Assembly (NCBI RefSeq): GCF_001044395.1
Contig: NZ_JANU01000012.1
Location: 1-64,000, forward strand
DNA length: 64,000 nt
Source of the DNA: Caenimonas sp. SL110
Lineage (GTDB): Bacteria > Pseudomonadota > Gammaproteobacteria > Burkholderiales > Burkholderiaceae_C
Direction of reading: 5' to 3'
Part shown: positions 1-64,000 of the stretch, piece by piece
Layout: every line of letters starts with the position of its first letter
How positions within the stretch are numbered: position 1 is the stretch's first letter
Made by a program: the position numbers and the translations under genes
The notes under the pieces: generated by a model
What the model saw: only the letters and a program-made list of their open reading frames with translations
Told to the model about the DNA's origin: nothing
Database searches by the model: none

Positions 1-1
1 C

Positions 2-1684
2 GGCGGCGTCGGCTCAGGGCCGCAAAGCCCCCATCCCAACCTTCCCCCGGCGGGGGAAGGAGCAACGCCACCCGACCGCTTCAAATCCGCCGCCGGCCTG
101 CTTCGCACCGCCCTGTGCGTCGAGGCCCGCGACCCGCGTCGCGCCAACGGCCCCAAGGCGGAATCCACCGGTAGCAAGAGCGGCCAGCTCTATGTCTTCA
201 TGCCGCCGCTGGCCAACATCGAGGACTATCTCGATCTGCTGGCCGCCGTCGAAGCCACCGCCGCCGAACTCAAGGTCAAGGTGATCCTCGAAGGCTATCC
301 GCCGCCACGCGATCCCCGCCTGAAGTTGCTGCAGGTCACGCCCGATCCGGGCGTCATCGAAGTCAACATCCATCCGGCGCACAACTGGTCCGAACTGGTC
401 GAGCACACCGAGTTCCTCTACCAGGCGGCGTTCGAGACGCGCCTGTCGGCAGAGAAATTCATGACCGACGGCCGCCACACCGGCACCGGTGGCGGCAATC
501 ACTTCGTGATGGGCGGCGCGACGCCGGCCGACTCGCCGTTCCTGCGCAAGCCCGAACTGCTCGCCAGCCTGCTGCTGTACTGGCACAACCATCCGTCGCT
601 CAGCTACCTGTTCTCGGGCATGTTCGTCGGCCCGACCAGCCAGGCCCCCCGCGTGGATGAAGCACGCAACGACCAGTTGTATGAACTGGAAATCGCGCTG
701 CGCGAAATCGAGAAAAGCCGCGCCCTCCATGGCGAGCACATGCCGGCATGGATGGTGGACCGGACGCTGCGCAACATCCTGGTGGACGTCACAGGCAACA
801 CGCACCGCAGCGAGTTCTGCATCGACAAGATGTATTCGCCCGACTCGGCCACCGGTCGCCTGGGCCTGCTCGAATTGCGCGCATTCGAAATGCCGCCGCA
901 CGCGCGCATGAGCGTCGCGCAGCAGTTGCTCATTCGCGCACTCGTGGCGCGTTTCTGGAAAGAGCCCTATCGCGCACCAGCAGCCCGCTGGGGCACCGAG
1001 CTGCATGACCGGTTTCTCTTGCCGACGTTCGTGCAGATGGACTTGCACGATGTGCTGGCCGAAATGCGCGAAGCGGGCTACGCGTTCGACGACGCCTGGT
1101 TCGCGCCGCACTTCGAGTTCCGCTTTCCGTTGCTCGGCGCGGTGCAGTCGCACGGGGTCGAGCTCACGCTGCGCAACGCGCTGGAGCCGTGGCATGTGAT
1201 GGGCGAAGAAGGCTCGGCCGGCGGCACGGTGCGCTATGTCGATTCTTCGCTGGAGCGCATCGAGGCGCGCGTGACCGGCATGAACCAGAGCCGCTATGTG
1301 GTCACGGTCAATGGCAAGGCCATGCCGATGCAACCTACTGGCACTGTTGGCGAATATGTATCGGGTGTCCGCTACAAGGCGTGGGCTCCGCCATCGGCGC
1401 TGCATCCGACGATTGGTGTGCATGTCCCGCTGGTGTTCGACATCGTCGATACCTGGATGAACCGTTCGCTGGGTGGATGCCAGTACCACGTCGCGCATCC
1501 GGGTGGGCGCAACTACGACACCTTCCCGGTGAATTCATACGAGGCCGAGAGCCGCAGGCTCGCGCGATTCTTCCGCATGGGTCACACGCCGGGCAAGCTC
1601 AAAGTGCCGCCTGCAACGATCCATGTACCGGGTAGCCGCGAGTTTCCCTACACGATGGATCTGCGGCAACCGCCTGGTGCATAA
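2..1684 (+). CDS. DUF2126 protein, C-terminal part (5' end outside window)
   Basis: The frame is open from the left edge, so the true start lies outside. The visible part is about 560 residues; the family (COG4196, described as large proteins with a transglutaminase-like domain) usually exceeds 1000. Diagnostic stretches are TDGRHTGTGGGNHFVMGG and HNHPSLSYLFSGMF. The glycine-rich GGGNH segment recalls COOH-NH2 ligases of the glutamine-cysteine ligase fold; that is my inference. Just inside the edge the frame reads through a palindromic repeat, giving a Pro/Gly-rich insert (PHPNLPPAGEG). The genes after it (ATP-grasp/alpha-E fusion, transglutaminase) are the usual partners of this family, thought to make or modify peptide-like amides, but no substrate is known. 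Family certain, function unknown. Confidence 0.85.
   Translation, partial: GGVGSGPQSPHPNLPPAGEGATPPDRFKSAAGLLRTALCVEARDPRRANGPKAESTGSKSGQLYVFMPPLANIEDYLDLLAAVEATAAELKVKVILEGYPPPRDPRLKLLQVTPDPGVIEVNIHPAHNWSELVEHTEFLYQAAFETRLSAEKFMTDGRHTGTGGGNHFVMGGATPADSPFLRKPELLASLLLYWHNHPSLSYLFSGMFVGPTSQAPRVDEARNDQLYELEIALREIEKSRALHGEHMPAWMVDRTLRNILVDVTGNTHRSEFCIDKMYSPDSATGRLGLLELRAFEMPPHARMSVAQQLLIRALVARFWKEPYRAPAARWGTELHDRFLLPTFVQMDLHDVLAEMREAGYAFDDAWFAPHFEFRFPLLGAVQSHGVELTLRNALEPWHVMGEEGSAGGTVRYVDSSLERIEARVTGMNQSRYVVTVNGKAMPMQPTGTVGEYVSGVRYKAWAPPSALHPTIGVHVPLVFDIVDTWMNRSLGGCQYHVAHPGGRNYDTFPVNSYEAESRRLARFFRMGHTPGKLKVPPATIHVPGSREFPYTMDLRQPPGA
40..60. repeat. palindromic repeat inside the DUF2126 coding sequence
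   Basis: A perfect 9-bp inverted repeat (CCTTCCCCC at 40-48, complement at 52-60) with a 3-nt loop, preceded by CCCCATCCCAA. It resembles the hairpins near 8922, 29434 and 32274. It is read in frame by the surrounding gene. Confidence 0.7.
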
Positions 1685-1883
1685 ATAAATTTGCAAAAAA
1701 AATCGCGCCCGGTACGATAAAAAAATCGTGCCTCTGCGCGATATCTATCCACCGCGCCTGTGGATAAACCTGTTGGTTAATCCCATGAGTCATGCGGGGA
1801 TGCAGCATTCATGCGGCCCGGAACACAGTGCCCGCGAAACGGGCAGCCGCGTTTCCAGACGGCATGGCGCTACTTGACAGACG

Positions 1884-1908
1884 AAAAACCGGGGCGTTTG
1901 GCCCGGTT
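1884..1908 (-). terminator. intrinsic terminator of the small lipoprotein gene
   Basis: Arms AACCGGG (1887-1893) and CCCGGTT (1902-1908) form a 7-bp stem with an 8-nt loop. On the minus strand the stem is followed by a run of T from the A-tract at 1884-1888. It lies about 30 bases past the stop of the minus-strand lipoprotein gene. Confidence 0.6.
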
Positions 1909-1936
1909 GTCAAAGGGGCGAAATTCGCCGTCTGGC

Positions 1937-2236
1937 TTAACCGCCAGTCTTGCCCTGCTGCTTTTCCTTGGCCGTGGTGACGTCGATCGTCGGCACTTCG
2001 ATGGTCTTCTTCTCGGTCTCGATGGTCGGCACGGTGACCGTGGCGTCCTTGCTACCGATCTTCACGTCAGGCGTGGTGACGTCGTACTTGGGCAGCGTGA
2101 CATCGCCTTCAGCCTTCTTTTCGACTTCGTACTTCGGCACGGTGACGTTGCCTTCCTGGGTCTTCTTGACATCGCAGCCGGTGAGGCCGATGGCGCCGAT
2201 TGCAACGAGGGTAGCTACGAGTGTGGTCTTGATCAT
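1937..2236 (-). CDS. small repeat-containing lipoprotein
   Basis: A 99-residue predicted lipoprotein. The N-terminus MIKTTLVATLVAIGAIGLTGC is a lipoprotein signal peptide with lipobox LTGC and Cys21 as the acylation site. The mature part is charged and built of imperfect short repeats around the core V-(T/E)-(V/L)-P-(K/T)-(Y/I), for example VTVPKYEV, VTLPKYDV, VTVPTIET and IEVPTIDV, suggesting a repetitive beta arrangement. The ATG at 2236 was chosen over a longer frame because the signal peptide starts there and GGAG lies about nine bases upstream. It sits on the opposite strand between two genes of an otherwise plus-strand group. No function recognised; probably envelope-associated. Confidence 0.8.
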   Translation of the reverse strand: MIKTTLVATLVAIGAIGLTGCDVKKTQEGNVTVPKYEVEKKAEGDVTLPKYDVTTPDVKIGSKDATVTVPTIETEKKTIEVPTIDVTTAKEKQQGKTGG

Positions 2237-2471
2237 TTGGGGCTCCGATTGGTTGGTGAATGACAGGACGAATTGTTGGGTGACTGACCCAAGCGCGGCT
2301 GTAGGAAATCGTCCTGACCCCGTGTGCGGTCCTGGCGTCTGGACGCGTCGCCCAAGCCCCCGCGAACTCATGCAGACGGATGTATTGCGGGCACTCTTTC
2401 CGTCGTCGCCCTGCAACATCGGCGACCCTGCCTGAGAGCACCGGGACAAATGGGGTGGACAATGCACAGCA

Positions 2472-5090
2472 GTGGAAACGCCTAACGACATTGCCGGCTC
2501 CCTCTTCGGGCGCGACCCCCAGGAAACCCCCGCCGCGCTGGCTGCCGCGCTGGCGCCACCTGCTGCCGTCGGTCACTTTGACGAACTGCGTGGCAGCGTC
2601 TCGGCGCCCGCAGGTGAAGTCGCCCGTCACGCGCAAGAGCCCAGCGCACTGCCCACAGAACACTGGACCCGTTTTTTCGACACGCTCGGGCTGGACGGCT
2701 TCAACGACCTGAACCGGCGCACGGTCAACCTGCAGCGGCAGGTCCGCGACAACGGCATCACCTACAACGTCTACGCCGATGCCAACGGCCCGCAGCGGCC
2801 CTGGTCGCTCGATCTCTTTCCGTTGCTGATCTCGCCCGAAAGCTGGCATCAACTGGAGGCGGGCGTGCTGCAGCGCGTCAAGCTGCTGGACCGCATCATG
2901 GCGGACGTCTACGGACCGCAAGAGCTGCTGTCGCGCAACCTCCTGCCGCCGGCGCTGGTACAAGGCCATCCCGGCTACCTGCGTGCCATGCACGGTGTCA
3001 AACCCGCTGGCGGCATGCACCTGCACATTGCCGCCTTCGACATGGCGCGCGACCCCAACGGCGACTGGTGGGTGGTGTCGCAGCGCACGCAGGCACCCTC
3101 GGGCCTGGGCTACCTGCTTGAAAACCGGCTGATCACCTCGCGCCTGTTTCCAGAAGCGTTTCGCGACCTCAAGGTGCAGCGGCTCGCGGCAACCTACCGC
3201 GCGCTCATGGAGAGCATGCGCGCCATGTGCCCGACAACCGACGAGCCGCGCATCGTGCTGCTGACGCCCGGCCCCTATAACGAAACCTATTTCGAGCACG
3301 CCTATCTCGCACGCTACCTGGGCCTGACCCTGGTCGAAGGCAGCGACCTCACCGTGCGTGGCGAGCGCTTGTACCTCAAGACCTTGCAGGGCCTGGAGCC
3401 GGTGCACGGCATCCTCAAGCGCCTGGACGACGAATTTCTCGACCCGCTGGAACTGAGGTCCGATTCACGGCTTGGCGTACCCGGCCTGCTGCAGGCGATA
3501 CGCGCGGGCAATGTGCTCGTGGCCAATGCGCCCGGCTCTGCGTTCCTGGAATCGACCGCGCTGCTCGGCTTCCTGCCTGCACTGTCGCGCCATCTGCTGG
3601 GTGAAGAGATCAAGCTGCCGTCGCTACCCACCTGGTGGTGCGGCGAGCGTGCTGCGCTCGAAGCCGTGTTGCCGCACCTGGCCTCCAGCGTCATCAAGCA
3701 CACCTATGCAGGCGCGGGTACCAGCGCCGTTCTGGGCCAGACGCTGTCCCGGCGCGAACTCGACGAAATGGCGGGGCGCATCGTGCGCGAAGCGCAGGAA
3801 TACACCGTGCAGGCCTACCTGCCCCTGTCGCAGATGCCGACCTGGAAACAGGACCGCACCGCCGACCGCATCCTGCCCCGCTCGATGATGGTGCGGGTTT
3901 TTGCCGTGTCCGACGGCCAGCAATCGTGGCGCGTCCTGCCCGGAGGCCTCACGCGGATCGCAAGCGCCACGCTCGAGATCGCATCGATGCAGCGCGGCGG
4001 CAGCAGCGCGGACACCTGGGTGATCACCGATGGCGAGGTCGACGCGACCAGCCTGCTTCATTACGAACAGCCTGCCGTCGATATTGCGCATCGCACGCGC
4101 AGCGCGAGCAGCCGGGCCGCAGAAAACCTGTTCTGGCTGGGCCGCTACACCGAACGCACCGAAAACACCGCACGCCTGGCGCGCCTGTGCCTGGAATCGC
4201 TCAATGGCGAAGACCAGTCCTCGCAACCGCTCATGGCCTGGCTGAGCGAGATGGCCGTCGACAACGGCCTGGTCTTGCCCGCAGTGCCACCGGCCACACA
4301 GGCGCGCCGCGTCTTTGAACGATCGCTCATCGCGAGCCTGGGAAACACCGAAGAGTCCACCAGCGTCGGCTACAACCTGGGCGCGTTGCGCTCGGCCGCT
4401 TCGGCCTTGCGCGAGCGACTGTCGCAGGAACAGTGGAACGTCATCCTGCGTGCCGAGCAGAGCTTCATCAAGGGCTGCAAGGCGATGGCCGAAGATGGCG
4501 ATTACTCCTCGGTCGAGGCACTTCGCGTTCTCGAAACGCTGTCCGGTGCCACGGCGGCGATGACCGGCGCGCAGACCGACCGCATGACGCGCGACGATGG
4601 CTGGCGCCTGCTTTCCAGCGGCCGCCACATCGAGCGGCTGGGGTTCCTGGCTTCGGCGCTGGGATGGGCATTCGAGACCGGCGCGGTTCTGGACGAAGGC
4701 GGCTTCGAAGCGCTGGTGGCGCTGTTCGACAGCACCATCACCTTCCATGCGCAATACCAGCAACGCCACGACATCCCTGCCCTGCTGGACCTGCTCGTGC
4801 TGGACCGCGACAACCCCCGCTCGCTCGGCTGGGTTGCGCAGACCTTGCGCGGGCGCCTGGCCAAGCTCGCCGGCAGCGCGCCGGGCGAAGTACCGGACAT
4901 CGCGCTCACCGTTCCCAATCCGCAGGACTGGTCGCTGGAAGCCATGTGCGAACGCGATGCCGACGGCACCTACACCCGCCTGCTCGAACTGCTGCAGCAG
5001 TGCACCGACGCGGCATACCGGCTCTCGGATGACCTGGGCGCACGCTACTTCACCCACTCCACCGATTCACGGCGCAGTGTCGGCGCCTGA
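2472..5090 (+). CDS. circularly permuted ATP-grasp / alpha-E domain fusion protein
   Basis: An 872-residue fusion. Residues about 60-530 are the circularly permuted type 2 ATP-grasp region (COG2308, DUF404/407), with segments such as LLTPGPYNETYFEHAYLAR and LANAPGSAFLE-like nucleotide-binding parts. Residues about 540-855 are the all-helical alpha-E domain (COG2307, DUF403), opening with SSRAAENLFWLGRYTERTE. In many bacteria these are two adjacent genes. ATP-grasp enzymes of this class are predicted carboxylate-amine ligases, and the alpha-E domain is a predicted partner. The GTG at 2472 is the first possible start of the frame that gives a plausible N-terminus. The transglutaminase gene follows after 15 bases, so the two are probably co-transcribed. 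Substrate unknown. Confidence 0.88.
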   Translation: METPNDIAGSLFGRDPQETPAALAAALAPPAAVGHFDELRGSVSAPAGEVARHAQEPSALPTEHWTRFFDTLGLDGFNDLNRRTVNLQRQVRDNGITYNVYADANGPQRPWSLDLFPLLISPESWHQLEAGVLQRVKLLDRIMADVYGPQELLSRNLLPPALVQGHPGYLRAMHGVKPAGGMHLHIAAFDMARDPNGDWWVVSQRTQAPSGLGYLLENRLITSRLFPEAFRDLKVQRLAATYRALMESMRAMCPTTDEPRIVLLTPGPYNETYFEHAYLARYLGLTLVEGSDLTVRGERLYLKTLQGLEPVHGILKRLDDEFLDPLELRSDSRLGVPGLLQAIRAGNVLVANAPGSAFLESTALLGFLPALSRHLLGEEIKLPSLPTWWCGERAALEAVLPHLASSVIKHTYAGAGTSAVLGQTLSRRELDEMAGRIVREAQEYTVQAYLPLSQMPTWKQDRTADRILPRSMMVRVFAVSDGQQSWRVLPGGLTRIASATLEIASMQRGGSSADTWVITDGEVDATSLLHYEQPAVDIAHRTRSASSRAAENLFWLGRYTERTENTARLARLCLESLNGEDQSSQPLMAWLSEMAVDNGLVLPAVPPATQARRVFERSLIASLGNTEESTSVGYNLGALRSAASALRERLSQEQWNVILRAEQSFIKGCKAMAEDGDYSSVEALRVLETLSGATAAMTGAQTDRMTRDDGWRLLSSGRHIERLGFLASALGWAFETGAVLDEGGFEALVALFDSTITFHAQYQQRHDIPALLDLLVLDRDNPRSLGWVAQTLRGRLAKLAGSAPGEVPDIALTVPNPQDWSLEAMCERDADGTYTRLLELLQQCTDAAYRLSDDLGARYFTHSTDSRRSVGA

Positions 5091-5105
5091 ACGGCAGATT
5101 TCCCC

Positions 5106-6029
5106 ATGCTGCTTCACGTCATCCACGAGACACGCTACCAGTATTCGCCTGCGGTCAAGACGGCGCAGCACATGGCGCACCTCAAGCCCGCGCACAACGC
5201 GCAGCAGCAACTGCTTCACCACGAACTCGTGATCGATCCCGAACCCGACCAATGCGTGGAAGCAGTCGACGTCTACGGCAACACGCGCGCCTTCTTCAGC
5301 CTGAAGGCGCGGCATGAGGCGCTCAAGGTGACCGCACGCAGCCTGGTCTCGACCAGCGCGCCGCCGATTCCCAAGTGCGACCTCACCTGGGAAGAAGCGC
5401 GCGAGCGGCTGCGTTATCACCGCGGTGCGGCCTACGACCCGGCATCGGAATTCGTCTTTGCATCGCCCTATGTGCCCCGGCATGAAAACTTCGTGGCCTA
5501 TGCGCGCGAAAGCTTCACGCCCGGGCGCAACCTGCTCGATGCGGCGCGCGACCTCATGCACCGCATCTACGCAGATTTTGCGTACGAAACCGAGGCTACC
5601 GATGTGAGCACGCCGGCCATCGAAGCGCTCGCGCTGCGCAAGGGCGTGTGCCAGGACTTCGCGCATGTCATGCTCGCGTGCCTGCGCAGCCTGGGGCTGC
5701 CGGGGCGCTACGTCAGCGGCTACCTGCTGACCGAGCCGCCGCCCGGCAAGGCGCGCCTGATCGGAAGTGACGCATCGCATGCCTGGGTATCGGTCTACCT
5801 GCCGCGCGATGGCGGACCGGGGCAATGGGCAGACCTGGATCCAACCAACGACAGGGCGCCGGGCGAAGACTACGTCACGCTCGCGACCGGCCGCGATTAT
5901 TCCGATGTGTCACCCGTTCGCGGCGTGCTGCACGGCGGCGCCAATCACAAGCTGCATGTGGCCGTCACCGTCATGCCGGCGGATGCGGCAGACGCCATCA
6001 CTGCGCAGGCGCTCGCTCCTACAATCTGA
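5106..6029 (+). CDS. transglutaminase-like family protein
   Basis: A 307-residue protein of the bacterial transglutaminase-like family (cysteine amidase/peptidase fold, COG1305). It has an N-terminal beta region (about 1-90) and a catalytic core. The likely triad is Cys182 in RKGVCQDFAH, His225 in SDASHAWVSVYLP and Asp243 or Asp245 in WADLDPTND. There is no signal peptide, so it is probably cytoplasmic. It is the usual partner of the ATP-grasp/alpha-E protein just upstream, and the set is predicted to ligate and cleave an unknown peptide or amide. Catalytic residues are intact. Confidence 0.88.
   Translation: MLLHVIHETRYQYSPAVKTAQHMAHLKPAHNAQQQLLHHELVIDPEPDQCVEAVDVYGNTRAFFSLKARHEALKVTARSLVSTSAPPIPKCDLTWEEARERLRYHRGAAYDPASEFVFASPYVPRHENFVAYARESFTPGRNLLDAARDLMHRIYADFAYETEATDVSTPAIEALALRKGVCQDFAHVMLACLRSLGLPGRYVSGYLLTEPPPGKARLIGSDASHAWVSVYLPRDGGPGQWADLDPTNDRAPGEDYVTLATGRDYSDVSPVRGVLHGGANHKLHVAVTVMPADAADAITAQALAPTI
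6020..6025 (+). promoter_or_regulatory. possible -10 element for the RidA-family gene
   Basis: TACAAT lies at the end of the transglutaminase gene, 39 bases before the RidA-family start. The same hexamer sits before dapA and mutL in this window. No convincing -35 is visible, so this is only a candidate. Confidence 0.3.
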
Positions 6030-6064
6030 CGCTTCCCTGTGAGCCGTCCTGGAAGGAAACCGTC

Positions 6065-6517
6065 ATGAGCGTTTACGACAAGCTGAAAGAACTCGGCATC
6101 ACCCTGCCGCCCGTCGCCACACCTGCTGCGGCCTACGTGCCATTCGTGCAGACAGGCAACCTGGTATTCCTGTCCGGCCACATCGCCAGAAAAGACGGCA
6201 AGCCCTGGGTCGGACAGCTGGGCAAGAACATGACGACCGAAGAAGCCAAGGGCGCAGCGCGCGCGATTGCCATCGACCTGATGGGAACGCTGCATGCCGC
6301 AGTGGGCGATCTCAACAAGGTCAAGCGCATCGTCAAGCTGATGAGCCTGGTGAACTCGACCGGCGATTTCACGGAGCAGCACCTGGTCACCAATGGCGCG
6401 AGTGAGCTGATCGGCGAGGTGTTCGGCACGGCAGGCGCCCATGCGCGCAGTGCGTTCGGCGTGGCGCAGATCCCGTTGGGGGCTTGCGTGGAGATCGAGA
6501 TGATTGCGGAGCTTTGA
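6065..6517 (+). CDS. RidA/YjgF/UK114-family protein
   Basis: A 150-residue protein covering the whole YER057c/YjgF/UK114 domain, longer than classical RidA (about 130). The RidA arginine that binds the substrate carboxylate, normally in a VARLP motif, is replaced: the motif here reads VAQIP (in GVAQIPLGACVEIE). It therefore probably belongs to a non-RidA subfamily (Atu1372-like) and need not deaminate 2-aminoacrylate. The ATG at 6065 follows GGAAGGAAACC, a good ribosome binding site. The next gene starts two bases past the stop. Confidence 0.88.
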   Translation: MSVYDKLKELGITLPPVATPAAAYVPFVQTGNLVFLSGHIARKDGKPWVGQLGKNMTTEEAKGAARAIAIDLMGTLHAAVGDLNKVKRIVKLMSLVNSTGDFTEQHLVTNGASELIGEVFGTAGAHARSAFGVAQIPLGACVEIEMIAEL

Positions 6518-6519
6518 GC

Positions 6520-7365
6520 ATGCGAGTCGAAGGGGTCGCCAGACGAAACTTCATTTTCGCGGGCGGCGTGACTCTTATCGGGTTGCCGGCAATGTCCCAG
6601 GCCCAGGCCCACCCTATCTGGATTTCCAATGAGCCGCCTTCCATGTGGCATCGGGCGATCAATCTCGTCCCAGCCCGCAAAAGCCAACTGGCGTTTGAAG
6701 GAAGAATTCAACTCGTCCCTGGTGGTGTCGGCCTGATGCCATCTGCCAGCCTATCCAGCAGCACCGGTGCATTGGTTGCGCATCCTTCGTTCCAGAACCT
6801 CACCTTTGAAACGGAGTTCCAACTCGCAGTTGCCGACTACTCGGCACTGCCCGGCGCGCACCCCATGGTAGCGGTTGCGCTCGACAAGCCGGGCGTGTCA
6901 CGCATCATGCCGACTGTCGTGTTTCAGGAGTGGGCCCCGGGGCAGGCGCGACTCAAGTTGACGGCGCGGGCGGAGGTCGAGCATGCCCGCTCACGCAACA
7001 CGTCGTGGGAGTGCCACTCCGAAACATTGACGGTACTTCCCGTCAGCGGACCTGGTAGCTGGACCGAAGAGGGAAGTCTGGCACTGAAGACGGCGGTGAG
7101 GCACCACGCCCGCGACATCGTTCAGTGCGTGGCCGTCGAGGCGGCGATGGCAGCTGGCGGCCTTTGGAAGGATCCTGTGGATCCTTCAACTCTGATTGAA
7201 CTCAGGCTGAAGATATGGCCCGAAAACATGTACTACAGCTGTTTGCAACTGGGTGAGACCGCCGAATCTCTCATCATTGCAAGTGCGAACAAGAGCTTGG
7301 GACACTTGGGCCGGCGCGGTGTCTTTGACAAGCGCCTCATCGCAGACCTGCGCAAACCGTCGTAG
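6520..7365 (+). CDS. Tat-signal unknown protein
   Basis: A 281-residue protein I do not recognise. The N-terminus has a twin-arginine-like signal (VARRNFIFAGG, hydrophobic stretch, then cleavage near SQAQAH), so export is likely. The rest has mixed alpha/beta composition, four scattered Cys, and a C-terminal half rich in charged residues (DKRLIADLRKPS at the end). The start at 6520, two bases after the RidA-family stop, was chosen because it places the RR motif near the N-terminus; a frame from 6484 exists but overlaps the previous gene. Its base composition is somewhat more AT-rich than its neighbours. Confidence 0.6.
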   Translation: MRVEGVARRNFIFAGGVTLIGLPAMSQAQAHPIWISNEPPSMWHRAINLVPARKSQLAFEGRIQLVPGGVGLMPSASLSSSTGALVAHPSFQNLTFETEFQLAVADYSALPGAHPMVAVALDKPGVSRIMPTVVFQEWAPGQARLKLTARAEVEHARSRNTSWECHSETLTVLPVSGPGSWTEEGSLALKTAVRHHARDIVQCVAVEAAMAAGGLWKDPVDPSTLIELRLKIWPENMYYSCLQLGETAESLIIASANKSLGHLGRRGVFDKRLIADLRKPS

Positions 7366-7396
7366 AAGCACCCAAGTCTCACACCCTTTCTCGGCC

Positions 7397-8968
7397 TCAG
7401 GCCGATGACCAGCTGTCTCGCAGTTGCCGCTTCAGCACCTTGCCGATGTCACTGCGTGGCAGCTCATCGACATAGCGAATGGCCGAGAGGCGCTGGGTCT
7501 TGCCCAGTTGCGCGTTGGCCCACGCGCGCAGTTCATCTTCTTTCGGCGCGCCCGCGTTCGCAACGACGAAGGCAACCGGCGTCTCGCCCCACTCCTGGGA
7601 TGCCACGCCCACCACCGCCGCATCGGAGACGAAGGGGTGCTGGCGCAGCACCGCTTCGAGATCGCTCGGGTAGATGTTGAAACCGCCCGAGATCACCATG
7701 TCCTTGCGGCGGTCCATCAACGTCAGAAATCCCTCTTCATCGAACCGCCCCACATCGCCCGTGCGGATGAAGCGATTGCCCTGGCCGTCATACCACTCGG
7801 CGTCGCGCGTCTTGGCCGGCTGCTTGTGATACGCGGTCATCATCGCGCCCGAACGCCCGACCACTTCGCCGATTTCTCCCCTTGCCACTTCGCGCTCGTC
7901 CTCATCGATGAGACGAATGTCGTGGCCTTCTACCGGCTTGCCGACGGTGTGCAGCTTGTCCGGAAAGTTATGCGCTTCCAGGATGCAGGTGCCACCGCCT
8001 TCGGTCATGCCGTAAAACTCGACCAGGCCGCCCGACCATCGGTCGAGGATGTCGCGTTTGAGCTGCGCATGGAATGGCGCACTCGTGCAGAACTTCATGT
8101 GGAATGAAGACAGGTCGTGCTGCGCAAAAGACGGCAGCGCCATGATGCGCTGGTACTGGACGGGCACGAGCATGGTGTGAGTGGCGCGCTCTTTCGCTGC
8201 AATTGCCAGATAGCGCGCGGCATCGAACTTCGGTGGCGCGAGCACCACGCAACCACCACGCGCAATCGTCGGAAAGACGCAGACCAGCGTCGTGTTGGAG
8301 CAGAGCGATGTCGCAATCAGCGTTGTGCTGCCCGGCCCATAGCCGTAACTTTCGGCGCGCGCCACATGGAGCCAGCGCATGCCGTGCGGCTGCACGATGC
8401 CCTTGGGTGTGCCGGTGGTGCCCGACGAATAGATGATGTTGAACGGCCACTCGGGTTTGACCGTGACCGGCTTGGGTTTTGCACCCTCGGGCAACAACCA
8501 GCTTTCGAGCGACGGGGCCGACGAGGCATCCATGAAGATGCGGCGCGCCTTTGTCTTGAACGCCGGTACTTGCGCATCGACGAAGAAATGCGATGCACCG
8601 CAGTCACTGACCATCGTTGCGATCTGCCCGGGCAGCGCGCCTGCGGGAAGAGGCGCCACGGCCACGCCCGCACGCAGGCCGCCGAGAAAGACCGCGACAT
8701 ATTCGAGCGAGTTGTGGCCGCAGATTGCGATGCTGGACTTGGGCTTGACGCCGTCGCGCTGCAAGGATGCCGCGATGCGGTCGACCATGGCGTCGAGCTG
8801 GGTCCATGTGACGCTTCGGTCTGCTTGCACGAGTGCGCGTTGGGTGGGGCGTGCGTGCGCGTGTTCGCGGATCAGATCGGAGATCGCGCGAAAGGCTGGC
8901 GCCGCTTGCCCCTCACCCCTGCCCTCTCCCCAGGGGGGCGAGGGAGAAAAAGCAGTTGTCGTTTTCAT
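7397..8968 (-). CDS. AMP-dependent acyl-CoA synthetase (class I adenylate-forming)
   Basis: A 523-residue ligase that activates a carboxylate as acyl-AMP and transfers it to CoA. Signatures: P-loop YSSGTTGTPKG, the A5 motif EFYGMTEGG, TGDVGRFDEEG, the hinge DRRKDMVISGG, and the catalytic lysine region near the end (DIGKVLKRQ). The start ATG at 8968 overlaps the parC stop as ATGA, so translation is probably coupled. Residues about 8-22 (SPSPPWGEGRGEGQ) are encoded by a palindromic repeat inserted in the extreme 5' end. Substrate class (long-chain or aromatic acid) cannot be read from the sequence. Confidence 0.87.
   Translation of the reverse strand: MKTTTAFSPSPPWGEGRGEGQAAPAFRAISDLIREHAHARPTQRALVQADRSVTWTQLDAMVDRIAASLQRDGVKPKSSIAICGHNSLEYVAVFLGGLRAGVAVAPLPAGALPGQIATMVSDCGASHFFVDAQVPAFKTKARRIFMDASSAPSLESWLLPEGAKPKPVTVKPEWPFNIIYSSGTTGTPKGIVQPHGMRWLHVARAESYGYGPGSTTLIATSLCSNTTLVCVFPTIARGGCVVLAPPKFDAARYLAIAAKERATHTMLVPVQYQRIMALPSFAQHDLSSFHMKFCTSAPFHAQLKRDILDRWSGGLVEFYGMTEGGGTCILEAHNFPDKLHTVGKPVEGHDIRLIDEDEREVARGEIGEVVGRSGAMMTAYHKQPAKTRDAEWYDGQGNRFIRTGDVGRFDEEGFLTLMDRRKDMVISGGFNIYPSDLEAVLRQHPFVSDAAVVGVASQEWGETPVAFVVANAGAPKEDELRAWANAQLGKTQRLSAIRYVDELPRSDIGKVLKRQLRDSWSSA
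8911..8948. repeat. palindromic repeat in the 5' end of the acyl-CoA synthetase gene
   Basis: GCCCCTCACCCCTGCCCTCT begins an imperfect hairpin (CCCTCTCCCC against GGGCGAGGG, near 8922-8945). It is the same style of element as at 29434 and 32274. It encodes part of the ligase N-terminus. Confidence 0.6.
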
Positions 8969-11316
8969 TCGACGCGCTCGATTGAAGTGGGTTTGAAGCC
9001 CAGATCAGCGGCCTTGCCCTTGCGGCCACGACCTGCCCTGGCGTTATTCAGCGAACGGATTTCCAGCGTCTCTTCGCGGTCCTTGCCACCTCGTCCGACG
9101 CCGGTGATCCTGATGCTGCGCGTGTATGCGGCCGCACCTGCGAGCGTGTCCTTGTCTTCCAGGTCGATCAGCATCAGGCCGCGACCGCCGTTGCTCATCG
9201 GCTTCAACTCGCTGATCTCGAAGGTGAGGATGCGGCCGTTGGCCGAAGCGCAGGCCACATGCGTCGCGGGAATCTGCGGCGGCACGTTGGCCGGTGACGG
9301 ACGGCACACGGTCTCGCCCTCGCCCACGCTGATGAAGGCCTTGCCCGCTTTCAGGCGCGACATCATGTTCTCCACTGTCGCCAGGAATCCGTAGCCGCCC
9401 GATCCGGACAGCAGCAGCCACGCGCCCGGCGCACCAGCGAAGTAGTGCGACAGTTGCGTTCCGGCTTCAAGCTCGATCATCGTGGTGACTGGCTGGCCGT
9501 CACCGCGCGCACCCGGCAGCGTTGCAACGGGAACGGTGTACACCCGGCCATTGCTGCCGAAAGCCAGCAGCGTGTCGATGCTGCGGCACTCGAACGCGCC
9601 ATACAGCCCATCACCCGCCTTGAAGACGTATTCCTGCGCGACCGAAGCCCCGGTCGCCTTGTCACGCGCCCAACCTTTCTGCGCACGCACCCAGCCCTTT
9701 TGCGAAACGATCACCGTGACAGGTTCATCGACGAGCTTGATCTCGGCCACGGCCCGCTTTTCGGCCTGGATCAGGGTGCGGCGTGCATCAGCAAACTGTT
9801 TGGCGTCTTGCTCGATCTCCCGGATCATCAGGCGGCGCAGCGCTGCGGGGCTGCCCAAAATCTCATCGAGCTTCTTCTGGTCTTCGCGCAGTTCCTTGAG
9901 CTCCTGCTCGATCTTGATCGCTTCCAGCCGCGCGAGCTGGCGCAAACGCAGGTCCAGAATGTCATCGGCCTGCCGCTCCGTCAGCCTGAACCGCTCGATC
10001 AGCGCGGGCTTGGGCTCGTCGCTCTGTCGAATGATGCGGATCACTTCATCGATATTGAGCAGCACCAGCTGCCGGCCTTCGAGGATGTGGATGCGGTCCA
10101 GCACCTTGGCCAGACGGTGCTGCGAGCGACGCTCTATCGTGGCATGGCGAAACTCGATCCATTCCAGCAGCATCTGGCGCAGCGACTTCTGCACCGGCTT
10201 GCCGTCCAGCCCGATCGATGTCAGGTTGATCGGCGACGAGCTTTCCAGGCTGGTTTGGGCCAGCAGCGTGGTGATGAGTTCCTGCTGCTCGATGCGGCTG
10301 GTCTTGGGCTCGAACACAAGGCGCACGGCTGCATCCTTGCTGGACTCGTCGCGCACGGCATCGAGCACGGCGAGCATGTTCTGCTTGAGCAGCACCTGGT
10401 CCTGGCTGAGCGCCTTCTTGCCGGCCTTGACCTTGGGGTTGGTGAGCTCCTCGATCTCTTCGAGCACGCGCTGCGAACTCACGCCGGGCGGCAACTCGGT
10501 CACGACCAGCTGCCACTGACCGCGGGCGAGTTCCTCGATCTTCCATCGAGCACGCACCTTGAGCGAGCCGCGCCCGGTGCGATACGCATCGGCGATATCG
10601 GCTGCGGGGCTGATGATCTGGCCGCCGCCCGGATAGTCGGGGCCGGGCAGGATTTCTGCAAGCTCGATGTCGGTGAGCTTGTGGTTCTTGATCAGGGCGA
10701 CGCAAGCGTCCGCGACTTCACGCAGGTTGTGTGACGGGATCTCGGTGGCCAGGCCCACCGCAATGCCGCTCGCGCCATTGAGCAATGCAAAGGGCAGGCG
10801 CGCAGGCAGCTGCTGCGGCTCCTGCGTGCTGCCGTCGTAGTTGGGAATGAAGGTGACCGTGCCTTCGTCGATCTCGTCAAGCAGCAGGTTGGTGATGCGA
10901 GACAGCCGCGCTTCGGTGTAGCGCATGGCGGCGGCGCCATCACCATCGCGGCTGCCGAAGTTGCCATGCCCGTCGATCAGCGGGTAGCGCTGCGAGAAAT
11001 CCTGGGCCATGCGCACCAGTGCGTCGTAAGCCGCCTGGTCACCGTGCGGGTGAAAACGACCCAGCACATCGCCCACCACGCGAGCGCTCTTGACCGGCCG
11101 CGCCCCATTGGCACCTGCAAAGCCCAGCCCCATGCGGGTCATCGAATAGAGAATGCGCCGCTGCACCGGTTTCTGGCCGTCGCATACATCGGGCAGCGCC
11201 CTGCCCTTCACGACAGAAAGGGCGTATTCCAGGTAGGCGCGCTGCGCGTATGCGGCGAGGTCGGGCTGGCCGTCGTCACCGTCTCCGGTGTCCAGGGGAA
11301 TGAGTTCTTGCTCCAT
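8965..11316 (-). CDS. parC: DNA topoisomerase IV subunit A
   Basis: A 783-residue ParC. It cleaves and religates DNA to decatenate replicated chromosomes, working with ParE, encoded about 2.7 kb upstream on the same strand. The active-site Tyr133 lies in GAAAMRYTEARLS, preceded by Arg132. The quinolone-determining stretch is GRFHPHGDQAAYDAL: the positions equal to E. coli Ser80 and Glu84 are Gln94 and Asp98. The C-terminal half carries the beta-pinwheel repeats (GSNGRVYTVP, ASANGRILTFEI). The length of about 750-790 is typical of ParC rather than GyrA. The downstream ligase overlaps by 4 bases. Confidence 0.95.
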   Translation of the reverse strand: MEQELIPLDTGDGDDGQPDLAAYAQRAYLEYALSVVKGRALPDVCDGQKPVQRRILYSMTRMGLGFAGANGARPVKSARVVGDVLGRFHPHGDQAAYDALVRMAQDFSQRYPLIDGHGNFGSRDGDGAAAMRYTEARLSRITNLLLDEIDEGTVTFIPNYDGSTQEPQQLPARLPFALLNGASGIAVGLATEIPSHNLREVADACVALIKNHKLTDIELAEILPGPDYPGGGQIISPAADIADAYRTGRGSLKVRARWKIEELARGQWQLVVTELPPGVSSQRVLEEIEELTNPKVKAGKKALSQDQVLLKQNMLAVLDAVRDESSKDAAVRLVFEPKTSRIEQQELITTLLAQTSLESSSPINLTSIGLDGKPVQKSLRQMLLEWIEFRHATIERRSQHRLAKVLDRIHILEGRQLVLLNIDEVIRIIRQSDEPKPALIERFRLTERQADDILDLRLRQLARLEAIKIEQELKELREDQKKLDEILGSPAALRRLMIREIEQDAKQFADARRTLIQAEKRAVAEIKLVDEPVTVIVSQKGWVRAQKGWARDKATGASVAQEYVFKAGDGLYGAFECRSIDTLLAFGSNGRVYTVPVATLPGARGDGQPVTTMIELEAGTQLSHYFAGAPGAWLLLSGSGGYGFLATVENMMSRLKAGKAFISVGEGETVCRPSPANVPPQIPATHVACASANGRILTFEISELKPMSNGGRGLMLIDLEDKDTLAGAAAYTRSIRITGVGRGGKDREETLEIRSLNNARAGRGRKGKAADLGFKPTSIERVE

Positions 11317-11374
11317 GATGCAGACTGTTTTTTTGCTTTGCGTGGGATGAAACGGGGATGGGTATCGCAGCCGA

Positions 11375-12517
11375 TCAGGCGACCAGTTCTTCGTGGGTCA
11401 GCGTGATGATCCGCCGCTCGGTCGGCGAACGCACATGGTCATCGAGCCTGTCGGACATGCGCTGCAGCAGTGCCTTGGGCGGCAGGTCTTCCACCGGGAC
11501 GGCCGCCAGCACGATGCGAAAGTGCAGGAATTCGGTGGGCGCCAGGGGCAAGGGCTCTTTCATCGCCGCCACCAGAAAGCGGCTGGCGACACTGCCGGCC
11601 GCCTCTGCAGGCGCCATGCCTTCGACGAGGACGGCAATGCGCGAATGGGACAGCCGGGCAGCGACATCGCCGTCCCGAAGCGCCTCGCGAATGCGGTTCG
11701 CTGCAAGCGGCAGCGCGGACTCTGCTGCCTCGGGACCGAATTCGGCCGCGAGCTTTTGCAGCTGTTCGATGTGGACGAGCACGATGACGCTGGGGTGTCC
11801 ATAGCGCAGCATCAGGTTGCGCACGGCGCGCACGCGGTCATAGAAGATGACCGGCATCGACAGGCCAGTGAGCGGGTCGATGGTGTTGCGCGCGTCGATG
11901 CGCACCTTGGTGTCGCTGTAGATGCGGTTGCGCCAGGAGGTCGCCAGAAAAACGGTGGTTGACCACAGGGCAAGCAGCGCTGCCGTCGGCAAGATGGATC
12001 CCGTCTCCTCGACCAGATGACGCCAGCCGGTGTACAGGGCCGCCGCGGCGAGAGCGGCCTGGCCAGCGACGAGCCAGCGCGCCCACGGCTGGCTCTGCGG
12101 CCAGGCGCGGAACATGATCAGCACGAGGCAGATCATCCAGAACAGCGCGCCGGCCAGAAGCAGGTGGATCTTCAGCGCAAATCCGGCGACGGCCAGCAAG
12201 GGCAAGACCACCAGGCTCGTGCCGATCATCAGGCGTCGGGGCTGCCGCAAGGCACCGGCATGGCTGACCAGTTCGAGCAACTGAAGGCCATCGACGGCCA
12301 GCAGCATCAAGAGCGCCGATTGCGCGAGATAGGCATTGCCGCCGACGATGAGTTGAAGCGTGAGAAGCGCGAGCGTGGCCGCTGCGCCGTGGACCAGCAG
12401 CGCCCGCTCGCGGTAAGCATTGGCAATGACAACGCTCAGGCAGAGGATCAGCAGCTGGACACCGGCAAAAGCGCCCAGCGCAACCAGCTCGTCGGGATCG
12501 ACCGGCAACACGGTCAT
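11375..12517 (-). CDS. membrane protein with degenerate GGDEF domain
   Basis: A 380-residue protein. Residues about 10-205 hold six or seven hydrophobic helices. After NTIDPLTGLSMPVIF (about 218-232), typical of the start of diguanylate cyclase domains, comes a domain of normal GGDEF length. The signature position, expected as RxGGDEF, reads RLSHSRIAVLVEG, so the active-site glycines and acids are gone and cyclic-di-GMP synthesis is unlikely. It may be a regulatory relic or a sensor partner. It lies between parC and a lytic transglycosylase, all on the minus strand. Confidence 0.75.
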   Translation of the reverse strand: MTVLPVDPDELVALGAFAGVQLLILCLSVVIANAYRERALLVHGAAATLALLTLQLIVGGNAYLAQSALLMLLAVDGLQLLELVSHAGALRQPRRLMIGTSLVVLPLLAVAGFALKIHLLLAGALFWMICLVLIMFRAWPQSQPWARWLVAGQAALAAAALYTGWRHLVEETGSILPTAALLALWSTTVFLATSWRNRIYSDTKVRIDARNTIDPLTGLSMPVIFYDRVRAVRNLMLRYGHPSVIVLVHIEQLQKLAAEFGPEAAESALPLAANRIREALRDGDVAARLSHSRIAVLVEGMAPAEAAGSVASRFLVAAMKEPLPLAPTEFLHFRIVLAAVPVEDLPPKALLQRMSDRLDDHVRSPTERRIITLTHEELVA

Positions 12518-12568
12518 CGACTGCGGCCCCCTAGCAGGCCGGTGGGTACTGCGAAAGGATGGATGGCG

Positions 12569-13417
12569 TCATTCACGCTCGATCTTGGAGTCGGATTGCT
12601 GCGCCGCCGCGATGGGCTGCGCGATGAAGCTTGCGGCAGGCAGATTGCCCCTGCCGACAGCACCCCCCGCAGGGATCTCCATGCGCACGCGCCCAGGCAC
12701 TCGCCCGCCAGCGCCTGACATCATCGATGGCGGTTTGAGCAGCGTGTAGAGCTGCATCACCGTCTTGACGTAATTCTGCGTCTCGCGGTAGTTGGGGATC
12801 TTGTTGCCCGCGCGCTGCACTGCGCCCTCGCCTGCGTTGTAGGCGGCCAGGGCCAGTTCGATCTTGCCGGGGAACATGTCCAGCAGGTAGCGCAGGTAAC
12901 GGGTCCCCGCCTTGATGTTGGTGCCGGGATCGGTGAGCTTCTTCACGGCCGCTGTCCTGGCATCACCCATGACGCCGTAGCGCTCTGCCGTCGCAGGCAT
13001 CAACTGCATCAGCCCGATGGCGCCCTTGGGAGACACGGCCGACGCATCGAAACCCGATTCGGTGGCGATCAGCGCCTGCAGCAATTCGTAATCGACCGAG
13101 TGCTTGAGCGACGCTTCACGCAGGTGATGCTTGACGACCTTGTAGCTGGGCGAAACCTCGAAGAACGCGATCAGCTTGGGCGCGGAGGTCGGTACCGTGA
13201 CAGCGCGCGCAGTCCCCAGTCCCCGCGCCGTATCGAAGCTCTCGCCGCCCCGAAAGAAAAGCTCATAGCGCTCGTCGACCTTCTCGGCCGAAAAGTGCGC
13301 AACACCCTTGGCATCAACATAGCCCCAGACCTCGGCGTGGGCCGCAGCGGTAAACGTCAACGCCATGAGCATCGCGCCAACCCAGCCAAATCCACCCAGT
13401 AATTTGAAGAACTTCAC
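12569..13417 (-). CDS. lytic transglycosylase (SLT family)
   Basis: A 282-residue peptidoglycan lytic transglycosylase. The N-terminus is a Sec signal peptide with likely cleavage after AAAHA. Residues about 30-60 resemble a DUF4124-like beta segment (WGYVDAKGVAHFS). The SLT domain follows, with catalytic Glu120 in LLQALIATESGFD, then KGAIGLMQLMPATA and LALAAYNAGEGAV. It cleaves glycan strands in the periplasm, leaving 1,6-anhydro ends. The start is a GTG at 13417, overlapping the stop of the GNAT gene and preceded by GGAGGTGA, a near-perfect Shine-Dalgarno sequence. Confidence 0.92.
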   Translation of the reverse strand: MKFFKLLGGFGWVGAMLMALTFTAAAHAEVWGYVDAKGVAHFSAEKVDERYELFFRGGESFDTARGLGTARAVTVPTSAPKLIAFFEVSPSYKVVKHHLREASLKHSVDYELLQALIATESGFDASAVSPKGAIGLMQLMPATAERYGVMGDARTAAVKKLTDPGTNIKAGTRYLRYLLDMFPGKIELALAAYNAGEGAVQRAGNKIPNYRETQNYVKTVMQLYTLLKPPSMMSGAGGRVPGRVRMEIPAGGAVGRGNLPAASFIAQPIAAAQQSDSKIERE

Positions 13418-13974
13418 GCGCTCACCTCCAGGCCCAGGCTGCGACGCCCGGTGAATTCACTTCGCAGCATGGACATGACATGCAGCGACTCGAAGCCCTC
13501 GGCCTGCTTCACTGCGTCGCGCAAAGTACCTTCCATGACAAAGCCCTCGCTGTCATAGAGCGACTTCGCACGGGCATTGCGCGACTTCACGTCAAGCCAG
13601 AAACGGTGTGCATGCAGATCGTCGAATGCAATTTTCTTGGCGGCTCTCAAGGCCGCACGCCCAAAACCACCGCCCTTGCCCTGCACCACCATGCGCTTGA
13701 GCTCGATGGACTGGTTCTGGCTGCGGCAGCCGATCAGGATCAGGAACCCGGCTGCCTGCAGCTGCGGCCCGGCTTCGAGGATGAAATGCCGGAAATCCGG
13801 AAAGCGAATCGCCGCCTCGTGCTGGGTGCTTTCCCAGGGCGTGATGAAGGGCAGGTTTTCCGGGTCACGCTCCAGCGTCAGCACGAAGTCGATGTCGCTC
13901 GTCATGGTCGGGCGCAGCCGCACGCGCGCACTGGTGCGCTCGGTCGTCGTGGCGGAATCATTGGCAGCGGTCAT
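13414..13974 (-). CDS. GNAT-family N-acetyltransferase
   Basis: A 186-residue acetyltransferase of the RimJ/RimL-like GNAT type. After about 15 disordered residues come VRLRPTMTSDIDFVLTLE (beta1/alpha1), KRMVVQGKGGGFGRAAL (acetyl-CoA pyrophosphate loop, a variant of R/QxxGxG/A) and HRFWLDVKSRNARAKSLYDSEGF, typical of the beta5-alpha4 region. The start at 13974 was preferred over upstream frame that runs into parE. It overlaps the next gene by four bases. Acceptor substrate unknown. Confidence 0.85.
   Translation of the reverse strand: MTAANDSATTTERTSARVRLRPTMTSDIDFVLTLERDPENLPFITPWESTQHEAAIRFPDFRHFILEAGPQLQAAGFLILIGCRSQNQSIELKRMVVQGKGGGFGRAALRAAKKIAFDDLHAHRFWLDVKSRNARAKSLYDSEGFVMEGTLRDAVKQAEGFESLHVMSMLRSEFTGRRSLGLEVSA
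13422..13429 (-). promoter_or_regulatory. strong ribosome binding site fixing the GTG start of the transglycosylase
   Basis: On the minus strand GGAGGTGA lies 4 bases before the GTG start at 13417, inside the 3' end of the upstream GNAT gene. It supports the GTGA coupled start. Confidence 0.7.
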
Positions 13975-14008
13975 CGGCGGGCGGTCAACAGTCGTGTGGT
14001 CCGGTTGT

Positions 14009-15976
14009 CTAGATATCGATTTCGACGGCGTCGCCGTGCAGTTCCATGAGCTCGCGGCGGGCAGCAGCTTCGCCCTTGCCCATGAGCTTGGTGATGAGGG
14101 CCTCGGTGGCCAGGAAGTCCGAGCGCCCCAGTTGAACAGGAAGCAGGCGGCGCGTGTCGGGATTGAGCGTGGTATCCCACAATTGTTCCGCACTCATTTC
14201 GCCCAGACCCTTGAAGCGGCTGATGTTCCAGGTGCCTTCGCGCACGCCTTCCTTGCGCAACTTGTCAAGAATAGCCACCAACTCGCCCTCATCGAGCGCG
14301 TACGTCTTGGAAGCAGGCTTTTTACCACGGGGCGGCGCGTCCACGCGAAACAGCGGGGGACGTGCCACATAAACATGGCCGGTCTCGATGAGCTTGGGAA
14401 AGTGGCGGAAAAACAGGGTCAGCAGCAGCACCTGGATATGCGAGCCGTCCACATCGGCGTCGGACAGGATGCAAACCTTGCCGTAACGCAGGCCCGAAAG
14501 GTCCGGCGTGTCGTCAGGCCCATGCGGATCGACGCCGATCGCGACCGCGATGTCGTGGATTTCGGTATTGGCAAACAGCCGATCGCGCTCGACCTCCCAG
14601 GTATTGAGCACCTTGCCGCGCAGCGGAAGAATCGCCTGGCATTCCTTGTCGCGGCCCATCTTGGCGCTTCCACCTGCCGAATCGCCCTCGACCAGAAACA
14701 CCTCGTTGTGCGAGATGTCGCGGCTTTCGCAATCGGTGAGCTTGCCAGGCAGCACAGCCACGCCCGAGCCCTTGCGCTTTTCGACTTTCTGACCGGCCTT
14801 TTGCCGGCTCTGCGCGGCCTTGATCGCCAGTTCCGCGAGCTTGCGACCGTACTCCACGTGCTGGTTGAGCCACAGCTCCAGCGCAGGGCGCACGAAGCTG
14901 GACACCAGCCGGACGGCATCACGCGAATTCAGGCGCTCCTTGATCTGCCCCTGGAACTGCGGATCGAGCACCTTGGCCGACAACACATAGGAAGCCCGTG
15001 CAAAGACGTCTTCAGGCAGCAGCTTCACGCCCTTGGGCAACAGCGAATGCAGATCGACGAAGCTCTTGACCGCCGTGAACAGGCCGTCGCGCAAGCCGCT
15101 TTCATGCGTGCCGCCTGCGTTGGTGGGGATCAGGTTGACATAGCTTTCGCGCACCGGCTGGCCGTCTTCGGTGAAGGCCACGCACCACTGCGCCCCCTCG
15201 CCTTCGGCGAAGTTGTCATTGTTCTGGGCGAAGCCCTCGCCCTCGAAAAGTGGAATCACCGGCTCGCCATGGAGCGTCTGCATCAGGTAGTCGCGCAGGC
15301 CGCCCTTGTATTGCCAGCTCTGCGTTTCCCTGGACTTCTCGTTGACCAGCGACACCGTGACACCGGGCATCAGCACGGCCTTGCTTCGCAGCAGGTGCGC
15401 GAGTTCAGCCATCGGCAATTGCGCTGTCTCGAAATACTTTGCGTCGGGCCAGACGCGGACGGTGCTGCCCTGGCGGCGATCGCCTTCAACGGCCTTGCGC
15501 ACGGTCAGTGGCTCCACCACGTCGCCGGCGGCGAACACGATGCGTGCAACTTGCCCCTCTCGATGGGTCGTGACTTCCAGCCGCTTGGCCAGCGCATTGG
15601 TCACCGACACGCCCACCCCGTGAAGACCCCCGGAGAAGCTGTAGGCCCCGCCCTTGCCCTTGTCGAACTTGCCGCCCGCGTGCAATCGGGTGAAGACCAG
15701 CTCGATCACCGGGGCGTTTTCTTCGGGGTGCATGCCGAACGGAATGCCGCGCCCGTCGTCTTCGATGCTGATCGAGCCGTCGCCGTGCAGCGTGGTCTTG
15801 ATCCGTTTGCCGTGGTTGGCCAGCGCCTCGTCCGCCGCGTTGTCCAGCACTTCCTGGATGACGTGCAGCGGGTTGTCGGTGCGGGTGTACATGCCCGGCC
15901 GCTGCTTGACGGGCTCCAGCCCCTTGAGCACGCGGATGGAGCCTTCGGAATATTCGGGTGGTTGCTTGGTCGCCAT
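14009..15976 (-). CDS. parE: DNA topoisomerase IV subunit B
   Basis: A 655-residue ParE, the ATPase subunit of topoisomerase IV. GHKL motifs: EVLDNAADEALA (Mg-binding helix), DDGRGIPFGMHPEE and SGGLHGVGVSVTNALA. The Toprim region has LVEGDSAGGSAKMGRD and ILSDADVDGSHI. The C-terminus shows RFKGLGEMSAEQLWDTT. The length (about 630-660) fits ParE, not GyrB. parE and parC are separated by three genes but on the same strand. Confidence 0.95.
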   Translation of the reverse strand: MATKQPPEYSEGSIRVLKGLEPVKQRPGMYTRTDNPLHVIQEVLDNAADEALANHGKRIKTTLHGDGSISIEDDGRGIPFGMHPEENAPVIELVFTRLHAGGKFDKGKGGAYSFSGGLHGVGVSVTNALAKRLEVTTHREGQVARIVFAAGDVVEPLTVRKAVEGDRRQGSTVRVWPDAKYFETAQLPMAELAHLLRSKAVLMPGVTVSLVNEKSRETQSWQYKGGLRDYLMQTLHGEPVIPLFEGEGFAQNNDNFAEGEGAQWCVAFTEDGQPVRESYVNLIPTNAGGTHESGLRDGLFTAVKSFVDLHSLLPKGVKLLPEDVFARASYVLSAKVLDPQFQGQIKERLNSRDAVRLVSSFVRPALELWLNQHVEYGRKLAELAIKAAQSRQKAGQKVEKRKGSGVAVLPGKLTDCESRDISHNEVFLVEGDSAGGSAKMGRDKECQAILPLRGKVLNTWEVERDRLFANTEIHDIAVAIGVDPHGPDDTPDLSGLRYGKVCILSDADVDGSHIQVLLLTLFFRHFPKLIETGHVYVARPPLFRVDAPPRGKKPASKTYALDEGELVAILDKLRKEGVREGTWNISRFKGLGEMSAEQLWDTTLNPDTRRLLPVQLGRSDFLATEALITKLMGKGEAAARRELMELHGDAVEIDI

Positions 15977-16147
15977 GAGAGGGTCGGATTGTAGTCGCGG
16001 CGCGATTGAATACTGTGTTTATTTACAGATTGGCTGAAGGTGGGGTTGGCATACATGCGCAGCTCGCATCAATCGCCCGCAAAACTTTCACCGCCGCCGT
16101 CAGCCTCGCTACAAGCAATGCATGAGGTGTTTGGCTAAAGTCGGTGC

Positions 16148-17386
16148 ATGCAGACCCAAGCCACGCAGATGACGACAACTCCCGGACTTTCAATGTGGCA
16201 GGTGCTTGCCTGTGGCGCCGCCATCGTGACCCTGTCGATGGGTATCCGGCACGGCTTCGGCCTGTGGCTGCAGCCGATCACGCAGGCGCAGGGCTGGACC
16301 CGCGAAACCTTCGCATTCGCCATCGCCATCCAGAACCTGGCGTGGGGGACCTTCGGCATCTTCGCCGGCATGGTGGCTGACCGGTTCGGCGCCTTTCGCG
16401 TCATCATCATCGGGGCGGTGCTCTACGGGCTGGGCCTGGTGGGCATGGCGCTTTCGCCCGATGCATTCACATTCACATTGACGGCCGGCGTGCTGATCGG
16501 CGCTGCGCAGGCAGGCACCACGTACGCCGTGATTTATGGGGTGATCGGCCGGCAGATCGATCCGGCCAGGCGGTCTTGGGCGATGGGCGTTGCCGCCGCC
16601 GCGGGCTCGTTCGGCCAGTTCCTGATGGTGCCGGTGGAAGGCTTTCTGATCCAGGGCTTCGGCTGGCAACAGGCGCTGCTGGTGTTGGCCATGGCGGTGC
16701 TCCTCATCACGCCACTGGCCTTCGGCCTTCGCGAGCCGGGCTTTGCAGGTGGCGCAGCGCCCGAACGCGACCAGACCATCATGCAGGCGCTGCGGGAAGC
16801 CCTCAAATATCCGAGCTTCCAGCTCCTGATGGCCGGGTACTTCGTGTGCGGCTTCCAGGTGGTTTTCATCGGCGTGCACATGCCCAGCTACCTGAAGGAC
16901 AAAGGCCTGTCGCCCGAAGTCGCGAGCTACGCGCTGGCACTGATCGGCCTGTTCAATGTGTTGGGCACCTACATCGCGGGCAGCCTCGGCCAGAAGCTCG
17001 CCAAGCGCAAGATCCTGGCGGCGATCTACATTGGCCGCGCCGTCGCGATTTCGATCTTCCTGTGGGCACCGCTATCGCCGACGTCGGTGTATATCTTCTC
17101 CGGTGTCATGGGCCTGCTGTGGCTGTCGACAGTGCCGCCCACCAATGCCACGGTCGCGGGCATTTTCGGTGTCGCGCATCTCTCGATGCTGGGCGGGTTC
17201 GTGTTCTTCAGCCACCAGATCGGCTCATTCATGGGCGTCTGGCTAGGCGGCCTGCTGTATGACCGCACGGGCAGCTATGACATCGTCTGGTACATCTCGA
17301 TTGCGCTGGGTATTTTTGCGGCACTGATCAACTTGCCGGTGCGCGAAACACCGATTCATCGCGGCCCTGCGCCAGTGGCGGCCTGA
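16148..17386 (+). CDS. MFS transporter (monocarboxylate/OFA-like)
   Basis: A 412-residue, 12-helix major facilitator transporter. The helix 2-3 loop GMVADRFGAFRV is a version of the MFS G-x-x-x-D-R-x-G signature. A cytoplasmic loop separates the two six-helix halves near residues 200-220 (GFAGGAAPERDQT). The closest style is that of oxalate/formate or monocarboxylate carriers, so an organic-acid substrate is plausible but not shown. A 43-residue membrane protein gene follows one base past the stop. Confidence 0.82.
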   Translation: MQTQATQMTTTPGLSMWQVLACGAAIVTLSMGIRHGFGLWLQPITQAQGWTRETFAFAIAIQNLAWGTFGIFAGMVADRFGAFRVIIIGAVLYGLGLVGMALSPDAFTFTLTAGVLIGAAQAGTTYAVIYGVIGRQIDPARRSWAMGVAAAAGSFGQFLMVPVEGFLIQGFGWQQALLVLAMAVLLITPLAFGLREPGFAGGAAPERDQTIMQALREALKYPSFQLLMAGYFVCGFQVVFIGVHMPSYLKDKGLSPEVASYALALIGLFNVLGTYIAGSLGQKLAKRKILAAIYIGRAVAISIFLWAPLSPTSVYIFSGVMGLLWLSTVPPTNATVAGIFGVAHLSMLGGFVFFSHQIGSFMGVWLGGLLYDRTGSYDIVWYISIALGIFAALINLPVRETPIHRGPAPVAA

Positions 17387-17387
17387 C

Positions 17388-17519
17388 ATGACGCAACAGG
17401 CGAAGAAGCTGCTGGCCTACGCAGGCGTTGTTGCCGTGTTGCTGGCCGTCTTCACCCTCTACTCCCATCCGACGGTGCTGGTGGCGCTTTCCGAGCAGAT
17501 CTGGGCCTGCTTCAACTAG
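17388..17519 (+). CDS. 43-residue single-helix membrane protein
   Basis: A short gene starting at ATG 17388, one base after the MFS stop, and ending TAG at 17519. The sequence runs MTQQAKKLLAYAG, then a hydrophobic helix (about residues 9-26), a short tail with SHPTVLVALSEQ, and ends ACFN. Its tight spacing, clean ATG and membrane helix make it a believable small gene co-transcribed with the transporter. No known family; it could be an accessory subunit. Confidence 0.5.
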   Translation: MTQQAKKLLAYAGVVAVLLAVFTLYSHPTVLVALSEQIWACFN

Positions 17520-17557
17520 CCGGTTGACTGGCCCGTTCGCAGGTACAGTGCCCAGCC

Positions 17558-18370
17558 ATGAAAGTCTTCATCATCACCGGCGGCTCCGACGGCATCGGCG
17601 CCGAGATGGCCCGCCAGCTGGCGGCCACGCACAAAGCCGACGCATCACTGGTGATTGCGGGGCGAAGCCAGGACAAGCTCGATGCCGTTGCAGCGCAATG
17701 CGAAGCGCTCGGCTCGCAGGTGCTCACAGTCGCCATGGATGTTTCCGACGAAGCGCAATGCCGCGACATGGTCGCGCAGGCGACAGCACGGTTCGGCCGC
17801 ATCGACGCGCTCGTGAACAACGCAGGCATCTCGGCGCAAGCCCTTTTCGAAGACGTGACCGCCCAGGATCTGCACTGGTACGAGTCGCTGATGAAGGTCA
17901 ACTTCTGGGGCGCGGTGTGGTGCACCCATGCGGCGCTGCCCCACATCAAGGCCGCCAGGGGCCACATCGTCGCCGTAGGTTCGCTGGCGGGCCTGGTTGG
18001 CGTACCGGGACGCACCGCCTACAGCGCAACCAAGTTCGCCATGACCGGGTTCTTTGAATCGCTGCGGATTGAAATGAAGGGCGCCGGCGTGAGCGTCACC
18101 ACGGCATTTCCCGGCGTGGTCGCAACGCAGATTCGCTATCGCGGCTACAACGCAAAGGGCGAGCCTGCGGGCACAAGCGGCCTCAAGGAAGACAACGCCA
18201 TGAGCGTGCAAGAATGCGCCCGCCTCATCATCGACGGCATGAATGCCCGCCAGCGCGAGGTGGTCATGACCGCGCAGGGCAAGGTCGGCCGCTTGCTGAA
18301 ACTGATCGCACCGGGCGTTGTCGAGCAGCTCGCACTGAAGGCGCTCAAGAACGAGGTGCGCCCTCGGTGA
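17558..18370 (+). CDS. short-chain dehydrogenase/reductase (SDR)
   Basis: A 270-residue classical SDR. The NAD(P)-binding motif is ITGGSDGIGAEMARQLA near the N-terminus, with NNAG (VNNAGIS) at about 86-92, and the active site has Ser145-region VGSLAG with Tyr-x3-Lys in GRTAYSATKFAM. The C-terminal part (VVMTAQGKVGRLLKLIAPGVVEQLA) resembles SDRs acting on lipid-like or steroid-like substrates. It overlaps the methyltransferase gene by four bases. Confidence 0.88.
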   Translation: MKVFIITGGSDGIGAEMARQLAATHKADASLVIAGRSQDKLDAVAAQCEALGSQVLTVAMDVSDEAQCRDMVAQATARFGRIDALVNNAGISAQALFEDVTAQDLHWYESLMKVNFWGAVWCTHAALPHIKAARGHIVAVGSLAGLVGVPGRTAYSATKFAMTGFFESLRIEMKGAGVSVTTAFPGVVATQIRYRGYNAKGEPAGTSGLKEDNAMSVQECARLIIDGMNARQREVVMTAQGKVGRLLKLIAPGVVEQLALKALKNEVRPR

Positions 18371-18918
18371 GCGCACGCGTCATGCACGGAACCGAAGCGC
18401 CATCCACCTGGGTACAACGCTGGTCGCACCTGGTGGCGCCCGGCGCACGCGTGCTGGACGTCGCCTGCGGCGCGGGCCGTCACATGCGATGGTTTGCTTC
18501 GCGCGGCCATCCCGTGACCGGGGTCGATCGCTCGGCCGAAGCAATCGAACACCTGGCTTCCATCGGCGAGGTGCTGCAGGCAGACATCGAAAGCGGGCCG
18601 TGGCCGTTTGCAGGGCGCACGTTCGGAGCCGTCGTCGTCACCAATTACCTGTGGCGTCCGCTGCTTCCCCTGATCGTGCGAAGCGTCGCCCCCGGCGGCG
18701 TCCTGCTCTATGAAACCTTCGCCACCGGCAACGAGACCGTGGGCAAGCCATCGCGTCCCGACTTCCTGCTGAAGCCCGGTGAACTGCTGCGCGCGTGCGC
18801 CGATCTTCGCGTGGTTGCCTACGAAGACGGATTCATGGAGCAGCCATCCCGGTATGTGCAGCGGATCGCAGCGGTGCGGCCGCTGGCAGCGCAACCACCG
18901 GCGCGTTACGTCCTCTAG
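18367..18918 (+). CDS. class I SAM-dependent methyltransferase
   Basis: A 183-residue Rossmann-fold methyltransferase. Motif I is [15 protein letters not shown], followed by the acidic end of beta2 ([12 protein letters not shown]) and motif II ([14 protein letters not shown]). It lacks the usual extra C-terminal elements, so it is a minimal enzyme. I chose GTG at 18367, which overlaps the SDR stop as GTGA; an ATG at 18382 is an alternative. Substrate unknown. Confidence 0.82.
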
Positions 18919-18919
18919 C

Positions 18920-18925
18920 TACAAT
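18920..18925 (+). promoter_or_regulatory. candidate -10 element for dapA
   Basis: TACAAT at the end of the methyltransferase gene, about 32 bases before the dapA start. There is no clear -35. Confidence 0.35.
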
Positions 18926-18956
18926 CGCCCTTTCCAGCCAGATTCCACCCCCGACA

Positions 18957-19844
18957 ATGACACCGATTACAGGCAGCATCGTGGCCCTCGTGACCCCGAT
19001 GCACGAAGACGGCAGCGTGGACTATCCCACCCTGCGCAAGCTGATCGACTGGCACATCGCCGAGGGAACAGATTGCATCGGTGTCGTCGGCACCACCGGC
19101 GAATCGCCCACGGTCAGCGTGCAAGAGCACCAGGAGATCATCCGGGTCTCGGTCGAACAGGCCAACAAGCGCGTGCCTGTCATGGCTGGGTGCGGCGCCA
19201 ACTCCACTTCCGAAGCCATTGAGCTCGCCCGTTACGCCAGGGCCGTGGGGGCAGATTGCCAGCTGCAGGTCGTCCCGTACTACAACAAGCCGACGCAAGA
19301 AGGCCAGTACCTGCACTTCAAGGCCATTGCTGAAGCGGTGGGCGACCTGCCCATCATTCTTTACAACGTGCCCGGCCGCACCGTCGCCGATATGGCGCAT
19401 GACACGGTGCTGCGCCTGTCCGAGGTGCCAGGCATCGTCGGCATCAAGGAAGCCACCGGCAACATCGAGCGTGCGCAATGGCTGATCCGCGATGTGCACA
19501 AGGGCTTTTCAATTTACTCCGGCGACGACCCGACGGCTGTGGCGCTGATGCTGTGTGGCGGCCAGGGCAACGTGAGCGTGACGGCCAACGTGGCCCCTCG
19601 CCTCATGCATGAGCTGTGCGTTGCCGCGGTCAAGGGCGATGCCCGCTCGGCGATGGAAATCCAGCGCAAGCTGATGCCGGTGCACCGCCATCTGTTCGTG
19701 GAAGCCAATCCGATTCCGGTGAAATGGGCGATGGCGCGCATGGGCCTTTGCGGTCCGGCGATGCGTTTGCCAATGACTCCGCTGGCGGCGGGTTTTGAGG
19801 CAGGCGTCGAAGCGGCGCTGCGCTCGGCCGGCCTGGTTTCCTGA
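18957..19844 (+). CDS. dapA: 4-hydroxy-tetrahydrodipicolinate synthase
   Basis: A 295-residue DapA, condensing pyruvate with aspartate semialdehyde in the lysine/diaminopimelate pathway. The Schiff-base Lys164 lies in [11 protein letters not shown]; Tyr136 is in ILYNVPGRT and Thr46/Thr47 in GVVGTTGES, the standard catalytic triad. The full (beta/alpha)8 barrel length is present. The ATG at 18957 is the natural start; upstream frame belongs to the previous gene. bamC follows after 40 bases, the common order in proteobacteria. Confidence 0.96.
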
Positions 19845-19884
19845 TTCCTGAATTTTTCGACGTATCCAATCCTGAGGGGATGAA

Positions 19885-20961
19885 GTGAAGCAATCTGCAA
19901 AACTGGGCCTGCTGGCGATGTGCGCCGCGCTCTCGGCCTGTTCGGTCCTTGACGGCGACAAAGTCGACTACAAAAGCGCAGGCCGTGGCGTCGCGCTGGA
20001 AGTGCCGCCCGACCTGAACCAGCTCTCGCGCGATTCGCGCTACCAGGTGCCCGGCGGCGCTGTGACTGCCAGCGCATTCGCCGTTGGCCAGGCTGCGCCC
20101 GGCGCACCCACAGCCACCAACACGCTGGGCGATGTCCGTATCGAGCGTTCGGGTTCGCAGCGCTGGCTGGTGGTCAACCGCCCCGCCGACCAGCTGTGGG
20201 GCCCTGTGCGCGAGTTCTGGCTCGAAAACGGATTCCTGCTGACGCTCGACCAGTCGAGCCTGGGCATCATGGAAACCGACTGGGCTGAAAACCGCGCCAA
20301 GATTCCGACCGACTTCATTCGCAACACGCTGGGCAAGCTGATCGATTCGGCGTACTCGACGTCTGAGCGCGACCGCTTCCGCACGCGCCTGGAGCGTTCG
20401 GCCAATGGCGGCACCGAAATCTACGTGAGCCATCGGGGCATGGTCGAGGTCTACAACAACAAGGAAAAAGACCAGACGGTCTGGCAACCGCGTCCGAGCG
20501 ACCCGGAAATCGAAACCGAGTTCCTGCGCCGCCTGATGGTTCGCCTGGGTGTGCCGCAAGAGCAGGCCAAGGCGCTTGCCGCGTCCGGACCCGCGAAGGC
20601 ATCGTCGCGCATCGCAGTCGTGAACAACTCGCCTGTCGTGCAGATCGACGAAGGCTTCGATCGCGCCTGGCGCCGTGTCGGCCTGGCACTGGACCGCACT
20701 GGCTTCACGGTTGAAGACCGTGATCGCACGCAGGGCACCTACTTCGTGCGCTACGTTGAGCCGAGCGCGGACAAGAAAGAAGGCAGCTTCCTGTCCAAGC
20801 TGTTCAGGTCCGACAGCAGCGATCCGCCGCTCAAGTTCCGCATCACGCTGCGCAGCCAGGGCGAATCGACGACGGTGTCCGTGCTCAATTCGCAGGGCGC
20901 ACCAGAAACCTCGGTCAATGCGCAGCGCATCGTGCAAGTCATTGCGGACGACCTGAAGTAA
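19885..20961 (+). CDS. bamC: outer membrane assembly lipoprotein BamC
   Basis: A 358-residue BamC, a lipoprotein subunit of the beta-barrel assembly machine. The N-terminus MKQSAKLGLLAMCAALSAC has lipobox LSAC with Cys19. The early mature region YKSAGRGVALEVPPDL is the conserved unstructured BamD-binding segment. Two helix-grip domains follow (about 90-200 and 250-358). It starts at GTG 19885 after GAGGGGATGAA; the ATG just upstream is out of frame. It lies downstream of dapA as in E. coli. Confidence 0.93.
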   Translation: MKQSAKLGLLAMCAALSACSVLDGDKVDYKSAGRGVALEVPPDLNQLSRDSRYQVPGGAVTASAFAVGQAAPGAPTATNTLGDVRIERSGSQRWLVVNRPADQLWGPVREFWLENGFLLTLDQSSLGIMETDWAENRAKIPTDFIRNTLGKLIDSAYSTSERDRFRTRLERSANGGTEIYVSHRGMVEVYNNKEKDQTVWQPRPSDPEIETEFLRRLMVRLGVPQEQAKALAASGPAKASSRIAVVNNSPVVQIDEGFDRAWRRVGLALDRTGFTVEDRDRTQGTYFVRYVEPSADKKEGSFLSKLFRSDSSDPPLKFRITLRSQGESTTVSVLNSQGAPETSVNAQRIVQVIADDLK

Positions 20962-20976
20962 CTCCGCGGGGCTAAC

Positions 20977-21759
20977 ACGAGCGCGATCCGATTCAAGAGC
21001 CTGGGCAGCGGCAGCAGCGGCAACGCCACTGTCGTCCAGGCGCGCAGCGGAACTTCGATCACGCACCTGCTCGTCGATTGCGGACTGGGTATACGCCAGT
21101 TGGATCTTCGGCTGGCCCAGGCCGGCATGATGGCCGACCAGCTGGATGCCATCTTCATCACGCATGAGCACGCCGACCACATCGGCTGCGCACGGCAAAT
21201 CGCCTTGCGCGAGCGCATTCCGGTATGGATGAGCCACGGCACGTATGTCGCCATCGGTGAGCCCGACTTTGGCGGGTTGCTTCGAATTGCATGCGACTCC
21301 ATCGCGATGGATCTCGGTGCAATGGAAGTCATGCCGTTCACCGTACCCCACGACGCGCGCGAGCCACTGCAGCTCACCTGCAACGATGGGGATTCGCGGT
21401 TGGGCTTGCTGACGGACCTGGGTCACGCAAGCACGCATGTCCTGGCACAGCTTGCGGGCTGCCGCACGCTGGTGCTGGAATGCAACCACGACCCGGCCAA
21501 ACTCGCCGAGTCGAGCTACCCGGCTTTTCTCAAGCGCCGCGTGGGAGGCGCTTATGGCCACCTCTCGAACCAGGCGGCCGGGGAAATCGCTGCTGCGATG
21601 ATTCCATCAGGCCTGAAGCAGGTAGTGGCGGCCCATCTGAGCGAACAAAACAACCGGCCGGAGCTCGCTCGACGCGCGCTTGCATCGGCGCTGTCTTGTG
21701 GTGACGATGACATCCATGTCGCCGATGGCCCTAGCGGTTGTGGCTGGCTGACCGCCTAG
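20977..21759 (+). CDS. metallo-beta-lactamase-fold hydrolase with a non-canonical start
   Basis: About 260 residues of the MBL fold. The metal motif is FITHEHADHIGC, with later histidines in VPHDARE and LTDLGHAST, and CNHD in LECNHDP. The conserved N-terminal strand (IRFKSLGSGSSGNATVV) is encoded here. However, the frame after the bamC stop at 20959 has no ATG, GTG or TTG before 21100. The best start is ACG at 20977, which sits where an ATG is expected and follows GCGGGG. A TTG start at 21100 would delete the conserved strand. It is like YycJ/WalJ-type proteins. The gene is otherwise intact. Confidence 0.75.
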   Translation, partial: TSAIRFKSLGSGSSGNATVVQARSGTSITHLLVDCGLGIRQLDLRLAQAGMMADQLDAIFITHEHADHIGCARQIALRERIPVWMSHGTYVAIGEPDFGGLLRIACDSIAMDLGAMEVMPFTVPHDAREPLQLTCNDGDSRLGLLTDLGHASTHVLAQLAGCRTLVLECNHDPAKLAESSYPAFLKRRVGGAYGHLSNQAAGEIAAAMIPSGLKQVVAAHLSEQNNRPELARRALASALSCGDDDIHVADGPSGCGWLTA

Positions 21760-21780
21760 CGGCACACGCCGTGCAGACGC

Positions 21781-21808
21781 AAAAAAGCCGCCCGAGGGCG
21801 GCTTTTTT
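21781..21808. terminator. bidirectional intrinsic terminator
   Basis: AAAAAAGCCGCC, loop CGAG, then GGCGGCTTTTTT: a 6-bp GC stem flanked by A6 and T6, so it can end transcription in both directions. It separates the MBL gene (plus) from the alanine-rich lipoprotein gene (minus). Confidence 0.92.
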
Positions 21809-21824
21809 GCGATCGCTTGCCGAA

Positions 21825-22079
21825 TTACTTCGATGCAGCGGCAGCAGCGCCAGAGGCAGCAGCAGCGGAGCTCGAAGCAGCAGCAGCGGAGCTGGATGCA
21901 GCAGCAGCAGCGCTGGAAGCAGCTGCAGCAGCAGCGTCAGCAGCAGGTGCGGGAGCCGGTGCAGGTGCCGGAGCAGGCACAACCACGGGAGCAGGAGCCG
22001 GTGCCGGAGCTTCGGTCTTGCTGCAAGCGCCGAGGGCTGCAGCGGCAATCAGGGTCGCCAGTACAAGCGATTTCTTCAT
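21825..22079 (-). CDS. alanine/proline-rich small lipoprotein
   Basis: An 84-residue predicted lipoprotein. The signal MKKSLVLATLIAAAALGAC ends in lipobox LGAC (Cys19). After KTEAPAPAPAP the mature part is low complexity: alternating Ala-Pro, then blocks of AAAAASSS repeated four times to the end. Such Ala/Ser coiled tracts are found in small envelope lipoproteins. The ATG is preceded by AAGGAACC. It ends at the shared terminator. Function unknown. Confidence 0.8.
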   Translation of the reverse strand: MKKSLVLATLIAAAALGACSKTEAPAPAPAPVVVPAPAPAPAPAPAADAAAAAASSAAAAASSSAAAASSSAAAASGAAAAASK

Positions 22080-22116
22080 TTCAAGGTTCCTTCTGTGGGA
22101 GATAAAACGTGGGATA

Positions 22117-22134
22117 ACAATTTCCGGAAATTGT
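22117..22134. promoter_or_regulatory. 18-bp perfect palindrome upstream of the alanine-rich lipoprotein
   Basis: ACAATTTCCGGAAATTGT is a perfect inverted repeat, 38 bases before the lipoprotein ATG. It could be an operator or form a 5'-UTR hairpin; no regulator is identified. Confidence 0.5.
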
Positions 22135-22281
22135 CAGCGCGGCAATCCTGTCCGCATGACAGAACAGCAAGCACTCGAGCTCTTACTGCTCAGCCCGCAA
22201 TTATATGTCGTTTCCGTCAATGGGGTCGACCCGTAGCCAATAGCTACAACTGAATGCAATATGGCTACAGATGGGCACGGG

Positions 22282-22800
22282 CTACAGACCCAGAGTCACC
22301 GCAGGAAACGAAGGCGAACTCTTCTGAAGCCAGGTGTTGAGGTTCTCGCGCAGCAGTACGCGCCTGTCGGGCTCCCCCCCGCAAACACCGTTGCAGTGTT
22401 CGGGGTCCAGCCTGCGCAAGACCCACCCCGGGCTCCAGATGGCGCTGGGCAATTCGAGTGGGTCAGCCGATGAGCATGCACGCGCATCGATGATGTGCGA
22501 CCACGTCCTTCGCCATGTCACAAACCTCGCATGGTTTCGCTGCACCACGTCGTACTTGCGTGCCAGCAGCGTCATGTGACGGCCGCTCGCAGACCACGCC
22601 TGCAGGGACTCGGCAACGGCGCGCTCGCCCAGCGGCCAGTCCGCAAAATCCGCGTCGCACAGGATGATCTGGCGCCAGCCTTCGTGCGCAGCGCAGGCCA
22701 GCGCATCGCGGATGAGTTGACGAAACTCTTCGCGGCCGGTGAAGCGGCGCGACGGCAGTTGCGGGGCGCTCTTGCTCGGGTCCTGTTCGGGTTCAGTCAT
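22282..22800 (-). CDS. conserved-type unknown protein next to the L16 oxygenase
   Basis: A 172-residue protein with no family I recognise. A charged N-terminus is followed by a compact region with REEFRQLIRDALACAA and WRQIILCDADFADWPLGE, then WSASGRHMTLLARKYD, which suggests an alpha/beta domain, and a Trp/Arg-rich C-terminal half. There is no signal peptide or membrane helix. The ATG at 22800 has AAGGAAA nine bases upstream. It lies 37 bases downstream of the cupin oxygenase gene on the same strand, probably one operon. Confidence 0.65.
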   Translation of the reverse strand: MTEPEQDPSKSAPQLPSRRFTGREEFRQLIRDALACAAHEGWRQIILCDADFADWPLGERAVAESLQAWSASGRHMTLLARKYDVVQRNHARFVTWRRTWSHIIDARACSSADPLELPSAIWSPGWVLRRLDPEHCNGVCGGEPDRRVLLRENLNTWLQKSSPSFPAVTLGL

Positions 22801-22837
22801 GGTGATTTTTCCTTTCAGTCCCTGTCGGGCACAGGGA

Positions 22838-23962
22838 TCACGAAACTTGCGCGTGCGCCCATCCTGCCTCGCACCACGATTGGATCAACGCCTGCGCGTC
22901 ATCGCTGGCCCTGGCCAGCTGCGGCCCCGACAGCGACCTGCGGTCTGCGAGCATTCGCATCAAGGTCGCGTCGCGCCCCGATGCCAGATAGCTGTCGCCG
23001 TTGATGAAGACGTGTTTGTCGTCGTACATCATTCGCGTGCCCTGGTCGAGGGTCACACGCTGCAGGGGCCAATCAAACTCGCGCGCCTCGAACCACACAT
23101 TGGCCTTGGGCTCGGTCAGGTACTCGCCCAGCGCGCATTCCAGCGCCAGCGGCTCCTTGAGCGCTTCGCGCACGGCATTCAGTGCGAATTCCTGCAGGTG
23201 CCCGGGGATGGAGCCGGGTGTTTCGGTCGCGTCCTGACGGGGGTCGCTGTAGATCGCTTCGCGGATGTTGTCGGCGGCATCTTCCGCCACGCGCTGGAGC
23301 AGCTCACGTGCGAGCTCACCGCGAGCCGGCGCCCGAAAACCGATCGAATAGGTCTGGCACTCGTTCATGGCTTCGCCGTCGTGCGCATAGCCCGGCGGCA
23401 AGTACAACATGTCGCCTGCCTCCAGCAGGTACTCGGCTTCCGGCTCGAACCGCGCAAGAATCTTCAGTGGCACGTCATCGCGCAGGCTGAGGTCTTTCTG
23501 CCTGCCGATGCGCCAGCGGCGCTGTCCCTGTGCCTGCAACAAAAACACGTCATAACTGTCGAAATGCGGGCCGACGCCGCCGCCCTGGGTGGCATAGCTC
23601 ACCATCAGGTCGTCGAGCCGCGCATGGGGCACGAATGCAAACTGCTGCAGCAATTCGTGGCCGCGCGAGTCATGCAGGTCAACGCCCTGCACCAGCAGCG
23701 TCCACAGCGGCTTGGTCAGCGCGGGCAAGGCGCGGCGCGTGAACGGCCCCTGCCGCATCGTCCAGCGCTCGCCCTCGCGCATGACGAGGCGGGATTCGAC
23801 CTCGTCGCGGGCGGCAAGCGCAAAGAGTTCGCTGCGCTCCAGCAGGGGTTGCAGGTGCGGCATGGCGCCGCGAACCAGCAGCGGCTTTTTCTGCCAGTGC
23901 CGTTTCATGAATTGGGCTGGCGTGAGGCCGCCGAGCAGGGGGAGCGGTATTGTTGTGTCCAT
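22838..23962 (-). CDS. JmjC/cupin oxygenase of the ribosomal L16 arginine hydroxylase type
   Basis: A 374-residue 2-oxoglutarate/Fe(II) oxygenase of the YcfD/RoxA family, which hydroxylates an arginine of ribosomal protein L16. Iron ligands are His and Asp in VGPHFDSYDVFLLQ and a later His in LPPGYAHDG. The N-terminal LTPAQFMKRHWQKKPLL is the family signature. Its start codon lies only 20 bases from the divergent SlyD-like gene. Substrate assignment rests on family knowledge. Confidence 0.85.
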   Translation of the reverse strand: MDTTIPLPLLGGLTPAQFMKRHWQKKPLLVRGAMPHLQPLLERSELFALAARDEVESRLVMREGERWTMRQGPFTRRALPALTKPLWTLLVQGVDLHDSRGHELLQQFAFVPHARLDDLMVSYATQGGGVGPHFDSYDVFLLQAQGQRRWRIGRQKDLSLRDDVPLKILARFEPEAEYLLEAGDMLYLPPGYAHDGEAMNECQTYSIGFRAPARGELARELLQRVAEDAADNIREAIYSDPRQDATETPGSIPGHLQEFALNAVREALKEPLALECALGEYLTEPKANVWFEAREFDWPLQRVTLDQGTRMMYDDKHVFINGDSYLASGRDATLMRMLADRRSLSGPQLARASDDAQALIQSWCEAGWAHAQVS

Positions 23963-23970
23963 GTGAGTGA

Positions 23971-23976
23971 GACAAT
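23971..23976 (+). promoter_or_regulatory. possible -10 placing the slyD-like transcript start at its ATG
   Basis: GACAAT lies 6 bases before the SlyD-like ATG in a 20-base gap between divergent genes. If used, transcription would begin at or next to the start codon, giving a leaderless mRNA. A weak TTGTTG lies 15 bases upstream. Confidence 0.25.
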
Positions 23977-23982
23977 TCTCCT

Positions 23983-24498
23983 ATGGAAATCAAACCGCAA
24001 TGCGTCGTCGCGCTGACATGGACGCTCAAGGACTCTTTGGGCGAAGTACTGGACGAACTGGAAGAACCCGTCGAATTCCTGGTCGGCGGAGGCGACCTGC
24101 TCGCCCGGATCGAGGAAGCCCTGCAGGGCCATGAAAAAGGCGCGGAACTCGACCTTCACCTGGAGCCCGAAGAAGCCTTCGGCGACTTCAACGACCAATT
24201 GATCTTCCTGGAGCCGCGCACGCTGTTCCCGAAAGAAATCGAAGAGGGAATGACGTTCGAGGGACTGCCGCCCGGCACCCATCCCGATGCGCCGAAAGAC
24301 GTTCTGTACACAGTCACCGAAATTTATCCGGAGCATGTCGTGCTCGACGGAAATCACCCGCTCGCAGGCATCTCGATCCGCCTTCACGTGAAGGTCGAAG
24401 ATGTGCGGGAGGCGACAGAAGAAGAAATCGGTGCCGGGTCAGCCGGCACCGGATTTTTCAAGCCGCCGGGCGGAGCCGGCGACTCGACGATCCACTAA
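23983..24498 (+). CDS. SlyD-like FKBP peptidyl-prolyl isomerase
   Basis: A 171-residue FKBP-type isomerase and chaperone of the SlyD/SlpA type. The FKBP halves (WTLKDSLGEVLDELEEPVEF and the later VVLDGNHPLAGISIRLHVKV, a standard end of the domain) flank an inserted flap region (about 65-135). It lacks the histidine-rich metal-binding tail of E. coli SlyD. It starts 20 bases from the divergent oxygenase gene and converges with the glycine-zipper lipoprotein gene. Confidence 0.87.
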   Translation: MEIKPQCVVALTWTLKDSLGEVLDELEEPVEFLVGGGDLLARIEEALQGHEKGAELDLHLEPEEAFGDFNDQLIFLEPRTLFPKEIEEGMTFEGLPPGTHPDAPKDVLYTVTEIYPEHVVLDGNHPLAGISIRLHVKVEDVREATEEEIGAGSAGTGFFKPPGGAGDSTIH

Positions 24499-24511
24499 AG
24501 GACCCAGGGGC

Positions 24512-25003
24512 TCAGCCCATGTAGATCACGCCGTTTTCGATACGGACGCGATCACCCACACGCAGGTCGCTGCTTGCGCTGACGTCGTACTCGCGAGTCA
24601 TGCCCTGGTCGGTCGTCACCGAGACGCGATGAACCGGGCCGGCTGTGTTGTACATGCCGTTCTGGTTGGCTTGCAGGCGGCTACCGATGGCAGCGCCGCC
24701 GACAGCACCCAGGATGGTCGCCACGGCACGGCCGGAGCCGCCGCCGATGGTGCTGCCCAGCACGCCACCCACCACGGCTCCAGCGATGGTGCCTGCGGTC
24801 GTGTTGCCCGCAACGCGCGTGCCCGGGTTGATCATGCTCACGTTGGTGATGCGGCCGTACTCGACATAGCTGGACGGTGCGGACTGGATCGGCGTCACGC
24901 TGGACGTCGGGTAGTAGTTCGGGCCGTACGGGTCGGAGGCGCAGGCAGACAGGCCGGCGACGAGAACGGCGGAAGTAGCAAGAGTGGCGAGACGGAATTT
25001 CAT
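24512..25003 (-). CDS. glycine-zipper 2TM lipoprotein (SlyB-like)
   Basis: A 163-residue outer-membrane lipoprotein. The signal ends in lipobox LSAC with Cys21. A central glycine zipper (GTIAGAVVGGVLGSTIGGG and GAVGGAAIGS) forms two small-residue helices as in the Rick_17kDa/SlyB family. The C-terminal part (REYDVSASSDLRVGDRVRIENG) is a small beta domain. The ATG at 25003 is preceded by AGGAG at 8 bases. Such proteins are linked to envelope stress. Confidence 0.88.
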   Translation of the reverse strand: MKFRLATLATSAVLVAGLSACASDPYGPNYYPTSSVTPIQSAPSSYVEYGRITNVSMINPGTRVAGNTTAGTIAGAVVGGVLGSTIGGGSGRAVATILGAVGGAAIGSRLQANQNGMYNTAGPVHRVSVTTDQGMTREYDVSASSDLRVGDRVRIENGVIYMG

Positions 25004-25136
25004 GAGTGATCTCCTGATGGACATTTGGCGCAGCCGACAGGGCCGCCTTCGAATACCCATTAGAGATACAGGGCGCGCTCAAACACCCCGGCAATTGCCG
25101 CAGGTCCACGTAGGACCTGGCTGATCGCCTGTGTAA

Positions 25137-25579
25137 TCAGCCCTTGCCGGTCGAGCCGTAACCGCCCTCGCCCCGCTGCGTGGCAGGGAACTCATCAACG
25201 ACATTGAACTGGGCCTGCACCACGGGAACCACCACCAGCTGGGCAAGGCGCTCCATCGGTTGCAGCGTGAACTCGGTATCGCTGCGGTTCCATGCGCTGA
25301 CCATCAGCTGGCCCTGGTAGTCGCTGTCGATCAGCCCCACCAGATTGCCCAGCACGATGCCGTGCTTGTGGCCCAGGCCCGAGCGCGGCAGGATCATCGC
25401 GGCGTAGCCTGGATCCTTCAGCCAGATCGCGATGCCCGTCGGCACGAGGCGCCACGCGTTGGGAGCGAGTGTCAGAGGCTCGTCGATGCACGCGCGCAGA
25501 TCGAGTCCCGCGCTACCGGGCGTTGCATAGGCAGGCAACTGGTCCGCCATGCGGGGGTCAAGAATTCGAACGTCGATTT

Positions 25580-25583
<4 letters not shown>
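25137..25583 (-). CDS. dut: dUTP diphosphatase
   Basis: A 148-residue trimeric dUTPase, hydrolysing dUTP to dUMP and pyrophosphate. The five motifs are visible: [43 protein letters not shown] and the C-terminal [12 protein letters not shown] that closes over the active site. It overlaps the upstream coaBC gene by four bases, a common pairing. Confidence 0.96.
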
Positions 25584-28555
<2,972 letters not shown>

Positions 28556-28565
28556 GGATCCACCC

Positions 28566-29423
28566 ATGAAACTGTGCAACTTCGAGATCGGCCTGGACAA
28601 GCCCTTCTTTCTCATCGCAGGTCCCTGCGTGGTCGAGTCCGAGCAATTGCAAATGGACACGGCCGGCGCGCTCAAGGAAATCACGGCGGCGCTCGGTATA
28701 CCGTTCATCTTCAAGAGCAGCTACGACAAGGCCAACCGCTCTTCGGGCACGAGCTTTCGCGGACCCGGCATGGAGCGCGGACTCGAAATCCTCGCGAAGG
28801 TGAAGAAGGACCTGGGCCTGCCCATCCTGACCGACGTGCACTCTGAAAGCGAAATCGCCCAGGTCGCCAAGGTCGTCGACGTGCTGCAGACCCCTGCGTT
28901 CCTGTGCCGCCAGACCGACTTCATCCGCGCGGTTGCGCAATCGGGCCGGCCTGTGAACATCAAGAAGGGCCAGTTCCTCGCCCCCGGCGACATGAAGAAC
29001 GTGATCGACAAGGCGCGCGCTGCGGCGAAGGAAGCAGGCCTGCCCGAAGACAACTTCATGGCCTGCGAACGCGGCGCGAGCTTCGGCTACAACAACCTCG
29101 TGTCGGACATGCGCTCGCTCGCCATCATGCGAGAGACCGGCGCTCCAGTCGTTTTCGACGCGACGCATTCGGTGCAGTTGCCCGGCGGCCAGGGCACGAC
29201 TTCCGGCGGTCAACGTGAGATGGTGCCGGTGCTGGCACGCGCTGCGGTCGCGGTCGGCATCTCGGGGCTCTTCATGGAAACCCACCCCGACCCTGCAAAG
29301 GCGATGAGCGATGGCCCCAATGCCGTGCCGCTCAAGCACATGAAGGCGCTGCTGGAGACGCTGGTGGCGCTGGATGCCGTGACGAAGAAGAATGGATACC
29401 TTGAAGACAACTTTTCGGCATGA
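28566..29423 (+). CDS. kdsA: 3-deoxy-8-phosphooctulonate synthase
   Basis: A 285-residue KDO-8-phosphate synthase, condensing PEP with arabinose-5-phosphate for lipopolysaccharide core synthesis. Signatures: [13 protein letters not shown], the [12 protein letters not shown] loop, TDVHSESE, and [18 protein letters not shown]. The pyrG-kdsA-eno-ftsB order is typical of proteobacteria. A palindromic repeat lies between it and eno. Confidence 0.96.
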
Positions 29424-29433
29424 AGACCTCTGT

Positions 29434-29475
29434 TCCCTCGCCCCTCTGAGGAGAGGGTTAGGGTGAGGGGCAGCG
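29434..29475. repeat. intergenic palindromic repeat between kdsA and eno
   Basis: CCCTCGCCCCTCTGAGGAGA begins a hairpin element followed by GGGTTAGGGTGAGGGGC. It matches the style of the repeats at 8911 and 32252. Confidence 0.65.
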
Positions 29476-29525
29476 CATTGATCAGTCCCCTTCCCTGTGA
29501 CACAAAACGAATACCAAACTTCTGA

Positions 29526-30821
<1,296 letters not shown>

Positions 30822-30831
30822 CACGCATCTC

Positions 30832-31107
30832 GTGGGCTCCCGGCTCGTTCCACTACTGCTTCTTGCGCTGCTCCTCGTCGTTCATGCGCAGTTGTGGTCC
30901 GGCCGGGGATCGGTGGCAAACGTGACCGAGATGGAGCGCAAGCTAGAAGCCCAGAAGGCCGCCAACGCCCGGGCCCAGCAGGTCAACGATCGGCTTGCTT
31001 CCGAAGTGCGCGACCTCAAGGAAGGCCTGGAGACCGTGGAAGAAAAAGCGCGAAGCGAACTCGGCATGGTCAAGCCCAACGAGATCTTCGTCAACGTGCA
31101 GAAGTGA
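30832..31107 (+). CDS. ftsB: cell division protein FtsB
   Basis: A 91-residue septum protein. GTG start at 30832, then a transmembrane helix (about 5-22), and a coiled coil (MERKLEAQKAANARAQQVN to DLKEGLETVEEKARSELG) ending with the conserved VKPNEIFVNV. FtsB joins FtsL and FtsQ in the divisome. The position after eno is the classical one. Confidence 0.93.
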   Translation: MGSRLVPLLLLALLLVVHAQLWSGRGSVANVTEMERKLEAQKAANARAQQVNDRLASEVRDLKEGLETVEEKARSELGMVKPNEIFVNVQK

Positions 31108-31136
31108 CTCACCCCAGAAGCGCCTGAAGGTCGTTC

Positions 31137-31739
31137 ATGCCGGAATTCCTGTTCGCCCAGGCGTTCACCCTCTGGGGAACGCCGACCACCTGGCTGGAGA
31201 TCGCCGCCGTCGTCATTGCACTGGTAATGGTCGGCTGCAACATCCGCGAAATTCACTGGGGCTGGCCGCTCGCCATCATCAGCTCGCTGATGTACTTCGC
31301 AATCTTCTGGCGCAGCAAGATCTATGGTGATGCGTCACTGCAGATCTTCTTTGCGGCGGTGGCCTTGTGGGGCTGGTATCAATGGCTGCGAGGTGTGCGG
31401 CCCGATGGCACGGCGATCAAGGTCAGCCGGCTGTCTCGACGCGGGCTCGCATTGACCATCGCTGCCTGCGCCGTGCTCTGGCCGGTGACCGGCCTTTTCC
31501 TCAAGACCTTCACCGACACCGACGTGCCGTGGTGGGACGCGTTCCCCACGTCGGTCAGCCTCGTCGGCCAGTACCTGCTGGGCCGCAAGTACATCGAGAA
31601 CTGGGCTGCGTGGATCGCGGTCAATGTCGTCAGTGTCGGCCTGTTTGCATACAAGGGCCTGTGGCTCACGCTCGGCCTCTACACCGTGTTCATCGCCTTG
31701 AGCGTGGTCGGCTGGCGCGAGTGGAGCAAGCGGCTGTGA
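31137..31739 (+). CDS. pnuC: PnuC-type nicotinamide riboside transporter
   Basis: A 200-residue membrane protein with about seven hydrophobic helices. PnuC-type signatures are NIREIHWGWPLAIISSLMYF and ALWGWYQWLRG. PnuC carries nicotinamide riboside or related vitamins; the NadR-like kinase that follows, overlapping by four bases, supports an NAD-precursor role. Confidence 0.9.
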   Translation: MPEFLFAQAFTLWGTPTTWLEIAAVVIALVMVGCNIREIHWGWPLAIISSLMYFAIFWRSKIYGDASLQIFFAAVALWGWYQWLRGVRPDGTAIKVSRLSRRGLALTIAACAVLWPVTGLFLKTFTDTDVPWWDAFPTSVSLVGQYLLGRKYIENWAAWIAVNVVSVGLFAYKGLWLTLGLYTVFIALSVVGWREWSKRL

Positions 31740-32413
31740 AGATCGCGCTGCTAGGCGCCGAGAGCACAGGCAAGACGCAGCTCGCAAGCGACCTGGCTGC
31801 GCACTTTCGAGCGCAGGGCAAGAACGTGACCGTGGTCAGCGAGGTGCTGCGCACCTGGTGTGAGCGCGAGGGCCGCACGCCGCGTCCCGAAGAGCAGATG
31901 CCCATTGCGCAAGAACAGGAGCGGCTGGTCGATGAGGCCGCTGCGGTGTCCGACATCGTGATTGCCGACACGACTGCGGTCATGGTCGCGATCTACAGCG
32001 CGATGCTGTTCGAGGACGGAAGCCTGTATCAGTTCGCGCTGGCCCGGCTCAAGACCTACGACTTCACGCTGCTGACCGGGCTGGACCTGCCCTGGGTGGC
32101 CGATGGCTTGCAGCGCGACGGGCCGCATGTGAGGGAGCCGGTGGATGCGCTGGTGAGGGCAGCGCTGGCGAAGGCGGGGGTGGGGTATCGGGTGGTTTAT
32201 GGGAGTGGCAGAGAGAGGCTGGACAACGCGTTGCGTGCGATTGGTGAAGCGGATGCCCTCACCCCCACCTCCACCCCAGAAAGCAAGCTTTCTGGGGACC
32301 CCGTTACCCTCTCCCAGAGGGAGAGGGAGAAAGTCAAGTGGCAATGGGTCTGCGACAAATGCAGTGACCCCGACTGCGAGCATCGGCTGTTCACCGGCCT
32401 GGGCAAGAGCTAG
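31736..32413 (+). CDS. NadR-like AAA/kinase with a repeat-derived insert
   Basis: A 225-residue P-loop protein of the NadR C-terminal (ribosylnicotinamide kinase) type. The Walker A motif is LGAESTGKTQL at the extreme N-terminus. It lacks the adenylyltransferase and HTH domains of full NadR. It would phosphorylate nicotinamide riboside brought in by PnuC, trapping it. Residues about 175-200 (ALTPTSTPESKLSGDPV...) are encoded by two tandem palindromic repeats; then comes a short Cys-containing tail (WVCDKCSDPDCEHR), a possible metal site. Start is GTG at 31736. Confidence 0.82.
   Translation: MKIALLGAESTGKTQLASDLAAHFRAQGKNVTVVSEVLRTWCEREGRTPRPEEQMPIAQEQERLVDEAAAVSDIVIADTTAVMVAIYSAMLFEDGSLYQFALARLKTYDFTLLTGLDLPWVADGLQRDGPHVREPVDALVRAALAKAGVGYRVVYGSGRERLDNALRAIGEADALTPTSTPESKLSGDPVTLSQREREKVKWQWVCDKCSDPDCEHRLFTGLGKS
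32252..32332. repeat. double palindromic repeat inside the NadR-like gene
   Basis: Two hairpins in tandem: CCCCAGAAAGC / GCTTTCTGGGG (32274-32297, 11-bp stem) and CCCTCTCCC / GGGAGAGGG (32307-32327, 9-bp stem, 3-nt loop). They are read in frame by the kinase gene. Confidence 0.75.
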
Positions 32414-32807
32414 CACTCAGCTCGCGCGCCTGAACCTCGAAGTGGTTGTCCCAATACGGGCTGCGACCGCGAATCAACTGCCAGAGGCCGGACAGGCCAT
32501 AGGCCACGAAGAACAGCGGTCCCCAACGCTCGTACTGCTGAACGTGAATGCGTTCGTGCGGGCCGATGCGTTCAAGCTCCTCGGCCGTCACGGCGAGGAT
32601 GACGTGACCGAACACGATGCCGCGAAACGGCAGCTGTCGTGCAATAGCGCCGCAGCGGGCAAGGTCCGGGCGATACGTGACCTCCAGCGCACCCGCAGTC
32701 CACCGCGCCCTTGCGCCCAGGGCGACCGGCAGCGCAGCCAGCAGCAGGCCGATGAGCGAGCATGGCGCAGCCCACATCCATTTCAACAACCGGCACGCAG
32801 CAGGCAT
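32391..32807 (-). CDS. membrane-anchored unknown with an HExxH-like motif
   Basis: A 138-residue protein with an N-terminal hydrophobic segment (about 12-30), then a domain with GHVILAVTAEELERIGPHERIHVQQYERWGP and later GRSPYWDNHFE. HERIHVQQYE resembles an HExxH-type metal site but is not a classical metalloprotease. The start at 32807 was chosen because AAGGAAG lies eight bases upstream. Its 3' end overlaps the convergent NadR-like gene by 23 bases. No function known. Confidence 0.65.
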   Translation of the reverse strand: MPAACRLLKWMWAAPCSLIGLLLAALPVALGARARWTAGALEVTYRPDLARCGAIARQLPFRGIVFGHVILAVTAEELERIGPHERIHVQQYERWGPLFFVAYGLSGLWQLIRGRSPYWDNHFEVQARELSASSCPGR

Positions 32808-32967
32808 CCAGCTTCCTTTGCAGCTTGCGAAACAAGCAGATGAGGCAAACCCTGGACGTTGCAACGAGCAGGTAAGCGCAGCATCTTCCTACATTGCAAC
32901 TGCGTGTGCGACCACATCGCCGTGAGGCGCGCCAGCTGTACGGTTTGCTGATACCCAGGAGCAATCC

Positions 32968-33282
32968 ATGACTCAACCAGTTGACCTTCAGACAACCCCA
33001 TCAATCGACCCGGACGTGGCCGATCAGGCCAAGCCAGGCTACGGCATTCCTTCGCAAGACCCTGATCCGGCTGCGCAGGTGCCCATCAGTCAAGCGGAAG
33101 CTGAGACCGAGGGCAAATCTGTGTTCGTAGGCGCTGGCGTGCTGGCCGGTGCTGCGACAGGCGCTGCCGTCGGGACCGCAATCGCCGGGCCAGTGGGCGT
33201 GGTGGTTGGCGGGACTATCGGAGCCGTGGCGGGCGCCGTCGGTGGGGCTGCTGCGGGGTCTGTGAGGCAGGCGGGCAAGTAG
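32968..33282 (+). CDS. glycine-zipper protein
   Basis: A 104-residue protein without a signal peptide. After a polar N-terminal half come four alternating Gly/Ala segments (VGAGVLAGAATGAAVG, GPVGVVVGGTIG, AVAGAVGGAAAG), a glycine zipper that could span a membrane or pack helices. The end is SVRQAGK. ATG with AGGAG nine bases upstream. Unknown role. Confidence 0.7.
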   Translation: MTQPVDLQTTPSIDPDVADQAKPGYGIPSQDPDPAAQVPISQAEAETEGKSVFVGAGVLAGAATGAAVGTAIAGPVGVVVGGTIGAVAGAVGGAAAGSVRQAGK

Positions 33283-33283
33283 T

Positions 33284-33736
33284 TCAGCGGGCAATGAACT
33301 CCAGCACCTCATCACCGGCCTCGTCGAATGCCCCTGTCGATGTCCATCCCAGGTGACGGTAAAACCCATAGGACCGCGTCGCGGGATCGGCCGAGCAACC
33401 CAGAAAGAGGCGGCGGTGTCCGGCCGCGATGAGGCCGTTCACCACGAGATCCAGCAGGTGCTTGCCGGCTCCGCGCCTTTCGCAATCGGGCAAGAGCGCC
33501 AGAACAATCACTTCGCCGGATTGGGTGTCGCCGAAGCAATACCCGACGACGCGGTCATGCTCAGTGCAAACGTGGCCTGCAAGCTGGCCGGCGCGCACGC
33601 TGCTGGACCACGCTTGCACAGTGATCCCCATCGCGTCCAGCCGTTGGGCAGAAACAGCGTTCTCCCGAGTCTGGCCGCGCATCGCGTGACAGGCTGTGAT
33701 GTCGGATGGAAGGGCTGGGCGAAAGTGCAGGGGCAT
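33284..33736 (-). CDS. GNAT-family N-acetyltransferase
   Basis: A 150-residue GNAT domain: LHFRPALPSDITACHAMR at the start, the beta4 strand VIVLALLPDCERRGAGKHLL with the acetyl-CoA loop RRGAGK, and a C-terminal SYGFYRHLGWTSTG. The ATG at 33736 is preferred; a GTG at 33751 would overlap the next gene by 13 bases. Substrate unknown. Confidence 0.82.
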   Translation of the reverse strand: MPLHFRPALPSDITACHAMRGQTRENAVSAQRLDAMGITVQAWSSSVRAGQLAGHVCTEHDRVVGYCFGDTQSGEVIVLALLPDCERRGAGKHLLDLVVNGLIAAGHRRLFLGCSADPATRSYGFYRHLGWTSTGAFDEAGDEVLEFIAR

Positions 33737-33738
33737 GA

Positions 33739-34752
33739 CTATCGGTTCCACTCCCGATCATCACCGCCCTGCGACACCAACTGCTCGCGCCGCTCGCGGT
33801 ACCAATCCACCAGGCACTCGCGATCGCGGCATTCCGACTCGCGACGTCGCCATTCGCGGTCGCTCACGCGCTGGAAGGCCTGAGGGTCCGCGGCCGCGCG
33901 CTTGGCACGCGCATACACGCGGCCCAGGTCGCGGTCCATGCGTGCAAGCTGGGGATCGGCGCAGATGATCTTCTCGGGTTGGGAGCGAGCACGGGAGCAA
34001 TCAAAGCTGGGGCGCTGATCAGACTGCGTGTCATTTTCGGCAGGCCTCTCGATCGGCTTTTCGGCAGTTCGCACAACGGGCTTTTCAACGGATGGTTCCA
34101 CCGGCTCCTTTGCGACATTCGAGGGTGCCGTCACCGGTGTCGCGGCGGAAGGCCGGGACACGGCGGCGACCCGCTCCTTGCGACGCGCCGCTTCGCCATC
34201 CCCGTCGTTCAACAAAGCCAGCGCCTGGGTCGCAAAGCGCACCTTCTCATGCTCGCCGCCAAGCTGCGCTTTGTAAACCGCGAGGCTCTCGGAGAACAGC
34301 GACGACGCGCGTGAGTTCAACTCGTTGCGATTGGCCGCGCCCTCCTGCGCGAGGCTGGCGTAGTGCCGGGCCAGGTTGTATTTGGCGTCTGCGCGCAGGA
34401 GAACGGCAGCAGCATCCTTGGTCGGCGATTCCAGTTTGCATGCGGCGAGGAAGGCGGCTTCGGCATCCCGGTCTCGTCCAGCGGCGGCAGCTTCCTTGCC
34501 ACGCACGATCAAAGCCGCGCCCGGCCCGGTCGATCCGAACGCAGCTGAGCCATCGGTCTTGTCTGCCGCCTTGACGATCGCGTTGAACCCGCACGGCTCA
34601 TTGACGATGGGTTGAGGGACGGCAGCCGCCTCAGGACGCGAAGCTTGAGGCGTCTCGGGCCGCATGACAAAAACCAAAGCGATTGCGAGCGCAACACCGG
34701 CGACAAGGCCACCGGCAAATAACGGCATGCGTGACCGCGATGGCTCAGCCAT
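33739..34752 (-). CDS. membrane-anchored protein with C-terminal LprI-like domain
   Basis: A 337-residue protein. Residues about 10-30 form a single transmembrane anchor (LFAGGLVAGVALAIALVFV). A helical region follows (about 60-185), then a Pro/Glu-rich linker, and a C-terminal LprI-like (DUF1311, lysozyme-inhibitor family) domain: FDCSRARSQPEKIICADPQ to DREWRRRESECRDRECL, with its conserved Cys pairs and Trp. It could act in the periplasm. The family link to lysozyme inhibition is from others; here it is only a domain match. Confidence 0.75.
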   Translation of the reverse strand: MAEPSRSRMPLFAGGLVAGVALAIALVFVMRPETPQASRPEAAAVPQPIVNEPCGFNAIVKAADKTDGSAAFGSTGPGAALIVRGKEAAAAGRDRDAEAAFLAACKLESPTKDAAAVLLRADAKYNLARHYASLAQEGAANRNELNSRASSLFSESLAVYKAQLGGEHEKVRFATQALALLNDGDGEAARRKERVAAVSRPSAATPVTAPSNVAKEPVEPSVEKPVVRTAEKPIERPAENDTQSDQRPSFDCSRARSQPEKIICADPQLARMDRDLGRVYARAKRAAADPQAFQRVSDREWRRRESECRDRECLVDWYRERREQLVSQGGDDREWNR

Positions 34753-34930
34753 GACGATGGGCGGGAGTGATGGACGGCATGGTGGGCACTGGAGTTGGCA
34801 CGGTCCGTTGTACGCGTGAAGAACGCGTGATGCTGTCGGATGCAGCCCTGTCTGCGGTAGGACGGAGGCGGCGACTGTTGCTCAGGTCAGCAACCGTGCT
34901 CGGCCGCAGGCGTCGTTGCGGAACGACCCG

Positions 34931-35239
34931 TCAAATCGATGCATCCCGAAAGGCCCGAAGCACCGTATTGATACGCGTCTGGTAGCCGGGGCCTTGTGCC
35001 TTGAACCATTCGAGAACGTCTTGATCGACCCGCAGCGACACTGCGGCTTTCGACGGCAAAGGAGCGAGTCCTCGCCGCACGACTCCACGCACAACATGTC
35101 GAACCTGCGCCTCGGCATGGTCATCGCTTGGCACGGCGGCTTCGGCTTGAAGCCGCGCCCAGTCAGTTTTGGACTTCACTGAAATAGATTTGCGCTTCGC
35201 GCTTGGTGGCTTTGCGGAACGAGATGACGCGGATTTCAT
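34931..35239 (-). CDS. brnA: BrnA-type antitoxin
   Basis: A 102-residue ribbon-helix-helix antitoxin of the BrnA family. The C-terminal DNA-binding part is AVSLRVDQDVLEWFKAQGPG then YQTRINTVLRAFR. Preceding residues with TDWARLQ are the usual toxin-contacting segment. The ATG at 35239 has GGAGAG six bases upstream and gives a basic, Lys/Ser-rich N-terminal stretch. It overlaps the toxin gene by 77 bases in another frame. A GTG at 35179 would give a 17-base overlap but has no ribosome site. It neutralises BrnT and likely represses the operon. Confidence 0.85.
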   Translation of the reverse strand: MKSASSRSAKPPSAKRKSISVKSKTDWARLQAEAAVPSDDHAEAQVRHVVRGVVRRGLAPLPSKAAVSLRVDQDVLEWFKAQGPGYQTRINTVLRAFRDASI

Positions 35240-35438
35240 ATTCACTCTCCGTATGAACTACTGAAACGGGAATGCCAGCGAGCAGGCCGAGTGTCACAAA
35301 GCGCTGCTCTGCATAGGAGAACCGGTCATCTTCAAAAGTGAATGTCACGCCTTCGAAAACCAACGGTGCATCGACGAAGTCGAGTCCATGCTTTTCCAGA
35401 TTTGCATCCCGTTTCGCTTCAGACCAAATGAACTCCAT
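35163..35438 (-). CDS. brnT: BrnT-type ribonuclease toxin
   Basis: A 91-residue BrnT-family toxin (RelE-like fold). The start is MEFIWSEAKRDANLEKHGLD, and RVISFRKATKREAQIYFSE is the conserved C-terminal part with basic active-site residues. BrnT cleaves RNA and blocks translation. The gene is first in the pair, as in Brucella. Confidence 0.88.
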   Translation of the reverse strand: MEFIWSEAKRDANLEKHGLDFVDAPLVFEGVTFTFEDDRFSYAEQRFVTLGLLAGIPVSVVHTESEYEIRVISFRKATKREAQIYFSEVQN

Positions 35439-35445
35439 GACGAAA

Positions 35446-35472
35446 TGTATATACGTTTTGTATGTACGTCAA
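35446..35472 (-). promoter_or_regulatory. brnTA promoter with direct-repeat operator
   Basis: On the minus strand TTGACG (35467-35472) and TATACA (35446-35451) are -35/-10-like, but 15 bases apart. Between and over them are two 10-bp direct repeats with one mismatch, GTATATACGT (35447-35456) and GTATGTACGT (35460-35469), plus strand. These are a likely BrnA operator. Confidence 0.5.
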
Positions 35473-35730
35473 TGGCGTCGCTCCAACCACACAGTGAGTG
35501 CGACTTCCCCTTCTCGACCGGACTACGTCTCTGGCGCTGACGAGGCCCGCTCGGCGAAGTTTCGCCGAGGCGCAGCAAGTCCTTCGTCGCACGCTAGACA
35601 CCTCCCCCGATGTGGCGGGCCGGATCACGCCCGGCCCTACAGAGGTATAGGAGCGGCAACAGACGTGAACAACGCGGGTACAAAGGTTTGGCCCAGCGAT
35701 GCTGGCATTCATCAAACCGAGGACCCAACC

Positions 35731-36816
35731 ATGATTCCAGAGAGAACCATCCGCCCCGTCACTATTCACGGGCCAACCGAGACTGCACCAGGCACCCCTT
35801 CGCCGGTCATTGCGCAAGACACACTGTCGATCCCGCCCGCAGCACCCGCTGAATATGGCCACGAGCTGGCTCCATTGACGGCATCGACCCGCCCTCACTC
35901 CAAGCTGGAGCTTCTGCCGGAAGGGCCGATCTCAACGGTGGCCGACTTCCTGCAGGCGCGCGAAACAGTCGCACCGAGCCAAACCTCCCAAACGATGCAC
36001 GCTGCGTTCGCACCGGAGATCCTGCGCCGCCGCAAAGAGGAATTGATCGCCAGGTGGGAGCGCGATTGCATGAAGCAAGTTGCGAAAGCACAGCATGCAT
36101 TCGCTTCCCCATGGACGAGGAAGAGCCTGGACGTGATGCCAGGAATCCTGATGTCCCTTGGCATGTGCGCGCAAGCAGAGGCGTTTGTGAGTCAACTTCG
36201 TGCTCACCCGGTGGGGAGCAGACTCCCGACCACAGGCCAGCTGCTCAAGATTCTGATCCTTGCGGGGAAACATCAAGAAGCATTGGACATGTTCAAAAAC
36301 CTGTCCTTCATCGATCGCGATATGTACGGCTTTCTAGCTGTGATTGCGAAGTTGCAGACGGGCGACCCGCGTGGCGCAGAAGCGCTCTCACGTTCGCAAT
36401 CCGGCCTCTCCGGTCAAGCAGTTCTAGCGATGTCGCTCATCGCGCTTGGTGAAAAAGACAGGGGTCGTGCGCTGTTGATGAAATTGGATCAAATCAGCGC
36501 AGTTCATGGCACAGAGCTGGAAGGAGAAATCGTGGCCGCGGCCTGGGCCTATCTGGGTGATTCTGCTCGGGCGTTGAATCGCATTGACAACAAACTCGAC
36601 GACAGGTTTGAGGACGAAGCTCTCAGGCTGCTTGCTCCCAGATGGATCGCTGCAACTTCTGTCCAAGCTGATGCTGACTGGCAAGCCGCGTTCCGTCGCG
36701 TGAGTGAGCACGCTTCACGCATCACCTGCCGAATGCCAACATCCAACGAAATCAGCGCAACGATAGAGGCGTTCGTTCCGGGAACCCGTGGCCGTGGAGT
36801 CGTGTTCCGCGACTAG
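35731..36816 (+). CDS. helical-repeat unknown protein of the accessory islet
   Basis: A 361-residue protein with no recognised family. A disordered, Pro-rich first 80 residues leads to a mostly helical body (about 100-360) with TPR-like segments such as AQAEAFVSQLRAHP and LLKILILAGKHQEALDMFKN and ALIALGEKDRGRALLMKLD. The ATG at 35731 has GAGGA eight bases upstream. Its base composition looks lower in GC than the flanks, and it lies beside brnTA, so acquisition by transfer is plausible. Possible scaffold or secreted effector; unproven. Confidence 0.55.
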   Translation: MIPERTIRPVTIHGPTETAPGTPSPVIAQDTLSIPPAAPAEYGHELAPLTASTRPHSKLELLPEGPISTVADFLQARETVAPSQTSQTMHAAFAPEILRRRKEELIARWERDCMKQVAKAQHAFASPWTRKSLDVMPGILMSLGMCAQAEAFVSQLRAHPVGSRLPTTGQLLKILILAGKHQEALDMFKNLSFIDRDMYGFLAVIAKLQTGDPRGAEALSRSQSGLSGQAVLAMSLIALGEKDRGRALLMKLDQISAVHGTELEGEIVAAAWAYLGDSARALNRIDNKLDDRFEDEALRLLAPRWIAATSVQADADWQAAFRRVSEHASRITCRMPTSNEISATIEAFVPGTRGRGVVFRD

Positions 36817-36837
36817 TGGATCGAAGCCGCCCCCGAC

Positions 36838-37815
36838 CTACTGCACCTTCGAAGTAGAAGGCGGCTGATCCCCCGCCGACGTGAAAATCTGCGCCGCATC
36901 AACCGCATCAAACCGGTACTGCTGCCCGCAGAAATCACATCCCACCTCGATATCTTCGCGCTCGGCAAGAATGCTCTCGGCCTCCTGCACGCCCAGCCCG
37001 CGGATCATGTTCGCGACGCGCGTGCGGCTGCAGGTGCATGCAAACTTCGGGGTCTGCGGCTCGAACCGCAGCACGCGTTCTTCCCAGAACAGGCGATGCA
37101 AGATCGTCTCTACATCCAGCTCCAGCAATTCCTCGCGCTTGAGGCTGCGCGAAAGAATGGAGATACGGTTGTAGTCTTCGTTCTTGCCGATCTCGTCTTC
37201 GTTCTCGCGGCTCACCATGCTGCCGGCCAGGTTGCCCTCGCCCTTCACAGGCAGGCGCTGGATCAGCAGGCCGGCAGCCACCTTGTTGTCCGCCGCCAGA
37301 ATCAGCGTCGTATCGAGCTGCTCGGACTGCAGCATGTAGTGCTCCAGCACATCCGACAGCTTGTCGAGTTTTTCATTCTTGTCGCCGTGCAGCGGCACCA
37401 CGCCCTGGTACGGCTGCTGACCGGGGAAACGGTCCTTGGGGTCTAGCGTGATCGCGCAGCGGCCCTTGTTGTCCACGTTCACCAGGTCAGGCAGGCGCGC
37501 ATTCACGCCGACATCGCCCACCACCTTCGCGGTCACCCGCAGCCCCATGTCGTGCTGCACTTCGGCCACTGCAACCTTCACCGGTCCATCGCCGAATATC
37601 TGCAGCACCAGCGCGCCGTTGAACTTGATGTTCGACTGCATCAGCACACCAGCCGCAGCCATCTCGCCGAGCAGTTCGGCGACCGGTGGCGGCCATGCGC
37701 CGGTGTTGTTGTTGGCCTGGCGACGCGCGAGGATTTCGGTCCACGAGTCGGTCAGGCGCACGATGCTGCCGCGTACCGGCAGGCCGTCAAAAATAAACTT
37801 GTGCAGTTCAGACAT
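36838..37815 (-). CDS. hslO: redox-regulated chaperone Hsp33
   Basis: A 325-residue Hsp33. The C-terminal zinc switch has Cys-x-Cys in FACTCSRTR and Cys-x2-Cys in GCDFCGQQY; oxidation of these activates its holdase function. The N-terminal domain begins MSELHKFIFDGLPVRGSIVRL. Its ATG follows immediately after the stop of the gamma carbonic anhydrase gene. Confidence 0.95.
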   Translation of the reverse strand: MSELHKFIFDGLPVRGSIVRLTDSWTEILARRQANNNTGAWPPPVAELLGEMAAAGVLMQSNIKFNGALVLQIFGDGPVKVAVAEVQHDMGLRVTAKVVGDVGVNARLPDLVNVDNKGRCAITLDPKDRFPGQQPYQGVVPLHGDKNEKLDKLSDVLEHYMLQSEQLDTTLILAADNKVAAGLLIQRLPVKGEGNLAGSMVSRENEDEIGKNEDYNRISILSRSLKREELLELDVETILHRLFWEERVLRFEPQTPKFACTCSRTRVANMIRGLGVQEAESILAEREDIEVGCDFCGQQYRFDAVDAAQIFTSAGDQPPSTSKVQ

Positions 37816-38340
37816 TCAATCAATCCGTTTCAGGCTTTTGGCAAAAATCTTCGCATTGCCAACATAGTGTTCGGCCAGGTGAGACATCTGCTCGATCTGG
37901 GCTGCGTCCAGCGTGCGGATCGCGCGCGCGGGCGAGCCGACGATGAGCGTGTTGTCGGGGAATTCCTTGTTCTCGGTGACGATGCTGCCGGCGCCCACGA
38001 TGCAGTTCCTGCCGATCTTTGCGCCGTTGAGCACCACCGCCTGTATGCCGATGAGCGCGCCGTCGCCGATGGTGCATCCGTGCAGCATGACCTGGTGGCC
38101 GATGGTCACGTTGTCCCCCAGTACCACCGGCGTGCCGAAGTCCGCATGAATGACCGACAGGTCCTGCACGTTGCTGTTGCGCCCTATCGTGATCTTGTCG
38201 CAGTCGCCGCGCACCACCGCGCCGCACCAGACGCTTGCGTTCTCGCCCATCGTGACTTCGCCGATCACTTCTGCGCTCTCGGCGACCCACGCGCCCGCGC
38301 CGATCTGCGGGCGCTTTCCATCCACTTCGTAAATCGCCAT
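37816..38340 (-). CDS. gamma-class carbonic anhydrase-like protein
   Basis: A 174-residue left-handed beta-helix protein of the gamma carbonic anhydrase/YrdA type. Hexapeptide repeats run through the chain; metal histidines are in VIHADFG and VTIGHQVMLHGCTI. The family includes true gamma carbonic anhydrases and proteins of uncertain activity. It lies just upstream of hslO with touching stop and start codons. Confidence 0.88.
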   Translation of the reverse strand: MAIYEVDGKRPQIGAGAWVAESAEVIGEVTMGENASVWCGAVVRGDCDKITIGRNSNVQDLSVIHADFGTPVVLGDNVTIGHQVMLHGCTIGDGALIGIQAVVLNGAKIGRNCIVGAGSIVTENKEFPDNTLIVGSPARAIRTLDAAQIEQMSHLAEHYVGNAKIFAKSLKRID

Positions 38341-38385
38341 CTCGTGCTCTTTCGTCAGGTTTCGCGGGCGCTTGCCTGCGAGTTC

Positions 38386-38391
38386 TAGAAT
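38386..38391 (+). promoter_or_regulatory. candidate -10 for the ferritin-like gene
   Basis: TAGAAT, 7 bases before the ATG at 38399. Transcription would begin close to the start codon, so a very short or absent leader is possible. Confidence 0.3.
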
Positions 38392-38398
38392 TGTAGGG

Positions 38399-39190
38399 AT
38401 GGAGCTTCGTCAATGGGCGCTGCAGGCCCTGTGCATCGCCGACCCCGTACAAAAGGCCGCGCAAGCTCGCCTGATAGATGAGGCCGCCACGTCGATTTCA
38501 ATAGCCCCGGTCGCGCCGATCCCAACAGTAGCACTGCCCGGCCGCCCCGCCCGCCCCGAACTCATCCACCCGAACAAGGTCGCCAAACGCTCGCCCTTCA
38601 AGCCCGAAGGTCTCGCCGCGCTATTGCATGCCATCGCCCACATCGAGTTCAACGCGATCAATCTCGCCCTCGATGCGGCATGGCGTTTCGATGGCATGCC
38701 GCGCGAGTTCTACCTCGACTGGATTCGCGTTGCGGCTGAGGAAGCGTTTCACTTCACGATGCTGCGCGAACACCTCCAATCGCTGGGCTACGCATACGGC
38801 GACTTCCCCGGCCATGACAACCTGTGGGCCATGTGCGAGAGAACCAGTGGCGATGTGGTCGCGCGCATGGCCCTGGTGCCACGCACACTGGAAGCGCGAG
38901 GCCTGGATGCCACGCCGCAAATCCAGGAACGGCTGCGCAGGGTCGCAACGCCTGCGGCGGAGCGCGCGGTGGAGATTCTCGACATCATCCTGCGCGATGA
39001 GATCGGGCATGTGGCGATTGGGAATCACTGGTATCGATGGCTGTGCGAGCGCGAATCCGCCGATCCTGAAGCGCTCTACCAGGTGCTGGCCGAGCGCTAC
39101 AACGCCCCGCGCCTGTATCCACCGTTCAACGAGGATGCCAGGCGCCTCGCAGGTTTCAGCGAACTGGAACTGGCGCGCCTGCGAAGCTGA
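38399..39190 (+). CDS. DUF455 ferritin-like protein
   Basis: A 263-residue four-helix ferritin-like protein (DUF455). Diiron-type pairs: HAIAHIEFNAI, RVAAEEAFHFTML and EILDIILRDEIGHVAIG, each with Glu and His spaced as in the ferritin-like superfamily. Start at ATG 38399; a longer frame to 38372 seems less likely. Function of the family is not well established. Confidence 0.83.
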   Translation: MELRQWALQALCIADPVQKAAQARLIDEAATSISIAPVAPIPTVALPGRPARPELIHPNKVAKRSPFKPEGLAALLHAIAHIEFNAINLALDAAWRFDGMPREFYLDWIRVAAEEAFHFTMLREHLQSLGYAYGDFPGHDNLWAMCERTSGDVVARMALVPRTLEARGLDATPQIQERLRRVATPAAERAVEILDIILRDEIGHVAIGNHWYRWLCERESADPEALYQVLAERYNAPRLYPPFNEDARRLAGFSELELARLRS

Positions 39191-39202
39191 GGCACCGTGC
39201 CG

Positions 39203-40201
39203 TCACGCTGCCGGCCCCGGCACGAAAACATCACTGAAGAAGTGATGCGGGTCCAGCCCACGCTCTTGCACGCAGGCGCTCTTGACCGAAGCCACCATCC
39301 CCGGCGAGCCGCAGCAATACACCTCATGCCCCGCGAGTGACGGGCAGTTGGCACGCACCGCATCATCCACCCGCCCCGCAAATCCACCCAGCGCCGCGGC
39401 GTCGGCGGGGTCTTCGATGGCAGCGATGAAGTTGAAACCCGGCAGCATCTTTTTCCATTTTTCGACTGCCGGCATCAGGTAGAGACCCGCGCGGTTGCGT
39501 CCACCCCAGATCAGCGTGACAGGCCGCTTGATGCCCTTCTTCAGCATGTCGTCGAGCAGCGACTTCACCGGCGCAAACCCGGTGCCGCCAACCACGCACA
39601 GCATCGGACCCTGCGCTTTTTCCTTCAGCTCGAAACTCCCGTAAGGCAGTTCAACCTGCAGCAGGTCGCCGCTCTTGAGGTTGGGCACGATCTGAGTGAA
39701 CCGCCCGCCCGCCACGTGACGGATGTGCAGCTGCAGCATGTCGCTCTCGTGCGGAGGATTTGCCATCGAATACGAGCGGCGGCTGCCGTCTGGCAGAGCT
39801 ACCTGCAGGTACTGTCCTGCCTTGAAGCGCGCGCGCTGTCCAGCGGGCAACCGCAGCTGCAGCACGTTCACGTCTTGCGCCGCCAGCGTGTTGCGGAACA
39901 CCTTGACGGTGAAGGTCTTGCGCGCGTCGGGGTCCACGCGATGCCAGGCCTCGGGCACGATTTCCAGGTCTGACTGTGGATGGCACTGGCAAAACAGCTG
40001 CTTACCAGGCGGCGTGACATCACCGGCGGGTGGGCACTCCACCTCCCCGGCGGAAACCGCTCCCGCGCAGTTGCCGCACACGCCCTTGCGGCACGAGTAA
40101 GGCATCTCGATGCCGGCCTTCAGCGCGGCGTCCAGGATGTTCTGGTTGCCTTCGCAGGCGAAGCTCACGTCAGTGCCGGCGATGCGGATTCGATAAGTCA
40201 T
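39203..40201 (-). CDS. tphA1: terephthalate 1,2-dioxygenase reductase component (TphA1-like)
   Basis: A 332-residue reductase feeding electrons from NAD(P)H to a Rieske oxygenase. The N-terminal plant-type 2Fe-2S domain has Cys-x4-Cys-x2-Cys in [11 protein letters not shown] and the fourth Cys in LFCQC. The FAD-binding RSYSMANPP and the NAD-binding GGTGFAP follow. Length (Comamonas TphA1 about 336) and position as the last gene of a tph-like operon support the name. It overlaps tphB by four bases. Confidence 0.85.
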
Positions 40202-41148
40202 GCGCTCACCCCGCCCAGCAACCGCAGGCTGCGCAAAAGGGCATCGGGCTTGGCCAGGCCCTTGCCGGCAATGTCCATGGCACTGCCATGCCCGGTACTC
40301 GCCAGCACGACTTCAGCCCCGATGGAGATTGCGCTGGCCGCCTGCGGCGCGAGCATCTTCACCGGAATATGCCCCTGGTCATGCAGCATCGCGACGTACA
40401 GGTCGTGCTTGCGGTCGGCCAGCAGCACGTCGGCGCCCAGGGGGCCGGTGATGTCAATGCCCGACTCCCGCAATTGCCGCGCGGCAGGGACCACCAGGTC
40501 TTCATCCTCGGGGCCGAACAGGCGTCCTTCAGAGGCGTGCGGATTGATGCCGAAAAGCGCCACTTTGGGCTGGTCCAATCCGAGCATGTGGCAAGCGCGC
40601 AGTCCGGCGTGTGTGGCCGCCATGACGAGTTCAGGTGTGATGCGAGCAAGCGCCGTGGAGACACTCTCATGCAGCGTGACATGCACGATGCGCAGCCCTC
40701 CACCCACCAACATCAGGAAAACGCTGTCCTGCGGCTGCCCGCACGCTCGCGCGAGCAGTGACGGATAGCCACTGAACTCGATGCCTGCCTGCGCGATTGC
40801 GGTTTCGTGGTGCGGCCCCGCGACGACCGCGTCGAACTCACCGCTGCGGCACGCCTGGATCGCGGCCGTGGCGGAAGCCACGGTGCTTTCGCCTGCGGCA
40901 GCGTTGATCTCACCTGGCTTGAATGCCGACGCCGGCAATTCGCCCGCCGGACGCACTCGCGCCTCGCGCAGCACCTCGCCCAGTCCCAGTCGCGTGGCTG
41001 TCTGCGCCAGCACGTCGGCAGGGCCGAACACGGTGATGCTCAACGCGCGCTCGTCTTTCAGCGCGGCCAGCGCCTTCAACACGATCTCGGGCCCGATCCC
41101 GTTGGGATCGCCGACCGAAAGCGCAATGCGGCGTGCAGGACCTGTCAC
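40198..41148 (-). CDS. tphB: dihydrodiol dehydrogenase, PdxA family (TphB-like)
   Basis: A 316-residue PdxA-family dehydrogenase. In tph operons TphB oxidises and decarboxylates the terephthalate cis-diol (1,2-dihydroxy-3,5-cyclohexadiene-1,4-dicarboxylate) to protocatechuate. Signatures: [53 protein letters not shown] and [12 protein letters not shown], which match TphB as I remember it. Start is GTG at 41148, overlapping tphA3 by four bases. By sequence alone it could be taken for PdxA; the operon decides. Confidence 0.85.
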
Positions 41149-41615
41149 AGCGGCAGCGCCAGCAGCGTGTCGGTCACCGTGCTGTCGCACACAGCGACGC
41201 GTTCGGCCAGCAGCAGCTGTCCATTGGTGAACACAAAGCGGTCCAGGTACTCGCCAGTGACGAACAGCGAAGTCTCCCCCGTGTGCATGATGCGCGCCAC
41301 CATGAACGGCGTGCGAGCCGTGGCGGCCTTGTCGTCCGCGGTCTCGATCAGCGGGATGCCCAGCAGATGCCGGTAGCGGTGAGCCTCGTAAATGTTGGCT
41401 TCGCGCAGTGCTGCGATACGGTCTTCCAGCATGGCGCGCGAATCGGCATAGACGATGCCGGCAGGAAGGCCATCGCGCTCGTTCTCGACGTTGGTGATGC
41501 GGTACTTGCACTGCTCGCAGAAAAATCCTGGCCAGAGTTCAAGCGCGCCACTGTCGATCGCCTGCGCATAACGCGCATTGAAGGCGCAAAGGGACATGAG
41601 GTCGATCATGGTCAT
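41145..41615 (-). CDS. tphA3: terephthalate dioxygenase small subunit (TphA3-like)
   Basis: A 156-residue beta subunit of a ring-hydroxylating dioxygenase (NTF2-like fold). Segments [35 protein letters not shown] and [16 protein letters not shown] match TphA3 as I remember it. Length about 154 in Comamonas. It is structural, joining the alpha subunits. Overlaps tphA2 and tphB by four bases each. Confidence 0.87.
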
Positions 41616-42844
41616 GCCTCCATGTGCGCGCGGTAGGCTTTCCAGAAGCCGCGCACGGATGTCTCGGTAGCGCGACCTTCGCTGGAACCCGTGTCGTCGC
41701 CACCCATTTCAACCACCGCGTCGCGGTCATGCGCGCCGGCGATGCCGCGCTGCACGAAGCCGCCCACGGCGCCGTCTTCCATCGAGATGAACCCTGCCGG
41801 TCCCACCAGGTTCAGCTGCTTGAGCCGCACGGTGCGCTGCTCGGGCGTGTCGTCCGTGTAGCCGATGTAAGTCCAGTTCAGCTCGGAACGCTCGACGCTC
41901 TTGGGCAGAAGCTGGCGCACCGCCAGGCAGTTCTGGATCTGCTGCAGCACGAAGCCGGGAAACACCGACAGGATCTGCAGCGTGATGCCGTCGTCGTACT
42001 CGGTAAAGCCGGCCAGCACACTGGGGTCCTTCAGCCGGTACTGCGCGTCATCCGAGCGCAACCCCTGCTCCTTGTACGAGGCATCGGCTGCGCCAGGATC
42101 GATCATCGAGAAGCTCACATGGTGGCCGCCCGACTCATCGACGATCACGCCACCTTTTTGCGAGAGTCGGTTGAGCTCGAATGTGGTGAAGAACAGGTGC
42201 AGCAGGCTCGCGTGGTAGCTGTCCTTGACGTTTTCGAAGTACAGCTTCCAGTTGTTGGGCAGCGCCTGCGTGAACCGGCCGATCACTTCCACCGGCTTGT
42301 GCAGCACGCGTTCGATGCGCGCGCAGATCTCAGGACCCAGATATTCCTCGATCGGCGCAACATCTTCGCTGAAGCTGCCGAACACCAGGCCGCAATAGAC
42401 CGCCACCATCAGCTTGCGCGGGCCGTGTTCTTCCTTGCAGAAGGTTGCCGGCATGCCGCCCTGCCCCTTCACGCCCTTTTCGAATGCGACGCCGGTCAGG
42501 TCCCCCTGTCGGTTGTAGCTCCACGCGTGATACACGCACTGGAAATTCTCGGCCGCCTTCCCCGACTTTTCCAGCACGATCAGCGCGCCGCGGTGGGCGC
42601 AGCGGTTCTCGAACGCATAGATCTCGCCGTCGTCGTCCCTGACCACCACCACCGGCGTTTCGCCGACGAAAGTGGTCCGGTAGTCGCCAGGGCCGGGCAG
42701 TTCCGCGTCCAGGCAAAGGTAGTTCCAGGTCGCGCCGCGGTAGATGCGCTCCTGCTCGTCGTGCGCGGTCTGCCTGTCGCTGTAGAGCTCGAATGGCACG
42801 CGGGTCAGGCCCGGGCTCTTCCAATGGATGGTCTGTTCTTGCAT
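41612..42844 (-). CDS. tphA2: terephthalate 1,2-dioxygenase large subunit (TphA2-like)
   Basis: A 410-residue Rieske oxygenase alpha subunit (413 in Comamonas). Rieske ligands Cys82, His84, Cys103, His106; mononuclear iron ligands Asp208-x2-His211-x4-His216 (DSYHASLLH) and Asp357. Residues Ser244, Arg310 and Arg391 line up, one position shifted, with those I recall as binding the terephthalate carboxylates in the Comamonas enzyme. The C-terminal [13 protein letters not shown] matches too. This makes terephthalate the leading substrate. The operon order tphC-A2-A3-B-A1 agrees. Confidence 0.88.
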
Positions 42845-42850
42845 ATGGGG

Positions 42851-43825
42851 TTACTCCACGGTCACGCTGGCGCTCTTGACGACCTTGCTCCACTTGTCCG
42901 ATTCATTGCGTATGAACTGCGCGGTCTTCTCGGGTGTCCAGCCGCCGGGAACCGCGCCCTGTTCGAGGAATCGCTGCCTCACGTCGGGCGCCGCGAGGGC
43001 CGACGAGAAATGCCGGTGCGCATATGCCACAGCGTCCTTGGGCGTGCCCGGTGGCGCCACCATGGTGAAGAACGTGACAGCTTCCATGTTCACCCCGGAT
43101 TCGCGCAAGGTGGGCACTTGCGGCAGGATCGGCGAACGCTCCTCATCGGCCACTGCCAGTATCCGCAACTTGCCGGCGTTGTGGTGCTGCGCCGAGGAGC
43201 TGATGTTGTCGAAGAAGATGTCGACATTGCCGCCCAGGATGTCCACCAGCGCGGGTGCGGTGCCCTTGTAAGGCACGTGGATCATCTTCACGCCCGTCTG
43301 CTGCATGAACATGCTGGCCGTCAGGTGTGATGTGGACCCGTTGCCTTGCGATGCATAGCTCACCTTGTCGGGATTGGCCCTGGCGTACGCGACGAGTTCG
43401 GCCACGGTCTTGACCGGCAGCTTGTTGCTCACGGCCAGCACGTTCGGCACGGTGGCGATCACGGTCACCGGCACCCATTTGGTGGGATCGAACGCAAGTG
43501 ACTTGTACAAGTGGTGATTGATAGCGATCGGGCCGGGCGGCGAGACCAGGAAGGTGGTGCCGTCCGGATCGGAACGGGCCACAAACTCTGCGCCGATATT
43601 GCCGCCTGCACCCGTCTTGTTCTCCACCACGACACCTGCGGGGAAGGCTGCGCGCACCTTTTCGGCCAGGATGCGCGGCAGCACGTCTGCCGTGCCTCCT
43701 GCGGGAAAGGGCACGATCAGCCTGACCGGCTTGGCCGGCTGTGCAAATGCAAATCGACCGATGGAAGCGGCTGCCACCGAGGCGCCAAGCGCCAGGATGG
43801 TTCGTCGCGGGAAGTATCGGTTCAT
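42851..43825 (-). CDS. tphC: TTT/Bug-type solute receptor (TphC-like)
   Basis: A 324-residue periplasmic binding protein of the tripartite tricarboxylate transporter (Bug) family. A Tat-like signal has Arg7-Arg8 (YFPRRTILALG) and ends near RFAFAQ. The Bug core begins KPVRLIVPFPAGGTADV. In tph operons the first gene encodes TphC, which captures terephthalate and delivers it to TctA/TctB encoded elsewhere. Start at ATG 43825 with AAGGA six bases upstream. Specificity inferred from context. Confidence 0.8.
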   Translation of the reverse strand: MNRYFPRRTILALGASVAAASIGRFAFAQPAKPVRLIVPFPAGGTADVLPRILAEKVRAAFPAGVVVENKTGAGGNIGAEFVARSDPDGTTFLVSPPGPIAINHHLYKSLAFDPTKWVPVTVIATVPNVLAVSNKLPVKTVAELVAYARANPDKVSYASQGNGSTSHLTASMFMQQTGVKMIHVPYKGTAPALVDILGGNVDIFFDNISSSAQHHNAGKLRILAVADEERSPILPQVPTLRESGVNMEAVTFFTMVAPPGTPKDAVAYAHRHFSSALAAPDVRQRFLEQGAVPGGWTPEKTAQFIRNESDKWSKVVKSASVTVE

Positions 43826-43942
43826 GGTTGAGTCCTTTTCTTGATTGAATGTCCGGGTCATACGCCCAGGTGCTCGTTGAGCAATGCGGGCTGGGCGCGC
43901 AGCGTGATGGCGCGCCAGAGAGCCGCGAGTTTCCTTTCCGCT

Positions 43943-43987
43943 TTGATATAGGTCAATGAAAACGGTAGTATTGTTCGTATACCGAAC
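43943..43987 (+). promoter_or_regulatory. tphR promoter and overlapping IclR-type operator
   Basis: TTGATA (43943-43948), a 17-bp spacer and TAGTAT (43966-43971) form a good sigma-70 promoter for tphR. Immediately downstream, GTTCG-TATAC-CGAAC (43973-43987) is a perfect inverted repeat of the type bound by IclR regulators. It lies over the expected transcription start, so TphR probably represses itself and controls the divergent operon. Confidence 0.65.
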
Positions 43988-43999
43988 TCTTAGATCGAA

Positions 44000-44794
44000 A
44001 TGAACGATTCACAGTACCAAGAAGGTCCTCAATCCGTCAAAAGCGATGACAAGGAATATGTGATGGGGCTTGAGAAAGGTCTCGCGGTCATTGAAGCCTT
44101 TGGCATCAACAAGGGCCCGCTCACGCTGACGCAGGCATCGGAGATCACGGGTCACACCAAGGCCGCCGTGCGCCGCAGCCTGCTGACACTGTGCAAGCTC
44201 GGGTACGCGGTCCAGGCCGGACGGTATTTCCGGCTGGCGCCGCGGTCGCTGCGCCTGGGTCATGCCTACGTGGCTTCGGACCCACTGGCGAAAGTGGCAC
44301 AGCCGATCCTGGAGATGACCAGCGAACGCACACAGGAATCCTCCTCGATCGCTGTGCTCGATTCACAGGACGCCGTGTTCATCGCACGGTCGACGCATCG
44401 GCGAAGCCTGTCGAGTGGTCTGGGCGTTGGTGCGCGACTGCCGGCGTATTGCAGTGCAACCGGCCGGGTGCTTCTGTCGGAGAAGGATCCGTCGGAAGTC
44501 GAGTTCATCCTCAACCGGATGTCGCGTCCCACGCTCACGCCGCACACGCAGACGCGCGTGCAGTCGGTCCTGGACGAAATCTCACTCGTTCAAACGCGCG
44601 GGTACTCGATCAATGACGAGGAACTGGAACTCGGCTTGCGGTCCATCGCAGTGCCGATCCGAAACGGGCAGGGCGAGCTGATCGCAGCCATGAGTCTGTC
44701 GGTGTCGACCAGCCGCATGACCAGGCAGGAGGTTGTGGACCGCCTGCTACCCGAGCTGGAAAATGCGCGCCGCAACTTCGCCACAATTTTGTAG
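44000..44794 (+). CDS. tphR: IclR-family regulator (TphR-like)
   Basis: A 264-residue IclR-family regulator. The winged HTH is at about 20-85 (LTLTQASEITGHTKAAVRRS), followed by the effector domain (LSSGLGVGARLPAYCSATGRVLL). It resembles the PcaR/PobR branch. It is transcribed away from the tph-like operon, as TphR is in Comamonas, and is expected to activate that operon when terephthalate is present. Confidence 0.83.
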   Translation: MNDSQYQEGPQSVKSDDKEYVMGLEKGLAVIEAFGINKGPLTLTQASEITGHTKAAVRRSLLTLCKLGYAVQAGRYFRLAPRSLRLGHAYVASDPLAKVAQPILEMTSERTQESSSIAVLDSQDAVFIARSTHRRSLSSGLGVGARLPAYCSATGRVLLSEKDPSEVEFILNRMSRPTLTPHTQTRVQSVLDEISLVQTRGYSINDEELELGLRSIAVPIRNGQGELIAAMSLSVSTSRMTRQEVVDRLLPELENARRNFATIL

Positions 44795-44806
44795 CCGGGA
44801 CCCGTT

Positions 44807-46360
44807 TCAGGCCGGCACATAACGCTGGCGCAGCACCCGATGCAGGATCTTGCCGGTAGCAGTGCGCGGCATCTCCGCGTCGCCGATAAAACTCACCACC
44901 ACCGGACACTTGAAACTCGCCAGGCGCTGCTTGCACCACGCGCGCAACTCGTCCGCCGTGGCCGTCTGGCCTTCGTGCAGTACCACCACCGCCTGCACCG
45001 CCTCACCCCACTTCTCGTGCGGCACACCGATGACGGCCACGTCTTTCACCGCCGGATTCGCACCGAGCACGCCTTCCACTTCTGACGGATACACGTTCTC
45101 ACCGCCGCTGATGATCATGTTGCTCTTGCGGTCCACCAGCCAGATGTAGCCGTCGGAATCGCGCCGCGCCATGTCGCCCACGGTGCACCAGTCGCCGCGA
45201 AACGCCTCTGCGCTTTTCTCGGGCAGCTTCCAGTAGCCGTCGAACACATACGAGGTGCGCGAATAAAGCTCACCGACTTCTCCGTCAGCGACTTCATTGC
45301 CTTCAGGGTCGAGCAGGCGGATCGCACCCGTGCCCGCCCACTCGCGTCCTACCGAACCCAGCTTTTCCAGCTGCTCGTGCGGACGCAGCAAGGTCACCCA
45401 GCCATGCTCGGTCGATCCGTACAGCTCGTAGAGCCGGCTGTTGCTGAAGTAGTTGAGGACGCCGCGCTTGGTGTCGGCCCGTGCCGGGGCCGATGAGATG
45501 AGCAGCTTGCCCACGCTGGACACGTCGTATTTGCTGCGCACCGCCTCGGGCAACGCCAGCACCATGATGTAGTGGGTCGGCACCAGCGATGTAAAAGTCA
45601 CCTTCTCTTGCGCGAGCGTGCGCACCAGCGCTTCAGCGTCAAAGCTGCGCCTGTCGTCGATCACGATGGTCGCGCCCAGGTGCATGAATGTCGTGCCGAA
45701 GTACAGCGAATTCGCGTGGCACAGCGGCATCACGAGCAAGCCGGTGTCGTCGCGCGTGAATCCCATCTCGAGCGCAGTAGCCAGTGCGATCAGGCTGCTC
45801 CCGCCATGCTTGCGGATCGCGCCTTTGGGCCGACCTGTGGTGCCCGATGTGTACATCAGCGCGCACACGTCATCTTGCGTCACGGTCGGCAGCGCGCGCG
45901 CCACATCGCCTTGCGCGATCACCGACTCATAACTGCGCCAGCCGTCGTGAGGCGCATCGCCCAGCGCAATGAAGCGCTGCGTCGCCTGCCCAATCAGGTC
46001 GCGGCTCGCATCCACCGCCTCGCAGAACTCGATGCCGGCGATCACTGCTGCAGCTTCGGCGTCCTGCAGGATGTAGCCCATCTCCGGCGCGGAAAGCCGG
46101 AAGTTCACCGGCACCGCGACCAGGCCGGCACGCGCCAGCGCGACGTACATCTCCAGCCATTCGATGCTGTTTGCCGCGACCAGCCCCACGCGGTCGCCTT
46201 TGGCCAGGCCAAGCCCCAGCAGCCCGCGGGCCAGGCGGCTTGCGCGTGAATCCCACTCGGCAAAGGTCAGGCTGCGACGTGAATCGCGGCCGCCGAGCTT
46301 GTTCGGCGTGAGGCGTGCGTGGGCGGAAATGGCGTCGGCAATCGTGAGCAGGCGAGTCAT
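44807..46360 (-). CDS. acyl-CoA ligase (AMP-binding)
   Basis: A 517-residue adenylate-forming enzyme with YTSGTTGRPKG, LYELYGSTEHG, DRKSNMIISGGENVYPSE and a C-terminal TATGKILHR. Substrate unknown; it may activate an aromatic or hydroxy acid. The start at 46360 was preferred because the longer frame runs into the palindrome. It converges with tphR (12-base gap) and diverges from a TPP enzyme gene. Confidence 0.87.
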   Translation of the reverse strand: MTRLLTIADAISAHARLTPNKLGGRDSRRSLTFAEWDSRASRLARGLLGLGLAKGDRVGLVAANSIEWLEMYVALARAGLVAVPVNFRLSAPEMGYILQDAEAAAVIAGIEFCEAVDASRDLIGQATQRFIALGDAPHDGWRSYESVIAQGDVARALPTVTQDDVCALMYTSGTTGRPKGAIRKHGGSSLIALATALEMGFTRDDTGLLVMPLCHANSLYFGTTFMHLGATIVIDDRRSFDAEALVRTLAQEKVTFTSLVPTHYIMVLALPEAVRSKYDVSSVGKLLISSAPARADTKRGVLNYFSNSRLYELYGSTEHGWVTLLRPHEQLEKLGSVGREWAGTGAIRLLDPEGNEVADGEVGELYSRTSYVFDGYWKLPEKSAEAFRGDWCTVGDMARRDSDGYIWLVDRKSNMIISGGENVYPSEVEGVLGANPAVKDVAVIGVPHEKWGEAVQAVVVLHEGQTATADELRAWCKQRLASFKCPVVVSFIGDAEMPRTATGKILHRVLRQRYVPA

Positions 46361-46390
46361 TTGAAAAGTCGATCCACGGTTGAATTTATG

Positions 46391-46410
46391 GAACTCTGAA
46401 TTCAGAGTTC
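46391..46410. promoter_or_regulatory. 20-bp perfect palindrome between divergent catabolic genes
   Basis: GAACTCTGAATTCAGAGTTC is identical to its reverse complement. It lies between the acyl-CoA ligase and the TPP enzyme, just before TATGAT (46414-46419), a possible -10 of the latter. A dimeric regulator, perhaps the GntR protein encoded at 48229, is a likely binder. Confidence 0.65.
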
Positions 46411-46479
46411 GGTTATGATACGGGCCAGCCCGGCGTTCTGGCAAGTGCCGGCCATCGATCCACCCGAAGGAGACTTGCA

Positions 46480-48219
46480 GTGCCGCTGATGCCCATCCAC
46501 GAACAGTCCGCCGCCGCCGTCATCGCGCGGTTCCTCAAGCAGCGCGGCGTCAAGCGCGTCTATGGTCTTTGCGGCGGGCACATCATGCCGATCTGGATGC
46601 GGCTGGACGCCGAAGGCATCCGCATCGTCGATGTGCGCGACGAGCGCGCTGCGGTCTACATGGCGCACGCCGAAGCACAACTCACGGGCGGATTCGGCGT
46701 GGTGCTGGTCACTGCCGGTCCTGGCGTGACCAACGCGATGACCGGCATTGCCAACGCGCACGTCGCGCGCGTGCCATTGCTCGTGCTCTCGGGCACGCCT
46801 CCCCGCCAGCAGGAAAATCGCGGGGCGCTGCAAGACATGGTGCACACGGACCTGGTGCGATCGGTGACGCGTTATGCGCGCACGGTTCGCGAGCCGTCGC
46901 TGGTCTTGCAGGAACTGGACGAGGCCGTCTCGCGTGCGCTTGGAAGCGGCGGCGAACCGGGCCCGGTTTACCTCGACTTCCCGGTAGACACACTGCGCGC
47001 CGAGGTGCCGCGCGCCGTACAGTTGCCCGAACACTTTGCGACCAAGCGGGCACCGCGCATCGCACCCGATCCGGCGCAGGTGCAAGCGGCTGTAGACCTG
47101 CTGTGGTCGGCCAAACGCCCGCTGTTCATCTCGGGGCGCGGGGCGCAGGGCGCGGGCGAACCACTCGCGCGACTGCTCACGGCGTTGAAGGCGCCCTACC
47201 TCGACACGGGTGAAAGCCGCGGCCTCGTGCCGGAAGATCATCCATCCGTCGTTGCAGCCATGCGCGGCTCGGTCATGAGCCAGGCCGATGTGGTGGTGAC
47301 GGTCGGTCGCAGGCTGGATTTCCAGCTCGCTTACGGCTCGCCGGCTGTGTTCGGTGAAGCGAAATTCCTTCGCATTGCCGATGCCGCATCCGAGATTCGA
47401 GACAACCGGCGAGGGGCGGTGGAGCTGTTTGCCACACCCGCGCTCGCGCTCGAAGCCATCCTTGAAAAAGCGGGCGATCGCCAGGCGGCCACTGATGTGG
47501 AATGGTCAACACAACTGCGCCGCCAGCACGTGGAGCGATCGGACAAACTCGTCACCAGCATGCGCAACGCGCCTGCTGGCAACGACGGGCGCATGCATCC
47601 CAACCGCGCACTGGCTGCGCTGCGTGACGCGCTGCCATCGGATGCGATCGTGGTGGCCGATGGCGGTGATTTCCTGAGCTTCGCACGCGTCGGGCTTCCC
47701 GCTGCGACCTATCTCGATCCGGGCCCGCTCGGCTGCATTGGCGTGGGCACGCCGTTCGGTATCGCTGCATCGCTGGCCTGCCCTGATCGCACCGTCGTCG
47801 TGGCAACCGGCGATGGCGCATTCGGCTTCAACGCGATGGAGATCGACACCGCCGTGCGCCACAAGGCCCCGCTGCTGGTCGTGGTCGCAAACAATGGCTC
47901 CTGGGCCATCGAAGTGCGCGACCAGATCGAAACGCATGGCAAGGTGGTCGGCACGCGGCTGCAATTTGCCGACCATGCCGCCATGGCACGCGCGTTCGGC
48001 ATGTATGCCGAGCGCGTTGAAAAACCCGAAGACCTGCCCGGCGCCATCAAGCGCGCGCTGGCAAACCGCCCTGCCCTGCTCGACGTGGTGGTCACGCCCG
48101 AGGCCGTGTCATCGGACGCGAAATCGGGCCTTGCCTGGGTGCCGGACCTGCAGCCGCTGCAGGCGTGGGACGAAGCCGAGCGCAAGTGGCGCGAAGCCGG
48201 CGCCGATCCAGTCAACTAG
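46480..48219 (+). CDS. ThDP-dependent enzyme of the acetolactate synthase / 2-hydroxyacyl-CoA lyase type
   Basis: A 579-residue thiamine-diphosphate enzyme with three domains. The N-terminal PYR domain has VDVRDERAAVYMAHAEAQLTG with the activating Glu, and VTAGPGVTNAMTG. The C-terminal PP domain has the ThDP-Mg motif GDGAFGFNAME to ANNGSW. The GSW sequence is like oxalyl-CoA decarboxylase/2-hydroxyacyl-CoA lyase members. Being next to an acyl-CoA ligase, it could cleave a 2-hydroxyacyl-CoA. It is not the biosynthetic IlvB, since no small subunit is present. Confidence 0.8.
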   Translation: MPLMPIHEQSAAAVIARFLKQRGVKRVYGLCGGHIMPIWMRLDAEGIRIVDVRDERAAVYMAHAEAQLTGGFGVVLVTAGPGVTNAMTGIANAHVARVPLLVLSGTPPRQQENRGALQDMVHTDLVRSVTRYARTVREPSLVLQELDEAVSRALGSGGEPGPVYLDFPVDTLRAEVPRAVQLPEHFATKRAPRIAPDPAQVQAAVDLLWSAKRPLFISGRGAQGAGEPLARLLTALKAPYLDTGESRGLVPEDHPSVVAAMRGSVMSQADVVVTVGRRLDFQLAYGSPAVFGEAKFLRIADAASEIRDNRRGAVELFATPALALEAILEKAGDRQAATDVEWSTQLRRQHVERSDKLVTSMRNAPAGNDGRMHPNRALAALRDALPSDAIVVADGGDFLSFARVGLPAATYLDPGPLGCIGVGTPFGIAASLACPDRTVVVATGDGAFGFNAMEIDTAVRHKAPLLVVVANNGSWAIEVRDQIETHGKVVGTRLQFADHAAMARAFGMYAERVEKPEDLPGAIKRALANRPALLDVVVTPEAVSSDAKSGLAWVPDLQPLQAWDEAERKWREAGADPVN

Positions 48220-48228
48220 TATCGGGCG

Positions 48229-48903
48229 ATGAAAATTCTCGCCGCCCAACCCAAGCTGGTCGAGCTGGTGCAAGGCGCAATCCTGGCCGAGATCGCGTCG
48301 GGCAAGCTGCCGCCAGGCGCGCGCATCATCCAGGAGCAGATCGCGCAGGAACTCGGCGTGTCACGCCAGCCGGTGCAACAGGCGCTGCTGGTGCTGCGCA
48401 ACCTGGGCGTGCTGCGCGATGCGCCCGGACGTGGATTGCAGGTCGCGCCGCTGGACCTGGACCATGTGCGTAACATGTACGACATGCGCGCTGTGATTGA
48501 AGGCCTCGCCTTTCGCATGGCCGCCGAGCGCAACGCCAAGCGCGCCGCAAAGGAAGGCCCCGCCTTCATCAAGCAGGGTCGCGAAGCCGTGGCGCGCGGC
48601 GACGTCGCGCGCATGATCGAAATCGACATGGCGTTCCATGCATTCATCTATGAGTTGTCGGCCAATCCCTTGATCGCCCCGGCGATGGACACGCACTGGA
48701 CCAACACCCAGCGAGTCATGGGCGAGGTGTTGATGCGCGATGAACGCCCCCGCGACATCTGGGACCAGCACGAAGCCTTGCTGGCTGCAGTCGCTGCGGG
48801 TGATGGCAAGAAGGCCGAGAAACTCGCCCGCGAGCACATCGCGCAGGCAGCGGATTTCATGTTCCACCGCTTGCAGCGCGAACGGGAGCCGGAGCCGGGT
48901 TGA
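48229..48903 (+). CDS. GntR-family (FCD) regulator
   Basis: A 224-residue regulator. The winged HTH (about 1-75) has GARIIQEQIAQELGVSRQPV, typical of GntR; the C-terminal helical FCD domain (about 85-215) has the metal-type residues EIDMAFHAFIYEL and HEALLAAVAAG. It starts 9 bases after the TPP gene and likely controls the ligase/TPP group. Confidence 0.88.
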   Translation: MKILAAQPKLVELVQGAILAEIASGKLPPGARIIQEQIAQELGVSRQPVQQALLVLRNLGVLRDAPGRGLQVAPLDLDHVRNMYDMRAVIEGLAFRMAAERNAKRAAKEGPAFIKQGREAVARGDVARMIEIDMAFHAFIYELSANPLIAPAMDTHWTNTQRVMGEVLMRDERPRDIWDQHEALLAAVAAGDGKKAEKLAREHIAQAADFMFHRLQREREPEPG

Positions 48904-48929
48904 TCGTGTCGGCAGAGCCCGCAGGAGGC

Positions 48930-49085
48930 ATGGATTGCGGATCAAGTCCAACGCATGGATTGCGGATCAAGTCCAACGCATGGATTGCGGATCAAGTCCA
49001 AGGCATGGATTGCGGATCAAGTCCGCAATGACAGCCGAAGAATGGATGTCATGCCGGACTCGATCCGGCATCCACCGCGCAGCGG
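48930..49085. repeat. tandem copies of a palindromic repeat
   Basis: A 25-bp unit (ATGGATTGCGGATCAAGTCC + AACGC) occurs three times in a row from 48930; the fourth, from 49005, continues to GCAATGACAG and so has the complete hairpin. A related element (TGCCGGACTCGATCCGGCA) follows near 49051-49069. This family is also at 53317, 53738 and 59365. Confidence 0.85.
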
Positions 49086-49095
49086 CCCTCACCTT

Positions 49096-50259
49096 TTACG
49101 CGAACACCGACGCCAGCTTGCGCACCACCTCTTCCGACGACGCGCGATCGGGTCGCGTGTCGTCGTTGTTGTAGTCATTGGGCCCTTGCGCCTGCACCAG
49201 CAAGCCATCGCGGCGCGGCACCATCGATGCGTTCCTGCCGCGCAGGTACAGCATGTAATCCACATCGGGCTGGGGAATGAGTCTTGCGGTTTGACCGCGC
49301 ACCGGCACGATGGTTGTGTCACCGAACAGCGCACGCGCACCGTACCCGGTGCAGTTGACGATTGTGCGTTCCCGCAGGCCGGCAAGTTGCCGCCTGTGCT
49401 CGAAATCGCGCCGCACGATCTCGCCGCCTTCGCGCAAAAAATCGTCCATCAGCAGGCGCTGGTAGCTGGCCAGGTTGAACACCATCTGCGTGAAGCGACG
49501 TGCATGCGCGACCTTGAACGGATGCTCGTCCGGTCGCAGGCTGACCGGACGCGGACGCAGGTCGCGGATGCGTGCTTCCAGTTCTGCATATTCAGGCTCG
49601 CCGTCGGGCCCGGAATCAGGCAAGTCCTGGTCGAAGGGAATGTCCGACAGGAAGTAGCCGTCGTGCCAGGCGACCGGATCGCCGGGCAGGCCCAGCATCG
49701 ACTGCCAGGTCTTGAACGACGCACGCGCCATGGCCTCCCATACTGCAGCAACAGGCTCACTCGCGTGCTCCGCGGTGAGCAGGCGAGAGTCGGGCGTCCA
49801 CACGCCGGTAGCCGCAGACGACGCCACGGAAGGGGGCCGCTCCTTGCAGTAGATTCGCACGCGAAGGCCCGCGCGCTGCGCCACGCGCGCTGTCGTGAGC
49901 CCAATCGCGCCGCAGCCGATCACGGCAATGTGTGACTCGCGCGTGGCAAGCACCAGCGGCATCGCGCGCATCGCAGAGCCCCACGACAGCGACCATCCGC
50001 TGCCGCCGTGACCGTAGTGATGCACCACGGTCCTGCCGAACATGCGCTGCGCCTCGATGCGCGGCCCGTTCGGCCTGAAGGGCCTCGTGCACACCGAAAT
50101 ATCGATGATGCGTTCAGGCTGCGCGCGCATCGGTGCAATCTGCGCTGGCGCGCGAAACGAAGGCCTTAAAGCAGCGCCCCCTTCATCGGCCCGAGCGGCC
50201 AGCGATGAAAGACCGCCGAACGCGAGCGGGATGGACTGGAGGAGTTGCCGGCGCTGCAT
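49096..50259 (-). CDS. circularly permuted D-amino-acid-oxidase-like flavoprotein
   Basis: A 387-residue protein. A Tat-like signal (QRRQLLQSIPLAFGGLSSLAARA) is followed by CTRPFRPNGPRIEA and HHYGHGGSGWSLSWGSA. In D-amino-acid oxidases these segments (GFRPVRPQ, HNYGHGGYGLTIHWG) stand at the C-terminus. Here the FAD-binding IAVIGCGAIGLTTARVA with its GxGxxG motif comes after them, and the chain ends in the middle region (NCTGYGARAL, PVRGQ). This is the order expected of a circular permutation. The enzyme would oxidise an amino acid or amine after export. Start at 50259; upstream frame overlaps xerD. Confidence 0.75.
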   Translation of the reverse strand: MQRRQLLQSIPLAFGGLSSLAARADEGGAALRPSFRAPAQIAPMRAQPERIIDISVCTRPFRPNGPRIEAQRMFGRTVVHHYGHGGSGWSLSWGSAMRAMPLVLATRESHIAVIGCGAIGLTTARVAQRAGLRVRIYCKERPPSVASSAATGVWTPDSRLLTAEHASEPVAAVWEAMARASFKTWQSMLGLPGDPVAWHDGYFLSDIPFDQDLPDSGPDGEPEYAELEARIRDLRPRPVSLRPDEHPFKVAHARRFTQMVFNLASYQRLLMDDFLREGGEIVRRDFEHRRQLAGLRERTIVNCTGYGARALFGDTTIVPVRGQTARLIPQPDVDYMLYLRGRNASMVPRRDGLLVQAQGPNDYNNDDTRPDRASSEEVVRKLASVFA

Positions 50260-50302
50260 GGACGGCGAGTTTATCTGCGCCGGATACGAAGTTGATGCCA
50301 AT

Positions 50303-51208
50303 TCACCCTCTGGGATGATGCTGCGCATGCAACTGCTTGAGCCGCTCGCGCGCAACGTGCGTGTAGATCGTCGTCGTTGAAATGTCGGCATGCCCCAGCA
50401 GCATCTGCACCGCGCGCAAGTCAGCGCCGTGATTGAGCAGGTGCGTCGCAAACGCATGGCGCAAGGTGTGCGGCGACAGCGGCGCCGTGATGCCGGCTCG
50501 CGTGGCGTACTTCTTCACGATCACCCAGAACATCATCCGGGTCATGCCCTGTCCCCGCGCGGTGACGAACAGGTCTTCGGTCTGCTGGCCGCCCAATATC
50601 AGCGGACGTGAATGCGCGAGGTACTTCGTGATCCAGTCGCTTGCCACCTGGCCGAACGGAACCAGCCGCTCCTTGCTGCCCTTGCCCATCACACGCAGCA
50701 CACCTTCGTTCATGCCGACGTTGAAGGTGCGCAGGCCGACCAGCTCGCTGACCCGCAGGCCGCTGGCGTAGATCAGTTCGAGCATGGTGCGATCTCGCAG
50801 CCCCAGCGGCGTATCGACATCGGGTGCATCGAGCAGCGCCTCGACTTGCGATTCGGTCAGTGTCTTGGGGACGCGCAGAGGTTGCCGCGCAGCCTGCAGG
50901 CGCAGCGTCGGATCAGCAGTGATCAGGCGTTCTCGCAAGGCCCATCTGAAATACCGCTTGAACACCGTGAGCCGCCGGTTGGCCGTGGTGGCGCGGCTCT
51001 CGGCGTGGCGCGCTGCGAAGTACGAATTGATGTCGTGCTCGGTCGTGCTGTCGATCGCGCGGCCCTGCGCTGCGAGCCACTCACCGAACAAGGTGAGGTC
51101 GCGCCGGTAGGCGGACAGGGTGTTGCGCGAGAGGCCCTCTTCGAGCCAGAGGGCATCGATGAAGGCGTCTACGCTGGTCTGGACGGCGGCGGGGGAGGTT
51201 TGACTCAC
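50303..51208 (-). CDS. xerD: site-specific tyrosine recombinase XerD
   Basis: A 301-residue recombinase resolving chromosome dimers at dif. Catalytic residues: Arg in YASGLRVSEL, Lys in GKGSKERLVP, His-x2-Arg in SPHTLRHAFATHLL, His in LGHADIST and Tyr in YTHV. The GTG at 51208 was chosen; a longer ATG at 51232 lies in a repeat-like sequence. No transposase around, so it is the chromosomal XerD. Confidence 0.93.
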   Translation of the reverse strand: MSQTSPAAVQTSVDAFIDALWLEEGLSRNTLSAYRRDLTLFGEWLAAQGRAIDSTTEHDINSYFAARHAESRATTANRRLTVFKRYFRWALRERLITADPTLRLQAARQPLRVPKTLTESQVEALLDAPDVDTPLGLRDRTMLELIYASGLRVSELVGLRTFNVGMNEGVLRVMGKGSKERLVPFGQVASDWITKYLAHSRPLILGGQQTEDLFVTARGQGMTRMMFWVIVKKYATRAGITAPLSPHTLRHAFATHLLNHGADLRAVQMLLGHADISTTTIYTHVARERLKQLHAQHHPRG

Positions 51209-51282
51209 CCCGCGAAGATAGCAAACCGGCATCCACTGCGCAGCGGCGACTGCGCCCGATCTCCCACGCCCCCCAGGCGAGA

Positions 51283-52251
51283 TCAGTCGAGCTTGAGCTT
51301 GGCCTGGTCGACCACGCGCTTGTACACCGCGTACTCGGCCTTGATCTGGTCGGCGAACTGCTGAGGCGAGTTGGCCACGATGATCGAGCCGGTGTCTTCG
51401 ATGCGCTTGCGCACCGCCGGGTCCTGCAGCGACTTCACGACCGCATCATGGATCTTGGCGACGACATCAGCCGGCATGCCCTTGGGCCCGTAGATGCCGT
51501 AGTACGCCATGCGATTCACCGGCTCCAGGCCGACTTCCTTGAAGGTCGGGACGTTGGGCAATGCGGCCAGTCGCTGCGGCGCGGCGACCACGATAGGCAC
51601 GAGGCGGTTGTCCTTGATGAACGGCAGCGCGGACGGCAGGTTGTCAAAAATCATCGGGACCTGGCCGGCCACGGTGTCGTTCAGGGCCGGGCCTGCGCCG
51701 CGGTACGGGATGTGCGTCACGAAGACGCCCGACATGCTCTTGAACAGCTCCATCTGCAGGTGGCCGATGCCGCCCGTGCCCGACGACGAATACGAGTAGC
51801 GACCCGGCGAGCGCTTGAGTTCGGCGAGGAAGGCCTTGTAGTCGGCCTTGCCCGGATAACTCGGATGCACCGCAATGACGTTGGGCGTTGCGGCGATGTT
51901 GATGATGGGCGTGAAGTCCGTCAGCGGGTTGTACGGAATCTTCGGGTTGATGGCCGGATTGGCAGCGGTGGTGGACACCGTGGCCATGCCCAGCGAATAG
52001 CCGTCAGGTGCTGCGCGCGCCGTTTCGGTCGCGCCGATCACGCCGCCGCCACCGGCCTTGTTTTCAACGACCACCGGCTGGCCCAGGGCCTTGCCCAGCG
52101 CGTCGGAGATCACGCGGGCAATGATGTCCGTCGTGCCGCCCGGCGCAAACGGCACCTGCAGCTTGACGGGTTTGTTGGGATAGGCCTGCGCGAGCACGGA
52201 ACCGGATGCCAGGGCCAGTGCAGCGACGGCCAGTATCGAACGAGTCTTCAT
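51283..52251 (-). CDS. TTT/Bug-type solute receptor
   Basis: A 322-residue periplasmic binding protein. A Sec signal ends in SGSVLAQA; the Bug core begins [20 protein letters not shown]. The ligand is probably a carboxylate, but there is no pathway gene beside it. ATG at 52251 with AAGGAG about ten bases upstream. Confidence 0.87.
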
Positions 52252-52391
52252 AGAGTTCACTCCTTGAATTGAAGGGGCCTGCGGGCAGGCACTTGCCGAG
52301 CATCGTACAAGCGCGATGCCTGTGCTCCGGTGTGGAATACCCATAAGGGCTAACCCTGAAATTCCCCGCGAACTTCACGTATCCTCGCCCG

Positions 52392-53297
52392 GTGAATTTC
52401 GCGCAACTACTTTTCCCCGATTTCTCGCTCATCCTTTGCGGCTACCTGATCTGCCGCTACACGGCGCTCGATCGCACCGTCTGGGAGCAGGTCGAATCGC
52501 TGGTGTACTACGTCCTGTTTCCGGTGCTGCTCTTCCATTCGATTGCCAGGAGTCCGCTTGACTGGGGCGCGGCATCGGGACTCATCGCTGCCGGCTTGCT
52601 GCTGGGGCTGTCGGGTATCGCGATGGCGTATGTGCTGCCCTATCTGCCCTTTCTGGGCAAACACATCGACGCGCGCGAGCATGCGGGCAGCGCGCAGGTC
52701 GCTTTCCGGTTCAATTCCTACATCGCGCTTGCGCTGGCTGAGCGGCTGGCGGGCGCGCAGGGCCTGCTGCTGATCGCCGTGCTGATTGGCGTGTCGGTGC
52801 CGCTGCTCAATGTCGCGGCGGTATGGCCGATGGCGCGCCATGCCAACACCGGCTTCGCCAGGGCGCTGCTGAAGAATCCGCTGATCATCGCAACCGCATT
52901 GGGCCTGTGCGCCAACGTCGCGGGCCTGAAAATTCCGGTCTGGATCGATCCGACATTGGGGCGCATCGGCGCCGCCTCGCTCGCGCTGGGCCTGATGGCA
53001 GCCGGTGCGGGCATGCGCCTGGGTTCGCTGACCGAGAGCAAGGCGCTCAGCGTCAGCCTGTTGTGCATCAAGCACCTGTTCATGCCGCTGGTGGCGTTCG
53101 GGCTGTCGCGCGCGTTCAAGCTGGATGCCACGCAGACGACGGTGTTGCTGGCGTTTTCGGCATTGCCGACAGCGTCGAGCTGCTATGTGCTCGCCTCGCG
53201 GATGGGCTATCACGGGGCGTATGTGGCGGGGCTGGTGACGGTGTCGACGGTGCTGGGGGTGGCGAGCTTGAGTCTGGCGTTGGGGTTGCTGCGGTGA
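52392..53297 (+). CDS. AEC-family transporter
   Basis: A 301-residue membrane protein with about ten helices of the auxin-efflux-carrier family (like YfdV, MdcF). Typical parts: LFPVLLFHSIA, SFALPTASSCYVLASRMG-like end and LKNPLIIATALGLCANV. Start is GTG at 52392. Likely carries an organic acid; substrate not known. Confidence 0.82.
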   Translation: MNFAQLLFPDFSLILCGYLICRYTALDRTVWEQVESLVYYVLFPVLLFHSIARSPLDWGAASGLIAAGLLLGLSGIAMAYVLPYLPFLGKHIDAREHAGSAQVAFRFNSYIALALAERLAGAQGLLLIAVLIGVSVPLLNVAAVWPMARHANTGFARALLKNPLIIATALGLCANVAGLKIPVWIDPTLGRIGAASLALGLMAAGAGMRLGSLTESKALSVSLLCIKHLFMPLVAFGLSRAFKLDATQTTVLLAFSALPTASSCYVLASRMGYHGAYVAGLVTVSTVLGVASLSLALGLLR

Positions 53298-53316
53298 TGC
53301 GTGCGCGCCGCTTCGC

Positions 53317-53447
53317 GATGGATGCCGGATCGAGTCCGGCATGACAGCCAAAGACCGGCTGTCATTGCGGGCTTGACCCGCAATCCATGTCTTCGACGGC
53401 CGTATCCGCTTCGCGGTGGATGCCGGATCAAGTCCGGCATTACAACC
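53317..53447. repeat. three copies of the palindromic repeat family
   Basis: GATGCCGGATCGAGTCCGGC near 53321, TGTCATTGCGGGCTTGACCC near 53360, and GATGCCGGATCAAGTCCGGC near 53420, each with complementary arms. These lie between the AEC gene and the larger element at 53469. Confidence 0.8.
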
Positions 53448-53468
53448 GGCACACATCCGCCCTCAAAC

Positions 53469-53704
53469 CCGCGGCAGGCGATATCTGCTGGCGGCGAATT
53501 CTGCGGTGGCTGTGTGAATTGGCCCGGGGTCGGGCGCGCGAGTGCGCGCTTCGTGCTCTGACTCGCGAAAACTGTTTGAGCGCAGGGGCCTCAGGGCCCG
53601 GAGCGAGTTTTTTCGCGCCGACCCCGGGCTGATTCGCACAGCGAAGCCGTAGCAAAGCGAAGGCCGCCGCAGCATGAGCCGCCAGCAGATATCGCCTGCC
53701 GCGG
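53469..53704. mobile_element. 236-bp MITE-like element with 27-bp terminal inverted repeats
   Basis: The first 27 bases (53469-53495, CCGCGGCAGGCGATATCTGC onward) are the exact reverse complement of 53678-53704. Further in, GGCCCGGGGTCGG-type segments also pair imperfectly, and GTTTGAGCGCAGG to GAGCGAGTTTTTT forms a core. It has no plausible gene. No clear target duplication is seen. Confidence 0.65.
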
Positions 53705-53734
53705 CGCGCGCGCCCTGAACACAACAAAATGAAG

Positions 53735-54847
53735 TCATGGATGCCGGATCGAGTCCGGCATGACAGCCGTTTGAGACAGCGCCCAGCTCACATGCTCTCG
53801 CACCACTTCGCTGCCATGACCGGACCTTGCGTCCAATGCAGCACGAATGGCAACATCATCTGAAACCCGCAGCGCATTGCCCATCGCCACCGCAATATTG
53901 CGCAGCCACCGCTCATGCCCGATCCGCCGGATCGGGCTGCCTTCGGTGAACCGCAAGAACTCCTCTTCGGTCCAGCCGAACAACTGAACCATCTGACTGC
54001 CCGAAAGCCCCGCGCGCTCATCGAAATCAGGCAAGGCACTGCGCTGCGCAAACTTGTTCCAGGGACACACCAGCTGGCAATCGTCGCAGCCGTAGATCCG
54101 GTTACCCATGAGTGGCCGCAGCTCGACCGGAATCGACCCGTGATGCTCGATGGTCAGGTACGAAATGCACAAGCGCGCATCGAGCTTGCCCGGCGCCACG
54201 ATGGCCTGCGTCGGGCAGATGGCTATGCACGCACTGCAACTGCCGCAATGCTCGGTCACGGCAGCGCTCTGCGGCAACGCGAGATCCACGAAGATCTCGC
54301 CCAGAAAAAACATCGACCCCGCCTCGCGCGACAGCACCAGCGTGTGCTTGCCCCGCCAGCCCTGACCGCTGCGCGCGGCAAGCTCCGCCTCCAGCACGGG
54401 CGCCGAATCGGTGAACACGCGATGCCCGAACGGGCCGACGCGCAATGCAATCCTGTCGCTGAGCGACTGCAGGCGCTGCCTCAGCACCTTGTGATAGTCG
54501 CGCCCCCGCGCATACAGCGAGACGATGCCTTCCTGCGGGCGCTGCAGCCGCGCAAACTCCAGTGATTGCCAGGCATCCGGCGTCCTGGCAGGCAGGTAAT
54601 CCATGCGCGCGGTGATGACGCTCACGGTCCCCGGCACCAGCTCCGCGGGGCGGGCGCGCTTCATGCCGTGGGCCTGCATGTAGGTCATGCCGCCGTGGAA
54701 TCCATCCGACAGCCAGGCGGAAAGTCCGGCCTCCGCAGAAGAAAGATCAACACCTGTCACGCCGATTTGGGAAAATCCCAGTTCACGGGCCCAGGCCTGT
54801 ATTTCTGAGACCAGATGAGGACCGTCGATCTGACCGCTGTTGAACAT
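53735..54847 (-). CDS. queG: epoxyqueuosine reductase
   Basis: A 370-residue QueG, the cobalamin-dependent last step of queuosine synthesis in tRNA. The ferredoxin-like part has two 4Fe-4S sites, CGSCSACIAICPTQA and GCDDCQLVCPWNKF with CISYL. The C-terminal HEAT-like tail ends in repeat-encoded residues. The ATG at 54847 is preferred over the GTG at 54850. It overlaps the divergent tsaE by 33 bases. Confidence 0.94.
   Translation of the reverse strand: MFNSGQIDGPHLVSEIQAWARELGFSQIGVTGVDLSSAEAGLSAWLSDGFHGGMTYMQAHGMKRARPAELVPGTVSVITARMDYLPARTPDAWQSLEFARLQRPQEGIVSLYARGRDYHKVLRQRLQSLSDRIALRVGPFGHRVFTDSAPVLEAELAARSGQGWRGKHTLVLSREAGSMFFLGEIFVDLALPQSAAVTEHCGSCSACIAICPTQAIVAPGKLDARLCISYLTIEHHGSIPVELRPLMGNRIYGCDDCQLVCPWNKFAQRSALPDFDERAGLSGSQMVQLFGWTEEEFLRFTEGSPIRRIGHERWLRNIAVAMGNALRVSDDVAIRAALDARSGHGSEVVREHVSWALSQTAVMPDSIRHP
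53738..53768. repeat. palindromic repeat forming the 3' end of queG
   Basis: ATGGATGCCGGATCGAGTCC, then GGCATGACAGCC. It encodes the last residues of QueG (AVMPDSIRHP) and its stop. Confidence 0.8.
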
Positions 54848-55321
54848 CACCCGCCGATTGTAGAAAGGGCCAGCCGAACCCTCGCCTGGCGCACCGAGGA
54901 CGACACGCGCGCCTTCGCTGCACGCCTGGCCTCACACCCGGCCATCAACAACGCTTTCATCGAACTGCACGGCGACCTGGGCGCCGGCAAGACAACACTG
55001 GTGCGGCACCTGCTGCACGCCCTGGGCGTACAGGGCCGCATCAAAAGCCCGACCTACGCGGTCGTCGAGCCCTATGAGTTGCCGGGGCTGTCGGCCTGGC
55101 ATTTCGACTTCTACCGCTTCACCGACCCGCGCGAATGGGAAGACGCCGGTTTCCGCGACATCTTCGCAAGCCCAGGCCTCAAGATCGCCGAGTGGCCCGA
55201 AAAAGCAGCGGGCCTGCTGCCGGTGGCCGACCTGGTGATCCGCATAGGCGCAGACGCCGACGAAACGCGCCATGTCACGCTCCACGCCCACACGCCAATC
55301 GGCCAGGAGCTGCTCGGATGA
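54815..55321 (+). CDS. tsaE: tRNA t6A biosynthesis ATPase TsaE
   Basis: A 168-residue TsaE, the ATPase of the threonylcarbamoyladenosine complex. Walker A is HGDLGAGKTTLVRHLL; the following SPTYAVVEPYEL is the family signature. The ATG at 54815 lies inside the divergent queG 5' end; no other ATG or GTG is available before the domain. It overlaps amiC by four bases (ATGA). Confidence 0.92.
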   Translation: MRTVDLTAVEHHPPIVERASRTLAWRTEDDTRAFAARLASHPAINNAFIELHGDLGAGKTTLVRHLLHALGVQGRIKSPTYAVVEPYELPGLSAWHFDFYRFTDPREWEDAGFRDIFASPGLKIAEWPEKAAGLLPVADLVIRIGADADETRHVTLHAHTPIGQELLG

Positions 55322-56694
55322 AGCGGCGCGACATCGTTCGCGGCGGCTCGCTGGTGTTGCTGCTGGGCGCATCGCAGATCGCGCGGGGCGCAGGCATCGT
55401 AGCCGTGCGCGTCTGGCCCGCGCCGGAATATTCGCGGGTGACCATCGAATCAGACACGCAGCTCAAGACCAAACAACTGGTGATGATCGACCCGCCGCGC
55501 CTGGCCGTCGATATCGAAGGCCTGCAACTCAGCCCGGAGTTGCGCGAGCTGGTCGCCAAGGTCCGGGCCGACGATCCGTTCATCGCAGGCATTCGCGCTT
55601 CGCAGCAGCTGCCCGGTGTCGTGCGCCTGCTGGTCGAGCTCAAGCAACAGGCGGTGCCGCAGGTGTTCACGCTCGCGCCGGTCGCGGCATACCAGCACCG
55701 GCTCGTGTTCGACTTCTACCCGGTCAAGCAGGTGGACCCGCTGGAAGTGCTGATCAACGAGCGGCTCAGGGACTTCGACAAGCGGCCCTCGATCGCACAG
55801 ACGCCCCCGTCAACACCCCCTCAAGTTCAAGTCGACCCCCTGGGCGACCTGATCGCACAGCGAGCGGACCGGCCCCGCGCTGCGCCAGCACCCGCACCTG
55901 TTGCAAGCACACCCCCCGCGGCCACAGCACGCGCGCCTGCGCCGCTGGCACCGCCCATCCCCGAACGCACCGACCGCCTCATCATCATCGCGCTCGACCC
56001 CGGCCATGGCGGCGAAGACCCCGGCGCTGTCGGCCCGGCCGGCACGCGCGAAAAAGACATCGTGCTGCAGGTCGCGCATCGCCTGCGCGACCGCATCAAT
56101 GGCGCATCGGTCAATGGCAACCCGATGCGCGCCTATCTCACGCGCGATGCCGATTTCTTCGTGCCGCTGCAGGTGCGGGTGCAAAAGGCCAGGCGCGTGC
56201 AGGCCGACCTGTTCGTGAGCATCCATGCCGATGCATTCATCACCCCCACGGCTCGCGGCGCGAGCGTGTTTGCGCTCAGCCAGGGCGCCGCATCGAGCGC
56301 TGCGGCACGGTGGATGGCCGACAAGGAAAACCGCGCCGACCTGATCGGCGGCATCAACGTGCGCACGCAGGATGCGCAGGTCGCGCGAATGATGCTGGAC
56401 ATGAGCACCACCGCGCAGATCAACGACAGCATGAAGCTCGGCGGCGCGCTGCTGGGCGAAATCGGTCGCGTCGGCAAGTTGCACAAGGCGGCCGTCGAGC
56501 AGGCCGGCTTCGCCGTGCTCAAAGCGCCCGACATTCCAAGCGTGCTGGTGGAAACCGCCTTCATCAGCAACCCCGAAGAAGAGCAGCGCCTGCGCAGCGA
56601 CGACTACCAGGAAAAGCTGGCCGACGCCCTCATGCGAGGCATTCAGCGTTACTTTGCGCGCAATCCGCCGCTGGCCCGCAGCCGTTCGGTCTGA
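55318..56694 (+). CDS. amiC: N-acetylmuramoyl-L-alanine amidase (AmiC-type)
   Basis: A 458-residue amidase. A Tat signal (MKRRDIVRGGSLVLLLGASQ) leads to an AMIN domain (about 28-140), a Pro/Ala linker and the zinc-dependent Amidase_3 domain (from about 220) with ALDPGHGGEDPGAVG, IHADA and VLVETAFISNPEEE. It cuts septal peptidoglycan during daughter separation. Location after tsaE is the standard one. Confidence 0.94.
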   Translation: MKRRDIVRGGSLVLLLGASQIARGAGIVAVRVWPAPEYSRVTIESDTQLKTKQLVMIDPPRLAVDIEGLQLSPELRELVAKVRADDPFIAGIRASQQLPGVVRLLVELKQQAVPQVFTLAPVAAYQHRLVFDFYPVKQVDPLEVLINERLRDFDKRPSIAQTPPSTPPQVQVDPLGDLIAQRADRPRAAPAPAPVASTPPAATARAPAPLAPPIPERTDRLIIIALDPGHGGEDPGAVGPAGTREKDIVLQVAHRLRDRINGASVNGNPMRAYLTRDADFFVPLQVRVQKARRVQADLFVSIHADAFITPTARGASVFALSQGAASSAAARWMADKENRADLIGGINVRTQDAQVARMMLDMSTTAQINDSMKLGGALLGEIGRVGKLHKAAVEQAGFAVLKAPDIPSVLVETAFISNPEEEQRLRSDDYQEKLADALMRGIQRYFARNPPLARSRSV

Positions 56695-56797
56695 CCCCCG
56701 TAGATATTTCCATAGACGAGCTTCGCGGCTTTGGGTAGTGTCCAGTTGCTTTTGGCGCAACTTCTGGAACCCCGCATTGCCCTCCAATAACTCGAAC

Positions 56798-58978
56798 ATG
56801 GCCCTGCCTGCTGCGCCCGCCATTCCACCGCGCAGCTGGCGCGGCAGCGTCGGGTCCGCGATGGAAGGCTCGGCATTCCTCATCCCGGGGAGCATCGGCA
56901 GCGCGGTCCTGATCTTCAGCCATGTGTCGCCCGACATCCTGGGCAGCGCGGTACTGGCCCTGATGCTGGGCCTGCTGCTGATTCACCTGTCGCAGGCGTT
57001 CAGCACCCGCCCCATCCTGTATTCGGCCCGCTTTTTTGAATCGACAACCCTCGCGGCCATGATGGACCAGGTGGTGATTCACCTGCCGGTCTGGGGTGTC
57101 GCCGACACACCGGGCACGCGGCTCGCCTTGCTGTGCCTGATCGGCGGCTGCGCGGGCCTGTGGGTCGGGGCGCTCTACCTGATGCGGGCCGACCGGCTCA
57201 CCCGCTACATTCCTGCACCCGTGTTCGCGGGCTTTTCCAACAGCATCGCGCTGGCCCTGCTGTTCAGCCAGACCGAGATGCTGCTGGACCTGGTGATGGA
57301 ACCTAACGCGATCATGCCGGTGGTCACCATGGTGGCCGTTGTGCTGGCCACCGGCCTGGCACTGCGGCGCTGGCGGCCCCGATGGCCGGCTGCGGCGCTC
57401 GCCCTGAGCACGGGCGTGCTGGTGGGATTGGGGTGGAAATTTCTGGGCACGGCCATGCCGACGGTGGGGGCCGGCGGGACCCTCACCCTCGTGCTGCCCG
57501 TGGCGTTGGCCGACTTTCAGGCGCTGCGCCAATCGGGAGCGCTCTGGTCCATTGCGGTGTCGGTCGCAGGACACTCGGCCATCCTGGGCGCAGTGATCTT
57601 CATCAATACCACGATTGCCGCGCAAGTGATGACGCTGGCAGACGGCCGCAGGCGCGATTCGCGCGCGTCCACTGCGATCGGCACCGCCGCCTTGCAGTTC
57701 GTCATCGGCATGATCGGGTGCGCCCCGCTCTCCGGCGCACCGCAGGCCTCCACCGCCGCCACGCGCTACCAGCCCCTGGGCGCACAGGCCCTCGTCTTGT
57801 GCGGACTGGCTGCGGCCCTGGTGTACCTGAGCGGCGCAACGACCTGGCTTCCCGTCGCTGCCCTGTGCGCCGCGCTGCTGTGCGAAGCCTGGTTCATGGT
57901 CAATCCGCGCTCGCTCACCCTGATGGGCAACTGGATCATGCGCAGGCCGATGGATCCCAACTCGCGCGAGGACCTGGCCCTCATCACGGCAGTGACCGGG
58001 GCCGCTGTCCTGTTCAACATGGTCGCTGCGCTGCTGGTGGGGCTGATGCTGGGCCTGGTCCTGTTCGCGGTGCGCAATGCACGCAAGCCGGTGCGCAACG
58101 TGTGGACCGGCGCGCAGCTGCATTCGAACTGCGCGCGATCGACCGGCGACATGCGTGTGCTGGCCAGGCATGGCGGGGACATCCTGGTCTTCCAGCTGGA
58201 AGGCGACCTCTTTTTCGGGGCGGCGGACCAGCTCGAAACCGAAGTGATTGCGGGGCTCGCACCGGCGACATGCGCCGTGATCGACTGGACGCGCGTGCGC
58301 CATATCGACAGCAGCGTCGCGCACGCCGCGATGCGCATCCATCAGGCCGCGCAGGCCCGGTCCATGCCGCTGTGGCACGCGGGCGCTGACATGCATGGCG
58401 GCAATGTCGCCAGCGTGCTGGAGCGGCAACTGCCCGGCGCGCGCTTTGTCGACGACCTGGACCACGCGCTGGAGCAGGCAGAAAACCATGTGCTCCAGGT
58501 CAATACGCCGCAAGCTTCCGATGCCGAGGCCACTGCGTTCATCCAGGCGGTCAATCTCTTTCGCGGTCTTGACGAGAGGGAGCAATCGTTCCTGATGGAC
58601 ACCATGCAGCACCGCCAATACCAGCCCGGCGAGCGCATCGTGTCGGCGGGCGATCCGGGTGACGAGTTGCTGCTGGTGCTGCACGGCACGGCCAGCGTGA
58701 TGGTGCAGGATGACGAGGGGCGGCATGTGCGACTGGCCGGTGTGCGACGTGGCGCGAGCCTGGGCGAGATCGCCTTCCTGGATCGTTCGCCGCGGTCGGC
58801 TTCGGTGGTTGCGCACGACCATGTCACCGTTGCATTCCTCAGTCGCGACGCATTCGACGCGATGTGGCTCAGCAGGCCCGAGCTGGTTCGCAAGCTGCTG
58901 GCGAACATTGCTGTGGACTTGGCGGCGCGCCTGCGATACACCAATCGGCTGGCGATAGCGCGTCAGGGCCAGCGTTGA
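56798..58978 (+). CDS. SulP-type transporter fused to STAS and cyclic-nucleotide-binding domains
   Basis: A 726-residue protein. Residues about 15-430 form the SulP membrane part (starting GSVGSAMEGSAFLIPGSIGSA), then a STAS domain (about 455-565, DILVFQLEGDLFFGAADQ), and a cNMP-binding domain (about 590-715) with RGASLGEIAFLDRSPRSASV as the phosphate cassette. The fusion suggests that a cyclic nucleotide or similar ligand controls anion transport. The ATG at 56798 was used; upstream frame runs into amiC. Confidence 0.86.
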   Translation: MALPAAPAIPPRSWRGSVGSAMEGSAFLIPGSIGSAVLIFSHVSPDILGSAVLALMLGLLLIHLSQAFSTRPILYSARFFESTTLAAMMDQVVIHLPVWGVADTPGTRLALLCLIGGCAGLWVGALYLMRADRLTRYIPAPVFAGFSNSIALALLFSQTEMLLDLVMEPNAIMPVVTMVAVVLATGLALRRWRPRWPAAALALSTGVLVGLGWKFLGTAMPTVGAGGTLTLVLPVALADFQALRQSGALWSIAVSVAGHSAILGAVIFINTTIAAQVMTLADGRRRDSRASTAIGTAALQFVIGMIGCAPLSGAPQASTAATRYQPLGAQALVLCGLAAALVYLSGATTWLPVAALCAALLCEAWFMVNPRSLTLMGNWIMRRPMDPNSREDLALITAVTGAAVLFNMVAALLVGLMLGLVLFAVRNARKPVRNVWTGAQLHSNCARSTGDMRVLARHGGDILVFQLEGDLFFGAADQLETEVIAGLAPATCAVIDWTRVRHIDSSVAHAAMRIHQAAQARSMPLWHAGADMHGGNVASVLERQLPGARFVDDLDHALEQAENHVLQVNTPQASDAEATAFIQAVNLFRGLDEREQSFLMDTMQHRQYQPGERIVSAGDPGDELLLVLHGTASVMVQDDEGRHVRLAGVRRGASLGEIAFLDRSPRSASVVAHDHVTVAFLSRDAFDAMWLSRPELVRKLLANIAVDLAARLRYTNRLAIARQGQR

Positions 58979-59150
58979 ATCGGGCCTTTTGTCCTCCATT
59001 ACCGCCCTGCGCTCGCGCGTCGTGCCGACCCATCAGCGCAGGCTTCTCCTACAGCCGCGGCACGCTTCGATACCTACAGTGAGTTCACAGGTTAACCAAG
59101 GCGTCGCCATCCGGCAGACGCGCCTGCAGTCCAACACTAGAGGTATCAAA

Positions 59151-59357
59151 ATGAACACCAAGATGATTGCTGCGGCCGCTCTCGCCGCTTCCCTGATCGG
59201 CCTGACTGGCTGCGCTTCGATGGATCGCAACACGGCCGGTACGGTCGGCGGTGCGGTGGTTGGCGGTGTGGTCGGCGACGCGCTGATCGGCGGCCCGGTC
59301 GGCGTGATCGGCGGCGCTGCTGCCGGTGCCTACATCGGCAACAAGGCCACCAAGTAA
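59151..59357 (+). CDS. small glycine-zipper lipoprotein
   Basis: A 68-residue lipoprotein. The signal ends in lipobox LTGC with Cys21; the rest is a glycine zipper (GTVGGAVVGGVVGDALIGG and GVIGGAAAGAYIG). The ATG at 59151 has AGAGG about nine bases upstream. Envelope-associated; unknown role. It is similar in design to the 24512 protein but shorter. Confidence 0.85.
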   Translation: MNTKMIAAAALAASLIGLTGCASMDRNTAGTVGGAVVGGVVGDALIGGPVGVIGGAAAGAYIGNKATK

Positions 59358-59364
59358 GCCTGAA

Positions 59365-59403
59365 GCTGTCATTGCGGGCTCGACCCGCAATCCATGTCTT
59401 CAA
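59365..59403. repeat. palindromic repeat after the glycine-zipper lipoprotein
   Basis: CTGTCATTGCGGGCTCGACC, then CGCAATCCATGTCTT; arms ATTGCGGG and CCCGCAAT pair. It is a copy of the family at 48930. Confidence 0.82.
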
Positions 59404-59427
59404 CGGCTGTCGCCGCTGACGCGGCGA

Positions 59428-59907
59428 TCAGACCGGGTAGATCAGCGAGTTGAGCACCATCTCGCTGTCATACACGCAACGCCGGCTGGATAGTTTCAAT
59501 CCAGCCGGCGTTTGCACGAACTCATCGATATAGCGGCCCACGTTGTAAACCTCGGATGCGTCACCGGGACGCGTACGGAACACCGCGTAGTTGGCTTGCG
59601 CGCTCACCACGCCTTCAGCCTGCGCCACCACACGAGCCGGGCCAACCACATGCCGGGTGTAATACGGCGCGTGGTAGATCGTTTGCGTGATGCCATACAC
59701 GCGATCCTTCATCATCCCCTTGCTTTCCAGCGCAATGAGCGACAGCGGCAAGTTGCGATCGAAGTTCTCGCGCGCCTGCACGAAGTAACGGCCATCGTCT
59801 GCAAAGAACTCAGGCCAGTCGTCAAAACGCTTTTCATCCAGCGCGGCAGCGTAGTCGGCGTTGAAGCGATCGATTTCCACCGCGAGCATCAGGACCGCAG
59901 TGGTCAT
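59428..59907 (-). CDS. aromatic-ring-hydroxylating dioxygenase small subunit
   Basis: A 159-residue NTF2-fold beta subunit. Segments such as VEIDRFNADYAAALDEKRF, QARENFDRNLPLSLIALESKG and CVYDSEMVLNSLIYPV are like those of salicylate 5-hydroxylase or anthranilate-type small subunits. Starts in ATGA overlap with the large subunit gene. Not part of the tph operon. Confidence 0.87.
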   Translation of the reverse strand: MTTAVLMLAVEIDRFNADYAAALDEKRFDDWPEFFADDGRYFVQARENFDRNLPLSLIALESKGMMKDRVYGITQTIYHAPYYTRHVVGPARVVAQAEGVVSAQANYAVFRTRPGDASEVYNVGRYIDEFVQTPAGLKLSSRRCVYDSEMVLNSLIYPV

Positions 59908-61229
59908 AGCGACATCACCTTGCGCCAGTACGCGTACATGCTGCGAATCAGCGTCTCGGTCACCATATGCTCTGTGCCTCCGGTGCCGGTGCCACCCAGT
60001 TCGCACAAGGTGCTGCCGTCTTCGCCCCATTGATCAAAGCCCTGCTGGCTCAGCTCGATCACCTCGCCATCATCCGCACTCACAAAACCAGCAGGCCCGA
60101 ACAGGTTGGCCTGGCGCAAGCGCCGCTGCGTCATCTCGGGCGAGTCGTGCGCAAACCCAAAATGCGTCCACACAAAATCGAACTCACCTTCGCCGCGCGG
60201 AACGATGTGCCGGGTGGACAGCGAGTTCACCTGCTGCTGGATGATGAGGCCGGGAAACAGCGTGATCATCGTTACCGTGGGCGTGATCTCTGCGCCGGGG
60301 TTGGAAGGATCAGCAATCTTCCACCACGGCTCGCCCACCACGTCGAGCAGGCGATCGTCATTGAGCGTCATGTTGGCCTTGAACGAGGTCACGCCCTCGG
60401 TCACTGCCGCGTTCTGCCCACCCTCGTTGCGGCGCGAAATCATCACCGCGTGACGCCCCTGGTCGTCCATCACCATGCGGCTTTTCTGGTCCGCACGCCA
60501 CAGGCCGAAGGTGACGAACCAGGTGTGCAGCAGACCCGGGTGGTAGGGGTCCTTGATGTTTTCCATCATCAGCTTCCAGTTGCCCGGAATGCGTTGGCGG
60601 TTGTAGCCCAGCAGCGTCAGCTCGCGTCCCTTGAAGATCCGATCCAGCCACGGCATGACGTTGGGGCCGAGGTAATCCTGCAAAGGCTCCACCGTGTCGC
60701 TGAACGTCGCGAACACCAGGCCATGCAGCACGGCCACACGCAGCTTGGTCAGGCCGTGCTGCTTCAGGTCGAAGTCCGCAGGCATGCCGCCGTTGACACA
60801 TTCAGCCCCGGCTTCGTCAAGCGCCTTCACACCCTCCTTGAAGGGCAGCCCCGCGAGGTCGCCGTTGAGCTTGTAGGTCCACTGGTGATAGGGGCACACG
60901 AAGCTGCGCGCATTGCCCTGCGGCTGCTGGCAGAAGCGCACACCACGGTGCGCGCAGCGGTTTTCGACCACGCGGATGCCGGTGTCCACGCCGCGATCTT
61001 TCGGCGCAACGCGATCGCGCACCATGATGACCTGACGCTCGCCAACAAAGGTGAGCTTGAAGTCGCCCGTGTTGGGAATTTCGACTTCGAGGCCGACGTA
61101 GTTCCAGTGCGCGCCGTAGAAGATTTTCTGCAACTCCTGCTGGTAGAGCTGCGCATCGGTGTAGGCCCAGAAGGGCACGCGGCTGGAACCCGGCTGGCTC
61201 CAGCGTGAAAGAGTGACAGGCGCGTTCAT
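59904..61229 (-). CDS. aromatic-ring-hydroxylating dioxygenase large subunit
   Basis: A 441-residue Rieske oxygenase alpha subunit. Rieske ligands Cys92, His94, Cys112, His115; mononuclear iron site Asp227-x2-His230-x4-His235 (DPYHPGLLH). The nearest style is the salicylate/anthranilate group. There is no reductase gene nearby, so electrons must come from elsewhere. It follows an MDR gene by 4 bases. Substrate unknown; an aromatic acid is likely. Confidence 0.87.
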   Translation of the reverse strand: MNAPVTLSRWSQPGSSRVPFWAYTDAQLYQQELQKIFYGAHWNYVGLEVEIPNTGDFKLTFVGERQVIMVRDRVAPKDRGVDTGIRVVENRCAHRGVRFCQQPQGNARSFVCPYHQWTYKLNGDLAGLPFKEGVKALDEAGAECVNGGMPADFDLKQHGLTKLRVAVLHGLVFATFSDTVEPLQDYLGPNVMPWLDRIFKGRELTLLGYNRQRIPGNWKLMMENIKDPYHPGLLHTWFVTFGLWRADQKSRMVMDDQGRHAVMISRRNEGGQNAAVTEGVTSFKANMTLNDDRLLDVVGEPWWKIADPSNPGAEITPTVTMITLFPGLIIQQQVNSLSTRHIVPRGEGEFDFVWTHFGFAHDSPEMTQRRLRQANLFGPAGFVSADDGEVIELSQQGFDQWGEDGSTLCELGGTGTGGTEHMVTETLIRSMYAYWRKVMSL

Positions 61230-61233
61230 GGTG

Positions 61234-62223
61234 CTAGGCCGCCGACGCGTCGATCTCGATCACGGTGCGGCCCTTGATGCGGCCCGAAGCCACGGCATCG
61301 ATCATCGCGGGCAGCTCGTTAAAGGGCTTGACTTGCGCAATGCGCGCAAGGTGCCGCGGTCGCAGGTCGGTGCCAAGACGCTTCCACAGATGGTCACGCA
61401 AGGCTTCATCGTTGTCAGAGTTGACGCCCACCAGACGCACTCCGCGCAGGATGAACGGCATCACCGTGGTGGTGAACTCGACACCCAGCGCATTGCCCAG
61501 GCTGGCGATCACGCCGTCGCGCTGCATGGTGCGGGTCAGCGCCGCCAGCGCTTCGCCACCCAGCGAATCGACTGCGCCTTGCCAGAGCGCTTTCTCCAGC
61601 GGGCGGGTGCCGGCATTGAGTCCATTGGCGTCAACCACTTCGGCGGCGCCCAGACCCATCAAATAGTCGCGCTCATTCATCTTGCGGGTGGCCGCGACCA
61701 CCTGAAAGCCACGCTGCGACAGCATGTCGATCGCGACGCTGGCCACGCCTCCCGATGCGCCGTTGACCAGCACTTTTCCGTTGGCGGGTTTCAGGCCGTT
61801 CAGCTCCATCAGTTCCACCGCCAATGCTGCTGTGTAGCCCGCAACACCGATGGTGATGGCTTCGAGTGTGCTCATGCCATCGGGCACGCGGTTGACCCAG
61901 GCAGCCGGCGCTCGCAGGCGCGTTGCATAGCCGCCGTGGTGCGAGACGCCAAAGCCGTGGCTGTGCACGATGACCTTGTCGCCTGCCTTGAATCGCGGTG
62001 AGGTCGAGCTTTCGACCGTGCCCGACGCGTCGATGCCACCCACGCATGGAAACCGCCGGATGATCGGCGCCTTGCCGGTGGCTGCCAGCGCATCCTTGAA
62101 GTTGATGCTGGCGTAGGCGGTCCTGACGACGACATCGCCGGCGTCGAGCGCTGCGTCGTCCATCTCTTCGAACCCGGCGCCGATGGCACCGTCTTTTTGC
62201 GAAACAACGTATGCACGAATCAT
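61234..62223 (-). CDS. MDR-type reductase (YhdH/AcuI family)
   Basis: A 329-residue medium-chain dehydrogenase/reductase without zinc. Signatures: INFKDALAATGKAPIIRRFP, GYTAALAVELME and the Rossmann VLVNGASGGVASVA. AcuI-like enzymes reduce acrylyl-CoA. As the first gene before a Rieske pair, it might act on a product of ring breakdown, but this is unproven. Confidence 0.87.
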   Translation of the reverse strand: MIRAYVVSQKDGAIGAGFEEMDDAALDAGDVVVRTAYASINFKDALAATGKAPIIRRFPCVGGIDASGTVESSTSPRFKAGDKVIVHSHGFGVSHHGGYATRLRAPAAWVNRVPDGMSTLEAITIGVAGYTAALAVELMELNGLKPANGKVLVNGASGGVASVAIDMLSQRGFQVVAATRKMNERDYLMGLGAAEVVDANGLNAGTRPLEKALWQGAVDSLGGEALAALTRTMQRDGVIASLGNALGVEFTTTVMPFILRGVRLVGVNSDNDEALRDHLWKRLGTDLRPRHLARIAQVKPFNELPAMIDAVASGRIKGRTVIEIDASAA

Positions 62224-62260
62224 GTGGATTGCCCCGTCTGCAAAATTGTTGGACTCAAGC

Positions 62261-62914
62261 CTAGAGCGCGCCTGCAGCCGCCTTGCGCCTGCCCTTCCAG
62301 GCGCCGAACAGCACCAGCACGCCCGGCAGCAGGATCATGGCCCAGATGATCTTGTCCAGATTGGCCTTGACCCACGGCACGCTGCCGAAAAAGTAACCCG
62401 CCGTGATGATGCCGCCCACCCAGAGCGCACCACCGGTCACGTCATAGAAAGTGAACTTGCTGCGCGTCATCTGCGCCACGCCTGCCACGAACGGCGCAAA
62501 GGTCCGCAGGAAAGGCATGAAGCGCGCAGCCACGATGGTGATGCCGCCGTACTTTTCATAGAAATCGTGCGCCTGGTTGAAGGCCCGCTTGTTGAAAAAG
62601 CGCGAGTCCTCCCACTGGAACACCTTGGGCCCGAAGTAGCGGCCTATCGTGTAGTTGCTCTGGTTGCCCAGCACGGCCGCAACAAACAGCAGGCCCACCG
62701 TCAGGGGATAGCTCATGAGCCCCACACCGCACATGGCGCCCACCACAAAGAGCAGCGAGTCGCCCGGCAGGAACGGCATGACCACCACGCCCGTCTCGAC
62801 AAAGATGATCGCGAACAGCAGGGCGTAAACCCAGGGGCCGTAAGCGACAACAAAAGCTTCCAGGTGCTTGTCGACATGCAGGATGAAGTCGATCAGGTAG
62901 GCAATGATTTCCAT
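62261..62914 (-). CDS. DedA-family membrane protein
   Basis: A 217-residue membrane protein. The typical DedA motifs are FVETGVVVMPFLPGDSLLFV and YEKYGGITIVAARFMPFLRTFAPFVAG, followed by helices and a basic C-terminus (WKGRRKAAAGAL). DedA proteins act in membrane phospholipid recycling (undecaprenyl phosphate flipping has been shown for some). It is the first gene of the minus-strand set and diverges from mutL. Confidence 0.9.
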   Translation of the reverse strand: MEIIAYLIDFILHVDKHLEAFVVAYGPWVYALLFAIIFVETGVVVMPFLPGDSLLFVVGAMCGVGLMSYPLTVGLLFVAAVLGNQSNYTIGRYFGPKVFQWEDSRFFNKRAFNQAHDFYEKYGGITIVAARFMPFLRTFAPFVAGVAQMTRSKFTFYDVTGGALWVGGIITAGYFFGSVPWVKANLDKIIWAMILLPGVLVLFGAWKGRRKAAAGAL

Positions 62915-62949
62915 GCGGGCGATTATCCGGCAGGCGGGGTGCTCATCCC

Positions 62950-62955
62950 TACAAT
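62950..62955 (+). promoter_or_regulatory. candidate -10 of mutL
   Basis: TACAAT, eight bases before the proposed mutL GTG. No clear -35. Confidence 0.3.
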
Positions 62956-62962
62956 CAACCTC

Positions 62963-64000
62963 GTGAACGCCGTGCTTTCCCCCCTCCCCCATCGCCCCAT
63001 CCGGGACCTGCCTGATGAGCTGGTCAGCCAGATCGCCGCAGGCGAAGTCGTCGAGCGGCCTGCCTCTGTCGTGCGGGAACTCGTGGACAACGCGCTCGAT
63101 GCCGGTGCGACCCAGGTCACCGTGCGATTGCTGGCGGGTGGCGTTCGCTTGATCTCGGTCGAAGACGACGGCAGCGGCATCGCTCGCGAAGAGATGCCGC
63201 TGGCCTTGCGCCGCCATGCCACCAGCAAGATCACGTCGCTGGCCGACCTGGAATCGGTGGGCACCATGGGTTTTCGTGGCGAGGCGCTCGCTGCGATCGG
63301 CTCGGTTTCGGAGATGGGGCTGCTGTCGCGCACACAGTCTCAGGCCAACGCATTTCACCTGGACGCCCGCACCGGTGAGCTGCGTCCTGCGGCGCGGGCG
63401 ATCGGCACGACGGTGGAGGTCAAGGAGCTGTTTTTCGCCACGCCTGCGCGCCGCAAGTTCCTCAAGACCGACGCGACCGAGCTGGCCCATTGCATCGAAG
63501 CTGTGCGCCGCCATGCGCTCGCGCGGCCGGATGTGGGCTTTGCGATCTGGCACGAGGGACGGCTCGTCGAACAGTGGCGAGTCGCCACACGAGAGCAGCG
63601 CCTGGCCGATGTGCTGGGCGAAGAGTTGCTGGAGCAAAGCGTCGCCATCGACCACACGGCCGGGCCGATTCGCGTGACGGGTCGTGCGGGGGTTCCCGAT
63701 GCGGCGCGTTCGCGTGCGGACCAGCAGTTCGCCTACGTCAACGGCCGCTACGTGCGCGACAAGGTCATCACCCATGCGGCCCGCAGTGCGTACGAAGATG
63801 TGCTGCACGGCCATCGCCAGCCGGTGTATGCGATCTACATCGACATCGACCCGACGCGCGTCGATGTGAATGTGCATCCGACCAAGATCGAGGTGCGCTT
63901 CAGGGACAGCCGCGAGGTGCATCAGGCGGTGCGTCATGCGGTGGAGAACGCGCTGGCTGCGCCACGGGCTGGGGTGATGGCGGCGGGGTTGTTGCCGGCT
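62963..64000 (+). CDS. mutL: DNA mismatch repair protein MutL, N-terminal part (cut by window edge)
   Basis: The frame is open to the right edge, so 346 residues are visible of a usual 600 or so. The GHKL ATPase motifs are ASVVRELVDNALDAGA, SVEDDGSGI and GTMGFRGEALAAI; the second domain has YVNGRYVRDKVI and DVNVHPTKIEVRF. MutL links MutS to strand removal. I chose GTG at 62963; a GTG at 62972 is an alternative. It diverges from dedA. Confidence 0.93.
   Translation, partial: MNAVLSPLPHRPIRDLPDELVSQIAAGEVVERPASVVRELVDNALDAGATQVTVRLLAGGVRLISVEDDGSGIAREEMPLALRRHATSKITSLADLESVGTMGFRGEALAAIGSVSEMGLLSRTQSQANAFHLDARTGELRPAARAIGTTVEVKELFFATPARRKFLKTDATELAHCIEAVRRHALARPDVGFAIWHEGRLVEQWRVATREQRLADVLGEELLEQSVAIDHTAGPIRVTGRAGVPDAARSRADQQFAYVNGRYVRDKVITHAARSAYEDVLHGHRQPVYAIYIDIDPTRVDVNVHPTKIEVRFRDSREVHQAVRHAVENALAAPRAGVMAAGLLPA

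Follow-up and report, generated by a model that had tools for sequence, protein, structure and literature searches.

Terephthalate, a monomer of PET plastic, comes mainly from industry, which raises the question of what its degradation genes did before. The closest described arrangement is the tph operon of Comamonas sp. E6, in which an IclR-family regulator, tphR, faces five structural genes in the order tphC-A2-A3-B-A1. In Comamonas testosteroni, TsaMBCD and the tph enzymes together lead from 4-methylbenzoate through terephthalate to protocatechuate, as outlined in the accessible text of PMC10579966. The first step of that route is carried out by a Rieske enzyme, TsaM. Characterised CYP199A P450s, a family that includes CYP199A2, CYP199A4 and PbdA, prefer p-methoxybenzoate and are known for its O-demethylation, according to the available part of PMC11530827.

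The DNA analysed here (the window) is a stretch of 64,000 nucleotides from Caenimonas sp. SL110, contig NZ_JANU01000012.1; the host is a soil bacterium. It carries the five structural genes of the E6 operon in identical order, with a divergent IclR-family gene (Table 1). All six reading frames are present and intact where the first-pass annotation had placed them, with no internal stops, and the four-base overlaps that it described are confirmed by the ORF coordinates for A2/A3, A3/B and B/A1; tphC and tphA2 do not overlap, being spaced by 6 bases. Within the window no RNA family reached its gathering score, the RNA fold of the gap between the regulator and tphC is unremarkable (z -1.47), and a promoter scan of this gap returned a single weak site, on the regulator side. 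Most probably the locus is a working terephthalate operon that was shortened by a deletion from a long CYP199-led operon with a facing regulator. This reading draws on the gene identities, the fused junction, the long operon of relatives and the tree positions of the regulator and TphA2, all established by sequence comparison.

Table 1. Features of the tph locus in the window; L116 denotes the locus of the closest relative.
Feature	Position	Strand	Basis
tphA1, reductase component (Fer2, FAD- and NAD-binding domains)	39203..40201	-	Pfam domains and operon position
tphB, PdxA-type cis-dihydrodiol dehydrogenase, GTG start	40198..41148	-	PF04166
tphA3, small oxygenase subunit	41145..41615	-	7q04 beta subunit is the top solved match, 219 bits
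tphA2, terephthalate 1,2-dioxygenase large subunit	41612..42844	-	7q04 and 7vju matches; full pocket set
tphC, TctC-type terephthalate-binding protein	42851..43825	-	solved terephthalate binders best; start from L116
livF relic, final 14 codons LRAQPALLNEHLGV and stop	43858..43902	-	39/45 bases as in L116 livF
deletion junction, 13 bp with no assigned origin	43903..43915	.	stands in for 9,611 bp (5953-15563) of L116
promoter region kept from the lost P450 gene	43916..43994	-	67/80 alignment columns as in the L116 regulator/P450 gap
predicted PcaU-type operator GTTCGGTATACGAAC	43973..43987	.	motif class from the accessible text of PMC8222616
IclR-family regulator, PcaR/PcaU/PobR subfamily, not a Comamonas-type TphR ortholog	44000..44794	+	TIGR02431; tree

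The closest solved relatives of both oxygenase subunits are the characterised terephthalate dioxygenases (TPADO) 7q04 and 7vju, which lead the matches of TphA2 with 774 and 768 bits. A phthalate or isophthalate oxygenase was considered and ruled out, as phthalate dioxygenase 9jp5 reaches 73 bits against 774. The initial identification as a terephthalate 1,2-dioxygenase is upheld by these matches and by the position of the window's row, which falls inside the Comamonadaceae tph loci and not outside the TphA2 clade; TphA2 shares 81% identity with its counterpart in Comamonas testosteroni JL40 and 82% with the one in Piscinibacter (Ideonella) sakaiensis. Iron ligands H211, H216 and D357 and pocket residues N225, S244, I291, R310 and R391 align, with numbering shifted by +1, to H210, H215 and D356 and to N224, S243, I290, R309 and R390 of the Comamonas TPADO as described in the accessible text of PMC9060491, in agreement with the earlier assignment of the iron ligands and of Ser244, Arg310 and Arg391. 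The Rieske ligands are also kept, as had been proposed, when read by eye off the alignment with solved proteins. All eight iron and pocket residues are present in every one of the 89 near-full-length TphA2 rows, a count that includes the window and at least four duplicate contigs (A2 is present in 94 of 95 loci, five partial copies being left out). A paralog in the same window (59913-61205) carries W, M, M, R and M at the five pocket sites, and the residue set therefore discriminates.

The oxygenase might instead act mainly on another para-substituted aromatic acid, with terephthalate as a side substrate: the best NCBIfam families for TphA2 and TphA3 are anthranilate dioxygenase AndAc and AndAd, below cut-off, and the genes may have evolved alongside the upstream substrate of the long operon described below. 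This reading is very unlikely given that N225, S244 and R391, the second-carboxylate residues, are all kept and occur, among the characterised relatives covered by the available part of PMC9060491, only in TPADO; TphC is likewise closest to terephthalate binders.

The four best solved matches of TphC (PF03401, TctC family) are 8hka, 8hk9, 8hkb and 7ndr, with 446 bits to the terephthalate-binding 8hka and 433 bits to TphC 7ndr. Its reading frame opens at 43861; the start lies more probably at 43825, because the sequence preceding that position and the N-terminus match the 324-aa L116 homolog. TphB scores 278 bits against the terephthalate cis-dihydrodiol dehydrogenase 4aty, and its best-scoring solved relatives, 8zj3 and kin (378 bits), are labelled 4-hydroxythreonine-4-phosphate dehydrogenase. 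The operon very likely converts terephthalate to protocatechuate. Periplasmic TphC would bind terephthalate and pass it to a TctAB membrane pair encoded elsewhere, TphA1-A2-A3 would form the cis-dihydrodiol, and TphB would convert this to protocatechuate; a 4,5-dioxygenase encoded on another contig probably cleaves that product. The first-pass annotation had expected the protocatechuate genes and Tct partners elsewhere in the genome, and other contigs do carry five TctA genes and a gene of the protocatechuate 4,5-dioxygenase type. A protocatechuate 3,4-dioxygenase route was set aside: the stronger of the two genomic intradiol matches resembles a (chloro)catechol 1,2-dioxygenase or a related enzyme, with all of its matches below cut-off.

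It is in the regulator that the locus departs from the E6 operon. The protein scores 288.4 bits against TIGR02431 (PcaR/PcaU/PobR subfamily of IclR; cut-off 284.75) and is 43-48% identical to the IclR proteins adjoining tphC in most tph loci, the TphA2 identity there being 78-86%. In a 76-row quick tree it lies outside the clade of regulators adjoining Comamonas-type tph operons. Its neighbours there are regulators of CYP199-P450 operons, and most of its own clade (support 98) is linked to the P450: nine of 13 rows have it, or 8 of 11 once duplicates are removed. On identity and on clade, the earlier naming of this gene as a Comamonas-type tphR is not supported; of the proposed Comamonas arrangement, the gene order and the divergent IclR gene stand, whereas the regulator belongs to another clade and the layout probably came about through deletion. 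Across 60 genomes of the genus the regulator is found in eight, with a P450 adjoining it in six of the eight. Since L064 and L082 combine a regulator of the window type with tph genes but no P450, and G460 has such a regulator with neither, the link between this regulator and the P450 is not a strict one.

At no more than one mismatch, the predicted PcaU-type operator is present at 11/11 loci of the window's regulator clade and 0/49 Comamonas-type loci. The motif extends beyond this clade, to 7/7 basal loci (from Pseudomonas, Bradyrhizobium and other genera) and 2/4 sister-group loci. The best window match to the E6-type operator, TTGCGC-N3-GCGCAA, has three mismatches, and at one mismatch or fewer that operator occurs at 0/11 loci of the window's own clade and 11/49 Comamonas-type loci. 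The latter test is weak and carries little weight because the operator, meant as a positive control, was recovered at so few of these loci: even the rows of Comamonas (L054) and Delftia (L081) were missed at this threshold, probably because the scan covered 170 bp placed by extrapolated start codons. We infer that the regulator activates the window operon. For comparison, a Comamonas thiooxidans sensor has been assayed with compounds of the kind of terephthalate, 4-methylbenzoate and protocatechuate (PMC9888244).

The closest relative of the locus is L116 (genome G032), with identities of 96% for TphA2, 92% for A1, 91% for the regulator, 91% for B, 90% for C and 87% for A3, and with a DUF455 neighbour in common with the window. 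There a ten-gene block sits between the regulator and tphC, giving a 15-gene operon that runs from a CYP199-type P450 through ferredoxin, reductase, SDR, aldehyde dehydrogenase (ALDH) and LivKHMGF to tphC-A2-A3-B-A1, with a window-type regulator divergent. The full order is found in G032, G016 and G205, and in G002 likewise but without ALDH, and Ottowia sp. GY511 is among the carriers of the complete operon; a literature search found no CYP199-P450 and tph operon of this kind. In the TphA2 tree the window is nested among long-operon rows, together with L116 (94), L016 (95; covered from the reductase gene onward) and L147 (96). Compared with the long operon, the window keeps the regulator, the promoter, a livF relic and the tph genes, and the P450 block is gone.

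The regulator-tphC gap consists of the L116 regulator/P450 promoter fused to the tail of livF, which lies in register with its own stop codon just upstream of tphC. The relic, which the first-pass annotation had not noted, reaches a local score of 66; 2000 shuffles gave no score above 45, and 46 control loci none above 41. The ancestor would thus have had the long operon with the window-type regulator opposite, and one deletion, reaching from directly after the promoter to the final 14 codons of livF, would have taken out the first ten genes and put tphC behind the old promoter and operator.

Two other histories of the junction have to be weighed. In the first, the operon of the window, tphR included, is ancestral and of Comamonas type, and the P450-Liv block was inserted between regulator and tphC in the relatives. 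The window order does equal that of E6, the predominant order in the published comparisons covered by the accessible part of PMC8556258, and in L064, which lacks the P450 and shows no livF tail, a regulator of the window type directly adjoins tphC. The in-register livF tail and stop strongly disfavour this history, neither the regulator nor the operator is Comamonas-type, and insertion in the relatives is further countered by the nesting of TphA2 among long-operon rows; we regard it as very unlikely. In the second, the junction is an assembly error and the genome truly has the long operon. The junction is known from one assembly and recurs in no other of the 60 genus genomes, and mis-joining of related strains in one sample is conceivable. 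The contig that bears it is, on the other side, 136 kb long, and its assembly is rated at 100% completeness and 0.03% contamination; the genome yields no CYP199-type P450 at E 1e-60, only a lone weak P450 domain (84 bits) on another contig; its best LivK and ALDH matches are 53% and 60% identical, compared with 82-90% and 83-89% between the other long operons in which these genes occur; and G326 has a different, separate deletion in the long operon, from the P450 to livG. An assembly error is accordingly improbable, and deletion from the long operon remains the preferred account.

What the lost part did can be approached through the P450 of the long operons. Its nearest solved relatives are CYP199A2 and CYP199A4, and the benzoate pocket, as read off the alignments, is largely kept (R92, S95, L98, F182, F185, R243 and A248), with S244 replaced by Thr. 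p-Methoxybenzoate as the substrate would not give terephthalate, and the long-operon neighbours point to a methyl group instead. The gene content suggests a P450 route from 4-methylbenzoate (p-toluate) to terephthalate, in which the P450-SDR-ALDH part would perform the oxidation. Such an operon would share its chemistry with TsaMBCD and the tph enzymes, namely methyl hydroxylation, an SDR, an aldehyde dehydrogenase and the tph steps, but would begin with a P450, ferredoxin and reductase in place of TsaM and would hold everything, together with LivKHMGF, in one operon. The SDR scores 131 bits against TsaC (8sy8), other solved proteins scoring higher.

More tentatively, the tph genes may have had their native place, before plastics, in the CYP199 operon, which would lead from 4-methylbenzoate (or another para-alkyl benzoate like it) through terephthalate to protocatechuate; stand-alone operons would then have been carved out of it more than once, by the separate deletions of the window and of G326. 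If so, the window would be a natural snapshot of a plastic-monomer operon cut from an older pathway, and the inducer of its regulator may still be the substrate of the pathway that was lost. The conserved P450-SDR-aldehyde dehydrogenase block ahead of the tph genes offers a concrete and testable natural source for them, and the window illustrates one path to a stand-alone terephthalate operon and shows that gene order by itself is a poor guide to regulator type. For biosensors and PET recycling, it provides a terephthalate operon with a regulator from another clade.

The window takes up bases 1-64000 of a contig of 136,018 bases in a genome of 4.72 Mb (74 contigs, rated 100% complete). The six open reading frames of its tph locus had been placed correctly in the first-pass annotation, every one open and intact, and the four-base overlaps described there between A2 and A1 are present at A2/A3, A3/B and B/A1, with 6 bases between tphC and tphA2. 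The comparison of TphA2 with characterised oxygenases is headed by two solved terephthalate dioxygenases (7q04, 774 bits; 7vju, 768 bits), followed at 297 bits by the salicylate 5-hydroxylase family. TphA3 matches the same complexes best, and the best solved matches of TphC are terephthalate-binding proteins (8hka, 446 bits; 7ndr, 433 bits). TphB is a PdxA-type protein that reaches 278 bits with 4aty, labelled terephthalate dihydrodiol dehydrogenase, and a higher 378 bits with 8zj3 and its kin, named 4-hydroxythreonine-4-phosphate dehydrogenase; the domain search gives TphA1 the expected reductase domains. No NCBIfam name is assigned above cut-off to A1, B, A2 or A3, the top model for A2 being AndAc (469 bits against a cut-off of 750). 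In the published structure, the two carboxylates of terephthalate are reported to be held by N224, S243, R309 and R390, with I290 (PMC9060491). The proposed carboxylate ligands were borne out by alignment: the window TphA2 keeps the whole set, its numbering shifted by one, as do 89 of 89 near-full-length TphA2 rows, which take in the window itself and four or more duplicate contigs. The window also encodes a Rieske paralog, 42% identical to TphA2, which retains just one pocket residue, an arginine common to the wider subgroup.

Other contigs of the genome hold five TctA genes above the Pfam cut-off and four LigB-type genes. The LigB-type gene of contig C37 reaches 584 bits against PRK13366, the beta model for class III extradiol dioxygenases (cut-off 317), and 563 bits against the model of the fused protocatechuate 4,5-dioxygenase (cut-off 837); read by eye, the open reading frame 5' of it resembles an alpha subunit, and a MocA-family oxidoreductase gene follows. 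The TctA genes and this extradiol-type gene therefore fit the earlier guess that TctAB partners and protocatechuate genes lie elsewhere. The tph operon itself is well known: one survey already names Ramlibacter among its hosts and reports a divergent IclR gene in all of its tph clusters (PMC6562992), and another describes conserved tph operons with 22 of 100 TphC homologs (PMC8556258).

Judged by its sequence, the window regulator is of another kind than the IclR protein of most tph loci, and the claim of a Comamonas-type tphR is not supported. Among the best 80 of 300 loci, the IclR protein encoded beside tphC is mostly 43-48% identical to it, TphA2 there being 78-86% identical, and a 76-row quick tree places the window regulator within a 13-row set (support 98), with the Comamonas-type regulators forming a separate group. 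A CYP199-type P450 is present at the loci of nine of the 13 rows (8 of 11 once duplicates are removed, the members lacking it being the window and the loci L082 and L064, the latter a long branch). The regulator/tphC gap contains a predicted PcaU-type site, GTTCGGTATACGAAC, instead of the Comamonas E6 TphR motif, TTTTTGCGCATAGCGCAAAAA, listed in an IclR motif survey that assigns GTTCG-N5-CGnAC sites to PcaR and PcaU (PMC8222616). With at most one mismatch, such a site occurs in 11/11 loci of the window's regulator clade, 2/4 sister-group loci, 7/7 basal loci (Pseudomonas, Bradyrhizobium, others) and 0/49 Comamonas-type loci, the background from shuffles being about 2%; it therefore sets the window apart from Comamonas-type loci, yet is not confined to the window's clade.

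The closest relative, locus L116 (genome G032, a contig of 18,066 bases), is 96% identical to the window in TphA2, 92% in A1, 91% in B, 90% in C, 87% in A3 and 91% in the regulator, and shares a DUF455 gene behind tphA1 (75% identical). In L116, ten genes separate the regulator from tphC: P450, ferredoxin, ferredoxin reductase, SDR, aldehyde dehydrogenase and LivK, H, M, G and F. This complete 15-gene order recurs in genomes G016 and G205, lacks the aldehyde dehydrogenase in G002, is found on contigs of G003 and G466 that are incomplete, and is seen in part at loci L016 and L033; G173, G027 and Noviherbaspirillum (L092) carry the same gene kinds in different orders. The regulator (E 1e-75 or better) is found in 8 of 60 genomes of the genus and adjoins the P450 in six, the exceptions being the window's genome and G460, in which it has no P450 or tph genes nearby. 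Of 399 genomes sampled from the family, 4, the window's among them, encode a regulator that is at least 67% identical; in each of the remaining three the regulator's cluster includes the P450, which is truncated in one case.

In L116, 9,611 bases lie between the two segments that match the window's regulator/tphC gap. The score of the livF match is 66; none of 2000 dinucleotide shuffles exceeds 45, and the sequence upstream of tphC does not rise above 41 in any of 46 other loci whose regulator adjoins tphC. No CYP199-type P450 was detected in the window's genome at E 1e-60, and its only P450 domain match elsewhere is weak (84 bits); the best LivK and aldehyde dehydrogenase matches are 53% and 60% identical and thus paralogs. 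The window's nearest neighbour in the TphA2 tree is L116 (94), joined next by L016 (95) and after it by L147 (96), all of which carry the long block, and a deletion in the window's line is the parsimonious reading. A second, different deletion in the long operon is seen in G326 (locus L163), in which P450 residues 1-354 continue into an apparent LivG end (read by eye), with LivF and the tph genes retained. The literature searched, which was of partial coverage, yielded no description of a tph operon led by a P450 or of a deletion of this kind; the words P450, toluate and methylbenzoate are all absent from a 2026 review (PMC13040137).

Features of the window and of related loci, with the gap segments in order on the tph strand
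Feature	Position	Detail
tphC-A2-A3-B-A1	window 39203-43825 (-)	
IclR-family regulator	window 44000-44794 (+)	
Gap segment 1		79 bases matching L116 regulator/P450 gap, 67/80 columns
Gap segment 2		13 bases, unassigned
Gap segment 3		45 bases matching livF end including stop, 39/45 bases, 13/14 residues; then tphC
AMP-dependent acyl-CoA ligase, divergent from 2-hydroxyacyl-CoA lyase	window 44807-48219	adjoins regulator; lyase NF058623, 828 bits, cut-off 600
Rieske paralog	window 59913-61205	
Region of the same paralog (second Rieske oxygenase alpha subunit)	window 59428-61229 (-)	AndAc-like, below cut-off; adjoining shorter ORF probably beta subunit
P450/LivG junction	L163 14100-16300	
Ortholog-like regulator (70%)	L169 16554-17345	neither P450 nor tph genes nearby
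Second IclR gene beside regulator, in several long operons	L148 11265-11984; L161 560-1321; L168 9405-10124	44-45% identical
LivH match in three pieces	L168 1336-2048	may reflect assembly frameshifts

Among solved structures, the long-operon P450 is closest to CYP199A2 (442 bits), followed by CYP199A4 (422 bits). Para-substituted benzoates are reported to be bound in CYP199A4 by Arg92, Ser95, Leu98, Phe182, Phe185, Ala248 and Arg243 (PMC11854964), with a parallel set of residues in PbdA (PMC11530827); on our own reading of the alignments, the benzoate-binding residues of CYP199A4 are kept in the aligned long-operon copies, with Ser244 replaced by Thr. Because an SDR and an aldehyde dehydrogenase precede the terephthalate dioxygenase, we propose that the lost block would have converted 4-methylbenzoate, through 4-hydroxymethylbenzoate and 4-formylbenzoate, to terephthalate, which would be the simplest route for this set of enzymes; the substrate is the one we infer. 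Against 4-methylbenzoate, characterised CYP199A enzymes are described as best known for p-methoxybenzoate (PMC11530827). The 4-methylbenzoate route would share its chemistry with TsaMBCD of Comamonas testosteroni, reported to take 4-methylbenzoate to terephthalate (PMC10579966), with the P450 of the long operon standing where that system uses a Rieske enzyme.
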